Positions 1 to 64,000 of a DNA stretch of 64,000 nucleotides are shown one piece after another. The notes under the pieces were generated by a model. That model did not search any database. It worked only from the letters and a program-made list of their open reading frames with translations, and was not told the DNA's origin. This DNA comes from Emcibacter sp. (lineage in GTDB: Bacteria; Pseudomonadota; Alphaproteobacteria; Sphingomonadales; Emcibacteraceae). Both the position numbers and the translations under genes were made by a program. The stretch covers positions 1-64,000 of the forward strand of contig JAJFIQ010000019.1 in assembly GCA_021774785.1 (NCBI GenBank). The letters run 5' to 3'. The stretch's first letter is position 1. Each line of letters opens with the position of its first letter.

Positions 1-169
1 GGGTGTTGTGACTTTGGACGCGGGTGTTGAAATGGTTATGCCGGGTGATAATGTTACCGTGAATGTGGAGCTGATCTGCCCCATTGCCATGGATGAAGGT
101 CTTCGCTTTGCGATCCGTGAAGGCGGTCGTACTGTGGGCGCCGGTGTCGTCGCAAGCATTATTGAATAA
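1..169 (+). CDS. tuf: Elongation factor Tu, C-terminal end (partial)
   Basis: The frame starting at base 2 gives 55 residues and a TAA stop at 167-169. It matches domain 3 of EF-Tu: a PGDNV segment, then [21 protein letters not shown], the near-invariant EF-Tu C-terminus. EF-Tu delivers aminoacyl-tRNA to the ribosome as a GTP complex. The 5' part lies outside the window. Its place directly before rpsJ is the usual str/S10 junction. The identification is secure from the C-terminal signature alone. Confidence 0.95.
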
Positions 170-178
170 TTAAGCATT

Positions 179-212
179 AGGAGCGCGGGTCAAGACCCGC
201 GTAAATTTTATG
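179..212 (+). promoter_or_regulatory. rpsJ start region: SD followed by perfect hairpin, then ATG
   Basis: A strong Shine-Dalgarno AGGAG (179-183) lies 26 nt before the rpsJ ATG (210), too far for normal use. The gap holds a perfect inverted repeat, arms 184-191 and 194-201 (practically 7 bp with a 4-nt loop). If it folds, the SD comes to an effective 8 nt from the ATG. No U-run follows, so it does not look like a terminator for tuf. The fold and the layout are seen directly; the translational role is inferred. Confidence 0.6.
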
Positions 213-527
213 TTGGAATCACAAAATATTCGCATCCGTCTAAAAGCATTTGATCATCGTATTCTTGATCAGGCTGCTGACGATATTGCCAATACGGCCA
301 AAAGAACAGGTGCTAGCGTACGCGGCCCTATTCCTATGCCAACGCGGATTGAAAAATTCACAGTATTGCGGTCACCGCATGTGAATAAAAAATCCCGTGA
401 GCAGTTCGAAATGCGCACTTTCAAGCGTCTTTTGGATATTGTTGAGCCAACACCGCAAACCGTGGACGCGCTGATGAAGCTCGACCTGGCTGCTGGTGTT
501 GACGTTGAAATCAAATTGCAGGGTTAA
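210..527 (+). CDS. rpsJ: 30S ribosomal protein S10
   Basis: A 105-residue protein with the S10 signature [16 protein letters not shown] at the N-terminus and [29 protein letters not shown] in the middle, the family's usual length. S10 sits in the 30S head and, in NusE form, joins transcription antitermination complexes. It is the first gene of the S10 operon here, 40 nt after tuf. The ATG at 210 has no close SD; see the hairpin-bridged AGGAG upstream. Confidence 0.97.
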
Positions 528-531
528 GAAA

Positions 532-1266
532 ATGCGTGCAGGACTAATTGCTAAAAAAGTTGGCATGTCGCGTGTTTTTGCGGAGGGCGGAAAACATATT
601 CCGGTTACTTTGCTGCATGTGGAAAATTGTCAGGTTGTCACTCATAAGACAAACGAAAAAGACGGCTATAACGCCCTTCAGCTTGGTGCTGGTGCGGCCA
701 AAGTAAAGCGGACGACGCAGCCTATGCGCGGTCATTTTGCCAAAGCCAAGGTTGAGCCAAAATCCAAACTTGCTGAATTTCGTATTTCAGACGACGCCTT
801 CATTGATGTTGGTGCGGAAATTACGGTTGAGCATTTTGTTTCGGGCCAAATGGTTGATGTGACCGGTACCTCAAAGGGTAAGGGTTTCGCAGGGGCCATG
901 AAGCGTCATAACTTTGGTGGCCTTCGGGCGACCCATGGTGTTTCCATCTCTCACCGTTCACACGGTTCCACCGGTCAGTGTCAAGACCCCGGTCGCGTGT
1001 TCAAGGGCAAGAAGATGGCTGGTCACATGGGTTCAGAGCGCAAGACAATCCTTAATCTTGAGGTTGTCGGCACGGATATGGATGAAAGTCTTATCCTTGT
1101 AAAAGGTGCTATCCCCGGTTCTAAAAATGGTTGGGTACTGATCAATGATGCGGTGAAAAAGCCTGCTCATTCTGATCGCCCTTATCCTGGCGCTGTTCGT
1201 GCGGTTGAGGCTCCTGTCGAAGAAGCTGCACCTGCTGAAGATACAGCAGAAAAGAGTGAGGAATAA
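532..1266 (+). CDS. rplC: 50S ribosomal protein L3
   Basis: A 244-residue protein when started at ATG 532, 4 nt after the rpsJ stop. An earlier ATG at 496 would overlap rpsJ and add 12 residues foreign to the family. The N-terminus [16 protein letters not shown] and the central [23 protein letters not shown] loop are L3 hallmarks; the loop reaches towards the peptidyl transferase centre. The last 30 or so residues form an Ala/Glu-rich acidic tail, an extension seen in many alphaproteobacterial L3 proteins. Confidence 0.97.
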
Positions 1267-1269
1267 ACC

Positions 1270-1890
1270 ATGAAAGCCGAAGTAATTACACTTGATGCCA
1301 AAAAGGCCGGCAATGTTGATCTTGATGATGGCATTTACGCGCTGCCAGAACGTGCTGACATTCTTCAGCGCGTTGTGGTGTGGCAGTTGGCAAAACGCCG
1401 TGCCGGAACCCATAAGGTTGCGGGCCGTAGTGAAATCACAGGAACTACAAAACGTATCGGTAAGCAAAAAGGTGGCGGTACAGCCCGTCATGGTGCCGGC
1501 AAGGTAAGTCAGTTCCGTGGTGGTGGCCGTGCTTTTGGTCCAGTTGTCCGCTCACATGCTCATGGTCTGCCAAAGAAAATCAGGCTGCTTGGTCTTAAAA
1601 CGGCTTTGTCTTCAAAGCTGGCTAATGGCAATCTTATTGTGATTGAAAATATCGATCTGAAAGATGCCAAGACAAAAGACCTGAAGGCCAAGCTTGCGAA
1701 GCTCGGTCTGGAAAAAGTACTGTTCATTGACGGTGCTGAAGTAAATAAAAACTTTCTGCTTGCAGCAAACAACATTCCATATGTTGATGCATTGCCAACA
1801 CAGGGTGCGAATGTTTATGACATTTTGCGCGCTGAGAAGCTGGTACTGACAAAGGCTGCTGTAGAAAGCTTGATGGAGAGGCTAAAATGA
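1270..1890 (+). CDS. rplD: 50S ribosomal protein L4
   Basis: A 206-residue protein with the L4 segments around [11 protein letters not shown] and [10 protein letters not shown], the basic extended loop that lines the exit tunnel. It starts 3 nt after rplC and overlaps rplW by 4 nt (ATGA), so the genes are translationally coupled. In gammaproteobacteria L4 represses the S10 operon through the leader RNA. No such leader can be recognised here apart from the rpsJ hairpin, so autoregulation is only a possibility. Confidence 0.97.
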
Positions 1891-2180
1891 CGGATATCAA
1901 ACATTACGATACCATCCTTGGCCCTGTGATTACGGAAAAATCCACGATGATGTCTGAATTTAATCAGGTCGTCTTCCGGGTTCCCCTGACAGCAACAAAG
2001 CCACAGATCAAGGCTGCTGTTGAAGGTCTGTTCGATGTGAAAGTTGAAGCAGTCAATACAATCCGTGTCAAAGGAAAAACTAAACGTTTCAAAGGCATTA
2101 TGGGCCGCAGAAGCGATTTCAAAAAAGCAATGGTGCGCCTCGCTGAAGGCCAATCCATTGATGTGACAACGGGAGTATAG
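1887..2180 (+). CDS. rplW: 50S ribosomal protein L23
   Basis: A 97-residue protein with the L23 core ([15 protein letters not shown], then [14 protein letters not shown] and [13 protein letters not shown]). L23 lies at the tunnel exit and docks trigger factor and SRP. It overlaps rplD by 4 nt and precedes rplB by 4 nt. The length and the ITEKS motif are typical. Confidence 0.97.
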
Positions 2181-2184
2181 GAAG

Positions 2185-3024
2185 ATGGCGTTAAAAACAT
2201 ATAATCCAACATCTCCCGGTCAGCGTGGTCTGGTACAGGTTGATCGTTCCGATCTTTGGAAGGGTAAGCCCGTTAAGGCACTGACAGAGGGTTTGACAAA
2301 ATCCGGCGGTCGTAACAATCAGGGACGCATCACAGCCCGCAGACGCGGTGGTGGTCATAAGCGTACTTACCGTATGATCGATTTTAAACGGCAGAAATGG
2401 GATGTACAGGCAACTGTATTGCATTTGGAATATGATCCAAACCGCACATCTTTCATTGCTCTGATTGAATATACTGATGGTGAACAGGCCTACATTCTGG
2501 CACCACAACGCTTGAACGTTGGTGATAAAGTTATCGCTAGTGAAAAAGCGGATGTGAAGCCTGGTAATGCCATGCCGCTTTATAGTATTCCGGTTGGTTC
2601 CATCGTTCATAATGTGGAAATGAAACCTAAAAAGGGTGGCCAGATTGCCCGCTCTGCTGGCAGCTATGTTCAGGTAACGGGTCGTGACCGGGCACAGGTT
2701 CTTATTCGTCTGTCCTCTGGGGAGCAACGTTATGTTCCTTCCAGTTGCATGGCAACTATCGGTGCTGTGTCCAATCCGGATCACAAGAACATCAAACTGG
2801 CGAAAGCTGGTCGTAATCGCTGGCTTGGCAAACGTCCAAGTGTTCGTGGTGTTGCCATGAACCCTGTTGACCATCCACATGGTGGTGGTGAAGGACGTAC
2901 ATCCGGTGGTCGTCATCCTGTAACACCATGGGGTAAGCCAACTAAAGGCAAGCGTACACGTAGCAATAAGTCGACAGATCGTTTCATTGTACGGTCACGT
3001 CACGAACGTAAGAAGGGCAAGTAG
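2185..3024 (+). CDS. rplB: 50S ribosomal protein L2
   Basis: A 279-residue protein. It holds the L2 signature [20 protein letters not shown] near residues 215-235, including the conserved His needed for peptidyl-transferase assembly. The Lys/Arg-rich tail is typical. The [17 protein letters not shown] segment near residue 43 is also characteristic. It is part of the continuous S10 operon, with small gaps on both sides. Confidence 0.98.
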
Positions 3025-3025
3025 A

Positions 3026-3304
3026 ATGGCACGTTCAGTTTGGAAAGGTCCGTTCGTTGATCTTCATTTGCTTAAAAAATCTGAAGCAATGACAGATAGC
3101 GGTAAAAATTCACCGATCAAGACATGGTCTCGTCGGTCAACAATTTTGCCACAGTTCGTCGGACAGACATATAATGTTCATAATGGTCACAAATTTATTC
3201 CTGTTTACGTAACAGAAGATATGGTTGGCCATAAGCTTGGTGAATTCGCACCGACCCGTACCTATTATGGTCACGGTGCTGACAAAAAAGCGAAGAAGAG
3301 GTAG
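3026..3304 (+). CDS. rpsS: 30S ribosomal protein S19
   Basis: A 92-residue protein from ATG 3026, which overlaps no other gene and begins [12 protein letters not shown] as in the family. A longer in-frame start at 2987 would run back into rplB and is rejected. The [23 protein letters not shown] segment and the APTRTYYGH end are S19-specific. S19 binds 16S rRNA in the 30S head with S13. Confidence 0.97.
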
Positions 3305-3309
3305 AGGCC

Positions 3310-3690
3310 GTGGGTAAAAAATCATCACCACGTCGCATTGCAGACAACGAAGCCATCGCAACATGCAAAATGGTTCGTATCAGCCCCCAGAAATTAAATC
3401 TGGTTGCTGGTCTCATTCGCGGCAAGAAAGTTGAAAAAGCTCTTGCGGATCTCACTTTCTCGAAACGTCGTATCGCCAGTGACGTGAAAAAAGTACTTGA
3501 GTCTGCCATTGCCAATGCAGAAAACAATCACGGTCTTGATGTAGACAGTTTGGTTGTTGCAGAGGCAAGCGTTGGCAAGTCTTTGGTCATGAAACGCTTT
3601 CGTCCCCGTGCTCGTGGACGTACAGGCAAAATTTTAAAACCATTCAGCCGGATCCGTATTATGGTCCGCGAGGTTGAGGAGCAAGCATAA
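3310..3690 (+). CDS. rplV: 50S ribosomal protein L22
   Basis: A 126-residue protein that starts at GTG 3310. It shows the L22 core ([25 protein letters not shown]) and the C-terminal beta-hairpin [20 protein letters not shown] that lines the exit tunnel. Its stop codon overlaps the rpsC start (TAATG), so translation of the two is coupled. Confidence 0.97.
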
Positions 3691-4427
3691 TGGGTCAAAA
3701 AGTTAATCCAATCGGCCTTCGCCTTGGAATCAATCGTACCTGGGATAGTCGCTGGTACGCTGATGGCGAAGAATATGGCAATTTGCTTCATGAAGATCTC
3801 AAAATTCGTGAGTTCCTCATGGACAAACTGAAGCAAGCCGCAGTAAGCCGTGTGGTGATTGAGCGTCCGGCCAAAAAAGCCCGCGTGACAATCTATTCTG
3901 CACGTCCCGGCGTGATTATCGGCAAAAAAGGCGCAGACATTGAAAAACTGCGCAAAGCAATTGCCGCTATGACAGTTGCCCTTGATGTGAGCCTGAATAT
4001 CGTTGAAATCCGCAAGCCGGAAATTGATGCGCAGCTGGTTGCCGACAATGTGGCACAACAGCTTGAACGTCGTGTTGCTTTCCGTCGTGCGATGAAACGG
4101 GTTATGCAGTCAGCTATGCGTCTTGGCGCACTTGGTATTCGGATCAATACAGCCGGTCGTCTTGGTGGTGCTGAAATCGCCCGTACCGAATGGTACCGCG
4201 AAGGCCGTGTGCCACTTCATACGCTGCGTTCAGACATTGATTATGCGGAAAGCAAAGCCAAAACACCTTATGGGATTATTGGCGTCAAGGTATGGATATT
4301 CAAGGGCGAGATCATGGAACATGATCCGATGGCCCGTGATAACCGGATCAATGAACAGCAGAAGAGTTCTGGTGGCGGCGACCGAGGTCGGGGCCGTCCT
4401 TCTAGACCTCCTCGGAATGCAAGGTAG
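3690..4427 (+). CDS. rpsC: 30S ribosomal protein S3
   Basis: A 245-residue protein with the N-terminal [13 protein letters not shown], a KH domain around [16 protein letters not shown] (residues 70-88), and the C-terminal [23 protein letters not shown]3 forms part of the mRNA entry channel. The C-terminal Gly/Arg/Pro-rich tail is a common low-complexity extension. The start overlaps the rplV stop by 1 nt. Confidence 0.97.
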
Positions 4428-4432
4428 AGATT

Positions 4433-4849
4433 ATGCTACAACCGAAAAAGACAAAATTCCGTAAAGCGCATAAGGGCCGGATTCACGGTACCGCTAAAGG
4501 GGGCACATCGCTCACTTTTGGTTCCTGTGGTCTGAAAGCGCTTCAGCCGGAAAGAATTACAGCGCGTCAGATCGAAGCTGCACGTCGTGCCATGACGCGT
4601 CATATCAAGCGTCAAGGTAAAGTGTGGATTCGCATATTCCCTGATGTGCCCGTATCAAAGAAACCTGCTGAAGTCCGCATGGGTAAAGGTAAGGGTTCTG
4701 TTGAATTCTGGGCATGTAAGGTAAAACCTGGCCGTATTATGTTTGAAATGGACGGTGTGCCGTTGGATCTGGCTCGGGAAGCCTTTGAACGTGCTGCCGC
4801 TAAATTGCCAGTTGCGACGCGTTTTGTAACCCGTCTCGGCGAGAATTAG
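4433..4849 (+). CDS. rplP: 50S ribosomal protein L16
   Basis: A 138-residue protein beginning [16 protein letters not shown], with [31 protein letters not shown] and the [11 protein letters not shown] loop, all diagnostic of L16. L16 organises the A-site side of the peptidyl transferase centre. It starts 5 nt after rpsC. Confidence 0.97.
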
Positions 4850-4861
4850 GAGTAGCAAGAG

Positions 4862-5056
4862 ATGAAAGCATCAGAACTTAATGGTAAGTCGGTTGACGAA
4901 CTTAACGGTATGCTTCTTGATTTGAAAAAAGAGCAGTTTAACCTGCGTTTTCAGAGAGCAACCGCCCAGTTGGATAATACCGCTCGTGTGCGCTTGGTAC
5001 GTCGGGATATTGCCCGCATCCATACGCAGCTTAACCAATCAGAGAAGGTAGGATAA
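4862..5056 (+). CDS. rpmC: 50S ribosomal protein L29
   Basis: A 64-residue protein, two predicted helices, with [23 protein letters not shown] as in L29. It lies near the exit tunnel next to L23. Its TAA overlaps the rpsQ ATG (TAATG). Confidence 0.96.
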
Positions 5057-5289
5057 TGCCTAAACGTATTTTGCAAGGTGAAGTCGTCAGTGACAAAAAT
5101 GACAAAACAATTGTTGTTCTTGTTGAACGTCGTTTTAAACACCCATTGTATCACAAAGTGGTGCGCAGTACTAAAAAGTACCACGCTCATGATGAAAACA
5201 ATGAAAGTAAAGTGGGCGATATTGTTCGTATTGAAGAATGTCGTCCTGTTTCCAAAAATAAAACTTGGAAATTTGTCGGAAACGCTTGA
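5056..5289 (+). CDS. rpsQ: 30S ribosomal protein S17
   Basis: A 77-residue protein with the S17 pattern [31 protein letters not shown] and [13 protein letters not shown]. It is a 16S rRNA-binding OB-fold protein. It is the last gene of the S10 unit as defined in E. coli. Its stop codon lies inside a 10-bp hairpin (5278-5301) that may mark the transition to the spc unit. Confidence 0.97.
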
Positions 5290-5301
5290 AGAAGCGTTTT
5301 C
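5278..5301 (+). promoter_or_regulatory. Hairpin over the rpsQ stop codon (S10/spc boundary)
   Basis: Arms 5280-5287 and 5292-5299 are perfectly complementary, loop GAAG. A G-U pair (5279/5300) and a G-C pair (5278/5301) extend the stem to 10 bp. The rpsQ TGA (5287-5289) is inside it. No U-run follows, so it is not a standard intrinsic terminator. It sits exactly where E. coli separates the S10 and spc operons, so attenuation, RNA processing or 3'-end protection are possible roles. Confidence 0.55.
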
Positions 5302-5333
5302 AAATATAGTGAAACTAAAGTTGGAATAAACCA

Positions 5334-5702
5334 ATGATTCAAATGCAAACCAATCTTGACGTTGCAGATAACTCAGGCGCTCGCCGTGTTCAGTGCATCA
5401 AGGTACTCGGTGGCTCCAAGCGCAAAGTCGCTGGTGTCGGCGATGTCATTGTCGTGAGTATTAAGGAAGCAATTCCACGCGGCAAAGTGAAAAAAGGTCA
5501 GGTGCATCGTGCTGTTATTGTGCGCACGAAAAAAGATATTCAACGCTCCGACGGGACTGCTATTCGGTTTGACGGCAATGCTGCTGTTCTGATCAATAAG
5601 CAGAATGAACCTATCGGAACGCGTATCTTTGGCCCTGTCGTACGTGAGTTGCGTGCAGCTAAACATATGAAAATTATCTCTTTAGCACCGGAGGTGCTGT
5701 AA
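5334..5702 (+). CDS. rplN: 50S ribosomal protein L14
   Basis: A 122-residue protein, the exact usual length of L14, starting [28 protein letters not shown] and ending in [18 protein letters not shown]. It is a small beta-barrel at the 30S interface. It lies 44 nt after rpsQ, the longest gap so far in the cluster. Its TAA overlaps the rplX ATG. Confidence 0.98.
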
Positions 5703-6022
5703 TGGCGACTGCAAAATTTAAAATTAAGAAGGGTGATGAAGTCATCATCCTCACCGGTAAGGATAAAGGCAAGAAGGGCGAGATCATCCGTATGATCCCT
5801 GCCAAGTCTCGCGCCGTTGTCCAGGGTGTCAATATGGTGAAACGCCATACCCGTCAGACTCAAACAGAAGAAGGTGGAATTATTTCCAAAGAAGCCTCTA
5901 TTCATGTTTCGAATCTGGCCTTGATTGACCCCAAGTCGGACAAAGCGACCAAAGCTGGTTACAAAATTGAAAAAGATGGAACCAAGGTTCGTATCTCTAA
6001 AGCATCAGGGGAGGCAATCTAA
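5702..6022 (+). CDS. rplX: 50S ribosomal protein L24
   Basis: A 106-residue protein with the KOW motif [22 protein letters not shown] (residues 7-28) and [23 protein letters not shown]24 is an assembly initiator of the 50S subunit. Its stop overlaps the rplE start (TAATG). Confidence 0.97.
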
Positions 6023-6573
6023 TGGCTAAATATACCCCACGTTTACGTGAAGTTTACGATAGTGAAGTTCGCGGTACATTGCAGAAAGAATTCGAATTTG
6101 GCAACGTGATGGAAATTCCACGCCTTGAGAAAATCGTAATCAACATGGGTGTTGGTGAAGCCGTAGGCGACAGCAAGAAGATCAAAAAAGCTGTTGAGGA
6201 AATGACTAAGATTTCCGGCCAGAAGCCCGTCACCACCAAAGCGAAAAAATCTATTGCGACGTTTAAACTTCGTGAAGAAATGGCAATTGGCTGCAAGGTA
6301 ACCCTTCGTGGCAACCGCATGTATGAGTTTCTGGATCGTCTGATTCAGGTTGCATTGCCACGTGTTCGTGACTTTCGCGGTGTCAAACCAACAAGCTTTG
6401 ATGGTCGGGGCAATTATGCTCTTGGCATTAAAGAACAGTTGGTATTTCCTGAAATCTCCTACGATGACGTAGACGATACACGGGGAATGGACATCATCAT
6501 TTGTACATCAGCGAAAACTGACGATGAAGCAAGATCGCTTCTCACTGGTTTTCAGATGCCATTCCACAAATAA
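6022..6573 (+). CDS. rplE: 50S ribosomal protein L5
   Basis: A 183-residue protein with the L5 signatures [35 protein letters not shown] and [16 protein letters not shown]. It binds 5S rRNA together with L18. The sequence is full length. Confidence 0.97.
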
Positions 6574-6594
6574 GAATAGGCAGGGAAATTTGAT

Positions 6595-6900
6595 ATGGCT
6601 AAAGTAAGTGCTATTGAAAAAAACATGAAGCGGGAGCGTTTGGTTGCTAAATATGCAGAAAAACGTGCAGCTTTGAAAAAAGCAGCGGTTGATCCGGACC
6701 TCTCACCAGAGGAACAGTTCATGGCGCGGCTTGCGCTCGCTAAACTGCCTCGGAACAGTGCGCCGACCCGGTTACGCAACCGTTGTCAGGTAACTGGTCG
6801 TCCGCGCAGTTATTATCGTAAATTTAAAATGTCTCGTATCGCACTCCGTGATTTGGCCTCTGACGGCTATCTTCCCGGTGTGACGAAGTCGAGCTGGTAA
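6595..6900 (+). CDS. rpsN: 30S ribosomal protein S14 (zinc-independent form)
   Basis: A 101-residue protein, the long S14 form. It has [26 protein letters not shown] near the C-terminus and lacks the CxxC pairs of the short zinc-binding form. It has a 21-nt gap after rplE. Confidence 0.97.
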
Positions 6901-6914
6901 GGAGGACAGACAAG

Positions 6915-7313
6915 ATGTCAATGAGTGATCCTCTAGCAGATATGATTACACGCATCCGTAACGGACAACGTGTTAATAAGGAAACTGTTAGTTCGCCTGC
7001 GTCCAACATGCGTCAAAGAGTACTTGACGTGCTGGAACGTGAAGGCTTTATCCGTGGTTATAACCGTAATGATGACAATAATGGCAAACCACAGATTAGT
7101 ATTGAGCTGAAATATCATGAAGGCAGTCCGGTAATCCGCGAAATCAAGCGTATTTCCAAGCCTGGTCTTCGGGTTTATTCTTCTGTGGCTGATCTGCCAC
7201 GGATCAGAAATGGACTAGGTATTTCTATTGTATCAACCCCAAAAGGTGTTCTCTCCGATTCTGAAGCTCGCGCTCAGAATGTTGGTGGCGAGATCATCTG
7301 CACAGTATTCTAA
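6915..7313 (+). CDS. rpsH: 30S ribosomal protein S8
   Basis: A 132-residue protein beginning [18 protein letters not shown] and ending with [31 protein letters not shown], both S8-specific. It is a central-domain 16S rRNA-binding protein and, in E. coli, the repressor of the spc operon. A GGAGG SD lies about 10 nt upstream (6901-6905). Confidence 0.97.
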
Positions 7314-7324
7314 GGATATTAATT

Positions 7325-7858
7325 ATGTCTAGAATTGGTAAAAAAGCGATTGCTGTGCCACAGGGTATTGAAGCAAATCTCAATGGTAGAGATCTTACCA
7401 TTAAAGGCCCGAAGGGTGCGCTTTCCATGACTTTCGTTAATGATGTTGATGTGAAGCTTGCAGATGGCAATATTTCCGTAATGCCAGTTGGTGAAACAAA
7501 GCGCGCGCGCTCCATGTGGGGTATGCAACGCACATTGGCCGCTAACCTTATTGAAGGCGTGACCAACGGATATTCCAAGACACTGCTTTTGGTTGGTGTC
7601 GGTTATCGTGCCGCAATCCAGGGTAAACAGGTCAAGCTTCAGCTTGGTTTCAGTCATGATGTTATGTATCCGATCCCCGAAGGCATTGATATTAAATGCC
7701 CGGATCAGACAACAATTATCATATCTGGTATCGACAAACAAAAAGTCGGACAGGTTGCTGCAGAAATTCGTGAATGGCGTAAACCAGAGCCTTATAAAGG
7801 CAAGGGTGTTAAATACGCTGATGAATATATCTTCCGTAAAGAAGGTAAGAAGAAATAA
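7325..7858 (+). CDS. rplF: 50S ribosomal protein L6
   Basis: A 177-residue protein with the N-terminal [17 protein letters not shown] and the C-terminal repeat ending [26 protein letters not shown], diagnostic of L6. It lies near the sarcin-ricin loop. Confidence 0.97.
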
Positions 7859-7870
7859 TAGGTGGTCGTA

Positions 7871-8233
7871 ATGCTTAATGGACAAAAATTATTCAATCGC
7901 CGCCGTCAGCGGGTACGTACAAGTATCCGCAAGGTGGCAGCAGGACGGCCCCGCCTTTCTGTACATCGCACAAACCAGCATATCTATGCGCAGGTTATTG
8001 ATGATGCACAGGGTGTGACAGTTGCTGCGGCATCCACATTGGATGTTGATCTGCGCAAAGGTCTGAAAGTTGGAAGCAACTCTGAGGCCGCCGCACAGGT
8101 AGGAAAATTAATTGCAGACCGCGCCAAAAGTGCCGGTGTTGATACAGTCGTTTTTGATCGCGGTGGATTTCTTTTCCATGGCCGTGTCAAAGCACTGGCA
8201 GACGCCGCGCGTGAAGCTGGTTTGAATTTCTAG
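7871..8233 (+). CDS. rplR: 50S ribosomal protein L18
   Basis: A 120-residue protein from ATG 7871, chosen over GTG 7862 because AGGTGG at 7860-7865 sits 5 nt before this ATG. The [20 protein letters not shown] and [26 protein letters not shown] segments are L18 hallmarks. L18 binds 5S rRNA with L5. Confidence 0.96.
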
Positions 8234-8254
8234 AGTTTATGAAGGGAAGACAAT

Positions 8255-8824
8255 ATGGCGCGATTTGAAAAAGAAGCTCGTCAGCAGGAAAGTGATCTGA
8301 TTGAAAAATTGGTTCATATTAACCGCGTGGCCAAAGTGGTCAAAGGTGGTCGTCGTTTCGGTTTTGCAGCTTTGGTCGTTGTTGGTGATGGCAAAGGTAA
8401 AGTAGGCTTCGGTAAGGGTAAAGCCCGTGAAGTACCTGAAGCAATTCGTAAAGCGACAGAAGAAGCCAAGAAAAGCATGGTTCGTATCCCTCTGCGTGAA
8501 GGCAGAACATTACATCATGACATTGAAGGCCGTCACGGCGCGGGTAAAGTTGTTATCCGCTCTGCACAGGCTGGTACGGGTATCATTGCCGGTGGCCCAA
8601 TGCGTGCAGTATTTGAAGCTCTGGGTGTTCAGGATGTTGTAACCAAGTCAACAGGGTCATCTAACCCTTACAACATGGTTCGCGGAACATTTAATGCTCT
8701 CAGCAAGCAATCTTCACCGCGTATGGTTGCGGCAAGACGGAGCAAAAAAGTAAGCGAAATCGTGAACCGTCGCGGTGAACGTACGGCTGCTGCGCCTGAA
8801 GCTGTACAAGAAGTAACGGAGTAA
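8255..8824 (+). CDS. rpsE: 30S ribosomal protein S5
   Basis: A 189-residue protein with the S5 double-stranded RNA-binding domain ([21 protein letters not shown]) and [19 protein letters not shown]. The C-terminal half follows with [20 protein letters not shown]. It takes part in decoding fidelity. It starts 21 nt after rplR. Confidence 0.98.
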
Positions 8825-8828
8825 GCTA

Positions 8829-9017
8829 ATGGCTGTTAAAAAAACATTGAAGGTAACGCAGGTCGGTAGCCCGATCCGCCGTCCACAGGATCAACGGGCA
8901 ACATTGATTGGCCTAGGTCTGAATAAAATGCACCGCACACGTGAACTTGAAGATACGCCATCTGTTCGTGGCATGATCCACAAGGTTCGCCATATGGTGA
9001 AGGTTGAAGAAGTTTAA
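8829..9017 (+). CDS. rpmD: 50S ribosomal protein L30
   Basis: A 62-residue protein with [41 protein letters not shown], the full L30 signature. A 54-nt gap with a weak imperfect stem follows before rplO. Confidence 0.96.
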
Positions 9018-9071
9018 TCCCTCCCCATATGATCTTAGTCATAGGGAACAGGTTGAAAAAGGTTTAGAACC

Positions 9072-9557
9072 ATGAGACTGAATGAATTAGCCGATAACCC
9101 CGGCGCAACAAAAAACCGCAAGCGTATTGGTCGCGGTATCGGTTCCGGTAAAGGAAAGACCGGTGGACGTGGCGTAAAAGGTCAGAAATCCCGTTCTGGG
9201 GTTGCGATCAAAGGCTTTGAAGGTGGGCAAATGCCTCTCTATCAACGTCTGCCAAAACGCGGATTTAACAATATTAACCGGAAAAATTTCGTCCCGGTAA
9301 ATCTTGGCCGCTTGCAGGAAGCAATTGACGCTAAGAAAATTGACGCTAAAAAAACCATTACCATCGAACTGCTTAAAGCTGCCGGTGTGGTGAATGGTGT
9401 TAAAGATGGCGTTCGTTTGCTGGCTAAAGGTGAATTGAAAGCAAAAATAACAATCGAAGTTTCCGGTGCTTCAGCGGCTGCTGTTGCGGCTGTTGAAAAA
9501 GCAGGCGGTACAGTGGCGGTAACACCTGCTGCGGCATCTGCGGAAACTTCTGAATAA
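9072..9557 (+). CDS. rplO: 50S ribosomal protein L15
   Basis: A 161-residue protein beginning [41 protein letters not shown], the L15 glycine/basic N-terminus. The [15 protein letters not shown] segment and an Ala-rich C-terminal end ([12 protein letters not shown]) follow. It directly precedes secY, as in most bacteria. Confidence 0.97.
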
Positions 9558-9583
9558 TAATTGTAAACAGGGATTAAAACTAG

Positions 9584-10927
9584 ATGGCATCAGCAGCTGA
9601 ACAACTCGCAGCAAATCTGAACTTCGGCGCCTTTTCCAAGGCAACTGAGCTGAAGAAACGTATCTGGTTTACCTTGTTTGCCCTTATTGCCTACCGTTTA
9701 GGGACATATGTTCCTTTACCCGGTATCAACCCTGTTGAACTTGCCCGTATGTTCGAGCAAAACCAACAGGGTATTTTGGGCATGATTGATCTGTTTAATG
9801 GTGGCGCCATTCAGCGGATGAGTGTTTTTGCCCTTGGCATCATGCCTTATATCTCTGCGTCCATTATTATGCAGTTGATGACTTCTATCTCACCGACCAT
9901 AGGTCAGTTGAAAAAAGAAGGTGAGGCCGGGCGTCAGAAAATCAACCAATATACCCGTTACGGTACTGTTATACTGACCATTGTTCAGGGCTATGCTATA
10001 GCCTCCAGTCTGCAATCGGGCGGTATCGCTCTTGATGGCGGTGGCGGATTTTTCATTGCGACGACCGTCATTACCCTGGTGGGTGGTACGTTACTGTTGA
10101 TGTGGATGGGTGAGCAGATAACCGCACGTGGTGTTGGTAATGGTATCTCACTGATTATCTTTGCCGGTATTGTGGCGCAATTGCCTTCTGCTATTGTTGG
10201 AACTCTGGAGCTGAGCTCTAAAGGACAGCTTGGTGGCCCGCTGGTTATTGTTGGCCTGATTATCATGGTTATTTCTGTGATTGCCTTCATTGTATACATG
10301 GAACGCGCCCAGCGTCGTCTTTTGATCCAGTATCCAAAACGTCAGACAGCTACTGGCGCATCAAAAGGTGAGCAGTCTCATATGCCATTGAAACTGAATA
10401 CCGCTGGTGTTATTCCGCCGATCTTTGCCTCTTCACTATTGTTGATGCCTATGACCATCGCGGGCTTCGCATCCGAAGGCGGACCGGAATGGATGACCAC
10501 AGTTACCACTCTGCTTGGCCCTGGCCAGCCCCTTTACATGGGCTTTTATGCGGCGGGTATTATCTTTTTCTGTTTCTTCTATACGGCTATTCAGTTTAAC
10601 CCTGAAGAAACTGCCGATAACCTGAAGAAATACGGCGGCTTTATCCCCGGAATTCGTCCGGGCAAGAATACCGCTAATTATCTTGATTTTGTTTTGACAC
10701 GGCTGACAACTGTAGGGGCTCTTTACCTGACACTCGTATGTCTGCTTCCGGAAGTACTTCGGGCGAAATATGCCATCCCGTTTTATTTTGGTGGTACGTC
10801 GCTTTTGATTGTGGTCAGTGTTACCATGGATACGGTTGCACAAATTCACTCTCACCTGATGGCTCATCAATATGAAGGCTTGCTGAAGAAATCCAAAATC
10901 AGAGGCAAGGGGAGACGACGCAGATGA
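9584..10927 (+). CDS. secY: Protein translocase subunit SecY
   Basis: A 447-residue protein with about ten hydrophobic helices and the SecY motifs YRLGTYVPLPGINP (first helix) and ALGIMPYISASIIMQL. The cytoplasmic loop ERAQRRLLIQYPKRQ also appears. It is the channel subunit of SecYEG in the inner membrane. It overlaps adk by 4 nt (ATGA). Confidence 0.98.
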   Translation: MASAAEQLAANLNFGAFSKATELKKRIWFTLFALIAYRLGTYVPLPGINPVELARMFEQNQQGILGMIDLFNGGAIQRMSVFALGIMPYISASIIMQLMTSISPTIGQLKKEGEAGRQKINQYTRYGTVILTIVQGYAIASSLQSGGIALDGGGGFFIATTVITLVGGTLLLMWMGEQITARGVGNGISLIIFAGIVAQLPSAIVGTLELSSKGQLGGPLVIVGLIIMVISVIAFIVYMERAQRRLLIQYPKRQTATGASKGEQSHMPLKLNTAGVIPPIFASSLLLMPMTIAGFASEGGPEWMTTVTTLLGPGQPLYMGFYAAGIIFFCFFYTAIQFNPEETADNLKKYGGFIPGIRPGKNTANYLDFVLTRLTTVGALYLTLVCLLPEVLRAKYAIPFYFGGTSLLIVVSVTMDTVAQIHSHLMAHQYEGLLKKSKIRGKGRRRR

Positions 10928-11574
10928 TCATCATATTGCTTGGCCCCCCCGGTGCCGGTAAAGGTACGCAGGCGATACGGATAATGGAAAGCCACGGACT
11001 GGTTCAATTGTCCACGGGTGATATGCTTCGGGCTGCGGTTGCCGCAGAAACCGAAGTTGGTAAAAAAGCTAAAGAATTTATGGCTGCGGGTAAACTGGTC
11101 ACTGATGAAATTGTGGTTGGAATTATAGCAGACAGAATAGAGGAAGATGATTGCAAGGGTGGGTTCTTGCTTGATGGTTTTCCCCGCACGGTTGCTCAGG
11201 CAGAAGCCTTGGGCCAGTTGCTTGACGATAAAGGGCTGAAAGTCGACGCTGTTGTCGAGATGAAAGTCAATGACGAATCTCTTGTTGATCGTATTACAGG
11301 TCGCTATACATGTGCGGACTGTAATAAGGGTTACCATGATACTAACCTCAAACCACAAAAAGCTGGCGTGTGTGACGGCTGTGGTTCTACGAATTTCACG
11401 CGCCGGGCTGATGATAACCGTGAAACGGTTACCTCCAGACTGGCAACATATCACGCACAAACAACGCCTTTGCTGCCTTTTTATGAAGCACAGGGAGTGT
11501 TGAGAACTATTGATGGAATGGCTGATATCGATGATGTCACCGTTCAGATAAATGACGTATTGAATGCGCTGTAG
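10924..11574 (+). CDS. adk: Adenylate kinase
   Basis: A 216-residue protein with the P-loop LGPPGAGKGTQA (residues 6-17), LSTGDMLRAAV, and LDGFPRTVAQAEAL. It is the long form with a LID domain: CADCNKGYH (about residues 132-140) and CDGCGSTNFTRRADD supply four Cys in two CxxC pairs, which should bind zinc. It converts ATP + AMP to 2 ADP. It is co-transcribed with secY. Confidence 0.97.
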   Translation: MIIILLGPPGAGKGTQAIRIMESHGLVQLSTGDMLRAAVAAETEVGKKAKEFMAAGKLVTDEIVVGIIADRIEEDDCKGGFLLDGFPRTVAQAEALGQLLDDKGLKVDAVVEMKVNDESLVDRITGRYTCADCNKGYHDTNLKPQKAGVCDGCGSTNFTRRADDNRETVTSRLATYHAQTTPLLPFYEAQGVLRTIDGMADIDDVTVQINDVLNAL

Positions 11575-11614
11575 GTCTTAAGGGCAAAAACTTGTTAAAA
11601 AGTTTTGTCTCTAA

Positions 11615-11644
11615 GGTTGACTGTGGGTTTTTAATACATATAAT
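11615..11644 (+). promoter_or_regulatory. Sigma70-type promoter upstream of rpsM (alpha operon)
   Basis: TTGACT (11617-11622) and a perfect TATAAT (11639-11644) are separated by 16 nt, in the 136-nt gap between adk and rpsM. A 13-bp copy containing the same -35 (11614-11626) recurs at 11658-11670. A second weaker promoter or a duplicated control element is therefore possible. Confidence 0.7.
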
Positions 11645-11693
11645 CGCGCAACTTCACAGGTTGACTGTGGAGGTTGCTGTTATTGAATTTTTA

Positions 11694-11710
11694 GATCGGG
11701 AGAAACGATC
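11694..11710 (+). promoter_or_regulatory. rpsM SD displayed in a hairpin loop next to the start
   Basis: GATCG (11694-11698) and CGATC (11706-11710) form a perfect 5-bp stem whose 7-nt loop carries the SD GGAG. The GTG start of rpsM follows at once. In E. coli the alpha operon is autoregulated by S4 through structure at this start, so a similar role is possible but not shown. Confidence 0.45.
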
Positions 11711-12079
11711 GTGGCGCGTATTTCTGGCGTGAATATACCCACCGGAAAGAGGGTGGTAATTGCATTGACTTATATCCATGGGATTGGTCCTGCAATTTCG
11801 AAACAAATTTGTGAAAAAGTTGGTATTAAGCCTGAAACACGGGTGAACCAGCTAAGTGATTCAGAGGTTATCAGAATCCGCGAAACAATCGATAGCGATT
11901 GTATGGTGGAAGGTGATCTGCGTCGTGACACGGCTATGAATATCAAGCGTCTGATGGACCTTGGTTCTTATCGTGGTTTGCGTCACCGTAAAAAACTACC
12001 TGTACGTGGTCAGCGGACGAGCACAAACGCCCGCACACGCAAGGGTAAAGCCGTTGCTATTGCCGGTAAGAAGAAATAA
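11711..12079 (+). CDS. rpsM: 30S ribosomal protein S13
   Basis: A 122-residue protein with a GTG start. It has [44 protein letters not shown] and the basic tail [12 protein letters not shown], all S13 features. It forms a bridge to the 50S subunit. rpmJ, which sits between secY and rpsM in many bacteria, is absent; adk is there instead. Confidence 0.97.
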
Positions 12080-12089
12080 GGTTTGAAAA

Positions 12090-12476
12090 ATGGCTGAAGA
12101 AAAAAGAGTTAAGCGCAGAGAGCGCAAGAATATCACAAATGGCATTGCCCATGTGAATTCTACATTTAACAATACCATTATCACTATTACAGATGCACAG
12201 GGAAATGCGATTGCCTGGTCAACTGCTGGTGTTATGGGCTTTAAAGGTTCCCGCAAGTCTACACCTTATGCGGCGCAGATGGCAGCGGAAGATGCCGGTA
12301 AAAAAGCTCAGGAACATGGTATGAAAACGCTTGAAGTAGAAGTTAAGGGACCCGGTTCAGGCCGCGAATCAGCCCTTCGTGCTTTGCAGGCAATTGGATT
12401 TACCATTACAACCATTCGTGATGTGACACCTATTCCCCATAATGGATGTCGTCCCCCAAAACGTCGCAGAGTATAA
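12090..12476 (+). CDS. rpsK: 30S ribosomal protein S11
   Basis: A 128-residue protein with [40 protein letters not shown] and the invariant C-terminal [19 protein letters not shown]. It lies on the 30S platform. It starts 10 nt after rpsM. Confidence 0.98.
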
Positions 12477-12517
12477 TAGTAAATATTTGAGACCATAAAC
12501 TTACGAGGATTTGAACC

Positions 12518-13534
12518 GTGATCCAGAAGAATTGGCAAGAACTAATTAAGCCGTCTACCATTGATATCAATCAGGTTGGTGATGAGCACCGCAAGGTAAC
12601 GATAACTGCAGAACCGCTGGAACGCGGTTATGGCATGACCTTGGGCAATTCATTGCGTCGGGTGTTATTGTCGTCACTTCAGGGCGCGGCTGTAACCTCT
12701 ATTCATATTGATAATGTTCTGCATGAGTTTTCTTCTATTCCCGGCGTTCGGGAAGATGTAACTGATGTGGTTCTGAACATCAAAAAGATTGCCGTTGAAA
12801 TGGAAGGCGCAGATAGTAAGCGTCTGACGCTTCAGGCAACTGGCCCGGGAGAGGTAACCGCTGGACAGATTAGCGAAGTGGCTGATGTGACCATTCATAA
12901 CCCTGACCTTATTATTTGTACGCTGGATGATGGTGCGGACCTGCGCATGGAACTTACTGTTGAAACCGGCAAGGGCTATGTAGCGGCTGTTAACAACCGT
13001 CCTGAAGATGCGCCTATTGGCCTCATACCTATTGATAGCCTGTTCAGTCCGGTAACACGGGTTAGCTATCGGGTTGAAAATACGCGTGAAGGTCAAATAC
13101 TGGATTATGATAAGCTGCTGATGACTATTGAGACTGACGGCACAATCACACCTGAAGATGCCTTGGCATTTTCAGCGCGTATTTTGCAGGATCAGCTTCA
13201 GACTTTTATCAACTTTGATGAGCCGGAAGATCTGGCAGCAGAAAAAGAATCAGACGAACCTGATTTCAATCGTAACCTGCTACGTCGTGTTGATGAGCTT
13301 GAATTGTCTGTTCGTTCAGCGAACTGTCTGAAGAACGACAATATTGTATATATCGGTGATCTGGTGCGTAAGACAGAAGCAGAAATGCTTCGCACACCTA
13401 ACTTTGGTCGTAAGTCACTGAATGAGATTAAAGAAGTTCTGTCCACCATGGGGCTGCGTCTTGGAATGGATAATCCGGGATGGCCGCCAGAAAATATTGA
13501 CGAACTTGTCAAGAAAATGGAACAGGAATTCTAA
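12518..13534 (+). CDS. rpoA: DNA-directed RNA polymerase alpha subunit
   Basis: A 338-residue protein with a GTG start. The N-terminal dimerisation domain holds [22 protein letters not shown] (about residues 28-49). The C-terminal domain (about 250-330) holds [19 protein letters not shown] and [16 protein letters not shown], which contact UP elements and activators. Family length is normal. Confidence 0.98.
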
Positions 13535-13597
13535 TTTTTGGATTTTTAAATCAGGTAGGGTCCATATGGATGGATACCCCCTTAAGGAGTAAGAGAT

Positions 13598-14029
13598 ATG
13601 CGCCATCGTAGAGCTGGGCGTAAGCTGAATAAAACAAGTTCGCATCGTAAAGCGATGTTTGCCAATATGGCAAGTGCCCTTTTGAAGCATGAGCAGATTG
13701 TAACAACGCTGCCCAAAGCAAAGGAACTGCGCCCGATCGTGGAACGTCTGATCACATTGGGCAAACGCGGTTCTCTTCATGCCAGACGCCAAGCAGCCTC
13801 AAAACTGCCGGTATCTGACAAGGAAATCGTACAGAAATTGTTTGATACCTTGGCTGAACGCTATAAAGAACGCGCTGGGGGTTATACCCGGGTCCTGAAA
13901 GCCGGTTTCCGGCATGGTGACGCGGCCCCTGTTGCGGTTATTGAGTTGGTTGACCGTGACGAAGATGCCAAAGGTCAAGATAGCGGACCAGTACAGGTAG
14001 TCGAAACAGACGATACTGAAGCGGCCTAA
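13598..14029 (+). CDS. rplQ: 50S ribosomal protein L17
   Basis: A 143-residue protein beginning [20 protein letters not shown], with [19 protein letters not shown]. The C-terminal 25 residues form an acidic extension typical of alphaproteobacterial L17. It has a good SD (AAGGAG) upstream. It is the last gene of the supercluster, followed by a strong terminator. Confidence 0.97.
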
Positions 14030-14052
14030 GTCGCCCTAGAAAATGTATTTTC

Positions 14053-14094
14053 AAAAAGCAGCACCCTAATTCGCTTTGGGGGGCTGCTTTTTTT
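14053..14094 (+). terminator. Intrinsic terminator of the ribosomal supercluster
   Basis: The stem 14053-14062 pairs perfectly with 14083-14092, extended by an inner CCC/GGG, and ends in a T-run (14088-14094). It lies 24 nt after rplQ. Confidence 0.88.
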
Positions 14095-14107
14095 ATGCTA
14101 TTAAGTC

Positions 14108-14135
14108 TTGCGATAGGAAATGCAAATTATATAAT
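14108..14135 (+). promoter_or_regulatory. Sigma70-type promoter of fbaA
   Basis: TTGCGA (14108-14113), 16 nt, then a perfect TATAAT (14130-14135), 44 nt before the fbaA start and after the ribosomal terminator. Confidence 0.6.
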
Positions 14136-14178
14136 CACATGAACTCTTCTTTAAAATTAATAATCAAGGACTAATCAG

Positions 14179-15246
14179 ATGGCTCTCAAAGCTGGCGTCG
14201 TGAGCGGCGAAGACTATAATCAACTTGTTAATGCCTGTAAGGAAGGCGGCTATGCGCTTGCTGCTGTCAATTGTGTCGGGACAGACAGCGTAAATGCAGT
14301 CATGGAAGCTGCCGCCAATAATAAAAGTGATGTGATTATCCAGTTTTCCAACGGTGGTGCCCAGTTTTATGCCGGACAGGGTATGGAAGACAGCTTTCAG
14401 GCCAAAGTCTTGGGTGCGGTTTCAGCCGCCCAGCATGTACATCTATTAGCGGAACATTATGGTATCTGTGTTGTTCTACATACGGATCACGCCAACCGTA
14501 AGCTAGTGCCATGGGTTGATGCCCTTATTGATCATTCTGAGGCCCATTATAAGGCCACTGGGCGCCCACTTTATACGTCTCATATGCTTGATCTGTCTGA
14601 AGAGGATATCGATGATAATTTAAGTGAATGTGCAAGGGTTCTCAGCCGTATGGCGAAGATTGATATGAGTTTGGAGATCGAACTGGGCATTACCGGCGGT
14701 GAAGAAGACGGTGTTGGCCATGAAATTGATGCAGACGCAGACAATTCCCATCTCTATACCCAGCCTGAAGATGTTTTGAAAGCCTATGAGCTTCTCTCTC
14801 CAATCGGCCATTTTTCAGTGGCGGCTTCATTTGGTAATGTACATGGGGTATATAAACCTGGAAACGTTCAATTGCGTCCGGAAATTTTGCGGAATAGTCA
14901 GGCTCTGGTCTCGGAAAGTCACGATACGAAACAAAACCCACTTAATTTAGTATTTCATGGCGGCTCCGGTTCTGAAAAATCCAAGATAGCCGAAGCTCTG
15001 ACTTACGGCGTGTTTAAAATGAATATTGATACGGATACCCAATTTGCTTTCTCAGAAGCGGCGGGTAAATATATGGATGATAATGCCAAGGCCTTTAAAT
15101 ACCAGATCGACCCTGATGATGGTACGCCCTATAAAAAGCAATATGATCCCCGTAAATTACTGAGGGCTGGTGAGCAGGGCTTTATTGCCCGACTGGATGA
15201 GGCATTTTCCGATCTGGGTTGTGTCGGAAAGTCGTTGGCCGGGTAA
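14179..15246 (+). CDS. fbaA: Class II fructose-bisphosphate aldolase
   Basis: A 355-residue protein of the E. coli FbaA type. The metal and catalytic site appears as VVLHTDHANR (Asp103, His104). The other zinc His residues are in FGNVHGVYKPGNV and FHGGSGSEKSKI, and the acidic loop in GITGGEEDGVGHE. It cleaves fructose 1,6-bisphosphate to dihydroxyacetone phosphate and glyceraldehyde 3-phosphate in glycolysis and gluconeogenesis. It has its own promoter and is monocistronic; the next gene runs the other way. Confidence 0.96.
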   Translation: MALKAGVVSGEDYNQLVNACKEGGYALAAVNCVGTDSVNAVMEAAANNKSDVIIQFSNGGAQFYAGQGMEDSFQAKVLGAVSAAQHVHLLAEHYGICVVLHTDHANRKLVPWVDALIDHSEAHYKATGRPLYTSHMLDLSEEDIDDNLSECARVLSRMAKIDMSLEIELGITGGEEDGVGHEIDADADNSHLYTQPEDVLKAYELLSPIGHFSVAASFGNVHGVYKPGNVQLRPEILRNSQALVSESHDTKQNPLNLVFHGGSGSEKSKIAEALTYGVFKMNIDTDTQFAFSEAAGKYMDDNAKAFKYQIDPDDGTPYKKQYDPRKLLRAGEQGFIARLDEAFSDLGCVGKSLAG

Positions 15247-15247
15247 G

Positions 15248-16471
15248 TTAGTCATCATTCTTCCCCGTATAAAATATGGATTCGGGGAAGGTGAGGCTAA
15301 CAGTTGTTCCAACACCTACTTCGCTCTGAAGTTCTATCTTTCCATTATGCATTTTGGTAAAAGTGTTCACCAGATGAAGCCCCAGACCCACCCCCTCGTG
15401 GGTGACTTGGGGGCCTTGTCTGGATTGACCGAAGGGTTTTAACACCATTTCCAGGTCTTTTTCGGGAATGCCCAGCCCCGTATCACTTACCTGTATCACT
15501 AAATTTTTTTTAATTTTTTTAGCTGATACCGTGACACTGCCTTCCGGTGTAAATTTTATACTATTTGAGATCAGGTTCAGAATGATCTGTTTCATTCGGG
15601 TTTCATCGGCCATGATGGCCGGTATTTTCGGGTCGGTTTCGATCGTTATGGATATGCCGGCAGCCTGTACCTGTTTTCTAACCATACGGTTACAATCTTC
15701 TATCAAATGGTCAAGGTTGATTTTTATCGCATTGAATTCAATATCGCCGGTTTCCACGCGGGTAATATCCAGAATATCACTGATGACCCCCAGAAGATGT
15801 TCCCCTGCATCATGAATATCGCGGACATATCCCTCGTAGTGTTTATTACCCAAGGGGCCGAACAATTGGTCAGTCATGATTTGTGAAAACCCGATAATGC
15901 CATTAAGCGGAGTGCGCAGTTCGTGGCTCATATTGGCCAGAAAGGATGTTTTCGCCCGATTTGCATTTTCTGCTATGTTCTTTGCTATATTTAGTTCTCG
16001 CGTTCTCTCTTCTACTCTTGTTTCAAGGATCTCATATTGGTGTTGAATAAATCTTTGCGACATCTGAACATCCAGCAAATTACGTACTCGTGACAAAAGT
16101 TCACTGGCATCAAAGGGTTTGGTCACATAATCGCGTGCCCCGCTATCCAAGGCACGTTGTCTAAAGCTTTGCATATGTTGTGCAGTTAGAACAAGTATCG
16201 GTGGCGGATTATTTTTGGTTACTTCATTAAGCTGACTCATAACAGCATAACCATCAAGTTTTGGCATATCCAGATCCAGTAGAATAAGGTCACAGCTATG
16301 ATTATGATGCAGGGATAATACCTGTGTCGGATCCTGAGTACTAATAACGTTTTTATACCCTGTGGTTACGAGCATTTTTTCCAGAAGCCTGACGTTGGCC
16401 GCTTCATCATCCACAATAAGGATGCAGGCTTTTTTAGGATCAGTATTCAAATTTTTGTTATTGTCATCCAT
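15248..16471 (-). CDS. Receiver-histidine kinase (REC-HisKA-HATPase)
   Basis: A 407-residue protein from ATG 16471, with AAGGAAG as SD. A longer start would lie inside the upstream kinase gene. Order: receiver domain (about 15-135; acidic pair Asp21/Asp22, phospho-acceptor Asp66, Lys118), a short coiled coil (about 140-170), HisKA with His183 in ANMSHELRTPLNG, and HATPase with DTGLGIP and GVGLGLHL boxes. There is no membrane segment and no output domain. It ends a six-gene operon and starts 4 nt after the PAS kinase stop, so it may take phosphate from the upstream kinases. The stop is 1 nt from the convergent fbaA stop. Confidence 0.85.
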   Translation of the reverse strand: MDDNNKNLNTDPKKACILIVDDEAANVRLLEKMLVTTGYKNVISTQDPTQVLSLHHNHSCDLILLDLDMPKLDGYAVMSQLNEVTKNNPPPILVLTAQHMQSFRQRALDSGARDYVTKPFDASELLSRVRNLLDVQMSQRFIQHQYEILETRVEERTRELNIAKNIAENANRAKTSFLANMSHELRTPLNGIIGFSQIMTDQLFGPLGNKHYEGYVRDIHDAGEHLLGVISDILDITRVETGDIEFNAIKINLDHLIEDCNRMVRKQVQAAGISITIETDPKIPAIMADETRMKQIILNLISNSIKFTPEGSVTVSAKKIKKNLVIQVSDTGLGIPEKDLEMVLKPFGQSRQGPQVTHEGVGLGLHLVNTFTKMHNGKIELQSEVGVGTTVSLTFPESIFYTGKNDD

Positions 16472-16475
16472 TGAA

Positions 16476-18359
16476 TTAATCTTCCTTACTCTTTGCGAGT
16501 TCAAGCTCCACCCAAAATTCACTACCTTCACCTTGAGTGCTTTCAACATGGATAGTCCCGCCCATGAGTTCGATCAAATTTTTGGTTATAACAAGACCGA
16601 TACCCGTGCCTTCCACGTTATCTTTGGTATCAAGACGTTCAAAAGAGGTAAATAACTGGGACATGTCTTTCGGACTTAAGCCAGTTCCTGTATCTTTAAT
16701 GTATAGACGGAGGTATTTCTCTTCGATTATTTTGGCATTCAATATAATCTGACCGTGATCGCGGTTATATTTCACAGCATTGGAAAGCAAGTTGACTAAG
16801 GCTTGTTTAAAGCGCGTGAAATCAGTATGTATGCAATATCCTTTGCCACTGATATTATCTATGATATTCAGGTTTCGCATTTTCGCCTGAGGATTTATTA
16901 GGGCGATAGAATATTGCAGTACATCATCAATCTGAACATCTTCCATTGAAATATCCAACTTTCCAGATTCAATTTTTGTAAGATCCAGAAGCTCGTTAAT
17001 AAGCCTTAGCAAATGATGTCCGGCATTTAGAATTTCTGTAATATTTTCCGTCTGGGTATTGGTAAAATTTTCCACATCCAGCTTGAGTATCTGTGCAAAG
17101 CCAAGGATGGCGTTCATGGGGGTACGCAATTCATGTGACATATGTGACAAAAACTGTGATTTGGCAGCATTAGAGCGTTCGGCTTCGTCGCGTGCCGCCT
17201 TCATCTCGGTGGTGCGCTCCAGAACTAATTCTTCAAGATGTTCACGGTATTTGCTGATTTCTTCCTCTGCTTGTATGCGTTTCGTAATATCCATGCCAAT
17301 GGACAGAACCCCTGTGATGGCTCCATGTTTGTCGCGCGTTGTTTCCGCATACCATTCTATCTCACACTCTTTGCCACCCCGGGTGACAATTGGATTAATT
17401 TTACCGCGAACTGAGTATCCATGCAGGGCACTATCCAATGTTGCCTGTATTGGCTTTTTATTGCGTTCTGGTAGAAAAGTGGAAACCCATTTTTTGCCAA
17501 TGATCTCGGAGAGGGTATAGCCAGTGAGTTGTTCGAAGTAGGGATTTACATGCTGAATTTTTCCTTCGGTATCTAGCAGCAGAATAATTACAGGCGCGGT
17601 GATGATAAGGTTGTTAGAGAAATCGCGTTCGTGCTGTAGTTCAGTTTGAGTATTTGTCAGTTTAGATAACGTGTCGCGAACAGAGCGTAACAAAGTATAA
17701 ACACTTGCCAGCCCCACCAAAGTAAGTGCTATGACCAAGCTGATTATCTGTATCCGTTTATCATTATTAAAGGATTCAAAGGACTGGTACATTTCTTGAT
17801 AGGCATGTTGGTGTAGCCGTTGTATTTGAATTGCTGATGATGCTAATGGTTCAATAATGACGTCTATTTTTTGGCTGGAATATTTTTTTGTTTTTAATAA
17901 TTCATTTAATCCGGCACGCACTTTAAAATGTGCTTGTTCCAGTAACAGAGTGATAGTTTTGAACTCAGGATCAGCGTATTTGGTCTGAATTCTAATGATT
18001 TCTTTGATAGGTTTCTCTATTTCAACTTTTATCTCATTGATCTGATCCCGTTTTTGTAACTTGATCTGTATGGGGGATGGCATGACCTCATCATTTAAAG
18101 AGTTTATGTTGTTTAGATGAATTATTTCCTGATCTCGAAACCACAATTTGGCTCTGTCTATTATGCTTATTATCTCTAGACCATATTTGCTAATGGCAAG
18201 ATGATAGTCGTTGTCCAGAGCTTCCCTCTTAATCTCTTCATTATGCTGTAATTGAAGCAATATTAGAATTGAGGCAAAGATTGTTATTACAATGGCCAAT
18301 AATCCATAAACACCGTGATTTATCTGTTTGTTTCGCCGAATGGTAGTTTTCAGGGTCAT
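16476..18359 (-). CDS. Membrane PAS-sensor histidine kinase
   Basis: A 627-residue protein. It has a TM helix at about 17-37, a 165-residue helical extracytoplasmic region with no recognised fold, and a second TM at about 203-224. A PAS domain (about 245-360), a short coiled coil, HisKA with His409 in SHMSHELRTPMNA, and HATPase (GTGIGLVI box) follow. The start overlaps the binding-protein stop by 4 nt (ATGA), so the two are probably made together. The HisKA-HATPase part is very close to that of the Cache kinase two genes upstream. The ligand is unknown. Confidence 0.85.
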   Translation of the reverse strand: MTLKTTIRRNKQINHGVYGLLAIVITIFASILILLQLQHNEEIKREALDNDYHLAISKYGLEIISIIDRAKLWFRDQEIIHLNNINSLNDEVMPSPIQIKLQKRDQINEIKVEIEKPIKEIIRIQTKYADPEFKTITLLLEQAHFKVRAGLNELLKTKKYSSQKIDVIIEPLASSAIQIQRLHQHAYQEMYQSFESFNNDKRIQIISLVIALTLVGLASVYTLLRSVRDTLSKLTNTQTELQHERDFSNNLIITAPVIILLLDTEGKIQHVNPYFEQLTGYTLSEIIGKKWVSTFLPERNKKPIQATLDSALHGYSVRGKINPIVTRGGKECEIEWYAETTRDKHGAITGVLSIGMDITKRIQAEEEISKYREHLEELVLERTTEMKAARDEAERSNAAKSQFLSHMSHELRTPMNAILGFAQILKLDVENFTNTQTENITEILNAGHHLLRLINELLDLTKIESGKLDISMEDVQIDDVLQYSIALINPQAKMRNLNIIDNISGKGYCIHTDFTRFKQALVNLLSNAVKYNRDHGQIILNAKIIEEKYLRLYIKDTGTGLSPKDMSQLFTSFERLDTKDNVEGTGIGLVITKNLIELMGGTIHVESTQGEGSEFWVELELAKSKED

Positions 18360-19234
18360 GGCACAAGTTTTCCTTGTTCCATTTGCAGGATAATCTGCTG
18401 CAGGTTTTTAAAATCACCGTGGGATGCGGGAATAAAAAAATTAGCTCCAAGATCTTTAAGTAATTCTTTGTGTCCACCATCATGATTTAGATGCAAGAAA
18501 CTATCGCGAATCAGGGTTTTGGTATGTTTACGGATGTCTGGTTGCACGGCCCATACATAGTCATTATAAGGCGGTGAAATCCAAATAACTTTTATTTCAT
18601 CACTGCTTAACCGTCCATCAAGAAACATGTCATTTACAACACCTGAATTGACCAGACCCACATCTATTTTGCCATCACGAACCCATTCAGCGGTAAGATC
18701 ATGGGCACCGGAATATTTAACTGCGCTAAAATATGTTTCCGGAATAATATTTTGCTGCTGAAAGAAATAGCGTGGCATATAATGCCCGGAAGTGGAAAGA
18801 CGGGCCCCGAAGGCAATAGAGGTTTTTTTAAGGTCGTTCAAGTCGTTAGCCGGATTGCTGACATGGACGAGAGCAACACTTCTGAAAAAGCCATCCACAT
18901 CACGCATAACCAACGGGACGGCATTGCTCTTAATGTGGGCCTTTACATATGTAACACCTCCAAATAAAGCCAAATCAATCTGTTTGGTTCTAAATAAATG
19001 CAATAACGCTTCGTAGGATTCAGCGTTCACGCGCTCAGTTCTAATTCCTGTTTGTGCCGCTATATGATCAATCAATTTTTGATATGTAATGTTATTTTTT
19101 TTATTTTTCTGGTCAGGTACGGTAGCAATTCTGAGTGTCTCGGCTGTATTTGCATTATCACTTTCCGTGCAGGCGACCATAAGAAAACTTATGGTTACAG
19201 CAAGCAGTGTTTTCCAATTAACAAATCCTCTCAT
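18356..19234 (-). CDS. PhnD-like periplasmic binding lipoprotein
   Basis: A 292-residue protein with a lipoprotein signal; the lipobox LMVAC ends near residue 22. The mature part looks like the phosphate/phosphonate PhnD-type binding-protein fold: IATVPDQ, then YQKLIDHIAAQTG, LFGGVTYVKA and SGHYMPRYFFQQ. It is wedged between two kinases with 4-nt overlaps on both sides. No permease or ATPase gene is nearby. A signalling role, handing a bound ligand to a neighbouring sensor kinase, is inferred. The real ligand cannot be read from sequence. Confidence 0.75.
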   Translation of the reverse strand: MRGFVNWKTLLAVTISFLMVACTESDNANTAETLRIATVPDQKNKKNNITYQKLIDHIAAQTGIRTERVNAESYEALLHLFRTKQIDLALFGGVTYVKAHIKSNAVPLVMRDVDGFFRSVALVHVSNPANDLNDLKKTSIAFGARLSTSGHYMPRYFFQQQNIIPETYFSAVKYSGAHDLTAEWVRDGKIDVGLVNSGVVNDMFLDGRLSSDEIKVIWISPPYNDYVWAVQPDIRKHTKTLIRDSFLHLNHDGGHKELLKDLGANFFIPASHGDFKNLQQIILQMEQGKLVP

Positions 19235-21132
19235 TGAATATGCACCTTTTGTCCTTGGGCTAGATTAAATTCCACCCAAAATTTACAGCCTTTTCCCGGT
19301 TTGCTTTCAACATTAATTGTCCCGCCCATGAGTTCCACCAGATGTTTGGTGATGACGAGACCGATACCGGTTCCTTCCACATTATTAATGACATCCAGGC
19401 GCACAAAAGAAGTAAATAACTGGGCTATTTCGTCTGTAGTTAACCCTTTTCCATTATCGATAACATAAATACGAAGGCGTTTTTCATCAACTATAGTGGC
19501 CTCAAGTATGACCTGACCATGATCCCTGTTGTATTTAACCGCATTGGACAGAAGATTTATCATGACCTGTTTAAGGCGTGTGAAGTCGGCTTGAACGAAA
19601 TATTCATTACCACTGATGTTATCTATGATATCCAGATGGCGTGTTTTTGCCTGGGGATTGATCAGCGTGATTGATTGTAGTAACACATCATCAAGCTGAA
19701 CCATTTCCATGGAAATGTCCAGTTTGCCGGTTTCAATTCTGGTAAGGTCCAGCAATTCGTTAATGAGGTAGAGAAGGTGATGGCCAGCATCCAGAATTTC
19801 CGTGATATTGCCTCTCTGGGTTTGGTTAAATCCGTCCGCATCCAGTTTTAGCATTTGTGCAAAACCCAGGATGGCATTCATTGGTGTACGCAATTCATGG
19901 CTCATGCGGGACAGAAATTCTGATTTAGCGGCATTAGCCCGCTCAGCTTCTTCTACTTTATTGACCAAATTATGGTGAGATTCTTGAAGTTTATCAGTCA
20001 TTTGATTAAATGTCATCGCCAGTTGACCGACTTCATCGCGGCTTTTAACCTCAACGCGTTGTTGCAGACCGCCTGCCGCTATTTCTTTTGATGCATGGGT
20101 CAGGTTACGAATTGGCCGCACGATGGCTTGCCCAATAAAAAATGCAATAACCAGAACTGTCATTAGCAGGGAAAATAGTATAAATCGGCTTAACTCACGC
20201 ATATATCCTACTGTGGCGAAAACTTCCCTAACATCCTTTTTAACCACTATTCCCCATCGTAAAGCAGGCAGGTACCGCCACACCGCTATGACTTCCTCTC
20301 CCCTATAATCGATGCTGTAGTCATAATCGGATTGGCCGTTTAAGGCATTGCGCATAGGTATGGCCAGATTGGAATTTGATGAAATAGATAGGGCAGGTTC
20401 AGTGTTATCATTAAATTTGAGTTCTCCCATAAAGGTCATGGAATCACCTGACTTTCGTGCGATGACGGTTTCACCCGTCTCACCTAAACCTACATTATCC
20501 AGTGTGACATCAAATACCAAATTAATATCAATTTGTAACGCCACGATACCTAGAATTTTACCTTTGTTCATAATAGGGGTTGCAATAAAGGCGGCTGCTT
20601 CTTGAGATGGTTCATAAAAACGAAAGTCAGAAACATCAGTTTCCAGTACGGCCAGCGCATTTTGTGTGACTTCAGCCAAACCAGTATTACTGAATGGACC
20701 ATTGAATAAATTCGTAGCAAAATCAGTTTCATGGAGTACTGAAAAAATGACGTCACCCTCAGGCGAGATCAGAAATAAGTCATAATAACCGGATGTAAGA
20801 AAATTTTCTAAATATGGCCTTATTGCATTGTCCACAGCTATATATTTTGGGGAATTTGTATCTTTTTTCTCGAAAGTATTTCTAAAGTCACCTATAGAAT
20901 CAATTATTGCGGGGTTATTTGAAAGTGTTTCTATATCAGCAATACGCTCATTTATATATGTATTGATCTGTTCTATTTTTTTATCTGACATTCTGGCAAG
21001 ATGTCTGAATTCAATCTTTTGAACCTGATTTTGAAATTCAGATAAATACACTTCGGTAACGAATATCAGTGGTATTATGGAAATAATCGTCAACCAAAAA
21101 AATAGCCGGATGGAAATACTGTTTAACCGCAT
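19231..21132 (-). CDS. Cache-HAMP sensor histidine kinase
   Basis: A 633-residue protein from ATG 21132, which overlaps the previous stop by 4 nt; a longer start would lie in the upstream gene. It has TM1 at about 8-28, a double-Cache-like extracytoplasmic domain at about 40-305 (DLFLISPEGDVIFSV, GKILGIVALQIDI), and TM2 at about 315-335. HAMP (about 335-390, RDEVGQLAMTFNQMTD), HisKA with His412, and HATPase with DNGKGLT and GTGIGLVI follow. Cache domains bind small molecules directly or through binding proteins. A UrtA-like protein is encoded just before it and a PhnD-like one just after. Confidence 0.87.
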   Translation of the reverse strand: MRLNSISIRLFFWLTIISIIPLIFVTEVYLSEFQNQVQKIEFRHLARMSDKKIEQINTYINERIADIETLSNNPAIIDSIGDFRNTFEKKDTNSPKYIAVDNAIRPYLENFLTSGYYDLFLISPEGDVIFSVLHETDFATNLFNGPFSNTGLAEVTQNALAVLETDVSDFRFYEPSQEAAAFIATPIMNKGKILGIVALQIDINLVFDVTLDNVGLGETGETVIARKSGDSMTFMGELKFNDNTEPALSISSNSNLAIPMRNALNGQSDYDYSIDYRGEEVIAVWRYLPALRWGIVVKKDVREVFATVGYMRELSRFILFSLLMTVLVIAFFIGQAIVRPIRNLTHASKEIAAGGLQQRVEVKSRDEVGQLAMTFNQMTDKLQESHHNLVNKVEEAERANAAKSEFLSRMSHELRTPMNAILGFAQMLKLDADGFNQTQRGNITEILDAGHHLLYLINELLDLTRIETGKLDISMEMVQLDDVLLQSITLINPQAKTRHLDIIDNISGNEYFVQADFTRLKQVMINLLSNAVKYNRDHGQVILEATIVDEKRLRIYVIDNGKGLTTDEIAQLFTSFVRLDVINNVEGTGIGLVITKHLVELMGGTINVESKPGKGCKFWVEFNLAQGQKVHIQ

Positions 21133-22364
21133 CAGTATTTCCCGCTTTCCGAAAGCTGAATAACTATTTTTTCCCATTCGGATCGTGTCCGATATGTTGG
21201 GAAGGGAACAGGTCTAATGGCATTTTTCGTCGCCCATATAATATTAAATTTGCCGTTAGTCTGTGCTTGTCCTATGCAAACATGTTTTCGCAGGTGGTGA
21301 TTTTTACTATCAATGGAAACAATACCTTGCGGTGCATTCATGGTCTGTTCGCTGAGAGCCTTATATACCAGTGCAGGAATTGTTGTTTCCGCACTTTGAA
21401 CAGCTTGTACCCACAGATTCAAACCAATATAACTGGCTACCATGGGATCACCTATGAGCTGGTCTTTACCCAGTCGATTCTGAATTTGATTGATAAATTC
21501 ATCATTGCGCGGCGTATCTAGGTTTCGAAAATAACTCCATATGGCATAATGCGATGTAGCATTTGCGTATGGAATTTCCATTAATTTATCTTCGGATATA
21601 CTGAAGGAAATGATCGGAATATTATCAAGTCCGACCTCATGTTTTTTCTGAAAGAATGCATGATTACTATCACCATTGATTGTATTAAGTATCACTTCTG
21701 GCTGTAGCGTATTTATTTGTGACATAATATCTTCAAAGTCATTAGACCCTAAAGGTTGATATTGTTCCCCAACAATTTCACCGCCTTTTGCATTTACGAT
21801 ATCGCGAATGATAAAATTGGCGGTTCGGGGAAAAATATAATCCGAACCCACTAAATAAATACGGCGGCCAAGGTTTGCCAATGCCCATATCGTGCCGGGA
21901 ATGATCTGTTGATTGGGTGCGGAGCCCGTATAAATAATATTTTTTGACTGTTCCAGTCCTTCATATTGGACGGGATAAAACAAAATATGATTGTATTTTT
22001 CGACGATAGGCTTAACCGCTTTTCGGCAAGTGGATGTCCAGCACCCAAAGATCACATCTACTTTTTCCTCTAGAATTAACCGTTCGGCTTCTTGTGCCGC
22101 ATATTTATCTTCTGAGCGGGTATCGACTATGATGCCTTCCAGTTGACGATCAAGCAAGCCACCCTTTTCATTGATTTCATCTATAGTCATAAGCAGGGTG
22201 TCGACCAAGGGCCTTTCACTCTTGGCCATTGTACCACTAAGGGAATGTAAAATGCCGATACGGATGGACTGTATTTCATCCCGTGTGCTATAGTGTATAA
22301 ACAATAGTACCAGCATCAGAATTATAAGGGTGGTGCCGATAAGTGGTTTTGTCTTTATGGCCAT
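21132..22364 (-). CDS. UrtA/amide-type periplasmic binding protein (Peripl_BP_5 fold)
   Basis: A 410-residue protein with one N-terminal hydrophobic segment (about 8-23) and no lipobox, so it may stay anchored in the membrane. It then shows the type I binding-protein pattern of urea/short-amide receptors (UrtA, FmdD, AmiC): IRIGILHSLSGTMA, IDEINEKGGLLDRQLE, VIFGCWTSTCRKAV and ILFYPVQYEGLEQS. No urea transporter genes (urtBCDE) are adjacent. It starts 1 nt after the hybrid kinase stop and overlaps the Cache kinase by 4 nt. A sensory role is therefore likelier than transport. Urea or amides as ligand is a family-based guess. Confidence 0.78.
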   Translation of the reverse strand: MAIKTKPLIGTTLIILMLVLLFIHYSTRDEIQSIRIGILHSLSGTMAKSERPLVDTLLMTIDEINEKGGLLDRQLEGIIVDTRSEDKYAAQEAERLILEEKVDVIFGCWTSTCRKAVKPIVEKYNHILFYPVQYEGLEQSKNIIYTGSAPNQQIIPGTIWALANLGRRIYLVGSDYIFPRTANFIIRDIVNAKGGEIVGEQYQPLGSNDFEDIMSQINTLQPEVILNTINGDSNHAFFQKKHEVGLDNIPIISFSISEDKLMEIPYANATSHYAIWSYFRNLDTPRNDEFINQIQNRLGKDQLIGDPMVASYIGLNLWVQAVQSAETTIPALVYKALSEQTMNAPQGIVSIDSKNHHLRKHVCIGQAQTNGKFNIIWATKNAIRPVPFPTYRTRSEWEKIVIQLSESGKY

Positions 22365-22365
22365 A

Positions 22366-25300
22366 TCATTTCCCTTTCTGCAAGGATTTTTCCACGGCTT
22401 GCAAAAGAATATTAACGTCTATGGGTTTGGTGATGTAATCATCAAAACCTGCATTTATTCCCTGTTGAATATCATTGGGCATGGCATTTGCGCTGATAGC
22501 AATGACAGGTGTATCACGGGTGGGATTGCGTCCACGCAAATGCCCGAGGACTTCAAATCCATTCATGCTTGGCAGGTTGATATCCAGGAGAATTAAATCT
22601 GGTTTATGTTCCGATGCCAGTTCAAGCCCCAGTAGCGGCTCATGGGCACTCCACATATGAATATTCGGACGACGTTCAAGAAGCTGGGTTACCAGCCGCA
22701 AGTTTGCGGGGTTATCTTCTATATATAATATGGAATATTCATGTTTTAACGACATTGTAGTGCCGTATTGTTCAACTATATCATCGGTGAGCTTATTATT
22801 AGGCTGTAAGTTGTCAGCGGGCAATTCAATCCAGAAAGTGCTGCCCACGCCCGGCTGGCTATGAATGCCGATAGTCCCCCCCATAAGTTCGACAAGATTC
22901 TTAGTGATTACCAGACCAATGCCAATACCTTCCACCTTGGTCATATCAGCCCCGATCCTGCTAAAGGGTTTAAATAATTGCGCCTGTTCCTCCAGGGTTA
23001 GGCCTTTACCAGTATCGGTAACGCTAATTCGGATTGTGTTAGTAGCTATGTTATTAAAATCGACGATCAGCTCACCGTTTTCATTATTATATTTGATGGC
23101 ATTGCTCAGCAGGTTAAGTAATACCTGTTTGAGCCTGATACGGTCTGCGCGTAAGGCTGCATGGTCGCGCAACAATTGTTCAAATGTTATAGCATCACCA
23201 TTTTGGGTCAGAACAATTTCAATGCCACGTCGTTGTGCAAGTGGCGTGACCAGTTGTAATGATTCAGCAATAACTTCAGCAAGAACGATGACTTCAATGG
23301 AAAGGGCAATGCGGCCGGATTCAATTTTAGCCAGATCTAGCACTTCGTTAATAAGTTCCAGAAGGTGATTGCTTGCTGTGATGATTTCATCGACATTTTC
23401 ATGCTGGGAATCGCTTAATGGTGGGTCCGTTTCCATTTTGAGAAGCTGTCCAAATCCCATAATAGCATTCATAGGGGTGCGTAATTCATGTGACATGCTA
23501 GAGAGGAATTCGGTCTTAGCACGATTGGCATTTTCTGCGTCCTCGCGGGTATTGATCAGATCTTTTTCAATGCATTTTTGTTTTGTGATATCGCTATGGA
23601 TGCCGATCATGCGTGAAGGTTGACCTTCATTGTCTCGACTTACTATGGTACCGCGACAAAGTATCCATTTGTAGCTGCCATCCTTACACAATAGCCGTAG
23701 TTCCAGAGAGTATTTTTCTGATCGACCTTCCAGATAACTATTCAGTTTTTGTTTTGTTGGTGCCAGATCATCGGGATGGACGCTGTTGACCCAGCTGTCC
23801 ACATGGTGGTGAAGTTCATCTTTGCTATAGCCTAGCATGGTCATATAAAGCTCAGAGAATTGCATGCTATCGGTTTTCAGATCCCAATCCCATATGCCGT
23901 CGCCGGCTCCCTCAACGGCGAAGGTAAAACGTTCTTCTGTTTCACGCAGTCTGGTTTCGGCCTCAACGCGCTCTGTGATATCCTGCACAGTGCCGGACAG
24001 CATAACCATATTGCCATCCATATCCACATCGGCCTTTGCCAGATCATGCACATGGCGTATAGACCCATCTGGTAAAATGATGCGATATACAATATCTTTA
24101 TGCCCGGTTTTCTCGGCCCATTGTGCTACTTTAAATACCCGTTCCACATCGTCAGGGTGGACTGCTTTATAGAAGACATCAGTGGTTGTGTCGCAACTAT
24201 CTGGTTCCTGGCCAATGATACGGAATACCTCATCTGACCAAATGCGCTCTCCTGTGGCTAGATTGGACTGCCAGTTGCCAAGACGGGCCAAGGTTTGGGC
24301 CTCCCTCAATTGCCTTTGGCGTTCAATCAATGAAAGCTCGGTACGTTTGCGCTTGTCAATATCCTGTACCACACCAAGCATATTCAATGGTGTACCATCA
24401 ACGTCACGGACAACATTGCCGCTTTCCAGCACCCAATGTGAACTTCCATCCGGCCATATTACACGATGTTCAATATCATAATCGGCACCATGCATAACAC
24501 AGTTATTTACAGCGGTTTCGACCATTTCCCGATCATCAGGATGCACGGCAGCAATGAAGTTTTCATAGGTGGTTCCGATAGAATTTTTTTCATAGCCAAA
24601 TAATAGCCAGATGTTATCAGACCAAAAGAGTTCACCTTTTGAAATATTCCAGTCCCATGTACCGATATTTGCAAAAGATTGACCACGGTGCAACCGTTCT
24701 TCACTTTCCCTGAGCGCCGTAACATCGGTGCGGACAGATACATATTTATAGGGTTTGCCTCTGTCATTCAGAAAAGGAACAATGGTTGATTCTACCCAAT
24801 ATATTCCACCACCTTTTTTACAGTTGCTGATTGTCCCACGCCATATCCTGCCCTGAGAGATGGTTGTCCACATATCATCATAAAATTCTTTTGTGTGAGA
24901 GGAAGACTTGAGCAATCGGTGATTCTGACCAATTAATTCCTCGCGAGTGTAGCCACTGATTTCGCAGAATTTATCATTGACATAGGTAATGCGTCCTGTG
25001 ACGTCGGCTATGCTGACGATATTATGTTCATTCATGGTGGCTAGTTGGAATTTGCTTTCTCTAACAGTTGTTTTCAGGTCTTTATTAAGCCTATTGGTCC
25101 AACGGGAACGTTTTGCCCGGGAAGTTACCGCCGCCACCAGTTGGTCTGCATTAACGGGCTTTGTAAGAAAGTCGTCACCCTCAAGATTTATGGTTACCAA
25201 TTGAGGTTCTGGCCCTGATTTTGTGGATAATGAAATAACTGGCATCAAGGCCCAGTTATCATCCTGCCTTATCATCTGAATGAGCTCTGGCCCCGCACAT

Positions 25301-25893
25301 TCGGGCATATCCATATCTATGATAATAACATCAGGCCTGAATCGGGAGAGAAGTTTGAAACTTTCAAGGGAGTTGGACAGGGCTTCAACTTCCATCCCCG
25401 CATCACATAGAAGGTTTGTGCAATGCTTTCGACTGTCTGTGTCACTAATTACCAACATTACCTGATATGGTTTTATTTCGGTTTGTACTGTTAAACCATC
25501 AAGCGATCGAATTAATTTATCCATATTAAGGGGTGTGCAGAAATAACGGTGTGCTGTTGCCTGTGCCGCTATCATCCGGCTTTCAATATCATCATGGCCT
25601 GAGGTAAATATTATTGCTGGCCAGCGTTTCAAATTATCTTTTAGTTTGATGATCATATCCGCAGAAGATTTATCTTCATCACGGAAGTTAGCATCCATGA
25701 TAATTGCTGCCGGAATTTCTTTTTTGCAAACCGTTTCAAGGTCTCTGAAATGAATAAAACTCTGTGTACCATAGCCGGATAGCTCTAGTCTGGATAATAG
25801 CTCTGATATTAAATGTTCATTCTCCCCCACCAAATAAACAAGCTTTTTACCTGTCTGTTTTACTTTTTCATCAGTGCTACTAGATTTTGTCAT
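22366..25893 (-). CDS. Multi-PAS hybrid histidine kinase with three receiver domains
   Basis: A 1175-residue protein from ATG 25893; a TTG nine codons earlier has no better SD. Order: receiver 1 (about 15-135; Asp67 present but the conserved Lys is Thr120, so probably degenerate); receiver 2 (about 142-262; Asp193, Lys245). Four PAS domains follow (about 285-395, 405-515, 530-645, 655-770; the last three are of the WxWDxxxGxxxWSD type), then HisKA with His802, HATPase (about 910-1025), and receiver 3 (about 1053-1170; Asp1104). There is no membrane helix, so it is cytoplasmic. No HPt or DNA-binding domain is present. It is the first gene of the sensory operon. Confidence 0.88.
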   Translation of the reverse strand: MTKSSSTDEKVKQTGKKLVYLVGENEHLISELLSRLELSGYGTQSFIHFRDLETVCKKEIPAAIIMDANFRDEDKSSADMIIKLKDNLKRWPAIIFTSGHDDIESRMIAAQATAHRYFCTPLNMDKLIRSLDGLTVQTEIKPYQVMLVISDTDSRKHCTNLLCDAGMEVEALSNSLESFKLLSRFRPDVIIIDMDMPECAGPELIQMIRQDDNWALMPVISLSTKSGPEPQLVTINLEGDDFLTKPVNADQLVAAVTSRAKRSRWTNRLNKDLKTTVRESKFQLATMNEHNIVSIADVTGRITYVNDKFCEISGYTREELIGQNHRLLKSSSHTKEFYDDMWTTISQGRIWRGTISNCKKGGGIYWVESTIVPFLNDRGKPYKYVSVRTDVTALRESEERLHRGQSFANIGTWDWNISKGELFWSDNIWLLFGYEKNSIGTTYENFIAAVHPDDREMVETAVNNCVMHGADYDIEHRVIWPDGSSHWVLESGNVVRDVDGTPLNMLGVVQDIDKRKRTELSLIERQRQLREAQTLARLGNWQSNLATGERIWSDEVFRIIGQEPDSCDTTTDVFYKAVHPDDVERVFKVAQWAEKTGHKDIVYRIILPDGSIRHVHDLAKADVDMDGNMVMLSGTVQDITERVEAETRLRETEERFTFAVEGAGDGIWDWDLKTDSMQFSELYMTMLGYSKDELHHHVDSWVNSVHPDDLAPTKQKLNSYLEGRSEKYSLELRLLCKDGSYKWILCRGTIVSRDNEGQPSRMIGIHSDITKQKCIEKDLINTREDAENANRAKTEFLSSMSHELRTPMNAIMGFGQLLKMETDPPLSDSQHENVDEIITASNHLLELINEVLDLAKIESGRIALSIEVIVLAEVIAESLQLVTPLAQRRGIEIVLTQNGDAITFEQLLRDHAALRADRIRLKQVLLNLLSNAIKYNNENGELIVDFNNIATNTIRISVTDTGKGLTLEEQAQLFKPFSRIGADMTKVEGIGIGLVITKNLVELMGGTIGIHSQPGVGSTFWIELPADNLQPNNKLTDDIVEQYGTTMSLKHEYSILYIEDNPANLRLVTQLLERRPNIHMWSAHEPLLGLELASEHKPDLILLDINLPSMNGFEVLGHLRGRNPTRDTPVIAISANAMPNDIQQGINAGFDDYITKPIDVNILLQAVEKSLQKGK

Positions 25894-26103
25894 GAGGTTT
25901 TCTTTTTGGTTATGATACAATCTACTATACTATTTTTGACTTACCTAATGTATGTGCAATCTTTAAAATTGAATATGTTAACCCCATCTGACTCTATCGA
26001 TTATTTAATTAAATATTAAATATTTTATTAATTTAATAATTATTATCATTTTAGACGTGTCAGATGTAATTTATTTCATGTAAGTCAAAAAATACCGGCA
26101 TTA
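25894..26103. other. AT-rich intergenic region upstream of the sensory operon
   Basis: 210 bp between fliP and the hybrid kinase, both on minus. It is very AT-rich, with runs of TTAA and TATT and no gene. It must hold the promoter of the six-gene sensory operon unless that is read through from fliP. No convincing -35/-10 pair or terminator could be picked out from the low-complexity sequence. Confidence 0.5.
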
Positions 26104-26898
26104 TTATCCGGATACGGTGCCTTGGCTAAAGCTTTGAATAAGACTGCCTGCAACCAGATGCCAACCATCAACCAGTACAAAGAAGATAAGTTTGAATGGT
26201 AAGGATATCATCACTGGCGGTAGCATCATCATACCCATTGACATAAGAACTGATGCCACGACAAGATCAATGATGATGAAGGGCACAAAAATCAAAAATC
26301 CTATTTCAAAGGCCCGGCGAAGCTCACTAATGATAAAGGCTGGCACTAATATCTGAAACGGTGTATCGGCAGCGGTTTCTGGGGCGGGCAGTTTTGATAA
26401 ATCCAGAAAGAGCAACAGGTCTTTTTCCCTGACATGCTTCATCATAAAATTATGAAAGGGTGCCGTTGTTTGTTCAAAGGCCACTTCTTCGGTGATCTGC
26501 TCTGCGATCAGGGGGGCGATGCCCGCGTCATAGGCCTCTTTCATGGTTGGTGCCATAATAAAGAATGTCATGAAAAGGGCTAGGCTGATCAATACAACAT
26601 TGGGCGGGGTTTGTTGGGTACCCATGGCACTGCGCAGCAAGGAAAATACGATGACTATCCGGGTGAATGATGTCACGACTATGATGATAGCAGGGGCCAG
26701 ACTTAACACCGTCATAAGCATTAAGAGCTGAACAATTCGACCTGACAGAGAACCCTCTTCCCCTAAATTAAGGGAAAACTCCTGTGCAAATGATGCCTGG
26801 CTATCAAAAGCTAAAACCAATAGGATTACCATAAAACTGGTCAGGGATGTGGTGAGCAGCGCCAGTGTGAATTTATGTTTTTTCAGAAAAGGCATCAT
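26104..26898 (-). CDS. fliP: Flagellar type III export protein FliP
   Basis: A 264-residue protein with an N-terminal signal-like helix (residues about 10-35), then FliP motifs: VVTSFTRIVIVFSLLRSAMGTQQTPPNVVLISLALFMTFFIM (about 77-118) and AFIISELRRAFEIGFLIFVPFIIIDLVV, near-invariant in the family. FliP forms the core of the export gate with FliQ and FliR. It overlaps fliO by 4 nt. It is separated from fliQ/fliR, which lie on the other strand 2 kb away. Confidence 0.97.
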   Translation of the reverse strand: MMPFLKKHKFTLALLTTSLTSFMVILLVLAFDSQASFAQEFSLNLGEEGSLSGRIVQLLMLMTVLSLAPAIIIVVTSFTRIVIVFSLLRSAMGTQQTPPNVVLISLALFMTFFIMAPTMKEAYDAGIAPLIAEQITEEVAFEQTTAPFHNFMMKHVREKDLLLFLDLSKLPAPETAADTPFQILVPAFIISELRRAFEIGFLIFVPFIIIDLVVASVLMSMGMMMLPPVMISLPFKLIFFVLVDGWHLVAGSLIQSFSQGTVSG

Positions 26899-27191
26899 GA
26901 TTTTTTGGTTTTCTCTGTTTTTTCTTTTATATCGCGTTCTATGACAATATCCCGTTCCGTTCCCAGCATGACCAGATGTTCTACATCATCACGGCGTATG
27001 ATCATGAGCTTTCTTCTGGCATCAACGGGCAGTATTTCAACGACATTTAATCTTTTGTCCCGTGTTTTTGCTGAATTAACCGTAACGCGCGCCATCAGAC
27101 CGAATTTCTTGGCGCCGTAAGCAATGAGCAATATCAGGGCGAGGACAAAAAGCAATGCCATGATAAACTGGAAATATGTACTCATTTCCAT
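26895..27191 (-). CDS. fliO: Flagellar biosynthesis protein FliO
   Basis: A 98-residue protein with one TM (about 6-25), then a basic segment, and DKRLNVVEILPVDARRKLMIIRRDDVEHLVMLG, the short FliO cytoplasmic domain. FliO helps assemble the FliP ring. It sits 1 nt after a FlhB-C-like gene and overlaps fliP by 4 nt, in the conserved fliO-fliP order. Confidence 0.88.
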   Translation of the reverse strand: MEMSTYFQFIMALLFVLALILLIAYGAKKFGLMARVTVNSAKTRDKRLNVVEILPVDARRKLMIIRRDDVEHLVMLGTERDIVIERDIKEKTEKTKKS

Positions 27192-27192
27192 G

Positions 27193-27516
27193 TTATAAAC
27201 TTCCTCTCTCTGCTTTGGTCACTGCCGTGTGTTTTTCTTCACTCAGGCGGATATTTTCATTATAGAGATAACTTAAAATTTCAGACACCGGCTGCAAGGC
27301 ATCCAGCGGAATATAGCTGTCCACATCGAAAGCCGATAACACTTCCACGAGATCTTCGTCAGTTCTGACCTTTACATCACTTTCGAAAGCAATTTTCAGA
27401 ATTTTTTCAGCATTTTTGCCAGAACCGCTGGCTGTAATGCGCGGAATATCTGACTTTTGGCCGTCTTGTTGCAGGGCGACGGCTTTTTGTCTCTGGTTTT
27501 TTTTGCTTGTTGCCAT
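27193..27516 (-). CDS. Stand-alone FlhB C-terminal-domain-like protein
   Basis: A 107-residue soluble protein without membrane helices. Residues about 25-95 resemble the FlhB/YscU cytoplasmic domain: a sequence like ITASGSGKNAEKILKIAFESDV, then DEDLVEVLSAFDVDSYIPLDALQPVSEILSYLY. This parallels the AKGVDHIALKIREVAEE...ATVEVDEEIQEGHYKAVAEVVGYI of the full FlhB in this window. The NPTH autocleavage site is absent. Such FhlB-like proteins occur in several bacteria and can partly replace the cleaved FlhB fragment. First gene of a fliO-fliP operon. Confidence 0.72.
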   Translation of the reverse strand: MATSKKNQRQKAVALQQDGQKSDIPRITASGSGKNAEKILKIAFESDVKVRTDEDLVEVLSAFDVDSYIPLDALQPVSEILSYLYNENIRLSEEKHTAVTKAERGSL

Positions 27517-27650
27517 TTGCTGTTACTTAAATTTGGTTAAGCATAATTTATTTTATGCGATAATAATCATAGCGGCCCCGGTTTGTCAGCCTAAATATAA
27601 CCTATTGAGTTTATTTATTTTTTAGTGATAATTTATTTTATCCTAAAATC

Positions 27651-27665
27651 TTAACAAATTGTTAA
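27651..27665. promoter_or_regulatory. CtrA-type binding site (TTAA-N7-TTAA)
   Basis: TTAACAAATTGTTAA is a full CtrA consensus (TTAA, 7 nt, TTAA) and a perfect 7-bp inverted repeat around one base. It lies 113 bp upstream of flgB in the divergent 261-bp gap between flgB and the FlhB-C-like gene. CtrA drives early flagellar genes in many alphaproteobacteria. cckA, which feeds CtrA, ends the same gene block. Confidence 0.6.
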
Positions 27666-27777
27666 TTTTCCGTCTCCACAATGGATGAATTATGGTGTAT
27701 GCTTAATATTATAGTGTATTCTGCTAAAACTTTAGTCATCTAATTCGGGTGACATACAGTATTTAGGATAAAAAAAT

Positions 27778-28191
27778 ATGGACCTGAAATCTATTTCTCT
27801 TTTCAGTTCCCTGAATCAGAAGATGAACTGGCTCACGGAACGGCAAAAGGTCCTGGCACAGAATATTGCCAACGCCAACACACCGGGGTACGTCCCCAAG
27901 GATCTGAAGAAAATCAGTTTCAAGGCACATTTGGACCAAACGAACGCCGCTGGCGGTTTGCGTATGCAGACTACGGCCCGTGGACATATGCCTATCGCTG
28001 GTGCGTCGGACAGTGATTATGAAGTCAAGGTACAGGATACTAAAATCGGCCTGACTGGGCAGGATGGTAATGGTGTTAACCTTGAAGATGAATTGATCAA
28101 AATGTCTGAAACGCAGATGAATTACGGTATGGCAGTAAATTTATACCGCAAGCACGTCACGATGATTAAGACAGCACTCGGACGTAAGTAG
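27778..28191 (+). CDS. flgB: Flagellar basal-body rod protein FlgB
   Basis: A 137-residue protein with the rod signature LAQNIANANTPGYVPKDL near residues 27-44 and a C-terminal helix NYGMAVNLYRKHVTMIKTALGRK. It is a proximal rod subunit exported by the flagellar apparatus. First gene of flgB-flgC-fliE. Confidence 0.95.
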   Translation: MDLKSISLFSSLNQKMNWLTERQKVLAQNIANANTPGYVPKDLKKISFKAHLDQTNAAGGLRMQTTARGHMPIAGASDSDYEVKVQDTKIGLTGQDGNGVNLEDELIKMSETQMNYGMAVNLYRKHVTMIKTALGRK

Positions 28192-28218
28192 GTAGTTAAG
28201 AATTAAAGGAGTGAACTC

Positions 28219-28626
28219 GTGGATTTATCCAAAGCAATGATGATTTCTGCCGCTGGTATGAAGGTGCAAAGCACCCGTATGCGTGTTATTTCGGAAAATC
28301 TTGCCAATGCCAGTTCGGTTGCCTCGGCACCTGGCGTTGACCCTTATCGCCGAAAGACAGTGACTTTCATCAATGCGCTCGATAGCGAAATGGGTGTTAC
28401 CCGCGTGAAAGTTAATAAAGTAACCTTTGATCAGTCTGATTTTGGGTTACGGTATGAGCCAGGTCATCCAGCTGCTGACGAAAATGGTTATATCAAGACC
28501 CCGAATGTGAATGGTCTGATCGAGGCCATGGATATGAAACAATCACAACGTTCTTATGAGGCAAACCTTAATTCCATAGAGGTATCAAAGAGTATGATGA
28601 TGCGTACACTTGATCTGCTGAGATGA
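28219..28626 (+). CDS. flgC: Flagellar basal-body rod protein FlgC
   Basis: A 135-residue protein with a GTG start and an AAGGAG SD. It has AAGMKVQSTRMRVISENLANASS near the N-terminus, GYIKTPNVNGLIEAMDMKQSQRSYEANLN and a C-terminal rod helix. Rod protein. Confidence 0.96.
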   Translation: MDLSKAMMISAAGMKVQSTRMRVISENLANASSVASAPGVDPYRRKTVTFINALDSEMGVTRVKVNKVTFDQSDFGLRYEPGHPAADENGYIKTPNVNGLIEAMDMKQSQRSYEANLNSIEVSKSMMMRTLDLLR

Positions 28627-28649
28627 TTTGAAATGAACAGGAATAGCAA

Positions 28650-28991
28650 ATGAATATCAAAGCCATGGATGCCGCAAACGCCTATGCCAATGTGATGAAA
28701 AATCAAGGTAACGGCAGTGGTACAGATAAAATAGGCAGTATTTCGGGCATTGGAAATGTGCGGGGGGAAGGTGCCGGTACATTTTCAGACGTTCTCAAGG
28801 CTGCTATTACGGATACGTCCAATGCTGTGGGCGGCAGTGCTAGTGCGGGTATTGAGGCCCTGAACGGCAAAGCTGATCTTGTGGATATCGTAACGTCAGT
28901 ACAAAATGCAGAGATGGTGCTTGAAACAGTTGTGGCCGTGCGCGACAAAGTTATCGCCGCATATCAGGATATTATTAAAATGCCCATCTAG
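28650..28991 (+). CDS. fliE: Flagellar hook-basal body protein FliE
   Basis: A 113-residue protein rich in Gly and Ala at the N-terminus. The C-terminal half, KADLVDIVTSVQNAEMVLETVVAVRDKVIAAYQDIIKMPI, is the FliE signature. It links the MS ring to the rod. Confidence 0.93.
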   Translation: MNIKAMDAANAYANVMKNQGNGSGTDKIGSISGIGNVRGEGAGTFSDVLKAAITDTSNAVGGSASAGIEALNGKADLVDIVTSVQNAEMVLETVVAVRDKVIAAYQDIIKMPI

Positions 28992-29065
28992 GGTAGGTGA
29001 TTTCCCTGCTGTTATGCAGTTCTCCACAAATAATTCAGCCATATATTTTATAAGAAAGATAAACA

Positions 29066-29332
29066 ATGAACGGGGCAGATGTATTAGATATTGCACAGGA
29101 AGGCATCTGGGTTTTAATTAAGGTGTCCGGTCCTGTCATGTTGGTGGCATTGTTTGTCGGGCTGACTATCGCTTTGTTTCAGGCCTTGACTCAAATTCAG
29201 GAAATGACCCTGACATTTGTCCCAAAAATAATTGCTATTTTTGTATCCCTATTTATATTTCTACCCTTCATGGGGCAGACGTTGGGGGATTTTATGGGGC
29301 TTATTGCAGAACGGATAGTAAATCTTGGCTGA
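29066..29332 (+). CDS. fliQ: Flagellar export protein FliQ
   Basis: An 88-residue protein with two hydrophobic helices and ALFQALTQIQEMTLTFVPKI, the FliQ signature. It is an export-gate component. It overlaps the fliR start by 8 nt. Confidence 0.95.
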   Translation: MNGADVLDIAQEGIWVLIKVSGPVMLVALFVGLTIALFQALTQIQEMTLTFVPKIIAIFVSLFIFLPFMGQTLGDFMGLIAERIVNLG

Positions 29333-30086
29333 CCTTTTACCCACGGAGGTATTCGCTTTTCTTCTGGTTTTTTCCAGACTGGGAGCCATGGTCATGCTTC
29401 TTCCCGCCTTAGGTGAAACAGCTATCCCTCAGCGTGTCCGTCTTATGATAGCACTATCGATATCATTCCTAATTTATACATCGGTTCGCAACATACTGCC
29501 CGCCATGCCCGCTTCACCGTTTATGTTGGGGGTATTGATTATATTTGAGGTTTTGGTCGGTGTCCTGATCGGGACATCCATAAAATTATTGATGAGCGCA
29601 CTTCATACGGGTGGCACCATCATTGCCATGCAAACAGGTCTTGCCATGGCACAGGCCTTTGATCCGGCACAGGGGGCACAAAGTGCCTTGATGTCAACCT
29701 TTCTGACCTTGATGGCAGTAGTATTGCTCTTTGTCACCAATATGCATCATATGATGATTTCTGCCATGTATGACAGTTACATCCTGTTTCCAGCTGGGGG
29801 CGAAATCATGATGAATGATTTTGCAGAACTGGTGGTCAATACGGTGTCGAATTCCTTTCTTCTTGGGGTGCAGATAGCGTCTCCCTTCATTGTTTATGGT
29901 CTGATATTTAATATCGGTTTGGGGATAATAGCCCGTCTGATGCCGCAGCTTCAGGTGTTCTTCATTGCGATGCCTTTGAATATTGCTGCGGGTTTTCTAA
30001 TCCTTGGCATAGTTCTCGCAGCAAGTATGAATTGGTTCCTGCAAAATATGGAAGGCGCTTTGGGTGCTTTCCTCTATCAGGGATAA
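29325..30086 (+). CDS. fliR: Flagellar export protein FliR
   Basis: A 253-residue protein with six or so hydrophobic helices. It has FSRLGAMVMLLPALGETAIPQRVRLMIALSISF, LVGVLIGTSIKLL and IMARLMPQLQVFFIAMPLNI-type motifs typical of FliR. The start is a TTG that overlaps the fliQ stop by 8 nt; no in-frame ATG fits the conserved N-terminus. It completes the FliPQR gate. Confidence 0.95.
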   Translation: MADLLPTEVFAFLLVFSRLGAMVMLLPALGETAIPQRVRLMIALSISFLIYTSVRNILPAMPASPFMLGVLIIFEVLVGVLIGTSIKLLMSALHTGGTIIAMQTGLAMAQAFDPAQGAQSALMSTFLTLMAVVLLFVTNMHHMMISAMYDSYILFPAGGEIMMNDFAELVVNTVSNSFLLGVQIASPFIVYGLIFNIGLGIIARLMPQLQVFFIAMPLNIAAGFLILGIVLAASMNWFLQNMEGALGAFLYQG

Positions 30087-30089
30087 TCA

Positions 30090-31199
30090 ATGGCTGACGA
30101 TCAAGACGAATCCCAAAAAACAGAAGAACCCACCGATAAAAAACTGCAGGAGGCGCAGGAAAAAGGGGAGGTGGCCAAAAGCCAAGAAGTCAGGCATTGG
30201 TTTATTCTGTTTTCTGCGACTGTGATTATTCTGGTTTCGGCAAAATCCAGCATGGCGGGCATCAGGGAAATTCTAAGCAATGTTTTAGGGTCTTCTTATA
30301 GTGTTAATATGGATGGTAACAATTTACGAAATTTTGCCGCAGGCGTATTTAGCGATGTTTTCAACTATTTGGTTCTTCCGGTTATTATATTGATGATTGG
30401 GGCGTTTCTTGGGGCGGTGATCCAGCATAAACCCATTCTCACGACAGAAAAAATCATACCGAAATTAAGCAAGATTTCTCCATTGGCGGGACTTAAGCGA
30501 TTGTTTTCAATGCAGAATTTTGTTGAAATCACCAAATCTATCATAAAAATTACTATCGTGGGTATAATTGTGCTGTATCTTGTATGGCCGGAACGGGACC
30601 GACTGGAACAGATGATGACCCGTAATCCGGCGCAAGTGGCAGATGTGATATATATTATGGTATTGCGCATTCTGGGCGGGGTTGTGGCAATCATGGCGGT
30701 AATTGCTGGTCTTGATTTTCTTTTTCAGAAGTTTCAGCATCTTAAAAAAATGCGAATGACCAAGCAGGAAGTGAAGGATGAATTAAAACAAACAGATGGT
30801 GACCCTCATGTCAGGGCACGTCTGCGCCAGATCAGGCAGGAACGCGCCAGAACCCGTATGATGTCAGCGGTACCTGATGCTGATGTTGTGGTGACCAACC
30901 CGACCCATTATGCGGTCGCCCTAAAATATGATCAGGGTAATATGGAAGTGCCAATGGTTGTAGCCAAGGGCGTTGATCATATTGCCCTGAAAATACGTGA
31001 GGTCGCCGAAGAAAATAAGATACCTATTCTTGAAAATCCGCCCCTTGCCAGAGCCTTATTTGCCACTGTAGAGGTGGATGAGGAGATACAGGAAGGCCAT
31101 TATAAAGCCGTAGCCGAGGTGGTTGGATATATCATGCGTCTGAAACGTGGTGAAGCTGCCCATTATAATCCATCTGAAATGTCAGAAGACACAAATTGA
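30090..31199 (+). CDS. flhB: Flagellar export switch protein FlhB
   Basis: A 369-residue protein with the N-terminal DESQKTEEPTDKKLQEAQEKGEVAKSQEV, four TM helices, and a cytoplasmic domain with the autocleavage motif NPTH in VVTNPTHYAVALKYDQG (about residue 270). Cleavage there changes export specificity from rod/hook to filament. It starts 3 nt after fliR. A second, FlhB-C-like protein is encoded nearby on minus. Confidence 0.96.
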   Translation: MADDQDESQKTEEPTDKKLQEAQEKGEVAKSQEVRHWFILFSATVIILVSAKSSMAGIREILSNVLGSSYSVNMDGNNLRNFAAGVFSDVFNYLVLPVIILMIGAFLGAVIQHKPILTTEKIIPKLSKISPLAGLKRLFSMQNFVEITKSIIKITIVGIIVLYLVWPERDRLEQMMTRNPAQVADVIYIMVLRILGGVVAIMAVIAGLDFLFQKFQHLKKMRMTKQEVKDELKQTDGDPHVRARLRQIRQERARTRMMSAVPDADVVVTNPTHYAVALKYDQGNMEVPMVVAKGVDHIALKIREVAEENKIPILENPPLARALFATVEVDEEIQEGHYKAVAEVVGYIMRLKRGEAAHYNPSEMSEDTN

Positions 31200-31282
31200 G
31201 TAGAAATTAAAAAAACAAATGAAATCAAACCAATAATATGGCATTTTGCCTATTGATCCAAGTTAGTGAGTTATAAAAAAAA

Positions 31283-33745
31283 ATGAATTTACGACCTAAG
31301 TCAGTTGATTATCCCTTTTTGATTACTATTGGCGGCATTGGGGGGCTGATGTCTTTGGCCGGGCTAATATTAGGTATGGCCTTGGGTAATTTTACGCTGG
31401 GTTATTTTCTGGCAGCAATCTGTCTTTTCATTAGCGCAGGCATGATCGTAAGATGTTTTTATCTGGGGTGTGATACGTCACCGGTTCTTTCTGAACCGTT
31501 AGCCGTAACCAGGATGGTGCTGCCACAGGTCATCACCACCCTTGATGGGGCCATGGTCTATTGTAATAAGCCGTACCGTCTTTTTCTGAAGGAAAGTATA
31601 AATAGAGAAACGTTACCCCCATTGGAAATGATAGCAGACGAGCAGCGGCAACTTTTAAAGGGTAGCCTTTTCCAATTGGACAAGGGAGTAGAGCAATCTC
31701 ATGTTTTACAACTGATTGCCGGTAATGCTGAAATAAAATATGCCGAAGCGACCATAAGCCGGAAAATAGGGCAGGAAGATTATATCAGTTGGGTATTCTC
31801 TGGCTCCGTATCTGTAGAGCCTGTGGAAAATATACCCCAAAATAAAAATGGATTTAAGCTGGAACAGCTGGGCAATTTCCTGGATTGTAGTGATTGTGGT
31901 TTAATCGCCGTGTCGAAGGAGGGTGAGATTATCTATGCCAATGATATGCTTCTTCATTGGATGACCGGACATTCTGCAAAAGATCTACAGCTACCGCTTC
32001 CTCTTGCTGACTTTTGTTCCATAGTCCCAAAACAATTAAACGGACAAATTCAGGTGCGTACTTTATCTGGTGAAGATATTTTGCTTGAATTTTTGCCAAT
32101 TGAGGCAATATTGGGTGATCAGAAAAATAAGGCAACTCTTTTGCTTCCCCCTGCCGCGGGGGTTTTGAGAATCTGTCAGGTTTTTTTATGTCAGTCTGAA
32201 GATACGGTGAATGACGCAGATACAGAGAATATTAATTTTGATCGCTTTTTCAGGGAATCCCCCATTGGCATTGCCATAGTCACGGAACAGGGGGAGGTGC
32301 TGGAAAGAAACCGTATTTTTCGGGATTATGTCAAGGAATTGGACATAAAAAATACCCGCAGTCTCAAGCATATAATTGACCCTGACGAATATCAGGAATT
32401 TTACGATCAGATTAAGACTACCTTAGAAACAGGTCAGGCCAGTTCCTTTGCGGAGTTGGGCTTTAAGGGTAAAGGGGAAAAACATGGTCAGATATATATC
32501 ACACGGCTCAATAAATTTGATGATCATGATAAGGTCGCGATTTTATATCTGATTGATACTACGGAACAGAAGAACCTTGAATTACAATTTGCCCAGTCCC
32601 AGAAAATGCAGGCTGTGGGGCAGTTAGCAGGCGGGATTGCCCATGATTTTAATAATTTGCTGACTGCGATTATTGGCTTTAGTGATTTGCTCCTTGTGCG
32701 TCACGGCCCTGGGGATCAGTCTTTTTCTGATATTATTCAGGTTAAGCAGAATGCCAGCCGTGCGGCAAATCTGGTGCGGCAGCTTCTGGCCTTCTCCCGC
32801 CAACAGACCCTGCGGCCAAAGGTGCTCATGATAACCGATGTTCTGGCGGAATTATCCAATCTGCTTGGTCGTTTGATCGGTGATAATATCGAACTTGAAA
32901 TGAAACACGGCCGTGACCTTGGGCATGTGAAAGTGGATCAGGGGCAGATGGAACAGGTGATTATCAATCTGTGTGTTAATGCCCGTGATGCCATGGACCA
33001 GCATGGTAAAATCTCTATACGGACCCGGAATATCTCGCTGAAGGATTCTAAAGCACTGAGCAAAAGATATCAGGTAATGCCCCCGAATGAATATGTGCTG
33101 CTGGAAGTGGAAGATACGGGATGCGGTATATCTAAAGAACATCTGGGCAAGATCTTTGAACCGTTTTTTAGCACCAAGGAAGTAGGTAAGGGTACCGGCC
33201 TTGGCCTGTCAACGGTTTACGGGATAGTCAAGCAAACGGGCGGTTTTGTTTTCCCGACCAGTGAAATTGGTCAGGGAACAACCTTCAGTATTTATCTGCC
33301 CGTTCATAAAGAAGCCCAGAAAAAAATTCTGGAAGTTGAAGATAAGGCCCCGGAAAAAGTAACTAAGGACCTGACCGGAAAAGGGACTATATTGCTGGTT
33401 GAAGATGAAGATGCCGTGCGCATGTTCGCCAGCAGAGCGCTGAAAAATAAAGGCTATAATGTTTATGAAGCCAATAGCGGTGAGGCGGCACTGGAACTGT
33501 TTGGAGAGATAGAGGATGAGCTGGACCTTTTGATCAGTGATGTGGTTATGCCCATCATGGATGGCCCTACGTTGGTCCGTAAAATCAGGCAAACAAATAA
33601 TAAGCTGAAGGTAATCTTCATTTCAGGTTATGCGGAAGATGCCTTTGATAAAACACCGGGGGAGGACGATTTCCATTTCTTGCCAAAACCTTTCAGCCTT
33701 AAACAACTTGCAGAGCAGGTTAAAGAGGTTCTGGAAACCGCCTGA
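31283..33745 (+). CDS. cckA: Hybrid histidine kinase CckA
   Basis: An 820-residue protein. It has two TM helices (about 12-34, 38-57), PAS regions at about 195-300 and 318-428, HisKA with His454 in [19 protein letters not shown], and HATPase ([20 protein letters not shown]). A receiver follows at about 700-820 with Asp753 in [12 protein letters not shown] and Lys in LPKPFSL. The HDFNNLL box and domain order are those of CckA, which signals through ChpT to CtrA and CpdR in alphaproteobacteria. It lies 83 bp after flhB. The start region lacks a clear SD. Confidence 0.92.
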
Positions 33746-33864
33746 TTCACGAGAATCAACTTTCACCGCAGAGCAAAGGCGGGTAAGTTTTAAAATTATA
33801 TTATGAGAACAAACGGTAATAAAATTAAATAATTTTCTTATATATCAATATGTTAAAAATGTTC

Positions 33865-33892
33865 TTGCCAAAAAGAACAAAATGTGTACATT
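33865..33892 (+). promoter_or_regulatory. Putative recA promoter overlapped by a LexA-type SOS box
   Basis: TTGCCA (33865-33870), 16 nt, TACATT (33887-33892) resemble a sigma70 promoter. The box GAAC-N7-GTAC (33875-33889) lies inside it. That is one base from GAAC-N7-GAAC, the complement form of the alphaproteobacterial LexA motif GTTC-N7-GTTC. Binding there would block RNA polymerase. Confidence 0.55.
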
Positions 33893-33943
33893 GGTCTTAG
33901 ATTGAAACATTCAACTGGCTATGAGATATAGAGGAGACAGACA

Positions 33944-35029
33944 ATGTCATCGGCACAATTAAAAATCGTGGAACGGGGTAATATGGATAAGCAAAAGGCG
34001 CTGGATGCTGCGCTAAGCCAAATTGAAAGAGCTTTCGGCAAGGGGTCAATTATGAAGCTGGGCAAAGGCGCCGCCATGGAGGTTGAGGCTGTCTCAACTG
34101 GCTCACTGGGGCTTGATATTGCCCTAGGGATAGGGGGCTTGCCAAAGGGCCGTGTCATAGAAATTTATGGTCCAGAAAGTTCCGGCAAAACCACGCTGGC
34201 CCTTCATGTGGCGGCGGAAGTGCAAAAGCAGGGCGGGGTTGCAGCCTTTGTGGATGCGGAACATGCGTTAGATCCTGTTTATGCCAATGCGCTTGGTGTT
34301 GATATTGATGAACTTTTAATTTCCCAACCCGATACCGGGGAACAGGCCTTAGAGATTACCGATACGCTGGTGCGTTCCGGCGCGGTGGATGTGCTTGTTG
34401 TTGATAGTGTGGCTGCATTGACACCACGGGCTGAATTGGAAGGGGAAATGGGTGATACCCATGTTGGCCTTCAGGCTCGATTGATGTCACAGGCTCTACG
34501 CAAACTGACCAGCTCCATAGCCAAATCAAAATGTATGGTGATTTTCATTAATCAGATCCGCATGAAAATCGGTGTCATGTATGGCAGTCCGGAAACCACA
34601 TCCGGTGGTATTGCCCTGAAATTTTATTCTTCTGTTCGGATGGATATTCGCCGCATTGGTGCCATTAAGGAAAAAGATGAAATCGTTGGCAACCAGACCC
34701 GTGTAAAAGTGGTAAAAAACAAGGTGGCACCGCCCTTTAAGATGGTTGAATTTGATATCATGTATGGTCAGGGTATTTCCAAAAACGGAGAATTGATTGA
34801 TCTTGGTGTGAAAGCAGATGTGGTGGAAAAATCCGGCTCTTGGTACTCTTACGATAGTCAACGCATCGGTCAGGGCCGTGAAAATGCCAAACGTTTTCTT
34901 AAGGACAACCCGGAACTTGCCGAGAAACTGGAACTTCAGATAAGGAAAAGCAAAGGCATTCTGGATAAAGCCATGCTGAAAGAAGGTATGAGCCGTCCCG
35001 ATGATAATGATGATGGTGGTGAAAGCTAA
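33944..35029 (+). CDS. recA: Recombinase RecA
   Basis: A 361-residue protein with Walker [10 protein letters not shown] (residues 76-84), [23 protein letters not shown], and [18 protein letters not shown] (Walker B region and L1 loop). The acidic C-terminal tail DDNDDGGES is typical. GAGGAG SD, 7 nt spacing. It mediates homologous recombination and the SOS response. A terminator follows. Confidence 0.98.
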
Positions 35030-35059
35030 GCCACGACCCACAAAAATCCCTACTGCCCT

Positions 35060-35086
35060 GGACGCCTTTACGGCGTCCTTTTTTTT
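35060..35086 (+). terminator. Intrinsic terminator of recA
   Basis: The perfect 7-bp stem GGACGCC/GGCGTCC (35060-35066 / 35072-35078), loop TTTAC, is followed by eight T. Confidence 0.93.
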
Positions 35087-35163
35087 GTCCTGAGTATAGA
35101 CAGGGACTTATGCAATCGCTAAAACTCTAAACATAAGGTTTGATTACAGAAAAGGGTTATTTA

Positions 35164-37803
35164 ATGAAGGGCACAAATGAAATCCGAAAGATATTTCTGG
35201 ATTATTTTGCCGGGCAAGACCATGAGGTTGTGACAAGCGGGCCGTTGGTGCCGCAAAATGACCCGACTCTCATGTTTACTAATGCTGGTATGGTACCCTT
35301 CAAGAATGTTTTTACCGGTGCCGAAAGCCGCTCATACGTCCGTGCCGTTTCCAGTCAGAAATGTGTTCGGGCCGGGGGCAAGCATAATGACCTGGATAAT
35401 GTGGGCTATACCGCACGCCATCACACTTTTTTTGAAATGCTGGGAAATTTCTCCTTCGGGGATTATTTCAAGGAAAAAGCCATATTCCACGCCTGGACTT
35501 TGCTGACAAAAGAATATGGCCTTGACCCGGACCGCCTGTTGGTCACGGTCTATCATAATGATGATGAGGCTTTTGATCTTTGGAAGAAAATATCAGGACT
35601 GCCTGATGAACGAATTATCCGCATTGCCACATCTGATAATTTCTGGTCAATGGGTGATACGGGGCCATGTGGGCCTTGCTCTGAGATTTTTTATGATCAT
35701 GGAACTCATATTGCGGGAGGGCCGCCCGGTAGTCCCGATGAAGATGGTGACAGGTTCGTTGAAATCTGGAATCTGGTCTTCATGCAATATGATCAACAGG
35801 CTGACGGTACCCGTATGGACCTGCCCAAGCCATGCATAGATACCGGAATGGGTCTGGAACGTATGGTTGCCGTTGTACAGGGTACCCATGACAATTATGA
35901 AATTGATTTGTTTAAACAATTGATCGAGGCATCGGCAAAATTTAGCGGTGTTGAGGCCTATGGTGACAAAAACATTTCGCACCGTGTCATTGCTGATCAT
36001 CTGCGTTCATCGTGTTTTCTGATCGCTGACGGGGTTTTGCCGTCCAATGAGGGACGTGGTTATGTCCTGCGGCGGATCATGCGGCGTGGCATGCGTCATG
36101 CTCATCTTCTGGGTTGTCGTGAGCCCCTGATGCATAAGTTGGTTCCAACATTATTACAGGAAATGGCACAAGCCTTCCCCGAACTCAAGCGTGCAGAGGC
36201 CCTAATCACGGAAACACTGAGACTTGAAGAATTGCGCTTCAAGAAGACCCTAGCGCGGGGTTTGCGTCTGCTGGATGATGAAGTAAAGAATTTATCGGAC
36301 GATGGTATCCTTGCCGGGCACGTGGCGTTCAGACTTTATGATACATACGGCTTTCCCTTAGATCTGACACAGGATGTTTTACGCACGCAAGGCCTTGCCG
36401 TTGATGAGGATGGTTTTAAGCTTTCCATGGAAAAACAAAAAGCCGAAGCCCGTGCCGCATGGAAAGGGTCGGGTAGTGAAGCCACAGAAGAAGTCTGGTT
36501 TGAAGCTAATGCCGAAAATGGTACCACTGAATTTTTGGGTTATGCTACGACCCATACCGAAGGCAAAATTCTGGCTATTGTAAAGGACGGCGTGCTAGTT
36601 GATAAAGCCATGTCGGGTGATGAAGTGGCCATATTGACTAACCAGACGCCTTTTTATGGCGAATCCGGCGGGCAAACCGGTGATATTGGCACTTTAAATG
36701 CCCAAGGTGGTGCATTGGCAATAGTCTCGAATACAGCCAAGAAATTGGGTAAACTGCATGTTCATATGACAAAAGTCACCAATGGAACATTTTCGGTATC
36801 GGACATTGTGGATATGAAAGTTGATACAGATAATCGGGATCGTATTAGAGCCAATCATTCCGTAACCCACATACTCCATGCGGTGTTGCGTAGGCAACTT
36901 GGCGATCATGTAACCCAGAAAGGATCCATGGTGGCAGCGGACCGTTTGCGGTTTGATTTCAGCCATAACAAGACTTTGACATTGGAAGATAAGATGTTGA
37001 TTGAAAAAACAGTCAACGGGATTATTCGCCAGAATAGCGAAGTGACCACACAATTGATGACACCGGATGAGGCCGTGAAGTCAGGCGCTATGGCCTTGTT
37101 CGGAGAAAAATACGGTGATGAAGTTCGTGTTGTTTCCATGGGGTTTGAAAGCTATTCCGTTGAACTTTGCGGGGGCACTCATGTGACAAGGACCGGTGAT
37201 ATTGGCACATTTAAAATCATTGCGGAAAGTGCTGTAGCTGCGGGTGTTCGCAGATTGGAAGCCGCTACGGGTGGGGCCGCAACGGAATACAACAGTCAGC
37301 AAGAGCTTTATCTGAATGAAGCTGTGGCACTCCTAAAAAGCACGCCCGCGAAATTAACCGGACGTCTGTCGGCTCTGTTAGATGACCGTAAGATTGCGGA
37401 GAAAGAGATAGCGGAACTGCGTAAGAAAATTGCCATAGGTGACGGTGGGGGCAGCGGTGGCTCAGACATCAAGACAATCGGTAGCATTAAATTCATCGGC
37501 CGCGTTCTGGACGGTGTGCAGGCCAAAGAGCTGCGCGGAATTGCGGATGAAGCAAAGGCACAGATCGGTTCCGGTGTTATTGCCCTGATTGCTGTTAATG
37601 ATGGTAAGGCCGGGGTTTTGATCGCAGTAACCGAAGATCTAAAAGATAAAATCAATGCAGTTGACCTGGTCCGTGCCGGAGCCTTGACTGTGGGTGGCAA
37701 GGGCGGCGGCGGACGGCCTGATATGGCACAGGCCGGTGGCCCTGACGGTGCAAAAGCTGACCTGGCTATCGCGGCTATAGAAGAAATTCTGGAGAAACTG
37801 TAA
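35164..37803 (+). CDS. alaS: Alanyl-tRNA synthetase
   Basis: An 879-residue protein from ATG 35164; a TTG eight codons earlier would extend past the family start, and AAAAGGG sits 6 nt before this ATG. Class II core: [47 protein letters not shown], and [19 protein letters not shown]. The editing domain has [19 protein letters not shown] and the zinc motif CGGTH. The C-Ala domain ends in [13 protein letters not shown]. It charges and proofreads tRNA-Ala. A potassium channel gene follows after 19 nt. Confidence 0.98.
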
Positions 37804-37822
37804 ACTTTACCAAGGGAAACAT

Positions 37823-38992
37823 GTGCAGAAAACAAAACGTCGGCAATTATTTGAAATAATTGAAATGGGTCTGAGCGGTAATCGTGCTGCGGGGCTGTTT
37901 GACGGCTTCATGGTTTGTCTGATTGTCTTGAATATTGTAGCGGTTTCACTGGAAACGGTGCCTGAGATTACCCAAAAATATCATCAGAAATTTATTGCCT
38001 TTGAAATCTTTTCTCTATTGATATTCTTTGTGGAATATATGTTACGCATATGGGTGTCTGTTGAATATAGGCCTGATCCTGATCAAAAGGGCAAGGCAGG
38101 ATTTCGGCTTCATTTTATCTCATCACCGCTTATGGTTATTGATTTTATAGCCATCGCCCCGTCACTCCTTTTTGCCTTTGGTATTGATTTGCGGTTACTG
38201 AGAATTTTCCGCCTGTTGCGTATCTTCAAGCTGATGCGCTATTCTCCGGCGCTTGCTTCTCTGGGGAGTGTACTCTATTCCGAAAGACGAGCATTGATAG
38301 CCACATTGATCATTATGCTGGGGCTGTCGTCCTTTGCGGCGACCATAATGTATTATCTGGAACGTCATGTTCAGCCAGAGGCCTTTGGTACTATCCCCCA
38401 CGCCTTATGGTGGGCGCTGGCCACCCTGACCACGGTAGGTTACGGGGATATTGTACCCCTGACTTGGGCCGGCCGCCTTTTCGGTGGTGTTGTGATGATC
38501 TTCGGCGTTTGCATGTATGCGCTGCCGATTGGTATTATTGCGTCTGGCTTTGCCAATGAAATACACCAGCGGGATTTTGTTATTCGTTGGGGATTGGTGG
38601 CCAATGTGCCTTTGTTCAAAGGACTTGATGCCAATCTGATTAGCACCATAGCCAAATATCTACGCTCCAGTGTGGTGGAAGAAAACAGCCTTATGGCCGT
38701 AAAGGGTCAATTGGCCGATAAAATGTATTTGATCGTATCAGGCAAGGTTGCCCGGAAGAATGAAATGAGCATAACCATTTTAGAGGAAGGTGGTTTCTTC
38801 GGTGCGAAATCACTTATGGAAAAAGAAGAATATAAATCTAATTATGTGACGGTAACAAAATCCCACTTTTTCATATTGGATGCCCGCGAATTCCATCATC
38901 TTCTGAATGAAAACCCCACATTACGGCAGCGGATCGAGGAATCTTACAGCACCGTTTCCCATTCCGATTTTGGTCAGGCGCCCGCCCCATAA
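37823..38992 (+). CDS. Voltage-gated-type K+ channel with cyclic-nucleotide-binding domain
   Basis: A 389-residue protein with a GTG start (CAAGGG SD). Six TM helices: S4-like Arg-rich segment IDLRLLRIFRLLRIFKLMRY (about 121-140), and selectivity filter TTVGYGD (203-209) between S5 and S6. The C-terminal cNMP-binding fold spans about 255-380 (LAVKGQLADKMYLIVSGKVAR-type pattern). The usual PBC phosphate box is only partly conserved: GGFFGAKSLMEKEEYKSN. It should move K+ across the inner membrane. It probably shares a transcript with alaS; function in that setting is unclear. Confidence 0.85.
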   Translation: MQKTKRRQLFEIIEMGLSGNRAAGLFDGFMVCLIVLNIVAVSLETVPEITQKYHQKFIAFEIFSLLIFFVEYMLRIWVSVEYRPDPDQKGKAGFRLHFISSPLMVIDFIAIAPSLLFAFGIDLRLLRIFRLLRIFKLMRYSPALASLGSVLYSERRALIATLIIMLGLSSFAATIMYYLERHVQPEAFGTIPHALWWALATLTTVGYGDIVPLTWAGRLFGGVVMIFGVCMYALPIGIIASGFANEIHQRDFVIRWGLVANVPLFKGLDANLISTIAKYLRSSVVEENSLMAVKGQLADKMYLIVSGKVARKNEMSITILEEGGFFGAKSLMEKEEYKSNYVTVTKSHFFILDAREFHHLLNENPTLRQRIEESYSTVSHSDFGQAPAP

Positions 38993-39023
38993 AAAATCCC
39001 GCATCTAAACTTAAGATGCGGGA
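38991..39023 (-). terminator. Intrinsic terminator of icd (minus)
   Basis: The stem 38997-39006 pairs with 39014-39023 (10 bp, loop AAACTTA). On the minus strand it is followed by six T (38991-38996 as A). It lies just after the channel and icd stops, so it separates convergent units. Confidence 0.88.
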
Positions 39024-39044
39024 CCGTTTGTAGTTGAATATTAT

Positions 39045-40259
39045 TTATGCCATAGCTTTTTGAAGATTTTCGTCAATCTTGTCGAAGAATTGTTTCGAGG
39101 TCAGCCATGCCTGATCCGGGCCAACCAAAAGCGCCAGATCTTTGGTCATGTAACCTTCTTCCACTGTTTCAACACAAACCCGTTCCAGCGTCTCGGAAAA
39201 TTCTTTCAACGCTTCGTTGTCATCCAGTTTGGCGCGGTGGGACAGGCCACCTGTCCATGCAAAGATGGATGCAATGGGGTTGGTGGAGGTTTCTTTGCCC
39301 TGCTGATGCATGCGGTAATGGCGGGTTACAGTTCCGTGAGCTGCTTCTGATTCAACAACGGACCCATCGGGGGTCATCAGAACAGATTTCATCAAGCCCA
39401 GTGACCCAAAGCCCTGTGCCACGGTGTCGGACTGGACGTCACCATCGTAGTTTTTACAGGCCCAGACGAATTCGCCATTCCATTTCATGGCACAAGCCAC
39501 CATGTCATCAATCAGGCGATGCTCGTAAGTAATGCCCGCATCGGCAAATTTAGCTGCGAATTCACTTTCAAAGACTTCCTCAAACAGATCCTTGAACCGG
39601 CCGTCATAGGCTTTAAGGATGGTGTTTTTGGTGCTGAGATAGACGGGCCAGCCGCGGTTCAGACCGTAATTCATACAGGCGCGGGCAAAATCGCGGATGC
39701 TTTCGTCAAGGTTATACATGGCCATGGCAACACCGGAACCGGTGAAGTTAAAAACTTCCCGTTCTATGGGCTCGCCGCCGTCTTCAGGTTCGAACTTTAT
39801 AGTCAACTTGCCGGCACCAGGAACGCGAAAGTCAGTGGCGCGATATTGGTCACCGAAAGCATGACGTCCGATTACAATCGGGTGTGTCCAGCCTGGTACC
39901 AGACGCGGCACGTTGGAACATATGATTGGTTCACGAAATACAGTGCCACCCAGAATATTACGGATCGTGCCATTGGGTGAACGCCACATTTGCTTGAGGT
40001 TAAATTCTTCAACCCGTTGTTCGTCAGGCGTGATAGTCGCACATTTTACACCGACGCCATATTTGATGATGGCATTAGCCGCATCAATGGTAATCTGGTC
40101 ATCGGTCTCGTCACGTTTTTCTACGCTGAGATCGTAATATTTCAGATCAATATCCAGATAGGGGTGTATCAATTTGTCTTTGATCCATGCCCAGATGATA
40201 CGTGTCATTTCATCGCCATCTAGTTCGACAACAGGATTTTCTACTTTAATTTTAGCCAT
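39045..40259 (-). CDS. icd: Isocitrate dehydrogenase, NADP-dependent dimeric type
   Basis: A 404-residue protein of the dimeric eukaryote-like IDH subfamily common in alphaproteobacteria: [21 protein letters not shown] at the N-terminus, [36 protein letters not shown] (substrate loop). [18 protein letters not shown] and [11 protein letters not shown] (Asp metal ligands, NADP-binding loop) complete it. It converts isocitrate to 2-oxoglutarate in the TCA cycle. Full length. Confidence 0.97.
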
Positions 40260-40386
40260 AATGAACCTTTAAAAAATATAGTGGCACTTAATTTTGCGCC
40301 ATTTCGGGTGAGGAGTAACAACCTCATTCAGGCGCAAGCTATCATTGCTCATGCAATATGTGAAGGGCAGAAACAAAAGAATTTGC

Positions 40387-40971
40387 TCAAATCAGGGTGT
40401 TTTTTGTTACTTGATCAATTTCAGGCAGTTTTTTAATCAAGGGAACCACATCTTCCACCGTTTTTACCACATGAAACAGGTTCAGTGTTTCAGCCGAAGT
40501 AAATTCTTCCCGGATAAAATTATCTATCAGGGCGAGAAATGGATCCCAGTATTTGTCCATATTGACAATAATAATCGGTTTGTTGTGCAGTCCCAGCTGT
40601 TTCCATGTAATAACCTCAATGGTTTCATCCAGCGTTCCGATACTGCCGGGCAGGGCAACAAAGGCATCGGAATGATCAAACATCATTCGCTTGCGTTCAT
40701 GCATGTTATCAACCACAAAGAAATCGGTAGCCTCTTTCCATCCACTTTCTTCTTCGTCCAGATGATGGGGAATGATCCCCGTGACCTTGCCACCGCATTT
40801 CATGACTGTATTGGCGATAACCCCCATCAGACCAACATTGCCACCACCGTATACCAAGCGAATTTTTTCTGCCGCCAGAATTTCGCCGAAAGTACGTGCA
40901 ATTTTCTTGAAATGGCTGTTTCGGCCTGGCCGGGACCCGCAATAAACGCAAAGAGACTTGATATGTGCCAT
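40387..40971 (-). CDS. LOG-family 5'-monophosphate phosphoribohydrolase-like protein
   Basis: A 194-residue protein from ATG 40971, which matches the family start (MAHIKSLCVYCGSRPG). It has LVYGGGNVGLMGVIANTVM, FVVDNMHERKRMM and the catalytic-loop motif ALPGSIGTLDETIEVITWKQLGLH. The usual PGGxGTxxE is PGSIGTLDE here; Glu is kept. LOG enzymes release cytokinin bases from ribotides, but many bacterial members have unclear physiology. It is transcribed toward icd but likely alone. Confidence 0.85.
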   Translation of the reverse strand: MAHIKSLCVYCGSRPGRNSHFKKIARTFGEILAAEKIRLVYGGGNVGLMGVIANTVMKCGGKVTGIIPHHLDEEESGWKEATDFFVVDNMHERKRMMFDHSDAFVALPGSIGTLDETIEVITWKQLGLHNKPIIIVNMDKYWDPFLALIDNFIREEFTSAETLNLFHVVKTVEDVVPLIKKLPEIDQVTKNTLI

Positions 40972-41200
40972 GTTAAATATTTTTACCCTTTTATTCTTAT
41001 TCAATAGAGCGGCTTGCTTGAGAAAGTTTTTTCTTATTGTCACAGTTTTGACAATTTTTCACCTTATCTATGGCTTCATTGTATAGCAACTGTGTTAATG
41101 AATATATTACAAAGCATAGCTTAAAATAAAATGATACTGACATTCCCAATGGTTTGCAGTATATAGCCTATGCGCTTTTTTAAATTGATTTGGTGAGTAG

Positions 41201-42289
41201 TTGACAGAGCAGCCTTCAAAGATTCCATTAAAAAGGGAAAAAAATGGTTCGGACTGGACATTGAGGACCAGCATTGCGGTGCTGGCTTTTGTGGCCATTG
41301 GTGCCGTTTTCTGGATTGTTTTTTTCGCCGAAGATGGGGCTAATGATTTCTTCTCTTCTGATAACTTGCCGGAAATTCCGCAGGTAGAGTCCGCCCCAAA
41401 AGTGGATGCGCAGGAGCAACCGCGGGAAGTTGCCAAGAAAACCTCCATATTGCCAAGCTTTGACATTGTACGCATCAGCCGAAATGGTACTGGTGTCATT
41501 GCCGGTCGCGCCGAACCCAATAGTGATATTTATATTTATGCCAGAGACAAGGTCATCGGATCTGCTGTGGCTGACCGTAATGGGGAATGGGTGCTACTCT
41601 ATGATGATCCTTTGCCGCCCGGTCCGACAGAATTAAGCCTTAAGTCCACAATGCCTGGCGAGTTTGAAGTTTTTTCCAGTGACGTTGTGATCGTTGCGGT
41701 ACCAAGCCGGGATGAAGACCGTTTTATCGAAGATGAAGAAAACGGGGTTATTGTCATATTAAGCCCTCGTACCGGTGGCGGGCCTACAAGAGTCCTGCAA
41801 AAACCACGTTTGGTGAATTTTTCTGAACTTGCTAAAGGACTATCACTGGATAGTCTGGATTATGATGAAGATTCAAATATTATTATTTCCGGTTCTGCCT
41901 CGAAGAATGCCCGGGTTAGAATATATCTGGACAATGAGTATCTTACCGAGGTAACGGCTTCTGAAGAAGGTGTCTGGTTTCATTCTTTTGTCAAGGAATT
42001 GAACTTGAAAGAACATATCATTCGTATTGATCAGCTTTTGGAAGGGGATGATGTGGAGGTGCGTATTGAACAGCCCTTCACCCGAGGTAATGACATAGAT
42101 TCAACCAAGGCCAAAGGCGAGGTGATTGTGCGTCCCGGCAACAGCCTGTGGCATATTGCACGCAAGCTATATGGATCGGGCTTTCATTATACTTTGATTT
42201 TTGGGGCTAATAAAAGCCTGATCAAGGATCCCGATCTAATTTATCCGGGGCAAAAATTCGCTCTGCCAACGGCACCGATCATAGAATAG
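41201..42289 (+). CDS. LysM-domain membrane-anchored protein
   Basis: A 362-residue protein with one N-terminal TM (about 25-44), a Glu/Pro-rich linker, two Ig-like repeats (FDIVRISRNGTGVIAGRAEPN... and NIIISGSASKNARVRIYLDN...), and a C-terminal LysM: VIVRPGNSLWHIARKLYGSGFHYTLIFGANKSLIKDPDLIYPGQ (about 310-355). LysM binds peptidoglycan. The start is a TTG with a stop codon directly upstream in frame; no in-frame ATG is near, so the true start could be later. Similar proteins are annotated as cell-wall or SH3-like LysM factors of unknown role. Confidence 0.75.
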   Translation: MTEQPSKIPLKREKNGSDWTLRTSIAVLAFVAIGAVFWIVFFAEDGANDFFSSDNLPEIPQVESAPKVDAQEQPREVAKKTSILPSFDIVRISRNGTGVIAGRAEPNSDIYIYARDKVIGSAVADRNGEWVLLYDDPLPPGPTELSLKSTMPGEFEVFSSDVVIVAVPSRDEDRFIEDEENGVIVILSPRTGGGPTRVLQKPRLVNFSELAKGLSLDSLDYDEDSNIIISGSASKNARVRIYLDNEYLTEVTASEEGVWFHSFVKELNLKEHIIRIDQLLEGDDVEVRIEQPFTRGNDIDSTKAKGEVIVRPGNSLWHIARKLYGSGFHYTLIFGANKSLIKDPDLIYPGQKFALPTAPIIE

Positions 42290-42325
42290 TCAGAGTATAA
42301 TGAACCTATAAGGTTTGATTATTCC

Positions 42326-42775
42326 CTAGCCCATAATTAAAGCCTGTATGGATTTCAGCTCTGCCTGCTGGTCAAGCAGGGTATAGCTGATCACCTCCAC
42401 CAGGCGTTTGCCATCCACAGGTCCGCTAAATTGGGTCTGTAATATAATTTGTATCTGGCTATTGGGCGAGAGTATATATTCACCATTAGTGAGTTGGGAA
42501 CTGAAAGTTTCAAATAACTTTTTTCTGTGGGCTTTATTCTCTGAACTGAAGGGAAGATATCCAAGGTTAGCAGTCAGATTAATGGAAAATAGATCAAGGC
42601 CTTTTTTCGGGTCCAGTATCTGTCCGGAAAATTGTATATTGTGCCATATAAAGTTAAATTGTGATGGAAATTCAATGTTATTATCGGTTATTTGCTTGGC
42701 AACGCCGTCCAGTAATAGTTCCAGATTTAGCAGTGACGACCTGTCAGAATATTCCATTTTTTCAACTGCAGTCAC
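42326..42775 (-). CDS. Unknown protein, 149 aa
   Basis: An open frame of 149 residues with no recognised motif, no signal and no TM. It reads like a mixed alpha/beta soluble protein (e.g. FIWHNIQFSGQILDPKKG). Good coding character, no gene on the opposite strand, and the short gap to the ABC transporter gene speak for a real gene. Function unknown. Confidence 0.55.
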   Translation of the reverse strand: MTAVEKMEYSDRSSLLNLELLLDGVAKQITDNNIEFPSQFNFIWHNIQFSGQILDPKKGLDLFSINLTANLGYLPFSSENKAHRKKLFETFSSQLTNGEYILSPNSQIQIILQTQFSGPVDGKRLVEVISYTLLDQQAELKSIQALIMG

Positions 42776-42899
42776 ATTCGATCCTGATTATTATTATGAC
42801 GGTTACCCATGAATATTATTATTAGAGACTTAAAATACTGTAAATGATACCCATATCAGTATACTTGAATTAATTGATGTTTTCATACAGGGAGAAAAT

Positions 42900-44792
42900 G
42901 TGGCCCGTCACAAGCCTTCACATCACACGTCACCTGATGATGCTGAAAGAGACGACAATGAGAATCACTGGCAGACCATAAAGACCTTATTACCCTTTAT
43001 CTGGATGAAGGGACGGTGGGATCTTAGGGTGCGGGTTGTTCTGGCTATGATTTTTCTAATTACCGCAAAATTAATCGGGATTTATGTGCCGTTTTTATTC
43101 AAAGATGCGGTTGATGCCTTAACCCCCGGATTACAGCCTGATGTGACCACCGTTATTATGGTCTTGCCCATGGCTATTATCCTTGGCTATGGTCTGGCGC
43201 GGGTACTTAGTCTGTTTTTTGGTGAAATAAGGGACGCGGTTTTTGCTAAAGTGGGCCAGAATGCACTAAGAAATATTGCGTTAAGCACCTTTCGCCATTT
43301 GCATAACCTGTCGCTGAAATTTCATATGGAGCGTAAAACCGGTGGGCTCAGTCGTGTGATAGAACGCGGCACGCGGGGCATAGATTTCCTCTTGCGTTTT
43401 ATGCTGTTCAACATCCTGCCTACCCTTCTTGAAATATTTCTGATCACCTTCGTATTCTGGTCAAAATTCGGTTTTTATTACGCGCTGGTCACTTTCATTT
43501 GTCTGGTAGGCTATATTATATTCACTATTACAGTCACGGATTGGCGGTTGAAATTCCGCCGGGAAATGAATAAGCAGGATACGGAGGCCAATACCAAAGC
43601 TATCGACAGTCTGCTTAATTTTGAAACGGTTAAATATTTCACCAATGAGCAACATGAAGCCCGACGTTATGATGTGGCGCTTGCGAAATATGAATCTGCT
43701 TCTGTTCGCAGCCAGTCCTCATTGGCTCTGCTCAATGTGGGACAAAGCCTGATTATTTCCTCTGGATTGGTCGTTGTTCTGCTCATGGCAGGGCAGGGGG
43801 TTGTTGATGGGCGCTTTACCATTGGTGAATTTGTTCTGGTCAATTCTCTGTTAATTCAGATTTATATGCCACTCAATTTTCTTGGCTTTGTTTATCGGGA
43901 GATCAAACAATCCCTGGTGGATATGGAAAAGATGTTTTCCATGATTCGTAAGGAATCCGATGTCACCGATGCCCCGGATGCCGGCGACCTTATAATCAAT
44001 GGCGGTGAAGTGGAATTTGATAATGTTTCCTTCCATTATGCCGAGAACAGGCCCATTCTGAAGAATATTTCATTCAAAGTGGCTGCGGGTACTACAACGG
44101 CGATCGTCGGAGCAAGTGGAGCGGGGAAATCAACAATTTCACGTATTCTATTTCGTTTTTATGATTTGACAAAGGGCCATATTCTCATTGACGGGCAGGA
44201 TATCAGCCAAGTTAGCCAGAAAAGCCTGCGCCGCCAGATTGGCGTTGTACCGCAGGATACGGTGCTGTTTAATGACAGTATCCGTTATAACATTCGCTAT
44301 GGACGGCCAGGGGCTACAGATGAAGAAGTAGAGGTGGCGGCAAAACATGCTCAGATCCATAATTTTGTCATGGAACTTCCCGATCAATATGATAGCGAGG
44401 TCGGGGAACGTGGCCTGAAATTATCCGGTGGTGAGAAACAAAGAGTAGCCATAGCCCGCACAATCCTGAAAAATCCGGCCATTTTATTGTTGGATGAGGC
44501 AACGTCGGCACTGGACAGCCATACGGAACAGGGCATACAGCAATCACTTGAAGAAGTATCCCTGCACAGAACGACCATTGTGATTGCCCACCGGCTGTCG
44601 ACGATTGTGAATGCCAATGAGATTATTGTCCTAGAGGCTGGTGAAATTATTGAACGTGGCAAGCATGATGAACTTCTTGGCTCTCGTGGGGCATATTATA
44701 ATATGTGGCAGAAACAGAAAGAAGCCACAGAAGCGATGCAGAAACTGGTTGAACTTGAAGAGTTTAACCTTGAAATGGATAATAAAGTTTGA
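42900..44792 (+). CDS. ATM1-type ABC transporter (permease-ATPase half transporter)
   Basis: A 630-residue protein with a GTG start and a GGAG SD. The N-terminal ABC-membrane domain (about 38-320) has the ATM1 signature HLHNLSLKFHMERKTGGLSRVIERGTRGIDFLLRF. The ATPase shows Walker A GASGAGKST (about 401-409), signature LSGGEKQRVAIARTILKNP, Walker B LLLDEATSALD and His in IVIAHRLSTI. Mitochondrial and bacterial Atm1 export glutathione-linked sulfur or metal compounds. It is a half transporter, active as a homodimer. psd begins 31 nt further on. Confidence 0.92.
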   Translation: MARHKPSHHTSPDDAERDDNENHWQTIKTLLPFIWMKGRWDLRVRVVLAMIFLITAKLIGIYVPFLFKDAVDALTPGLQPDVTTVIMVLPMAIILGYGLARVLSLFFGEIRDAVFAKVGQNALRNIALSTFRHLHNLSLKFHMERKTGGLSRVIERGTRGIDFLLRFMLFNILPTLLEIFLITFVFWSKFGFYYALVTFICLVGYIIFTITVTDWRLKFRREMNKQDTEANTKAIDSLLNFETVKYFTNEQHEARRYDVALAKYESASVRSQSSLALLNVGQSLIISSGLVVVLLMAGQGVVDGRFTIGEFVLVNSLLIQIYMPLNFLGFVYREIKQSLVDMEKMFSMIRKESDVTDAPDAGDLIINGGEVEFDNVSFHYAENRPILKNISFKVAAGTTTAIVGASGAGKSTISRILFRFYDLTKGHILIDGQDISQVSQKSLRRQIGVVPQDTVLFNDSIRYNIRYGRPGATDEEVEVAAKHAQIHNFVMELPDQYDSEVGERGLKLSGGEKQRVAIARTILKNPAILLLDEATSALDSHTEQGIQQSLEEVSLHRTTIVIAHRLSTIVNANEIIVLEAGEIIERGKHDELLGSRGAYYNMWQKQKEATEAMQKLVELEEFNLEMDNKV

Positions 44793-44823
44793 TGATGGGC
44801 GCATACTGCATTACAAATAGCAT

Positions 44824-45543
44824 ATGAAAAACACATTGGATAAAAAAATGGATAATTTACCGCCAATACTCGGCTATTTCCACAAGGAAGGGCATAAATT
44901 CATATTGGGATTTGGAGCCACTACCGTCCTTTTCTATTTATTGGGAATGGATCTTTTGGGCGTTGTCGGATTGATATTGACCATATGGTGCGCTTATTTC
45001 TTCCGGGACCCCGAACGGGTAACGCCTACTAAGGATGGATTAGTGGTAAGCCCGGCAGATGGGGTCGTTCAGTCCGTCTGTGATTCAGTACCCCCACAGG
45101 AACTGGACCTTGGTGATGAGGTTAGAACACGTGTCAGCATTTTTATGAATGTTTTTGATGTTCATGTTAATCGGGTTCCTGTTAATGGTACGATCTTGAA
45201 ACAGGTCTATACGCCGGGGAAATTCCTTAATGCCTCTTTGGAAAAAGCCAGTGTGGATAATGAAAGACATGCGCTGTTGCTCAAATCCGGTTCTGGTCGG
45301 GAATATGCCTTTGTTCAAATCGCAGGTCTGGTTGCGCGGCGCATTCTATGCTGGGCAGAAGATGGCAAGGAATATACCGCCGGGGAAAGGTTCGGCCTGA
45401 TCCGTTTTGGTAGTCGCGTGGATGTTTATTTGCCGAAAGGTGTTCATTCCATGGTATGCGTAGGACAGCGGGCCGTTGCCGGTGAAACCATCATCGCCAA
45501 TGAAAAGACTAAAGAGCGAAACCGTGAAGGCGAAATTCGCTAG
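44824..45543 (+). CDS. psd: Phosphatidylserine decarboxylase proenzyme
   Basis: A 239-residue protein of the short Psd form. It has a hydrophobic segment (about 28-55), the FVSPADGVV-like VVSPADGVVQSV, RVSIFMNVFDVHVNRVPVNG and FRFGS-type cleavage region (GLIRFGSRVDVYLP near residue 200). Cleavage there before Ser would make the pyruvoyl group. It makes phosphatidylethanolamine. It stands next to pssA, which supplies its substrate. Confidence 0.95.
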   Translation: MKNTLDKKMDNLPPILGYFHKEGHKFILGFGATTVLFYLLGMDLLGVVGLILTIWCAYFFRDPERVTPTKDGLVVSPADGVVQSVCDSVPPQELDLGDEVRTRVSIFMNVFDVHVNRVPVNGTILKQVYTPGKFLNASLEKASVDNERHALLLKSGSGREYAFVQIAGLVARRILCWAEDGKEYTAGERFGLIRFGSRVDVYLPKGVHSMVCVGQRAVAGETIIANEKTKERNREGEIR

Positions 45544-45565
45544 AAAAAATCGGGATTTATAATCT

Positions 45566-46363
45566 ATGCCCAATTCGAATAGTCGACATATTTTTCCGAT
45601 CCGTAGTCTGATACCCAATGCCATTACGGTGCTGGCCATATGTGCCGGAATGTCTGCTCTGAGATTTGCCATTCTGGGCCGCTGGGAAGGGGCAGTACTT
45701 GCCGTATTGATTGCTGGCGTACTCGATGGCCTCGATGGCCGGATGGCGCGTTTGTTAAAAGGATCATCAAAATTCGGTGCGGAACTGGATTCACTATCTG
45801 ATATTGTCTGTTTTGGTGTGGCACCGGCGGTGATTATGTATACTTGGGTACTTAGGGATGTAAAGGGAATAGGCTGGTTGATCGCACTGATCTTTACCAC
45901 AGCCATGGCCTTGCGTCTTGCCCGCTTTAATACGATGAGTGATGATGCTGATGTGGATGATGAAGAAAAGCGAGATTATTTCGCCGGCCTTCCAGCACCG
46001 GCATCGGCGGCATTGGCCTTATGGCCCATGATATTGTATTTCCTGACCGATATAGAGTTTTTGAAAAATCCTGTTTTCTGTATCATTTACATGGGTTTAA
46101 TTGCGGCCATGACGGTGAGTAGTATCCCGACCTTTTCTTTCAAGAAATTGAATATAAAAAGAGAATTTGTATTATTTTATTTGCTGGGTATTTCCATATT
46201 GGCAACTCTGCTGGTAACCCATATATGGGCAACAATGTCCGTGGTTGGATTATTATATATTTTGATGATTCCCATAGCGATCACGCGCCACAGACAGCGA
46301 TTTGGCTATAAAAAATCTTCTCAAAAAAAATCTGCTGATTTGGATAAGGAAAGTGAAGAATAA
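45566..46363 (+). CDS. pssA: CDP-diacylglycerol-serine O-phosphatidyltransferase
   Basis: A 265-residue membrane protein with the CDP-alcohol phosphatidyltransferase motif DGLDGRMARLLKGSSKFGAELDSLSD (about 54-79, the D-G-x2-A-R-x8-G-x3-D-x3-D pattern) and about seven TM helices. It makes phosphatidylserine from CDP-diacylglycerol and serine. It lies 22 nt after psd, and the pair is the PE branch. Confidence 0.95.
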   Translation: MPNSNSRHIFPIRSLIPNAITVLAICAGMSALRFAILGRWEGAVLAVLIAGVLDGLDGRMARLLKGSSKFGAELDSLSDIVCFGVAPAVIMYTWVLRDVKGIGWLIALIFTTAMALRLARFNTMSDDADVDDEEKRDYFAGLPAPASAALALWPMILYFLTDIEFLKNPVFCIIYMGLIAAMTVSSIPTFSFKKLNIKREFVLFYLLGISILATLLVTHIWATMSVVGLLYILMIPIAITRHRQRFGYKKSSQKKSADLDKESEE

Positions 46364-46459
46364 AATTCATCTTGCACTTCCATCATTCTAAACGTATGTT
46401 TTAAACAGGGTATGTGGTTAAAAATATAAAAATAAATTTTCCTGAAAAGCAGATCAATT

Positions 46460-47098
46460 ATGAAATCAAGAAAATCTACGGGGCAGGATGCCAGGGAGCG
46501 AATCCTTGATGTTTCAGAGGAATTATTTGCCAATGGAAGCTTTGATAGTGTTTCCATTCGTGCGGTCACCTCAAAAGCTGGTGTCAATCTATCGGCTGTA
46601 AATTATTATTTTGGTTCCAAACAGGGTTTGTTCCAGTCGGTATATGTGCGACGGGCGACACTGATGAATCATGAACGGTTGCACCTGTTGTATGAGGCAG
46701 ATGAAAAAGCAAAGGTAGATGGGCGAGACGCCTCTCTCAGGGAACTCATCAGTGCCATGTTAACGCCGCCTATATTCTGGCTTTGTGATGAGGAAAAGGG
46801 TTTTTCCGTATATATCCGGTTTTTGGCAAGGGCTTATCTTGAAGAATCCAGTGATATGGACAATGTGTTGCGCCAGGAAGTGGATGTTTTTGCTAGATTT
46901 GTTCCTTATTTCCAGAAAATCAAGCCTGACCTGTCAGAAGAAGATGTTTACTGGCGGATTCATTTTATAATGGGCGTCATGCATCATACAATCAATCATT
47001 TGCACAGAATCAGCATGTTGTCACACAATAGTTGTAAGAAGCGCCCACGAGAGGAAATCCGTGATCGATTGGTAGATTTTTGTTGTGACGGGTTTTAG
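46460..47098 (+). CDS. TetR-family transcriptional regulator
   Basis: A 212-residue protein with an N-terminal TetR HTH (about 10-60: ARERILDVSEELFANGSFDSVSIRAVTSKAGVNLSAVNYYFGSKQGLF). The C-terminal ligand domain is unrecognised. It lies 96 nt after pssA on the same strand. Targets unknown; the phospholipid genes and the ABC exporter are neighbours but no operator was found. Confidence 0.9.
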   Translation: MKSRKSTGQDARERILDVSEELFANGSFDSVSIRAVTSKAGVNLSAVNYYFGSKQGLFQSVYVRRATLMNHERLHLLYEADEKAKVDGRDASLRELISAMLTPPIFWLCDEEKGFSVYIRFLARAYLEESSDMDNVLRQEVDVFARFVPYFQKIKPDLSEEDVYWRIHFIMGVMHHTINHLHRISMLSHNSCKKRPREEIRDRLVDFCCDGF

Positions 47099-47129
47099 AC
47101 GGTTAGAGCCTATAAAGTCTGATTATGCG

Positions 47130-47666
47130 TTAGCCAAAAAGATCATCAATCGTACTCTGGTCAAGGTCCTCGCCGTCCAGTTTTTCTTCATCTTCGTCAA
47201 AATAATGGTCGATACTATCTTGATGGGTCATATGTTTCTCACCGTTGATGATTGAACCGCATTTTTCGATCAGGGCAATCATTTTGGGTGTATAACGCTC
47301 AACAATTTTTTGCAGCTTGTTGGCGTTGTCCTGCGCGATTTGTTCCTCTACCTGAGTAATAGTGCTTAAAATCAGCTTGTCCATCTGGGCGACGGTTTGT
47401 TCAAATGGCAGGCGGTATTCTTCCGGTGAGTGTTCATAAGCCTCAATGGCCAAGTCTCTGGCGCTAAAAACACTATGCTTAAAATGATCTTGATAACTGA
47501 TCGGTGCCCATTCCCTAATATCCTCTATACAATCGGGCATTGAGGGCAGCATATCCATCAGCATATGAACCTCATTGAAATGGTTCATATAGTCCGTTGC
47601 AAGCAAGGTTAAAGAATTGATATTTTCGTCTTTCACTTCACTCTGATATCGCTTGTAATGGGGCAC
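47130..47666 (-). CDS. Unknown helical protein with C-terminal acidic STIDDLFG peptide
   Basis: A 178-residue, mostly helical protein without signal or TM. The C-terminus is an acidic linker (about 148-170) ending in DQSTIDDLFG. That resembles the short peptides in FliM (SQxxIDxLL) and CheZ C-termini that bind CheY-type receivers. Nothing else in it looks like CheZ: the catalytic Gln/Asp segment is missing. It is monocistronic. It could be a partner of a response regulator, an inference from the end peptide only. Confidence 0.55.
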   Translation of the reverse strand: MPHYKRYQSEVKDENINSLTLLATDYMNHFNEVHMLMDMLPSMPDCIEDIREWAPISYQDHFKHSVFSARDLAIEAYEHSPEEYRLPFEQTVAQMDKLILSTITQVEEQIAQDNANKLQKIVERYTPKMIALIEKCGSIINGEKHMTHQDSIDHYFDEDEEKLDGEDLDQSTIDDLFG

Positions 47667-47750
47667 AGTATCAGTTCTTTTTGTTGTTAGGTCATTTGAT
47701 TATGGCGCGAAACACTTAACATAAGACTTAAATAAATACAATCATAGGGC

Positions 47751-47792
47751 AAAAAAAATCCCCAGCCACCTTATCAATTATGGGCTGGGGAT
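47751..47792 (-). terminator. Intrinsic terminator of glnA (minus)
   Basis: The stem 47758-47767 pairs perfectly with 47783-47792 (10 bp). On the minus strand it is followed by eight T (47751-47758). It lies 24 nt after the glnA stop. Confidence 0.92.
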
Positions 47793-47815
47793 GATCAGGT
47801 TATAATTTTAGCCTG

Positions 47816-49225
47816 TTACACAGAATAATATAGTTTGAATTCTGCGGGATGAGGAATGACACGAACAATGTCAATTTCTTCCCGTTTCAGGTCCATATAG
47901 GAATCGATCTGGTCATCGGTGAAAACATCACCTTTTTTCAGAAATTCACGATCCGCATCCAGAGCATTTAGGGCTTCATCCAGTGATGCTGCAACGGTAG
48001 GAACTTCTTTCAGTTCTTCCGGCGGCAGAGCGTATAGATCTTTATCCATGGCATCACCGGGGTGAATTTTATTTTCAATCCCGTCAAGGCCAGCCATCAG
48101 CATGGCAGAAAAAGCGAGGTACGGGTTTGCCGTTGGGTCCGGGAAACGGATTTCAACACGCTTGCCTTTTGGGTTGTTGCTGAAAGGAATACGGCATGAG
48201 GCAGACCGGTTGCGGGCGGAATAGGCCAGCAGTACGGGGGCCTCAAATCCAGGCACCAGACGCTTGTAACTGTTGGTGGAGGCATTAGTGAAGGCATTCA
48301 GGGCCTTGGCATGTTTGATGATGCCGCCAATGTAATATAAAGCCGTATCGGATAGGTCCGCATAGCCACTGCCAGCAAATAAAGGCTCGCCATCTTTCCA
48401 GATTGATTGATGGACATGCATGCCGCTGCCATTATCTTCGGCGATGGGCTTTGGCATGAAGGTTGCTGTTTTGCCATGCTCATGAGCTACCTGATGGGTA
48501 ACATATTTGTTGATCTGTACCCGGTCGCCTGTTTGTACCAAAGTGCCGAACATCATGCCCAGTTCATGCTGGGATGGGGCCACTTCATGATGATGCTTGT
48601 CCATAGGCAGCCCAAGTTCTTTCATGATTGTAACCATTTCGCCGCGAATATTGGCACAGGTATCAACGGGAGCAACCGGAAAATAGCCACCCTTAACCGA
48701 GGGGCGGTGGGCCTGGTTGCCATATTCTTCGTGGCGGTTAGAGTTATAAGGCCCTTCCACATCATCGAGAGAGAATGAAGCACTATTATAGTCCACATTG
48801 AATTTCACATCGTCAAACATGAAAAATTCAGGCTCTGGTCCGAAATAAGCCGTATCACCAATCCCGGTATATTTCAGATATGCTTCGGCGCGTTGGGCAG
48901 TGGAGCGGGGGTCACGACCATACCCTTCACCTGTGGCAGGTTCCAGAATGGAGCAGAAAAGCACCAACGTGGGCTGATCCATAAAAGGGTCAGTAGTGAT
49001 ATAGGAGGGGTCAGGCATCAGAATCATATCGGATTCATTGATGGCTTTCCAACCGCTAATGGAGGAGCCGTCAAACATAACGCCTTCTTCTAGCATGTCT
49101 TCATCAAAGACACTTGCATCCATGGTAAGATGTTGCCACTTGCCTTTTGGGTCCGTAAAGCGGAGGTCCACAAAGGCAATATTTTTTTCTTTGATCATTT
49201 CAAGGACAGTATTTACATCTGACAT
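47816..49225 (-). CDS. glnA: Glutamine synthetase, type I
   Basis: A 469-residue protein with [35 protein letters not shown], the ATP site [46 protein letters not shown]-type and NRSASCRIP motifs. The adenylylation site Tyr lies in [11 protein letters not shown]. It joins ammonia to glutamate. It is in the usual glnB-glnA order, 52 nt after glnB. Confidence 0.98.
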
Positions 49226-49277
49226 AATTCTTGGTTCCTGACTGGTTTGATAACAAAAAGAGTTTACTTATTAATTA

Positions 49278-49619
<342 letters not shown>

Positions 49620-49638
49620 TTATGAGACATCCTTATTA

Positions 49639-49654
49639 TTGAATTAAAATTCAA
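49639..49654. promoter_or_regulatory. Inverted repeat in the glnB leader
   Basis: TTGAATT-AA-AATTCAA has perfect 7-bp arms around a 2-bp centre, 23 bp upstream of glnB. Position fits an operator or promoter element; the regulator is unknown. No convincing sigma54 promoter was seen. Confidence 0.35.
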
Positions 49655-49870
49655 GTTGGTATTTATGCTTTCATTCTATTAAGCATGTTTCATGCCAGTT
49701 TTAAGGGAGAATGGAATCTTACGGGATTCAAGGAAGATATATTATATTCTCCCGCTAAAAAACGGCCTTTGCCTAAAATATAGGCAGATGGTGATTAAAA
49801 ACCATGCAATGAAATATGGGGATTGTTTAGCTTTACTTTGGCGGATAATTGAAAAAGGCAAATTCTTCTC

Positions 49871-49899
49871 TTGACCCTATGTCGAACTGGACGTAAAAG
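49871..49899 (+). promoter_or_regulatory. Possible promoter of tRNA-His
   Basis: TTGACC (49871-49876), 17 nt, TAAAAG (49894-49899). The tRNA begins 19 nt later. The -10 is a modest match. Confidence 0.45.
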
Positions 49900-49918
49900 G
49901 ACGTCACTCAAACCTGTG

Positions 49919-49995
49919 GCGGGTGTAGCTCAGTTGGTTAGAGCGCCAGATTGTGATTCTGGAAGTCGCCGGTTCAATCCCGGTCACTCGCCCCA
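49919..49995 (+). tRNA. tRNA-His (anticodon GTG)
   Basis: Acceptor GCGGGTG (49919-49925) pairs with CACTCGC (49985-49991); T8-A9 and the D-loop GGTTA follow. The anticodon stem CCAGA/TCTGG holds the loop with GTG. The T-arm shows GGTTCAATCC, and CCA is encoded (49993-49995). An extra G at 49918 opposite C73 (49992) is the G-1 that marks tRNA-His. Confidence 0.95.
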
Positions 49996-50226
49996 CTACT
50001 TTCAATGACTTAGCAAAAACCCATAATTCTTCACGCCGGTGTGGGTCGCATATGGGGCGCAAATATTTATTTTTCTAAATTGTTAAAAAAAACGGCTGAA
50101 AGCTAGTCATCTGTTGTGTTTACTAATGAATGACGGATATTCCAAACGAACTCATTATGTTTTGGTCGTGTCGCGGATTTATACCGCTTCTATAATCAGA
50201 TATAATATCTTATAGGAAAAAATGTT
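49996..50226. other. Region 3' of tRNA-His without recognisable gene
   Basis: 231 bp directly after the tRNA. No convincing gene or repeat of the tRNA 3' end (att copy) was found. It joins ordinary core genes to the accessory segment that starts with a transposase remnant. Confidence 0.5.
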
Positions 50227-50496
50227 ATGGTATCAAGAGTAAGTACAGAATTTAAACATGAAGTCGTGCGGGTAGCACTAACAAGTGGGCTTAGCAGGCG
50301 GCAAATTGCCTCAGACTTTGATATAGGGTTTTCCACGTTGGGTCGTTGGATAAAAGAAGAACGAGAGCAGGTTTTTGAATCTGGTTTTTGTTTCACCTTC
50401 ATTCCTTCTAACGTTTACGATGAACCAAAAGCCCTCCAATATCAAATCTTACTATCTAGGACCATAAGACCTGATGGGCAACAGCGAAATTGGTAA
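50227..50496 (+). pseudogene. Transposase remnant (IS3-type OrfA HTH, truncated)
   Basis: Residues 1-50 (EFKHEVVRVALTSGLSRRQIASDFDIGFSTLGRWIKEERE) form a helix-turn-helix like IS3-family OrfA/InsE transposases. The remaining residues do not match the family and the frame stops after 89 residues, short of the usual leucine zipper. No OrfB with the DDE catalytic domain follows, and no terminal inverted repeats could be found. It is best read as a decayed insertion element next to tRNA-His. Confidence 0.6.
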
Positions 50497-50581
50497 CTTA
50501 TAAACGTACGTTAAAGGTTGCTCAAAAACACGGCAATAGTTTGCTTTGGAACAACCTCCGTGGTGCTGACAATATTCTGGA

Positions 50582-51325
50582 TCAGGGTTGCCAGTCGGTG
50601 ATAGCAAGTTTGTACGATGGCCTTGTTCTTAGGCGTTCAGCCCAGGCTTGAATATATGGGAAGGGTGAAAAATCAAATTTTTTACGCTCTAGAAGAACAT
50701 ATTGTACTATCCACGTAATATCGGCGAGTGTGTAATTTTCACCGACCAGATAATTATGTTTTTTGAGCCGTATCTCTAACTTCTTGAAGCTGCTCTCCAG
50801 TATAGTTAGAGCTTCCTCAATCTCCTCCTGGGGAAAACCGTCGAGGCTTCTCCAATGGAATGCCACAAGTTCCTTGTCCGGTTCCATTTCCGCGTAACGA
50901 GCCATATCATCACGGTTTTTTGTGACGAGACCGGACACGCCGTAAACAAAAGTTTTAACACCCTTTACATGGATCTGTCCAGCCAGATCAAGCCAATGGC
51001 GAACTTCTGCTTGTTCAGTCATGTTTGTTGGTAGAAAAGAAGGTGTAGGGTATTTTTCTTCAAGATAATAGAGAATATCAATGGAATCCGTTATTGGCAC
51101 GCCATTATCAACCATTGCTGGTACGAGCCCGTTGGGATGAATGCGAAAATACCACTCTTGTAGATTTTCACGCTTAACCAGATTTAGGTGATGAGAGGTC
51201 CATTTGAGACCTTTCTCTTCCAGTAGCAGTCGCACCCGCATGGAACAGTTTGAGACATTGGTATGATAAAGGTGAAGACCTTTCAGTTTTAGAATTTCAG
51301 CGCTATCGGTTTCGAGAACAGGCAT
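50582..51325 (-). CDS. Glutathione S-transferase-like protein
   Basis: A 247-residue protein from ATG 51325 (AAAGGAT SD); a longer ATG at 51379 would run through the LacI-type operator and lacks a good SD. The thioredoxin-like N-terminal domain (about 10-90) has LYHTNVSNCSMRVRLLLEEKGLKW, the cis-Pro in GLVPAMVDNG and the Glu/Ser glutathione loop ITDSIDILYYLEEK. The C-terminal helical domain has LVGENYTLADITW. It may use glutathione in the neighbouring catabolic pathway, as beta-etherases or isomerases do; substrate unknown. Confidence 0.82.
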   Translation of the reverse strand: MPVLETDSAEILKLKGLHLYHTNVSNCSMRVRLLLEEKGLKWTSHHLNLVKRENLQEWYFRIHPNGLVPAMVDNGVPITDSIDILYYLEEKYPTPSFLPTNMTEQAEVRHWLDLAGQIHVKGVKTFVYGVSGLVTKNRDDMARYAEMEPDKELVAFHWRSLDGFPQEEIEEALTILESSFKKLEIRLKKHNYLVGENYTLADITWIVQYVLLERKKFDFSPFPYIQAWAERLRTRPSYKLAITDWQP

Positions 51326-51359
51326 GGTATGTATCCTTTTAATTGAACGGACTATCTGT

Positions 51360-51371
51360 GCAAACGTTTGC
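51360..51371. promoter_or_regulatory. LacI-family operator copy 1 (upstream of GST gene)
   Basis: GCAAACGTTTGC, a perfect 12-bp palindrome with the central CG typical of LacI/PurR operators, 34 bp upstream of the GST ATG. Four more copies occur at 51932, 62926, 63090 and 63344, and a LacI gene lies at 58141. Confidence 0.72.
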
Positions 51372-51429
51372 TTTGGCATTTTAGCTATAGGGCAGTTAAA
51401 GGCTATTTTCGGACCTAAGCTATAATTAA

Positions 51430-51756
51430 TTAATGTTTATGATCATGGCCAAAGGTATGTGTCTGGCCACTGATACCGTTGCTTTGCCTACGTTTTAGGG
51501 GGTTGTGCTGCAGGCCATGGGCCTGACCAGTAGCGCATCCACAGGCACCGGCACCTGCGCTCGCTCTACTGACATTTACGCCACCATTGACGATCCTTCG
51601 TTTCATCGAAAAGGATCCAGAAATCACCTTACGTACAGGTTGATTGGTTTCTGGATGTTGAGTGAGCGGCTCTTCCGACATTTTCTGGAATATTTCAAAC
51701 CGTTCCGGTTCCTGTTTGTGGTTTACGGGAATGGTTTCATATACATAGGTGGGCAT
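51430..51756 (-). CDS. FmdB-like small protein without the zinc-ribbon Cys
   Basis: A 108-residue protein from ATG 51756 with an AGGAGC SD. The N-terminal MPTYVYETIP and PETNQPVRKVISGSFS follow the FmdB zinc-ribbon plan, but the two CxxC pairs are missing. The tail instead carries CGCATGQ and a His-rich end (THTFGHDHKH), which could bind a metal. FmdB proteins go with amide/formamide use in some bacteria. Convergent role unknown. Confidence 0.55.
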   Translation of the reverse strand: MPTYVYETIPVNHKQEPERFEIFQKMSEEPLTQHPETNQPVRKVISGSFSMKRRIVNGGVNVSRASAGAGACGCATGQAHGLQHNPLKRRQSNGISGQTHTFGHDHKH

Positions 51757-52007
51757 TCTATTGCTCCTGAAAGAATCAAATTCAAATTTAGATATAAAAC
51801 AAAATATATATTTTTGCAAATAATTGCACGAGTATTTAATTATTATTCTTATAAAACAGCTGGTTAGTGAGAATAATAAAAATTTTGGGAATTAATCCTT
51901 GATCGCAGAATGACAATAAGTTAACTTGTATGCAAACGCTTGCATGTAGGATTTTTTAAAGTCCGTAGCTTAAGCGGTTACTTGGAAAATTCGAGACAGG
52001 TGAGAAT
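51757..52007. promoter_or_regulatory. Promoter region of the M24/E1/E2 operon
   Basis: 251 bp between the divergent FmdB-like gene and the M24 gene. It is AT-rich and holds LacI-type operator copy 2, 64 bp before the M24 start. Confidence 0.55.
51932..51943. promoter_or_regulatory. LacI-family operator copy 2 (upstream of M24/E1/E2 operon)
   Basis: GCAAACGCTTGC, one base from the perfect palindrome; flanking T and A extend the symmetry to 14 bp. It is 64 bp before the first gene of the operon. Confidence 0.7.
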
Positions 52008-53312
52008 ATGAGTATCATTAAAACAACTGAACCTAAGGTAATTACGACGGATCATATTGATCCGGGATGGGATTGGAACCGCCCTATTTCTTCACCTGGC
52101 CGTACGGCGGTGGATTTTGAAGAACGAGTGAATTATCGTAGGCTGCATGATTATCGTACCGCGCGGTCAAAAATGGCATTGGACAAATCTGGCTTTGGTG
52201 CCATTCTGTGTTTCGATAATAATAATATTCGTTATTTGACTAGCAGTGTGATCGGAGAATGGGCGCGCGACAAAATTTGTCGCTATGCCTTGTTTACGGC
52301 ATCTGCCAAGCCTTATCTATGGGATTTTGGATCAGCTGCAGCTCATCATCGGATCTATGCGCCCTGGTTGGAACAGGACCGTTGCCGTGCCGGGATGCTG
52401 GGTCTTCGGGGTTCCGTATCAGAAGAGGCTGGCCTATTTAAAAGGGCCGCCCAGGAAATAAAATTCCTGCTGGAGGAAGAGGGTATTGCTGACATGCCGC
52501 TCGGTGTGGATATTTGCGAGCCGCCAATGCTTTTTGCATTACAGGCTGAAGGTTTGGATATAAGGGATGCGCAGCAGATATTTCTGGATGCCCGCGAGAT
52601 TAAGAGTATGGACGAGATTATCCTGCTTAATACAGCGGCGGCTATGGTGGACGGTGTGTATCAAAAAATTGCAGATATGCTTAAACCCGGTGTGCGCGAA
52701 AATGAGATAGTTGCCATGGCTAACCAGTTCCTTTATGAGCAAGGATCTGATGATGTGGAAGCCATTAACGCGGTTTCCGGCGAACGTTGCAGCCCCCATC
52801 CGCATAACTTCACAGATCGAATGTATCGACCGGGAGACCAGGCTTTTTTCGATGTTATTCAGTCTTATATGGGGTATCGCACCTGTTATTATCGTACCCT
52901 TAATGTTGGGCTCGCTACACAGGCACAGCATGACGCTTATCGGCAGGCGCGAGAATGGATTGACGATGCTATTCAATTGGTGCGTCCTGGTATGACAACA
53001 GACAAAATTGCTATGGTCTGGCCCAAAGCAGAAGACTTTGGTTTTGCTAATGAGATGGAAGCCTTTGGTCTTCAGTTTGGTCATGGTCTAGGATTGGCAC
53101 TGCATGAGCGGCCTATTATCAGTCGTTTGGTGTCTTTGGACAATCCGTTCGAACTTAAAGAGGGTATGGTCTTCGCACTTGAAACATATTGCCCGGCGGC
53201 GGATGGCAATGGGGCAGCACGTATTGAGGAAGAAGTTGTCGTAACCGCTGATGGCTGCCGTATACTTACTCACTTCCCAGCGCAGGAATTATTCATTGCG
53301 AATAAATACTGA
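52008..53312 (+). CDS. M24-fold hydrolase (creatinase/prolidase/DddP-like)
   Basis: A 434-residue protein with an N-terminal creatinase-type domain (about 45-200) and a C-terminal pita-bread domain (about 205-430). By comparison with the M24 family the metal ligand positions are Asp282, Cys293, His359 (GHGLG), Glu392 and Glu407. The second Asp is replaced by Cys, so it may bind metal differently or, like creatinase, work without it. The overall size and layout also recall the DMSP lyase DddP. It opens the operon and is controlled by LacI-type operator 2. Substrate unknown. Confidence 0.75.
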   Translation: MSIIKTTEPKVITTDHIDPGWDWNRPISSPGRTAVDFEERVNYRRLHDYRTARSKMALDKSGFGAILCFDNNNIRYLTSSVIGEWARDKICRYALFTASAKPYLWDFGSAAAHHRIYAPWLEQDRCRAGMLGLRGSVSEEAGLFKRAAQEIKFLLEEEGIADMPLGVDICEPPMLFALQAEGLDIRDAQQIFLDAREIKSMDEIILLNTAAAMVDGVYQKIADMLKPGVRENEIVAMANQFLYEQGSDDVEAINAVSGERCSPHPHNFTDRMYRPGDQAFFDVIQSYMGYRTCYYRTLNVGLATQAQHDAYRQAREWIDDAIQLVRPGMTTDKIAMVWPKAEDFGFANEMEAFGLQFGHGLGLALHERPIISRLVSLDNPFELKEGMVFALETYCPAADGNGAARIEEEVVVTADGCRILTHFPAQELFIANKY

Positions 53313-53337
53313 TTTATTAAATTGAAAGAAATCCAGA

Positions 53338-54327
53338 ATGTCAGAAAATATGGGTAATAAGGTGAGCCTGGAATTATACAGGACACAATTACTGGCGCGC
53401 TATTTTGAGCAGCGTGCTTCAGATCTTTTTCTTGAAAACCTTGTGAAGGGAACAAACCATTTAGCGCTAGGTCAAGAGGCTGTCGCCGCAGGATTTGGTG
53501 TGGCGATGAATAAGAGTGATTATACTTATTGTACCTATCGTGGTCATACGCATACTCTTGTGCGTGGTGCGCCAGTTGCCCCTATGTTAGGGGAGCTTAT
53601 GGGGCGAGAATGCGGAATATTGGGTGGCAAGGGCGGCTCAATGCATCTGACCAGTGTAGAGCATGGTGCCATGGGGTCCTATGCCATCATTGGTGCTCAA
53701 CTCTGCATCGCCCTTGGATCAGCATGGTCAGCACAATATCTTGGTACGGATCAAGTGACCACTGTGTTCTTTGGTGATGGTACGACCAATATTGGCACAT
53801 TCCATGAGGCGCTCAATATGGCGGCTGTTTGGAAATTGCCTGTAGTATTTGTCTGTGAGAATAATCTTTATATGGAATATACCCCCATTGGCAAAGTTAC
53901 CGCCGTTGAGCATCCTGGTGCCGACCGGGCTTCTGCTTATGGTCTTGACTCCATTATTGTTGATGGCAACGATGCGGATGCGGTATATCATGCCGCCCAA
54001 GACGCCTATGCCAGAGCACGCGCCGGTGATGGGCCCTCTCTTATCGAATGTAAAACTTACCGTCATCAGGGACATTCTCGGGCTGACCCGGGAAAATATC
54101 GTCCGAAAGAGGAAGTGGAAGCATGGTTCGCCCGCGACCCGATTTCCATGTATCGCCTGCGGATGATGGAAAATGGTTTTACAGATGAGGATCTGACTGA
54201 AATGGAAACTGAAATACAAAATACCATTGATGAGGCAACAGAGGTGGCTAAGCTATCACCTGTGCCGTCACTGGATATTATTGATAAAGATGTTTGGGCA
54301 GATGGAGGTTCAGCATGGCGCAACTAA
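53338..54327 (+). CDS. 2-oxoacid (acetoin-type) dehydrogenase E1 alpha subunit
   Basis: A 329-residue protein with the TPP motif GDGTTNIGTFHEALNMAAVWKLPVVFVCENN (Gly-Asp-Gly 146-148 to Asn-Asn 175-176), and ILGGKGGSMHL. The phosphorylation-loop-like YRHQGHSRADPGKYR follows. It decarboxylates a 2-oxoacid or acetoin together with the beta subunit. It overlaps the E1 beta start by 13 nt. No E3 gene is in the operon, so a housekeeping dihydrolipoamide dehydrogenase must serve. Substrate not readable. Confidence 0.9.
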   Translation: MSENMGNKVSLELYRTQLLARYFEQRASDLFLENLVKGTNHLALGQEAVAAGFGVAMNKSDYTYCTYRGHTHTLVRGAPVAPMLGELMGRECGILGGKGGSMHLTSVEHGAMGSYAIIGAQLCIALGSAWSAQYLGTDQVTTVFFGDGTTNIGTFHEALNMAAVWKLPVVFVCENNLYMEYTPIGKVTAVEHPGADRASAYGLDSIIVDGNDADAVYHAAQDAYARARAGDGPSLIECKTYRHQGHSRADPGKYRPKEEVEAWFARDPISMYRLRMMENGFTDEDLTEMETEIQNTIDEATEVAKLSPVPSLDIIDKDVWADGGSAWRN

Positions 54328-55289
54328 CATACAGAGAAGCTGTTGCTGAGGGTATAGCGCAGGAAATGAGGCGGGATAACAATGTGGTTTTCCTGGGCGA
54401 GGATATTGCTGCTGCTGGCGGTGTGTTTAAGGCCACAGTCGGGTTGTTTGAAGAATTTGGTGAAAAGCGTGTAATTGATACGCCTATTTCTGAGAATGCT
54501 ATACTTGGGGCGGCAATGGGTGCGGCTATGACGGGACTGAAACCCATCGCGGAAATCATGTTTTCAGACTTTCTTGCCGTATGTTGGGATATGGTGGTTA
54601 ATGAGATTGCCAAGGCGCGATATATGACCAATGGTCAGGTAAAAGTACCGCTGGTGATACGCACAGCTAACGGGGGTGGTTCTCGTTTTGGGGCCCAGCA
54701 TTCCCAAAGCGTGGAAAATTGGGCCATGGCCGTGCCGGGTATTAAGGTGGTGGCACCGTCTAACCCTTCAGATGTAAAAGGACTTCTTGCTGCTGCAATT
54801 CGTGACCCCGATCCGGTTCTGTTTTTCGAGCATAAATCGCTTTATGCCATGAAGGGGGAGGTGCCGAACGGTGAGCATGTGCTTGAATTGGGAAAGGCCA
54901 GTGTTCTTCGTCAGGGGGATGATGCCACCATTGTTGCCCTTGCTGCCATGGTGCCCCGCGCGGTTAAGGCTGCAGAAATTCTGGCGACAAAGGGAATCGA
55001 AGTGACGGTGGTCGATGTGCGTTCTCTGGTTCCATTGGATACGCAAACAATACTTGCCGAGACAGTCAAGACTGGGCGCCTGTTTACGGTTGAGGAAAAT
55101 CCGAGACTTTGTGGTTGGGGTTCTGAAATTTCTTCTATTGTTACTGAAGAATGTTTCTATGATCTGGATGCGCCAGTGATCCGGATTACCACACCGCATG
55201 TGCCTCTTCCTTCGTCAGATAATTTGGAAGACGCTACAATTCCAACTGTTGAGCGCATTGTTGAAACCATTTTAAAGAATATGGGCTAA
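54315..55289 (+). CDS. 2-oxoacid (acetoin-type) dehydrogenase E1 beta subunit
   Basis: A 324-residue protein from ATG 54315 with a GGAGGT SD; an earlier start at 54294 adds 7 foreign residues. It has VVFLGEDIAAAGGVFKAT, GAAMGAAMTGLKPIAEIMFSDF, and TANGGGSRFGAQHSQ, all E1-beta signatures. The C-terminal half ends with TPHVPLPSSDNLEDATIPT. It forms the alpha2beta2 E1. Confidence 0.92.
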   Translation: MAQLTYREAVAEGIAQEMRRDNNVVFLGEDIAAAGGVFKATVGLFEEFGEKRVIDTPISENAILGAAMGAAMTGLKPIAEIMFSDFLAVCWDMVVNEIAKARYMTNGQVKVPLVIRTANGGGSRFGAQHSQSVENWAMAVPGIKVVAPSNPSDVKGLLAAAIRDPDPVLFFEHKSLYAMKGEVPNGEHVLELGKASVLRQGDDATIVALAAMVPRAVKAAEILATKGIEVTVVDVRSLVPLDTQTILAETVKTGRLFTVEENPRLCGWGSEISSIVTEECFYDLDAPVIRITTPHVPLPSSDNLEDATIPTVERIVETILKNMG

Positions 55290-55293
55290 GGGT

Positions 55294-56742
55294 ATGCAGG
55301 ATATTATTTCTAAGACACCGACACAACTTTATATAGGTGGTCAGTGGAAACCAGCTAGTGATGGCGCGCAATTTACAGTGTATGATCCGGCTACGGAAAC
55401 AGCCCTCGTCGATGTGTCCAACGCAACGGTTGACGACTGTTTGTCTGCGGTCGATGCAGCGGAAGCGGCGGGTAAAATCTGGTCTGCCACGTCTCCCCGG
55501 AATCGTGGGGAAATATTGCGTAAAGCCTTTGAGCTTATGGTGGAACGTAAGGATTATTTTGCAAAATTGATTTCGCTGGAGGAAGGCAAGACTTATGCCG
55601 AAGCGATTGGTGAAATGGCTTATGCGTCCGAGTTTTACCGTTGGTATGCAGAAGAGGCCCCCCGTAATCTGGGGCAATTTTCTAGGTCCCCTGCGGGCAA
55701 TAACAATATCATGGTTTCCCATAAACCGGTGGGTGTATGTCTTCTTATTACACCGTGGAATTTTCCGGCAGCAATGGCGACCCGTAAAATTGGACCGGCA
55801 TTGGCCGCTGGTTGCACCGTTATACTGAAGCCTGCATCAGAAACGCCACTGACAGCCTTGGCCCTGGCGGCCCTTATGGAAGAGGCTGGTGTTCCAGCGG
55901 GAGTGGTAAATGTGGTGCCGTCCCGTAATTCAGGTAAGGTGGTTTCCGCCATGCTCGACGATGACCGGGTTCGAAAAATATCTTTTACCGGATCTACAGA
56001 AGTTGGCCGTATCCTGTTGTCGCAGGCCGCGCAGAAAATCATTAGCAGTTCTATGGAACTGGGCGGCAATGCGCCGCTGGTGGTCCTTGAGGATGCGGAC
56101 TTGGATGTGGCCGTAGAAGGTGCTCTTGTGGCAAAAATGCGTAATGCTGGGGAATCTTGTATTGGCGCAAATCGCATGTATGTGCATTCTTCTCTTTATG
56201 AAGAGTTTTCACGTCAACTTTCAGAAAAAATGTCGGTACTTAAGGTGGGGCCCGGACTTGAAGAAGATGTGGATGTGGGTCCTCTTGTTAATGCAGATAC
56301 CCGGGACAAGGTGATGGAACTCGTGAATGGTGCCGTTGATGCGGGTGCTAGAATCCTTACTGGCGGGAAACCTTTACAACGGCCTGGCTTCTTTTTTGAG
56401 CCTACCGTATTGGTTGATGTGGCACCGGACAGTGATATTTTGCATGAAGAAATTTTTGGCCCAGTAGCGCCGATAGTATCCTTTGAAACGGATGAGCAGG
56501 TGATAGCGTTGGCTAATGATACGGATTTTGGCCTTGCGGCATATGTCTTTGGCAAAAATGTAGGTAGGGCCCTTGCCGTTGCGCAGAAGATTGAAGCCGG
56601 TGTGATGGGGGTTAATCGTGGTTTTATCTCAGACCCGGCGGCCCCGTTCGGTGGCATGAAGCAGAGCGGTATAGGACGAGAAGGTGCGCATGAAGGCCTT
56701 CTAGAATTCGTAGAAACACAATATATTGCAGTTGAATGGTGA
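55294..56742 (+). CDS. NAD(P)-dependent aldehyde dehydrogenase (succinate-semialdehyde type)
   Basis: A 482-residue protein with Asn156 in TPWNFPAA, Glu255 in MELGGNAPLVV, and the catalytic Cys289 in NAGESCIGANRMYVH. The ANRMYV form after Cys is typical of succinate-semialdehyde/glutarate-semialdehyde dehydrogenases (GabD). It oxidises an aldehyde to the acid. It starts 4 nt after E1 beta, within the operon. Confidence 0.9.
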   Translation: MQDIISKTPTQLYIGGQWKPASDGAQFTVYDPATETALVDVSNATVDDCLSAVDAAEAAGKIWSATSPRNRGEILRKAFELMVERKDYFAKLISLEEGKTYAEAIGEMAYASEFYRWYAEEAPRNLGQFSRSPAGNNNIMVSHKPVGVCLLITPWNFPAAMATRKIGPALAAGCTVILKPASETPLTALALAALMEEAGVPAGVVNVVPSRNSGKVVSAMLDDDRVRKISFTGSTEVGRILLSQAAQKIISSSMELGGNAPLVVLEDADLDVAVEGALVAKMRNAGESCIGANRMYVHSSLYEEFSRQLSEKMSVLKVGPGLEEDVDVGPLVNADTRDKVMELVNGAVDAGARILTGGKPLQRPGFFFEPTVLVDVAPDSDILHEEIFGPVAPIVSFETDEQVIALANDTDFGLAAYVFGKNVGRALAVAQKIEAGVMGVNRGFISDPAAPFGGMKQSGIGREGAHEGLLEFVETQYIAVEW

Positions 56743-56777
56743 AGATGCGTAGACATCTTCATGTTGAGGAGTAGATA

Positions 56778-57986
56778 ATGGATATTATAATGCCCCAGTT
56801 GGGCGAAACCGTTGAAGAGGGCACGATTGCAGCCTGGTTCAAAAAAGTTGGTGATAAAGTCAGTAAGGGTGACTTGCTCTTTGAAGTGGAGACCGACAAG
56901 GTAACGACTGAAATTCCATCACCGAAGGACGGGGTAATATCTTCAATACTTGTGGATGAAGACGGGACGGTTCCAGTAGGGACAACACTTGCTGTCTTGC
57001 TTGTGGAAGGTGAGGAAGAATCTGTTGCAAGTGCAGCAGAAAATGAGGAGCTACCTTCTGCAAAGGCAGAAACAATGGCGGTCACTGAAACCGAGAAAAG
57101 ATCACTGATGGCACCACGGGCTGGCAATGGGCAGGTCAAACAATCTCCAGCAGTTCGTAAATTACTGTCAGACAATAATCTGGATGCCAGTCAAATCGCG
57201 GGCAGTGGTGACAATGGACGCCTCACTCGTAAAGATGTGGAAAAATTCATTAAAACACAGGCCCAAGGAACGGCGGATGACGTCACGGTAATTCCATTTA
57301 ATCGTATGAGGTTAAAGACTGCCGAACGCATGGTTCTGGCAAAGAATACGGCACCCCATGTCTTTCAGGGAGTTGAGATAAATTTTGGTAATGTGGATAA
57401 AATTCGCATGGCCAGAAGAGCTGACTGGAAAGCCCAGCATGGTTATTCCCTGACATATCTGCCCTTCATCGCCAGAGCGACCTGTATGGCTCTTAAGGAA
57501 TATACCCAGTTGAATGCTCATTTGGTTGATAATCAGATTTTGGTGCATAATAAGATTAATCTTGGAATTGCCGTGGATATTGAATTTGAGGGATTGATGG
57601 TTCCAGTTCTTAAAAATGCAGACAAGAATTCCGTAGCTGAAATGGCCCAGAATATTCATGACCTCGCGGCGCGGGCAAGGACAAAATCTTTGAAGCCGGA
57701 TGAATTGACAGAAGCAACTTATACGATCTCCAACTCGGGTTCTTTTGGAACGTTGTTCACGGCACCGATCATCAATCTGCCGCAGGTGGCCATTATGTCT
57801 ACTGATGGGGTGCAAAAAAAGCCAGTTGTGATGGAAATGGAACAGGGTGACTGTATCGTCATTCAGCCAGTTGGTGTGATTGCTCAATCCTTTGATCATC
57901 GCGCCGTAGATGGTGCATATTCAGCGGCATTTTTGAAGTTGGTAAAAAGGATCATCGAGGAACATGACTGGTCACAGGAAATTTAG
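56778..57986 (+). CDS. Dihydrolipoamide acyltransferase (E2)
   Basis: A 402-residue protein with one N-terminal lipoyl domain (1-77; lipoyl Lys41 in VETDKVTTEIPSP), an Ala/Glu-rich linker, a peripheral subunit-binding domain (about 118-155: AVRKLLSDNNLDASQIAGSGDNGRLTRKDV). The catalytic domain has SNSGSFGTLFTAPIINLPQVAI-like and SFDHRAVDGA (HxxxDG). It carries the acyl group from E1 to CoA. Last gene of the operon. Core of a dedicated dehydrogenase complex. Confidence 0.93.
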   Translation: MDIIMPQLGETVEEGTIAAWFKKVGDKVSKGDLLFEVETDKVTTEIPSPKDGVISSILVDEDGTVPVGTTLAVLLVEGEEESVASAAENEELPSAKAETMAVTETEKRSLMAPRAGNGQVKQSPAVRKLLSDNNLDASQIAGSGDNGRLTRKDVEKFIKTQAQGTADDVTVIPFNRMRLKTAERMVLAKNTAPHVFQGVEINFGNVDKIRMARRADWKAQHGYSLTYLPFIARATCMALKEYTQLNAHLVDNQILVHNKINLGIAVDIEFEGLMVPVLKNADKNSVAEMAQNIHDLAARARTKSLKPDELTEATYTISNSGSFGTLFTAPIINLPQVAIMSTDGVQKKPVVMEMEQGDCIVIQPVGVIAQSFDHRAVDGAYSAAFLKLVKRIIEEHDWSQEI

Positions 57987-58140
57987 TTGAAATATGGGTT
58001 TATTAACATCTTAATTGCTTTTAAAATTATATTTTGTATGTTGTGTTTTGCAGTAGATGTTGTGTAAATTAAAGTGGAGTTTGAATTAAAATAATTGTGT
58101 ATAGCCATTTATAAAATGGATCACTTAAAAAGTGGAAAAT

Positions 58141-59157
58141 ATGGTAGATAAGCGAATAACTATCAGGGATATAGCAAGAGCTATCGGGGTAAATCCGTCG
58201 ACGGTCTCGCGAGCGTTAAATCCGGCCACAAAACATCTGATTACTAACGAAGTTATTGATAAAATTTCTAAAACTGCTGATGAGATGGGATATTTTCCTA
58301 ATCGTATGGCTGCTGCTCTGGTTCAGAAACGCTCTCATATCATTGGCATGCTTGTGCCGGATGTGACCAATCCTTTATTTCCTCCGATTATACGGGGCTT
58401 GGAAGATTCACTGGAAAAAGAAGGTTATACGCTGATTACAGTTAACAGTGATAATATGGAGGAATTTGAAAAGACAGCTTTTCGTCGTTTGCGGGAGCTG
58501 GCGGTTGACGGATGTGTGATGGCTTCAGCCCTGCGTAAGGATGAGGTGGTAGATGATTGCCTTAGACTGGATATTCCGTTGGTACTGGTTAACCGTACTA
58601 CTGATCGCCATGATGTGAATGCGGTGGTCAATGATGATGAAGTTGGTGTGGAATTTTCCCTTGATCACTTGATTGATCTGGGGCATAGCAAAATTGCTCA
58701 TATTACGGGGCCTTTGAATACTTCAACTGGTTATTTGCGTCAGAGAAAATTCAAATCATATATGAAGGAAAAAAAACTAGCCAATAATATGGTTGAAATA
58801 GCTAGTAGTTTTACTGAAAAGGCTGGTTATGATGCGATGAATAAACTCTTTGCCAAGTACAAAGAATTTACGGCTGTACTGGCGGGTAACGACTTGCTCG
58901 CCTTAGGTTGTCTTGACGCGATGAAAGAGGCGGGACTGAGTTGCCCTGAAGATATTTCCATCATCGGCTATAATGATATACCTTTAATGGACCGGATCAA
59001 GCCTGCTTTAACGACAGTTTCAATCTCACAATATAGAATAGGGCAACGGGCAGCTGAAATACTTCTCAATCAAATTAACGGCAAAGACTATGAAATTGTT
59101 ATGACCCGTTTGAAACCAAAGCTTGTTGTGAGAGATTCTACCCGAAAATTGGATTAG
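58141..59157 (+). CDS. LacI-family transcriptional regulator
   Basis: A 338-residue protein from ATG 58141 (an in-frame GTG at 58132 is possible). The HTH (residues about 5-27: TIRDIARAIGVNPSTVSRALNP) and hinge helix are followed by a periplasmic-binding-like effector domain (IIGMLVPDVTNPLFPPIIRGLE, ISIIGYNDIPLMDRIKPALTTV). It lies among the genes that carry GCAAACGTTTGC operators, so it is the most likely repressor. No operator was seen upstream of itself. Effector unknown. Confidence 0.93.
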   Translation: MVDKRITIRDIARAIGVNPSTVSRALNPATKHLITNEVIDKISKTADEMGYFPNRMAAALVQKRSHIIGMLVPDVTNPLFPPIIRGLEDSLEKEGYTLITVNSDNMEEFEKTAFRRLRELAVDGCVMASALRKDEVVDDCLRLDIPLVLVNRTTDRHDVNAVVNDDEVGVEFSLDHLIDLGHSKIAHITGPLNTSTGYLRQRKFKSYMKEKKLANNMVEIASSFTEKAGYDAMNKLFAKYKEFTAVLAGNDLLALGCLDAMKEAGLSCPEDISIIGYNDIPLMDRIKPALTTVSISQYRIGQRAAEILLNQINGKDYEIVMTRLKPKLVVRDSTRKLD

Positions 59158-59245
59158 TGTTAGCTGCAACACAAAGGATGTTTGCTGTATAAGTGAATAT
59201 GCAGGCGGCTGCGGTGTACTTTTAACATGTAAATAGGAGGAGAGG

Positions 59246-60277
59246 ATGAAGAAGCGTGTGAAACGCCGGTCGGTAATTGCAGGTTCATTAAGTTTAACTG
59301 CTTTGAGTGGGTTATCATTGGGTGGCGGCATATCTTTCGCTTCCGGGACAGGGGTGGTACCACTTACCCCAGTACGGGTCTTCAGTTTTCCAGGAAATCT
59401 AAATCTGTTGATTTGGGTCGGGCAGGAAAAAAATATCTTTCGCAAAGAGGGGCTGGATGTGAGCCATGACCTGACGCCGACATCAATGGTTTTGATCGAA
59501 AAAATGGTGATGGGTGAATATGATATTGCCCTGTCTAGTATAGATAATGTCATTGCTTATAATTCAGGGCAGGGGCAAGCAACTTTATCACGCCCCTCTG
59601 ATCTTTTTAGTTTTATGAATATTTCACAGAATATGGAGTTGCCGTTGATAGTGCGCGGCGATATTGCCGATTTTGATGCTTTGCGCGGTGGGAAATTAGC
59701 CGTGGATGCCGTATCTACTGGTTTCTCTTTGGTTCTGCGCAAAATACTGGAAGTTCATGGGATTATGCCGGGTGAGTATCAGCTGGTGTCTGTGGGGAAT
59801 TCCGCCAAACGGTATAAGGCTATGCTATCGGGTGAATATGATGGTGCTATATTAACGCCACCCTTTAACCAGAGGGCGAAGTCAAAAGGCCTCAAACAGC
59901 TTGGAAGAAATCGGGATTTCGATCCTAATTATCAAGGTCCTTGTTTTGTTGCCACTCAAAGGTTCGCCGCATCAAACCCGAATATAATTTCTGCTTTTTC
60001 CCGGGCACAATTATCTGTTTATAATTGGCTCAGAGATGAAGATAATAATCAGGAGGCCGCTGAAATTCTGGCCAAATATAACAAGGGCGTTGATGTAAAT
60101 TCGGCACGAGCTATGGTTCGCGGCCTTGCGCGGGGGTTGTCGCCTGATTTTAATATAGCGGGTATTAAAACGGTAATCAACTTGCGCGCCCAATATGCGA
60201 AACTGGATAAAGAGTTGGTGCGGGTCAGTGATTTTATCGATGTAAGATACTTAGAAGATGCCAGAGGTTCTTTATAA
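59246..60277 (+). CDS. Tat-exported ABC-type substrate-binding protein (NMT1/TauA type)
   Basis: A 343-residue protein with a twin-arginine-like signal (RRSVIAGSLSL, about 9-20, Ala-rich end near 30). The mature part has VRVFSFPGNLNLLIWVGQEKNIFRKEGLDV, MVMGEYDIALSSIDNVIAY, and GEYDGAILTPPFNQRA, the sulfonate/NMT1-like two-lobe fold. Excellent SD (AGGAGGAG). No permease or ATPase is adjacent, so either those are elsewhere or it binds a ligand for another purpose. It ends at a bidirectional terminator. Confidence 0.82.
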   Translation: MKKRVKRRSVIAGSLSLTALSGLSLGGGISFASGTGVVPLTPVRVFSFPGNLNLLIWVGQEKNIFRKEGLDVSHDLTPTSMVLIEKMVMGEYDIALSSIDNVIAYNSGQGQATLSRPSDLFSFMNISQNMELPLIVRGDIADFDALRGGKLAVDAVSTGFSLVLRKILEVHGIMPGEYQLVSVGNSAKRYKAMLSGEYDGAILTPPFNQRAKSKGLKQLGRNRDFDPNYQGPCFVATQRFAASNPNIISAFSRAQLSVYNWLRDEDNNQEAAEILAKYNKGVDVNSARAMVRGLARGLSPDFNIAGIKTVINLRAQYAKLDKELVRVSDFIDVRYLEDARGSL

Positions 60278-60316
60278 ATTTATTCATCGCATAAATGATG
60301 ATTTGATCTGAAAATA

Positions 60317-60351
60317 AATAAGGGCAGCATATTTGTTATGCTGCCCTTATT
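60317..60351. terminator. Bidirectional terminator
   Basis: A perfect 15-bp stem (60317-60331 / 60337-60351), 5-nt loop, rich in A at one base and T at the other, between two convergent genes. It can end both the binding-protein gene and the TonB receptor gene. Confidence 0.92.
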
Positions 60352-60368
60352 AAATTTATTTTGCTTGT

Positions 60369-62738
60369 TTAAAAGCGTGCGCTGAACTCAACTCCGAAGG
60401 AGCGCGGTGGAGCAAAAGCTACCGGACGCTGCAGGTTGTTTGGCTGTGGTGGGCCAATGCCAATGATATCAGCTTCCTGTGTCAGGTTTTTACCCCAAAC
60501 AGATGCTGTCCAAGCGTCACTTTCCGGTGTGAAAGAGATACGCGCACCAAATTTATTCACGCTGGGCCGGCGACGTTCCTCAACTTCGCCAAGGTCATCA
60601 AAAACATCACTGCGGCCACGCCAGTCACCACGCAGGGTGAGGAGGTTGCCATTGCCAACTTCAATATCATATTCTGCAATGGCTGTTCCTGTCCATGTGG
60701 GTGCGTTGTCGGTACGCGTTCCGCCAAGGTCGGTAAGTTCACCGGGGCCTGTCTGAATAAGGGTACCATCCTTGAATACTGAATCGATCACGGCTAGGCT
60801 ACCACTCAGGCGGAAGTTATCGGTGATATGTAAAACACCCTCAACCTCTATACCATATACATTGGCCCCCTTGGCATTTCGGACAATCTGAGAGAAAGAT
60901 TCGCCAACTTCGAAGAATTGAAGAATCTGCATGTCAACATATGAAATATAGAAAGCAGACGCATTCAAACGTAACCGCTCACCCAGATCACCTTTGAACC
61001 CAAGTTCATAATTGGTAGAGGTTTCTTTATCATAAGGGATTGTTTGGTCTTCCACGAGGAAAGGTTCGTTTTGGAAACCACCGGTTTTATAACCGGATGA
61101 AACCAGGGCATAGAGCAGCATGTCATCATCAGTCTTATACTCCAAGGAAGCCTTATAGCTTACGTGGCTCCAGCTATCGCTTGTTGAAACGGGATCGACC
61201 AAGCCGATAGGGTTGCCTTCAGAGCCGCAGTTAAACATACCTGCGGGTGGGAAAAAGGTGCAGTCAGCAAAGCCTTCAAGGATAGCAGCGCGGCCAAAAC
61301 CGAAATGCTGTGAGGTATAATCCTTATTGTCTTTGCTCCAGCGTATGCCACCCCGAGCGGTTAGGTTTTCGGTCAAGTCATAGGATAATTCACCAAATAT
61401 ACCGAGTGATTCCGTATCGCCAACATTAACGCGTGTGTCAAAAGTTGGTGCGCGATTCAGACCATATGCGGCCTCCCCAACAAAGAGCTGGTTTTCATCA
61501 AAACGATCCTGATGGTCCTGCATGTAATAAAGGCCGAATAACCATTTTATTCTATCAGCAGACGCGTGATTATCTAGACGTATTTCCTCACTGAAAATCC
61601 AAGCGTCATTCTTGTTGGCTTGGAATAAAACATTACGCGGGGTTCCGTTACCTTCTATGAGATATTCATTGTCACCATCTATGTAGCTGGTCACGGAAGT
61701 CATGGCAACATCGTCATTGATGTTATACACGACCTCTGCGCTCGCATTGATCATATCACGTTTAATAAAGAAATCCCCATCGGAAATTTCTGTTTTCCAG
61801 AAATCACAAGAATCGGTAAAAGTGAAAGGATTTCCATTGTCGTCAACCCACCGTGGATGACCAGGGCCAAGCGCTTGTGCTGCAGGGCTTGATCCAGTTC
61901 CATCAAGGGTTGGTTGGGTGCAATCGGCAGAACGGCGGATAGATGTTTCGTCATCATCCTTGTTATATTCAACTTTCAGATAAACCTGAAGATTGTCAGA
62001 GGGGTTGAAAAGCAAGGAGCCGCGAATAGCGAAATTCTTTTCTCCGCCCAAGCGCTCACCCGTAGACAGCCTTTCCATATAACCGTCTGTATAATCATAA
62101 TTTACAGCCAGGCGTCCCGCGACTTTATCACTTAGAGGACCACTTATATAACCGTCAACGCCAACACTGTTAAAGGTATCAGCGCTCGCGGTGAAACCAG
62201 CCTCAAATACATCAGTTGGTCTTTTCGTAATGACATGGATAAGACCGGCAGAAGCATTACGACCAAATGACGTCCCTTGTGGGCCGCGTAATACCTCCAC
62301 GCGTTCAATATCGAACATAGCGGGGTTTTTCAGAAAATCTTTGGTAATTACCACGTTGTCGACAACGGATTGTACTGATGAATCACCGGAAGACCCTTCG
62401 CTCTGGGAGTTAATTCCCCGCATGCTGTATTCGGCCTGCATTTTGTTGAATCGAACAAAGGCACCACCTGGGGAGAAATCAACAACATCATTCACCGTAT
62501 TAATCCCCTGATTACGAAGGTAATCACTGGTCATGGCATTTACAGAAGTAGCGACATCCTGAAGGCTCTCTTCATAACGGCGAGATGTTACAATAATTTC
62601 ATCAAATACATCTACTTTATCTACCTCATCTGCTTCTGCCTTGACGGGAGCAGAGGCGCCCGCCATGGCGATCATGCCAGTGGTCAGCGCAGTCGCACCT
62701 CTCAATAACGTTTGTTTAATTCGTCTTGCATTCTTCAT
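60369..62738 (-). CDS. TonB-dependent outer-membrane receptor
   Basis: A 789-residue protein with an N-terminal signal peptide (about 1-34, SAPVKA cleavage). A TonB box-like DEIIVTSRR (about 46-54), a plug (NDVVDFSPGGAFVRFNKMQAEYSMRGI, VEVLRGPQGTSFGRNASAGLIHVITKRP) and a 22-strand-type barrel ending in RSFGVEFSARF (terminal Phe) follow. It takes up a large or scarce substrate across the outer membrane with TonB energy. The plug phrases are those of the sphingomonad-like catabolic receptors rather than siderophore receptors. LacI-type operators lie upstream. Confidence 0.94.
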   Translation of the reverse strand: MKNARRIKQTLLRGATALTTGMIAMAGASAPVKAEADEVDKVDVFDEIIVTSRRYEESLQDVATSVNAMTSDYLRNQGINTVNDVVDFSPGGAFVRFNKMQAEYSMRGINSQSEGSSGDSSVQSVVDNVVITKDFLKNPAMFDIERVEVLRGPQGTSFGRNASAGLIHVITKRPTDVFEAGFTASADTFNSVGVDGYISGPLSDKVAGRLAVNYDYTDGYMERLSTGERLGGEKNFAIRGSLLFNPSDNLQVYLKVEYNKDDDETSIRRSADCTQPTLDGTGSSPAAQALGPGHPRWVDDNGNPFTFTDSCDFWKTEISDGDFFIKRDMINASAEVVYNINDDVAMTSVTSYIDGDNEYLIEGNGTPRNVLFQANKNDAWIFSEEIRLDNHASADRIKWLFGLYYMQDHQDRFDENQLFVGEAAYGLNRAPTFDTRVNVGDTESLGIFGELSYDLTENLTARGGIRWSKDNKDYTSQHFGFGRAAILEGFADCTFFPPAGMFNCGSEGNPIGLVDPVSTSDSWSHVSYKASLEYKTDDDMLLYALVSSGYKTGGFQNEPFLVEDQTIPYDKETSTNYELGFKGDLGERLRLNASAFYISYVDMQILQFFEVGESFSQIVRNAKGANVYGIEVEGVLHITDNFRLSGSLAVIDSVFKDGTLIQTGPGELTDLGGTRTDNAPTWTGTAIAEYDIEVGNGNLLTLRGDWRGRSDVFDDLGEVEERRRPSVNKFGARISFTPESDAWTASVWGKNLTQEADIIGIGPPQPNNLQRPVAFAPPRSFGVEFSARF

Positions 62739-62925
62739 GCCTATAGTTACCTTCCTGTTGTGTTTTTATCAGTTCTGTTCTTAAGTTGTTTAAATAATCA
62801 AGAACAATTTCGATTTATAGGGTTTTATGATTAAGCAGACCCAATAGATTAATCTGTAGTAGCTTGTATTTGCTTCTCAATCCCTAGATATAATCGTATG
62901 TTTCTTTCCTTTATGCGTTTCATAT

Positions 62926-62937
62926 GCAAACGTATGC
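62926..62937. promoter_or_regulatory. LacI-family operator copy 3
   Basis: GCAAACGTATGC, one mismatch in the palindrome, with ATG/CAT flanks widening the symmetry to 16 bp. It is 188 bp upstream of the TonB receptor start. Confidence 0.62.
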
Positions 62938-63089
62938 ATTTGTATTATTAATTAAGCGTCATCATGTCTTTGTTGGTCAAGTTATCTGGTTTAACTTAGG
63001 TTTAGCTATATTTTGATTTTATTTATGCGCTAATTTGACTGATTAATGTTTCACTCATTCGCGCTATTATATTGTAGTATGTTTGTCGT

Positions 63090-63101
63090 GCAAACGTTTG
63101 C
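63090..63101. promoter_or_regulatory. LacI-family operator copy 4
   Basis: GCAAACGTTTGC, perfect palindrome, in the middle of the divergent region. Confidence 0.72.
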
Positions 63102-63334
63102 CAAGATTGTAGCCTTATTTTTACCTTTGCTCAAGTCGAATTCATCTATAGGCAGTATATTTCTTATAACATATTGATATATAATGGTTAAATATTTAAT
63201 TTAGAGGGTGTTATCATCCGTATTAACGTATTTCTTAACAAGAAATGTTAAATATATTGACAGAAAAGGGGTGTTATTCACAAACAATACAGTTGCTCGT
63301 TGCTTGTAAATGAGAAACCATATCAATTACCATA

Positions 63335-63363
63335 TTGACAAACGCAAACGTTTGCAGAATACT
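63335..63363 (+). promoter_or_regulatory. Promoter of molybdenum hydroxylase genes with LacI-family operator copy 5
   Basis: TTGACA (63335-63340) and AATACT (63358-63363) are 17 nt apart. The perfect operator GCAAACGTTTGC (63344-63355) fills the spacer. Binding there would block RNA polymerase, as expected for a repressor. Confidence 0.68.
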
Positions 63364-63460
63364 TTTTAAACAAAGTGGTGATATGACCTGATATTGATCA
63401 AGGGGTAAGGCATAAAAATATATGCTACGGGGATGATGTTATGAAGTTTGGGAGAATTGA

Positions 63461-63943
63461 ATGATGGCTAAGTCCACAATAAATTTTATTGTTAACGGTA
63501 GTAAGTGTGAGTGTGACCTTCCGTCGGGCACGCCATTGCTTTACTACCTGCGAAATGATTTGGAACTGAATGGCCCTAAATTTGGTTGCGGACTCGGACA
63601 ATGTGGAGCCTGTACAATATTGGTGAACGGTGTGGCTACACGATCATGCATTACTTTGGTTGAGGATGTCAGTGATGCTGAAGTTATAACGCTGGATGGT
63701 CTTGGGAGTCGTGAAGACCCTCACCCTTTGCAAAGTGCTTTTATAGATCAGCAGGCTGCCCAGTGTGGTTATTGCATGAATGGTATGATTATGACAGCGG
63801 TTGGTTTTCTTGCTAAAAATAGCACCCCAACTGAGGGTGAGATCAAGGAAGCGGTATCGGCGAACCTGTGTCGATGCGGGACACACCAAAGAATCATTGC
63901 CGCCATCAAACAAGGTGCAAAGGGTATGGCAAATGAAAGCTGA
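63461..63943 (+). CDS. [2Fe-2S] subunit of a molybdenum hydroxylase (IorA/xanthine-dehydrogenase family)
   Basis: A 160-residue protein (a second ATG 3 nt later is possible) with two Fe-S modules. The plant-type ferredoxin cluster appears in GCGLGQCGACTILVNG (about 43-58) and the helical cluster in CGYCMNGMIM and CRCGTH (about 102-142). Such subunits serve aldehyde oxidoreductases and N-heterocycle hydroxylases, passing electrons from the molybdopterin subunit. Its stop overlaps the next start by 11 nt. Confidence 0.92.
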   Translation: MMAKSTINFIVNGSKCECDLPSGTPLLYYLRNDLELNGPKFGCGLGQCGACTILVNGVATRSCITLVEDVSDAEVITLDGLGSREDPHPLQSAFIDQQAAQCGYCMNGMIMTAVGFLAKNSTPTEGEIKEAVSANLCRCGTHQRIIAAIKQGAKGMANES

Positions 63944-64000
63944 CCTTAATCATGACGCGTTACGTCGGTTTATACTAAAGGCGGCTGGTGCGGCTGCTTT
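63933..64000 (+). CDS. Molybdopterin subunit of the hydroxylase, N-terminus (partial)
   Basis: The ATG at 63933 overlaps the small-subunit stop. The 22 or so residues visible begin MKADLNHDALRRFILKAAGAAA, a twin-arginine signal (RRFILKA). Tat-exported large subunits follow the small 2Fe-2S gene in the isoquinoline 1-oxidoreductase (IorB) group. So an IorAB-like periplasmic hydroxylase is the best reading, but most of the gene is outside the window. Confidence 0.65.
   Translation, partial: MKADLNHDALRRFILKAAGAAA

Follow-up and report, generated by a model that had tools for sequence, protein, structure and literature searches.

Gene organization at the locus

The window, the whole 64,000-nucleotide stretch of DNA that was analyzed, carries on its plus strand a gene (52008..53312; an ORF with an ATG start, backed by profile search, phmmer, and an alignment of relatives) for a 434-amino-acid M24 protein that we refer to as Cys-M24. 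It is followed head to tail on the same strand, with gaps of less than 40 bases, by genes for the E1 alpha subunit of a TPP-dependent dehydrogenase of the pyruvate/acetoin type (53338..54327; PF00676, with PDH E1 alpha closest in the PDB), the E1 beta subunit (54294..55289 as the ORF is listed, with the ATG at 54315 as a possible true start; PF02779/PF02780), an aldehyde dehydrogenase of the succinate-semialdehyde dehydrogenase (SSADH) type (55294..56742; TIGR01780, with an SSADH as the closest PDB sequence), and an E2 dihydrolipoyl acyltransferase in which profile search found lipoyl, E3-binding, and catalytic domains (56778..57986). The aldehyde dehydrogenase scores 565 bits against TIGR01780, under the cut-off of 646, and the E1 and E2 proteins are also under equivalog cut-offs, with E1 beta passing the subfamily model NF006667. 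A LacI-family regulator (58132..59157, plus strand; PF00356/PF13377) starts 145 bases past the E2 gene, and an NMT1/THI5-like solute-binding protein (59246..60277, plus strand; PF13379/PF09084) is encoded next.

On the minus strand, this group is flanked by genes for a glutathione S-transferase (GST) family protein (50582..51379; from profile search, with the true start probably inside the ORF) and a TonB-dependent outer membrane receptor (60369..62738; PF00593/PF07715). The [2Fe-2S] subunit of a molybdopterin hydroxylase follows on the plus strand (63461..63943), and beyond the window end lie genes for the large subunit of that enzyme, an OsmC protein, a TSR/HIBADH-like dehydrogenase, and an MFS transporter. 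Between the NMT1 and TonB receptor genes, a 15-pair inverted repeat (60317-60351) has tails that fit a terminator on both strands. The Cys-M24 gene lies amid genes that look like those of small-molecule catabolism.

A cysteine at the position of a metal ligand

Dinuclear metallopeptidases of the M24 family, such as prolidase and aminopeptidase P, hold their metals with five ligands: Asp, Asp, His, Glu, and Glu. Cys-M24 belongs to the M24 fold family by its match to PF00557 (Peptidase_M24; 125.6 bits over residues 207-414, where the cut-off is 23), but it has four of these five ligands. Reading the plus strand, Asp282, the first ligand Asp (GAT, 52851..52853), His359 (CAT, 53082..53084), Glu392 (GAA, 53181..53183), and Glu407 (GAG, 53226..53228) are kept, and Cys293 (TGT, 52884..52886) replaces the second, bridging Asp. 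The initial annotation had put Cys293 at this position by eye, and phmmer alignments, in which it stands opposite the second ligand Asp both of DddP (Asp307) and of prolidases, bear this out; its numbering of the four kept ligands was also right. The same annotation recognized that another Asp might occupy the metal position instead, and a search of the sequence found none: residues 283-297 contain no Asp or Glu. In the predicted model (mean pLDDT 69), residues 290-300 form a single strand.

Conservation of the cysteine among relatives

Cysteine occupies the 293 column in all 13 proteins that are 46 to 100% identical to the query, the query included; the 12 relatives (46 to 81% identity) come from Thiotrichales, SAR324, other Gammaproteobacteria, Rhodospirillaceae, and Clostridiales/Bacillota. 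A wider alignment was assembled from ORFs of at least 150 amino acids in 127 loci matched by phmmer with the query (E of 1e-3), where 118 matches gave 89 distinct rows and the query replaced its own copy. In this alignment, column 293 holds Cys in 40 rows (the query among them), Asp in 41, Pro in 6, Ser in 1, and Ala in 1, counts that do not represent a random sample, since rows and loci were chosen by likeness to the query. The Cys rows span Proteobacteria, SAR324, Clostridia, actinobacteria, and one haloarchaeon, whose protein was checked for the Cys; 63 plasmid records also matched, of which six were examined. Cys is present in every row whose identity to the query is about 35% or higher, and Asp in the DddP-like rows at 28 to 30%. 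Replacement of the second, bridging Asp by Cys is a property of a broad family, not a quirk of one gene.

The substitution is embedded in a wider pattern. D282, H359, E392, and E407 are constant in all 40 Cys rows, and Y294, Y295, A390, and T393 are found in every Cys row and are absent from all 41 Asp rows. K89 is nearly as diagnostic (39/40 Cys rows, 0/41 Asp rows), as is R373 (40/40 versus 2/41), and the Cys rows share the signature GY[RK][ST]CYYRT, which the query carries together with the four retained ligands. Other positions vary within the group. At the column of His366, a catalytic His in M24 peptidases, five rows have Tyr, and six rows from Bacillota and two from actinobacteria have Trp; the histidine of the PxH position, His266, is present in 35 of the 40 Cys rows and absent in five. 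Because neither histidine is constant, the chemistry may vary within the Cys group.

In a tree computed without columns 291-297 (a quick search, rooted at the midpoint and containing several long branches), the Cys rows group together with 21 Asp rows of the DddP-like type and a single Ser row (SH-aLRT support of 98). The Cys label requires one or two changes on this tree, two as drawn, with a single origin possible; the swap is therefore old and probably arose once or twice. The Ser row is an M24 protein from the window's own genus (locus L127, G390:C54:12909-13529; 93.7 bits to PF00557) in which Glu also replaces Asp282; it is long-branched, and its site is another that is remodelled or degenerate. 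A further M24 protein of this genus (L126, G395:C1:2540691-2541326) has lost its ligands in the manner of ectoine hydrolase-like proteins. Within the Cys type, a group of three loci at 36% identity (L045-L047) has PNWRNF in place of PHPHNF, and all three share an ADH and four gene clusters (26, 28, 31, and 35) but no E1 genes; it is a second branch, probably with a different substrate.

Sequence and structural matches

The best PDB sequence match of Cys-M24 is the lyase DddP (phmmer E of 1.1e-21), which supports the initial choice of DddP as the relevant relative. An AlphaFold model (13 sequences behind it, mean pLDDT 69, pTM 0.71, with residues 257-267 and 357-366 below 50) likewise retrieved DddP first (Z 30.0, rmsd 3.1, 380 residues aligned), with prolidase 5cde (Z 29.7, rmsd 3.4, 365 aligned), ectoine hydrolase (Z 28.6), and creatinase (Z 27.7 to 28.3) close behind. 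The comparison that the initial annotation had proposed between a model and creatinase, prolidase, and DddP thus recovers the M24 fold, but Z scores of 27.7 to 30.0 separate none of these enzymes from the others: the predicted fold is M24, and function is not told by fold.

Could Cys-M24 be a distant DddP member that cleaves DMSP? DddP is closest in both solved sequence and fold, and the match to the DddP equivalog model NF043017 spans most of the protein's length. Against this, the score is 112.4 bits where the cut-off is 600, and soil actinobacteria and Bacillota are among the hosts of relatives. The RdDddP report (PMC4108388) gives Asp295, Asp297, Asp307, His371, Glu406, and Glu421 as metal ligands and Asp377 and Tyr366 as the authors' candidate catalytic bases. 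Compared with the residues named there, Cys-M24 has a gap at Asp297 (the residue two after D282 is Ile284), Cys293 at Asp307, and the other four ligands in place, and His366 and Phe353 align with Asp377 and Tyr366, so that the candidate catalytic pair is missing. A DMSP lyase is accordingly a very improbable identity for this protein.

A metal-free hydrolase of C-N bonds, comparable to creatinase and ectoine hydrolase and using Cys293 as acid/base or nucleophile, would account for the nearly equal Z scores of those enzymes on the same predicted fold, and an active-site Cys can act as a nucleophile. The aligned residues point elsewhere. Six ectoine hydrolase-like rows, presumably of the metal-free type related to creatinase, have E, P, Y, M/I, and S/T at the columns of D282, C293, H359, E392, and E407; they have lost all of the ligands, whereas Cys-M24 rows kept four. 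Loss of the metal is expected to free ligands from constraint, and the 40/40 retention of D282, H359, E392, and E407 therefore counts against a metal-free hydrolase, which we regard as unlikely. The score against the ectoine hydrolase (DoeA) equivalog model TIGR02993, 58.2 bits with a cut-off of 613, also places Cys-M24 outside that group. For the same reason, the parallel that the initial annotation drew with creatinase, in which the metal was lost entirely, is not apt, because the Cys-M24 family retains four of five ligands and the ectoine hydrolase-like rows do not. Other points of its altered-site reading are supported: the site is changed where it said, the change belongs to a broad family, and DddP is the nearest solved relative by sequence. 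Its further suggestion, a new chemistry on the fold, is a proposal.

Partner genes near relatives

Within 12 kb of the 40 Cys-type M24 loci, a count that includes short contigs and uses cluster names from a few family searches or record annotation, genes for E1 alpha were found at 24, E1 beta at 23, ALDH at 19, E2 at 18, SDR at 15, TSR/HIBADH at 14, and a sugar-type ABC importer at 13 (CUT2 and PurR-type operator serve here as conventional labels). When proteins of the window genome served as queries, with the window itself excluded and a threshold of at least 150 bits (over 80 for GST and OsmC), matches were found at 23 (E1 beta), 22 (E1 alpha), 18 (ALDH), 7 (TSR), 6 (E2), and 5 (LacI) of 39 Cys-type loci. 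The TSR and E2 counts are lower in this second survey because the window was omitted and matches of at least 150 bits were scored. The same queries at seven Asp-type M24 loci gave 0/7 for E1 beta, E1 alpha, and TSR and 1/7 for ALDH. Genes at the outer part of the island rarely accompany relatives, with GST and MFS at 0/39 loci, OsmC at 1/39, and the molybdo-hydroxylase large subunit at 2/39.

Gene order varies on this theme. The Tritonibacter and Phaeobacter plasmids encode SDR, M24, E1 alpha, E1 beta, a lipoyl protein, ALDH, and E2 all on the same strand, joined by E3 in Phaeobacter, and both have a divergent importer. The M24 gene of Haloferax mediterranei adjoins E1 alpha and E1 beta genes on the opposite strand. 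A Streptomyces locus (L052) combines M24 with a TSR-like enzyme, ALDH, E2, a LacI gene, and a single gene adjoining Cys-M24 in which E1 alpha and E1 beta are fused (13380-15602). The Paenarthrobacter stretch examined has a TSR-like enzyme and no E1, and that of Rhodococcus has neither. The TPP complex need not be a neighbor: an E1 alpha cluster is missing around 16 of the 40 loci (L052, with its fused E1, is among these, and some contigs are too short to tell), and L007 has no E1 beta; in L007 (3264-7115), ALDH directly follows E1 alpha, with no E1 beta detected in the locus. Genes for E1, aldehyde dehydrogenase, and beta-hydroxyacid dehydrogenase thus recur near relatives in several phyla, but not near all.

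Thirteen loci of relatives (L035, L036, L037, L041-L044, L050, L051, and L116-L119) share a 560- to 700-residue protein with a solute-binding-protein domain and an additional N-terminal stretch (cluster 7). In the two copies that were scanned against Pfam, this stretch of about 200 residues has no match. The protein may be a regulator that senses through its binding-protein domain.

These neighborhoods bear on the proposal that Cys-M24 is an ordinary M24B Xaa-Pro peptidase in which Cys stands in for Asp as a ligand, its surroundings reflecting the use of proline-containing or amide substrates. Such a peptidase would fit the four ligands kept in 40/40 rows, His266 at the PxH position in 35/40, a match of the model to prolidase about equal to that with DddP (Z 29.7 versus 30.0), and the annotation of relatives in public plasmid records as members of the Xaa-Pro peptidase family. 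Yet a lyase and not a peptidase is the best sequence match, His366 varies within the Cys group, and the loci of relatives hold sugar-type importers, dehydrogenases, and regulators. We consider an ordinary peptidase improbable, somewhat more so than the metal-free hydrolase.

Clustered LacI-type operator-like sites

A palindrome without mismatch, ATGCAAACGCTTGCAT (51930..51945), ends 62 bases ahead of the M24 start and fits the LacI/PurR operator type. Its 13-mer core, TGCAAACGNTTGC, occurs exactly four times in the 3.5-Mb genome, and all four copies fall within 12 kb around the M24 operon (C11:51359-63356): at the start of the GST gene (site 51358..51373), before the M24 operon, and twice between the TonB receptor and molybdo-hydroxylase genes (63088..63103 and 63342..63357, the latter upstream of the molybdo-hydroxylase genes). 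Palindromic copies with one mismatch lie at 62924..62939 and, ahead of the OsmC-TSR-MFS genes, at 66245. Allowing one mismatch across the whole genome gave 29 rows, with palindromes counted twice, versus 4 for a reversed control pattern; 12 of the 29 are in the M24 island and 17 elsewhere. A looser 16-mer search of the window with three mismatches showed mild enrichment (11 sites versus 5.7 expected, with 2 of 100 shuffles reaching 11).

The core is also present at L003, L007 (twice), L008, and L116, all of which have a relative of the LacI gene, and it was found at none of seven loci without one (L004, L005, L006, L033, L034, L038, and L040); it is absent from L052, although that locus has a LacI relative. 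The LacI protein is the putative binder of the operator-like sites, and the GST protein, with a site at its gene start, and the TonB receptor, with sites at 62924 and 63088, are possible members of the regulon. In L007 and L008, as in the window (63461-63943), a molybdopterin hydroxylase near the M24 operon is preceded by an operator-like site, and the large subunits of the window genome and of these two loci are about 25% identical. Elsewhere in the same genome, two more palindromes, TGCAATCGATTGC, lie about 7.5 kb apart (G000:C21:173397 and 180848), possibly marking a second LacI regulon.

Distribution across genomes

In the window's class, Cys-M24 was found in 16 of 385 genomes, 14 at 61 to 100% identity (own genome included) and two with the 36% type alone. 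A looser limit at the level of the phylum gave 20 of 398 genomes, six of them at 61% identity or more with the own genome again counted. Within the window's family, its own genome is alone among 32 in holding the gene, and proteins that are 77 to 81% identical are present in other lineages, which fits horizontal transfer.

Candidate substrates

Several substrates suggested by neighboring genes or related enzymes were set aside. Genes resembling iol lie beside the operon in three 1.4-Mb genomes; however, two of these have IolD elsewhere, and IolD, above cut-off in 8 of 17 genomes, is not in the window's own genome, so that the M24 protein is no stand-in for IolD and myo-inositol is not the general substrate. 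On the equivalog scores given above (112.4 versus 600 bits and 58.2 versus 613 bits, respectively), DMSP and ectoine were rejected as well. Pantothenate, carnitine, pyridine-type N-heterocycles, and acetoin derivatives are candidates suggested by the enzyme set, none of which is singled out. A search of titles and the beginnings of abstracts in the open literature returned nothing relevant beyond general papers and the DddP structure.

Discussion

Cys-M24 is a genuine variant of a known fold; it is conserved, its genetic context is good, and as judged from aligned residues, its metal site is altered but conserved, unlike that of the ectoine hydrolase-like proteins. The best reading of the sequences is of an uncharacterized M24 subfamily in which the four remaining ligands appear to be under strict selection. 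Because every Cys row preserves four of the five ligands, we infer that the site was remodelled rather than lost, with Cys as a ligand, and the protein is probably still a metalloenzyme. A thiolate would give a softer site, where Zn or Fe would be likelier than Mn. It is probably not a peptidase.

Taken together, these observations lead us to favor, with some confidence, a model in which a non-peptidase metalloenzyme with a fixed Cys ligand catalyzes one committed step of a catabolic pathway under LacI control. For the reaction itself, a DddP-like elimination is our tentative preference, ahead of hydrolysis of a C-N bond, which is a possible but less favored alternative; a peptidase or some other activity would make up the remainder. 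In the order of steps that we infer, a small anionic molecule would be taken up and oxidized by the SDR or by the TSR/HIBADH-type beta-hydroxyacid dehydrogenase, perhaps joined in the window genome by the molybdo-hydroxylase. The metal of Cys-M24 would then polarize a carboxylate or carbonyl group to allow elimination at a carbon-heteroatom bond or hydrolysis. The TPP/lipoate E1-E2 complex of the pyruvate/acetoin type would cleave the oxo product to yield an acyl-CoA, and an aldehyde would pass to the semialdehyde-type dehydrogenase.

A more specific proposal, which we hold more tentatively than the lyase reaction alone, is that Cys-M24 represents an unrecognized enzyme class, a thiolate-ligated metal lyase, bridged dinuclear or mononuclear, that opens a horizontally spread pathway and delivers its product to a dedicated TPP/lipoate complex. 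Hosts of such a pathway would include marine and soil bacteria, Clostridia, and at least one haloarchaeon, and both the metal center and the pathway would be new. The dinuclear M24 fold has already been turned into a lyase, in DddP, and into metal-free hydrolases, in creatinase and ectoine hydrolase. Exchange of a carboxylate ligand for a thiolate, fixed across phyla, would be a third remodelling, one that would show a route by which metal centers move toward new chemistry. A pathway of carbon catabolism carried by roseobacter plasmids, 1.4-Mb genomes of the window's class, and a haloarchaeon may also go unnoticed, because relatives are labeled Xaa-Pro peptidases in plasmid records. The clustered operator-like sites offer a direct way to seek the inducer.

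Each known system shares part of this picture. DddP (PDB 4rzy, 4s01, and 4b28) is the closest, as a non-peptidase M24 enzyme with the same fold over the whole length and the best sequence match, and DddP-like rows are the Asp rows nearest the Cys rows in the tree; Cys-M24 differs by having no counterpart of Asp297, Cys at Asp307, and His366/Phe353 at Asp377/Tyr366. Prolidases and Xaa-Pro dipeptidases of M24B (PDB 1pv9 and 5cde) share the fold, four of five ligands, and His266 at PxH, whereas Cys-M24 has Cys at the second Asp followed by Y-Y (40/40 Cys rows, 0/41 Asp rows), Thr393 after Glu392, which never occurs in Asp rows, and a carbon-catabolism neighborhood. Ectoine hydrolase DoeA/EutD (PDB 6twj) and creatinase (PDB 1chm and 1kp0), M24 proteins that were taken into small-molecule catabolism, share the fold, but DoeA-like rows are without the ligands, of which Cys-M24 retains four of five. 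As for the rest of the operon, E1 alpha, E1 beta, and E2 belong to the same superfamily as E1-E2 systems of the acetoin and pyruvate dehydrogenase type, from which the operon differs in that its E1-E2 genes are accompanied by an M24 enzyme and an SSADH-type dehydrogenase.
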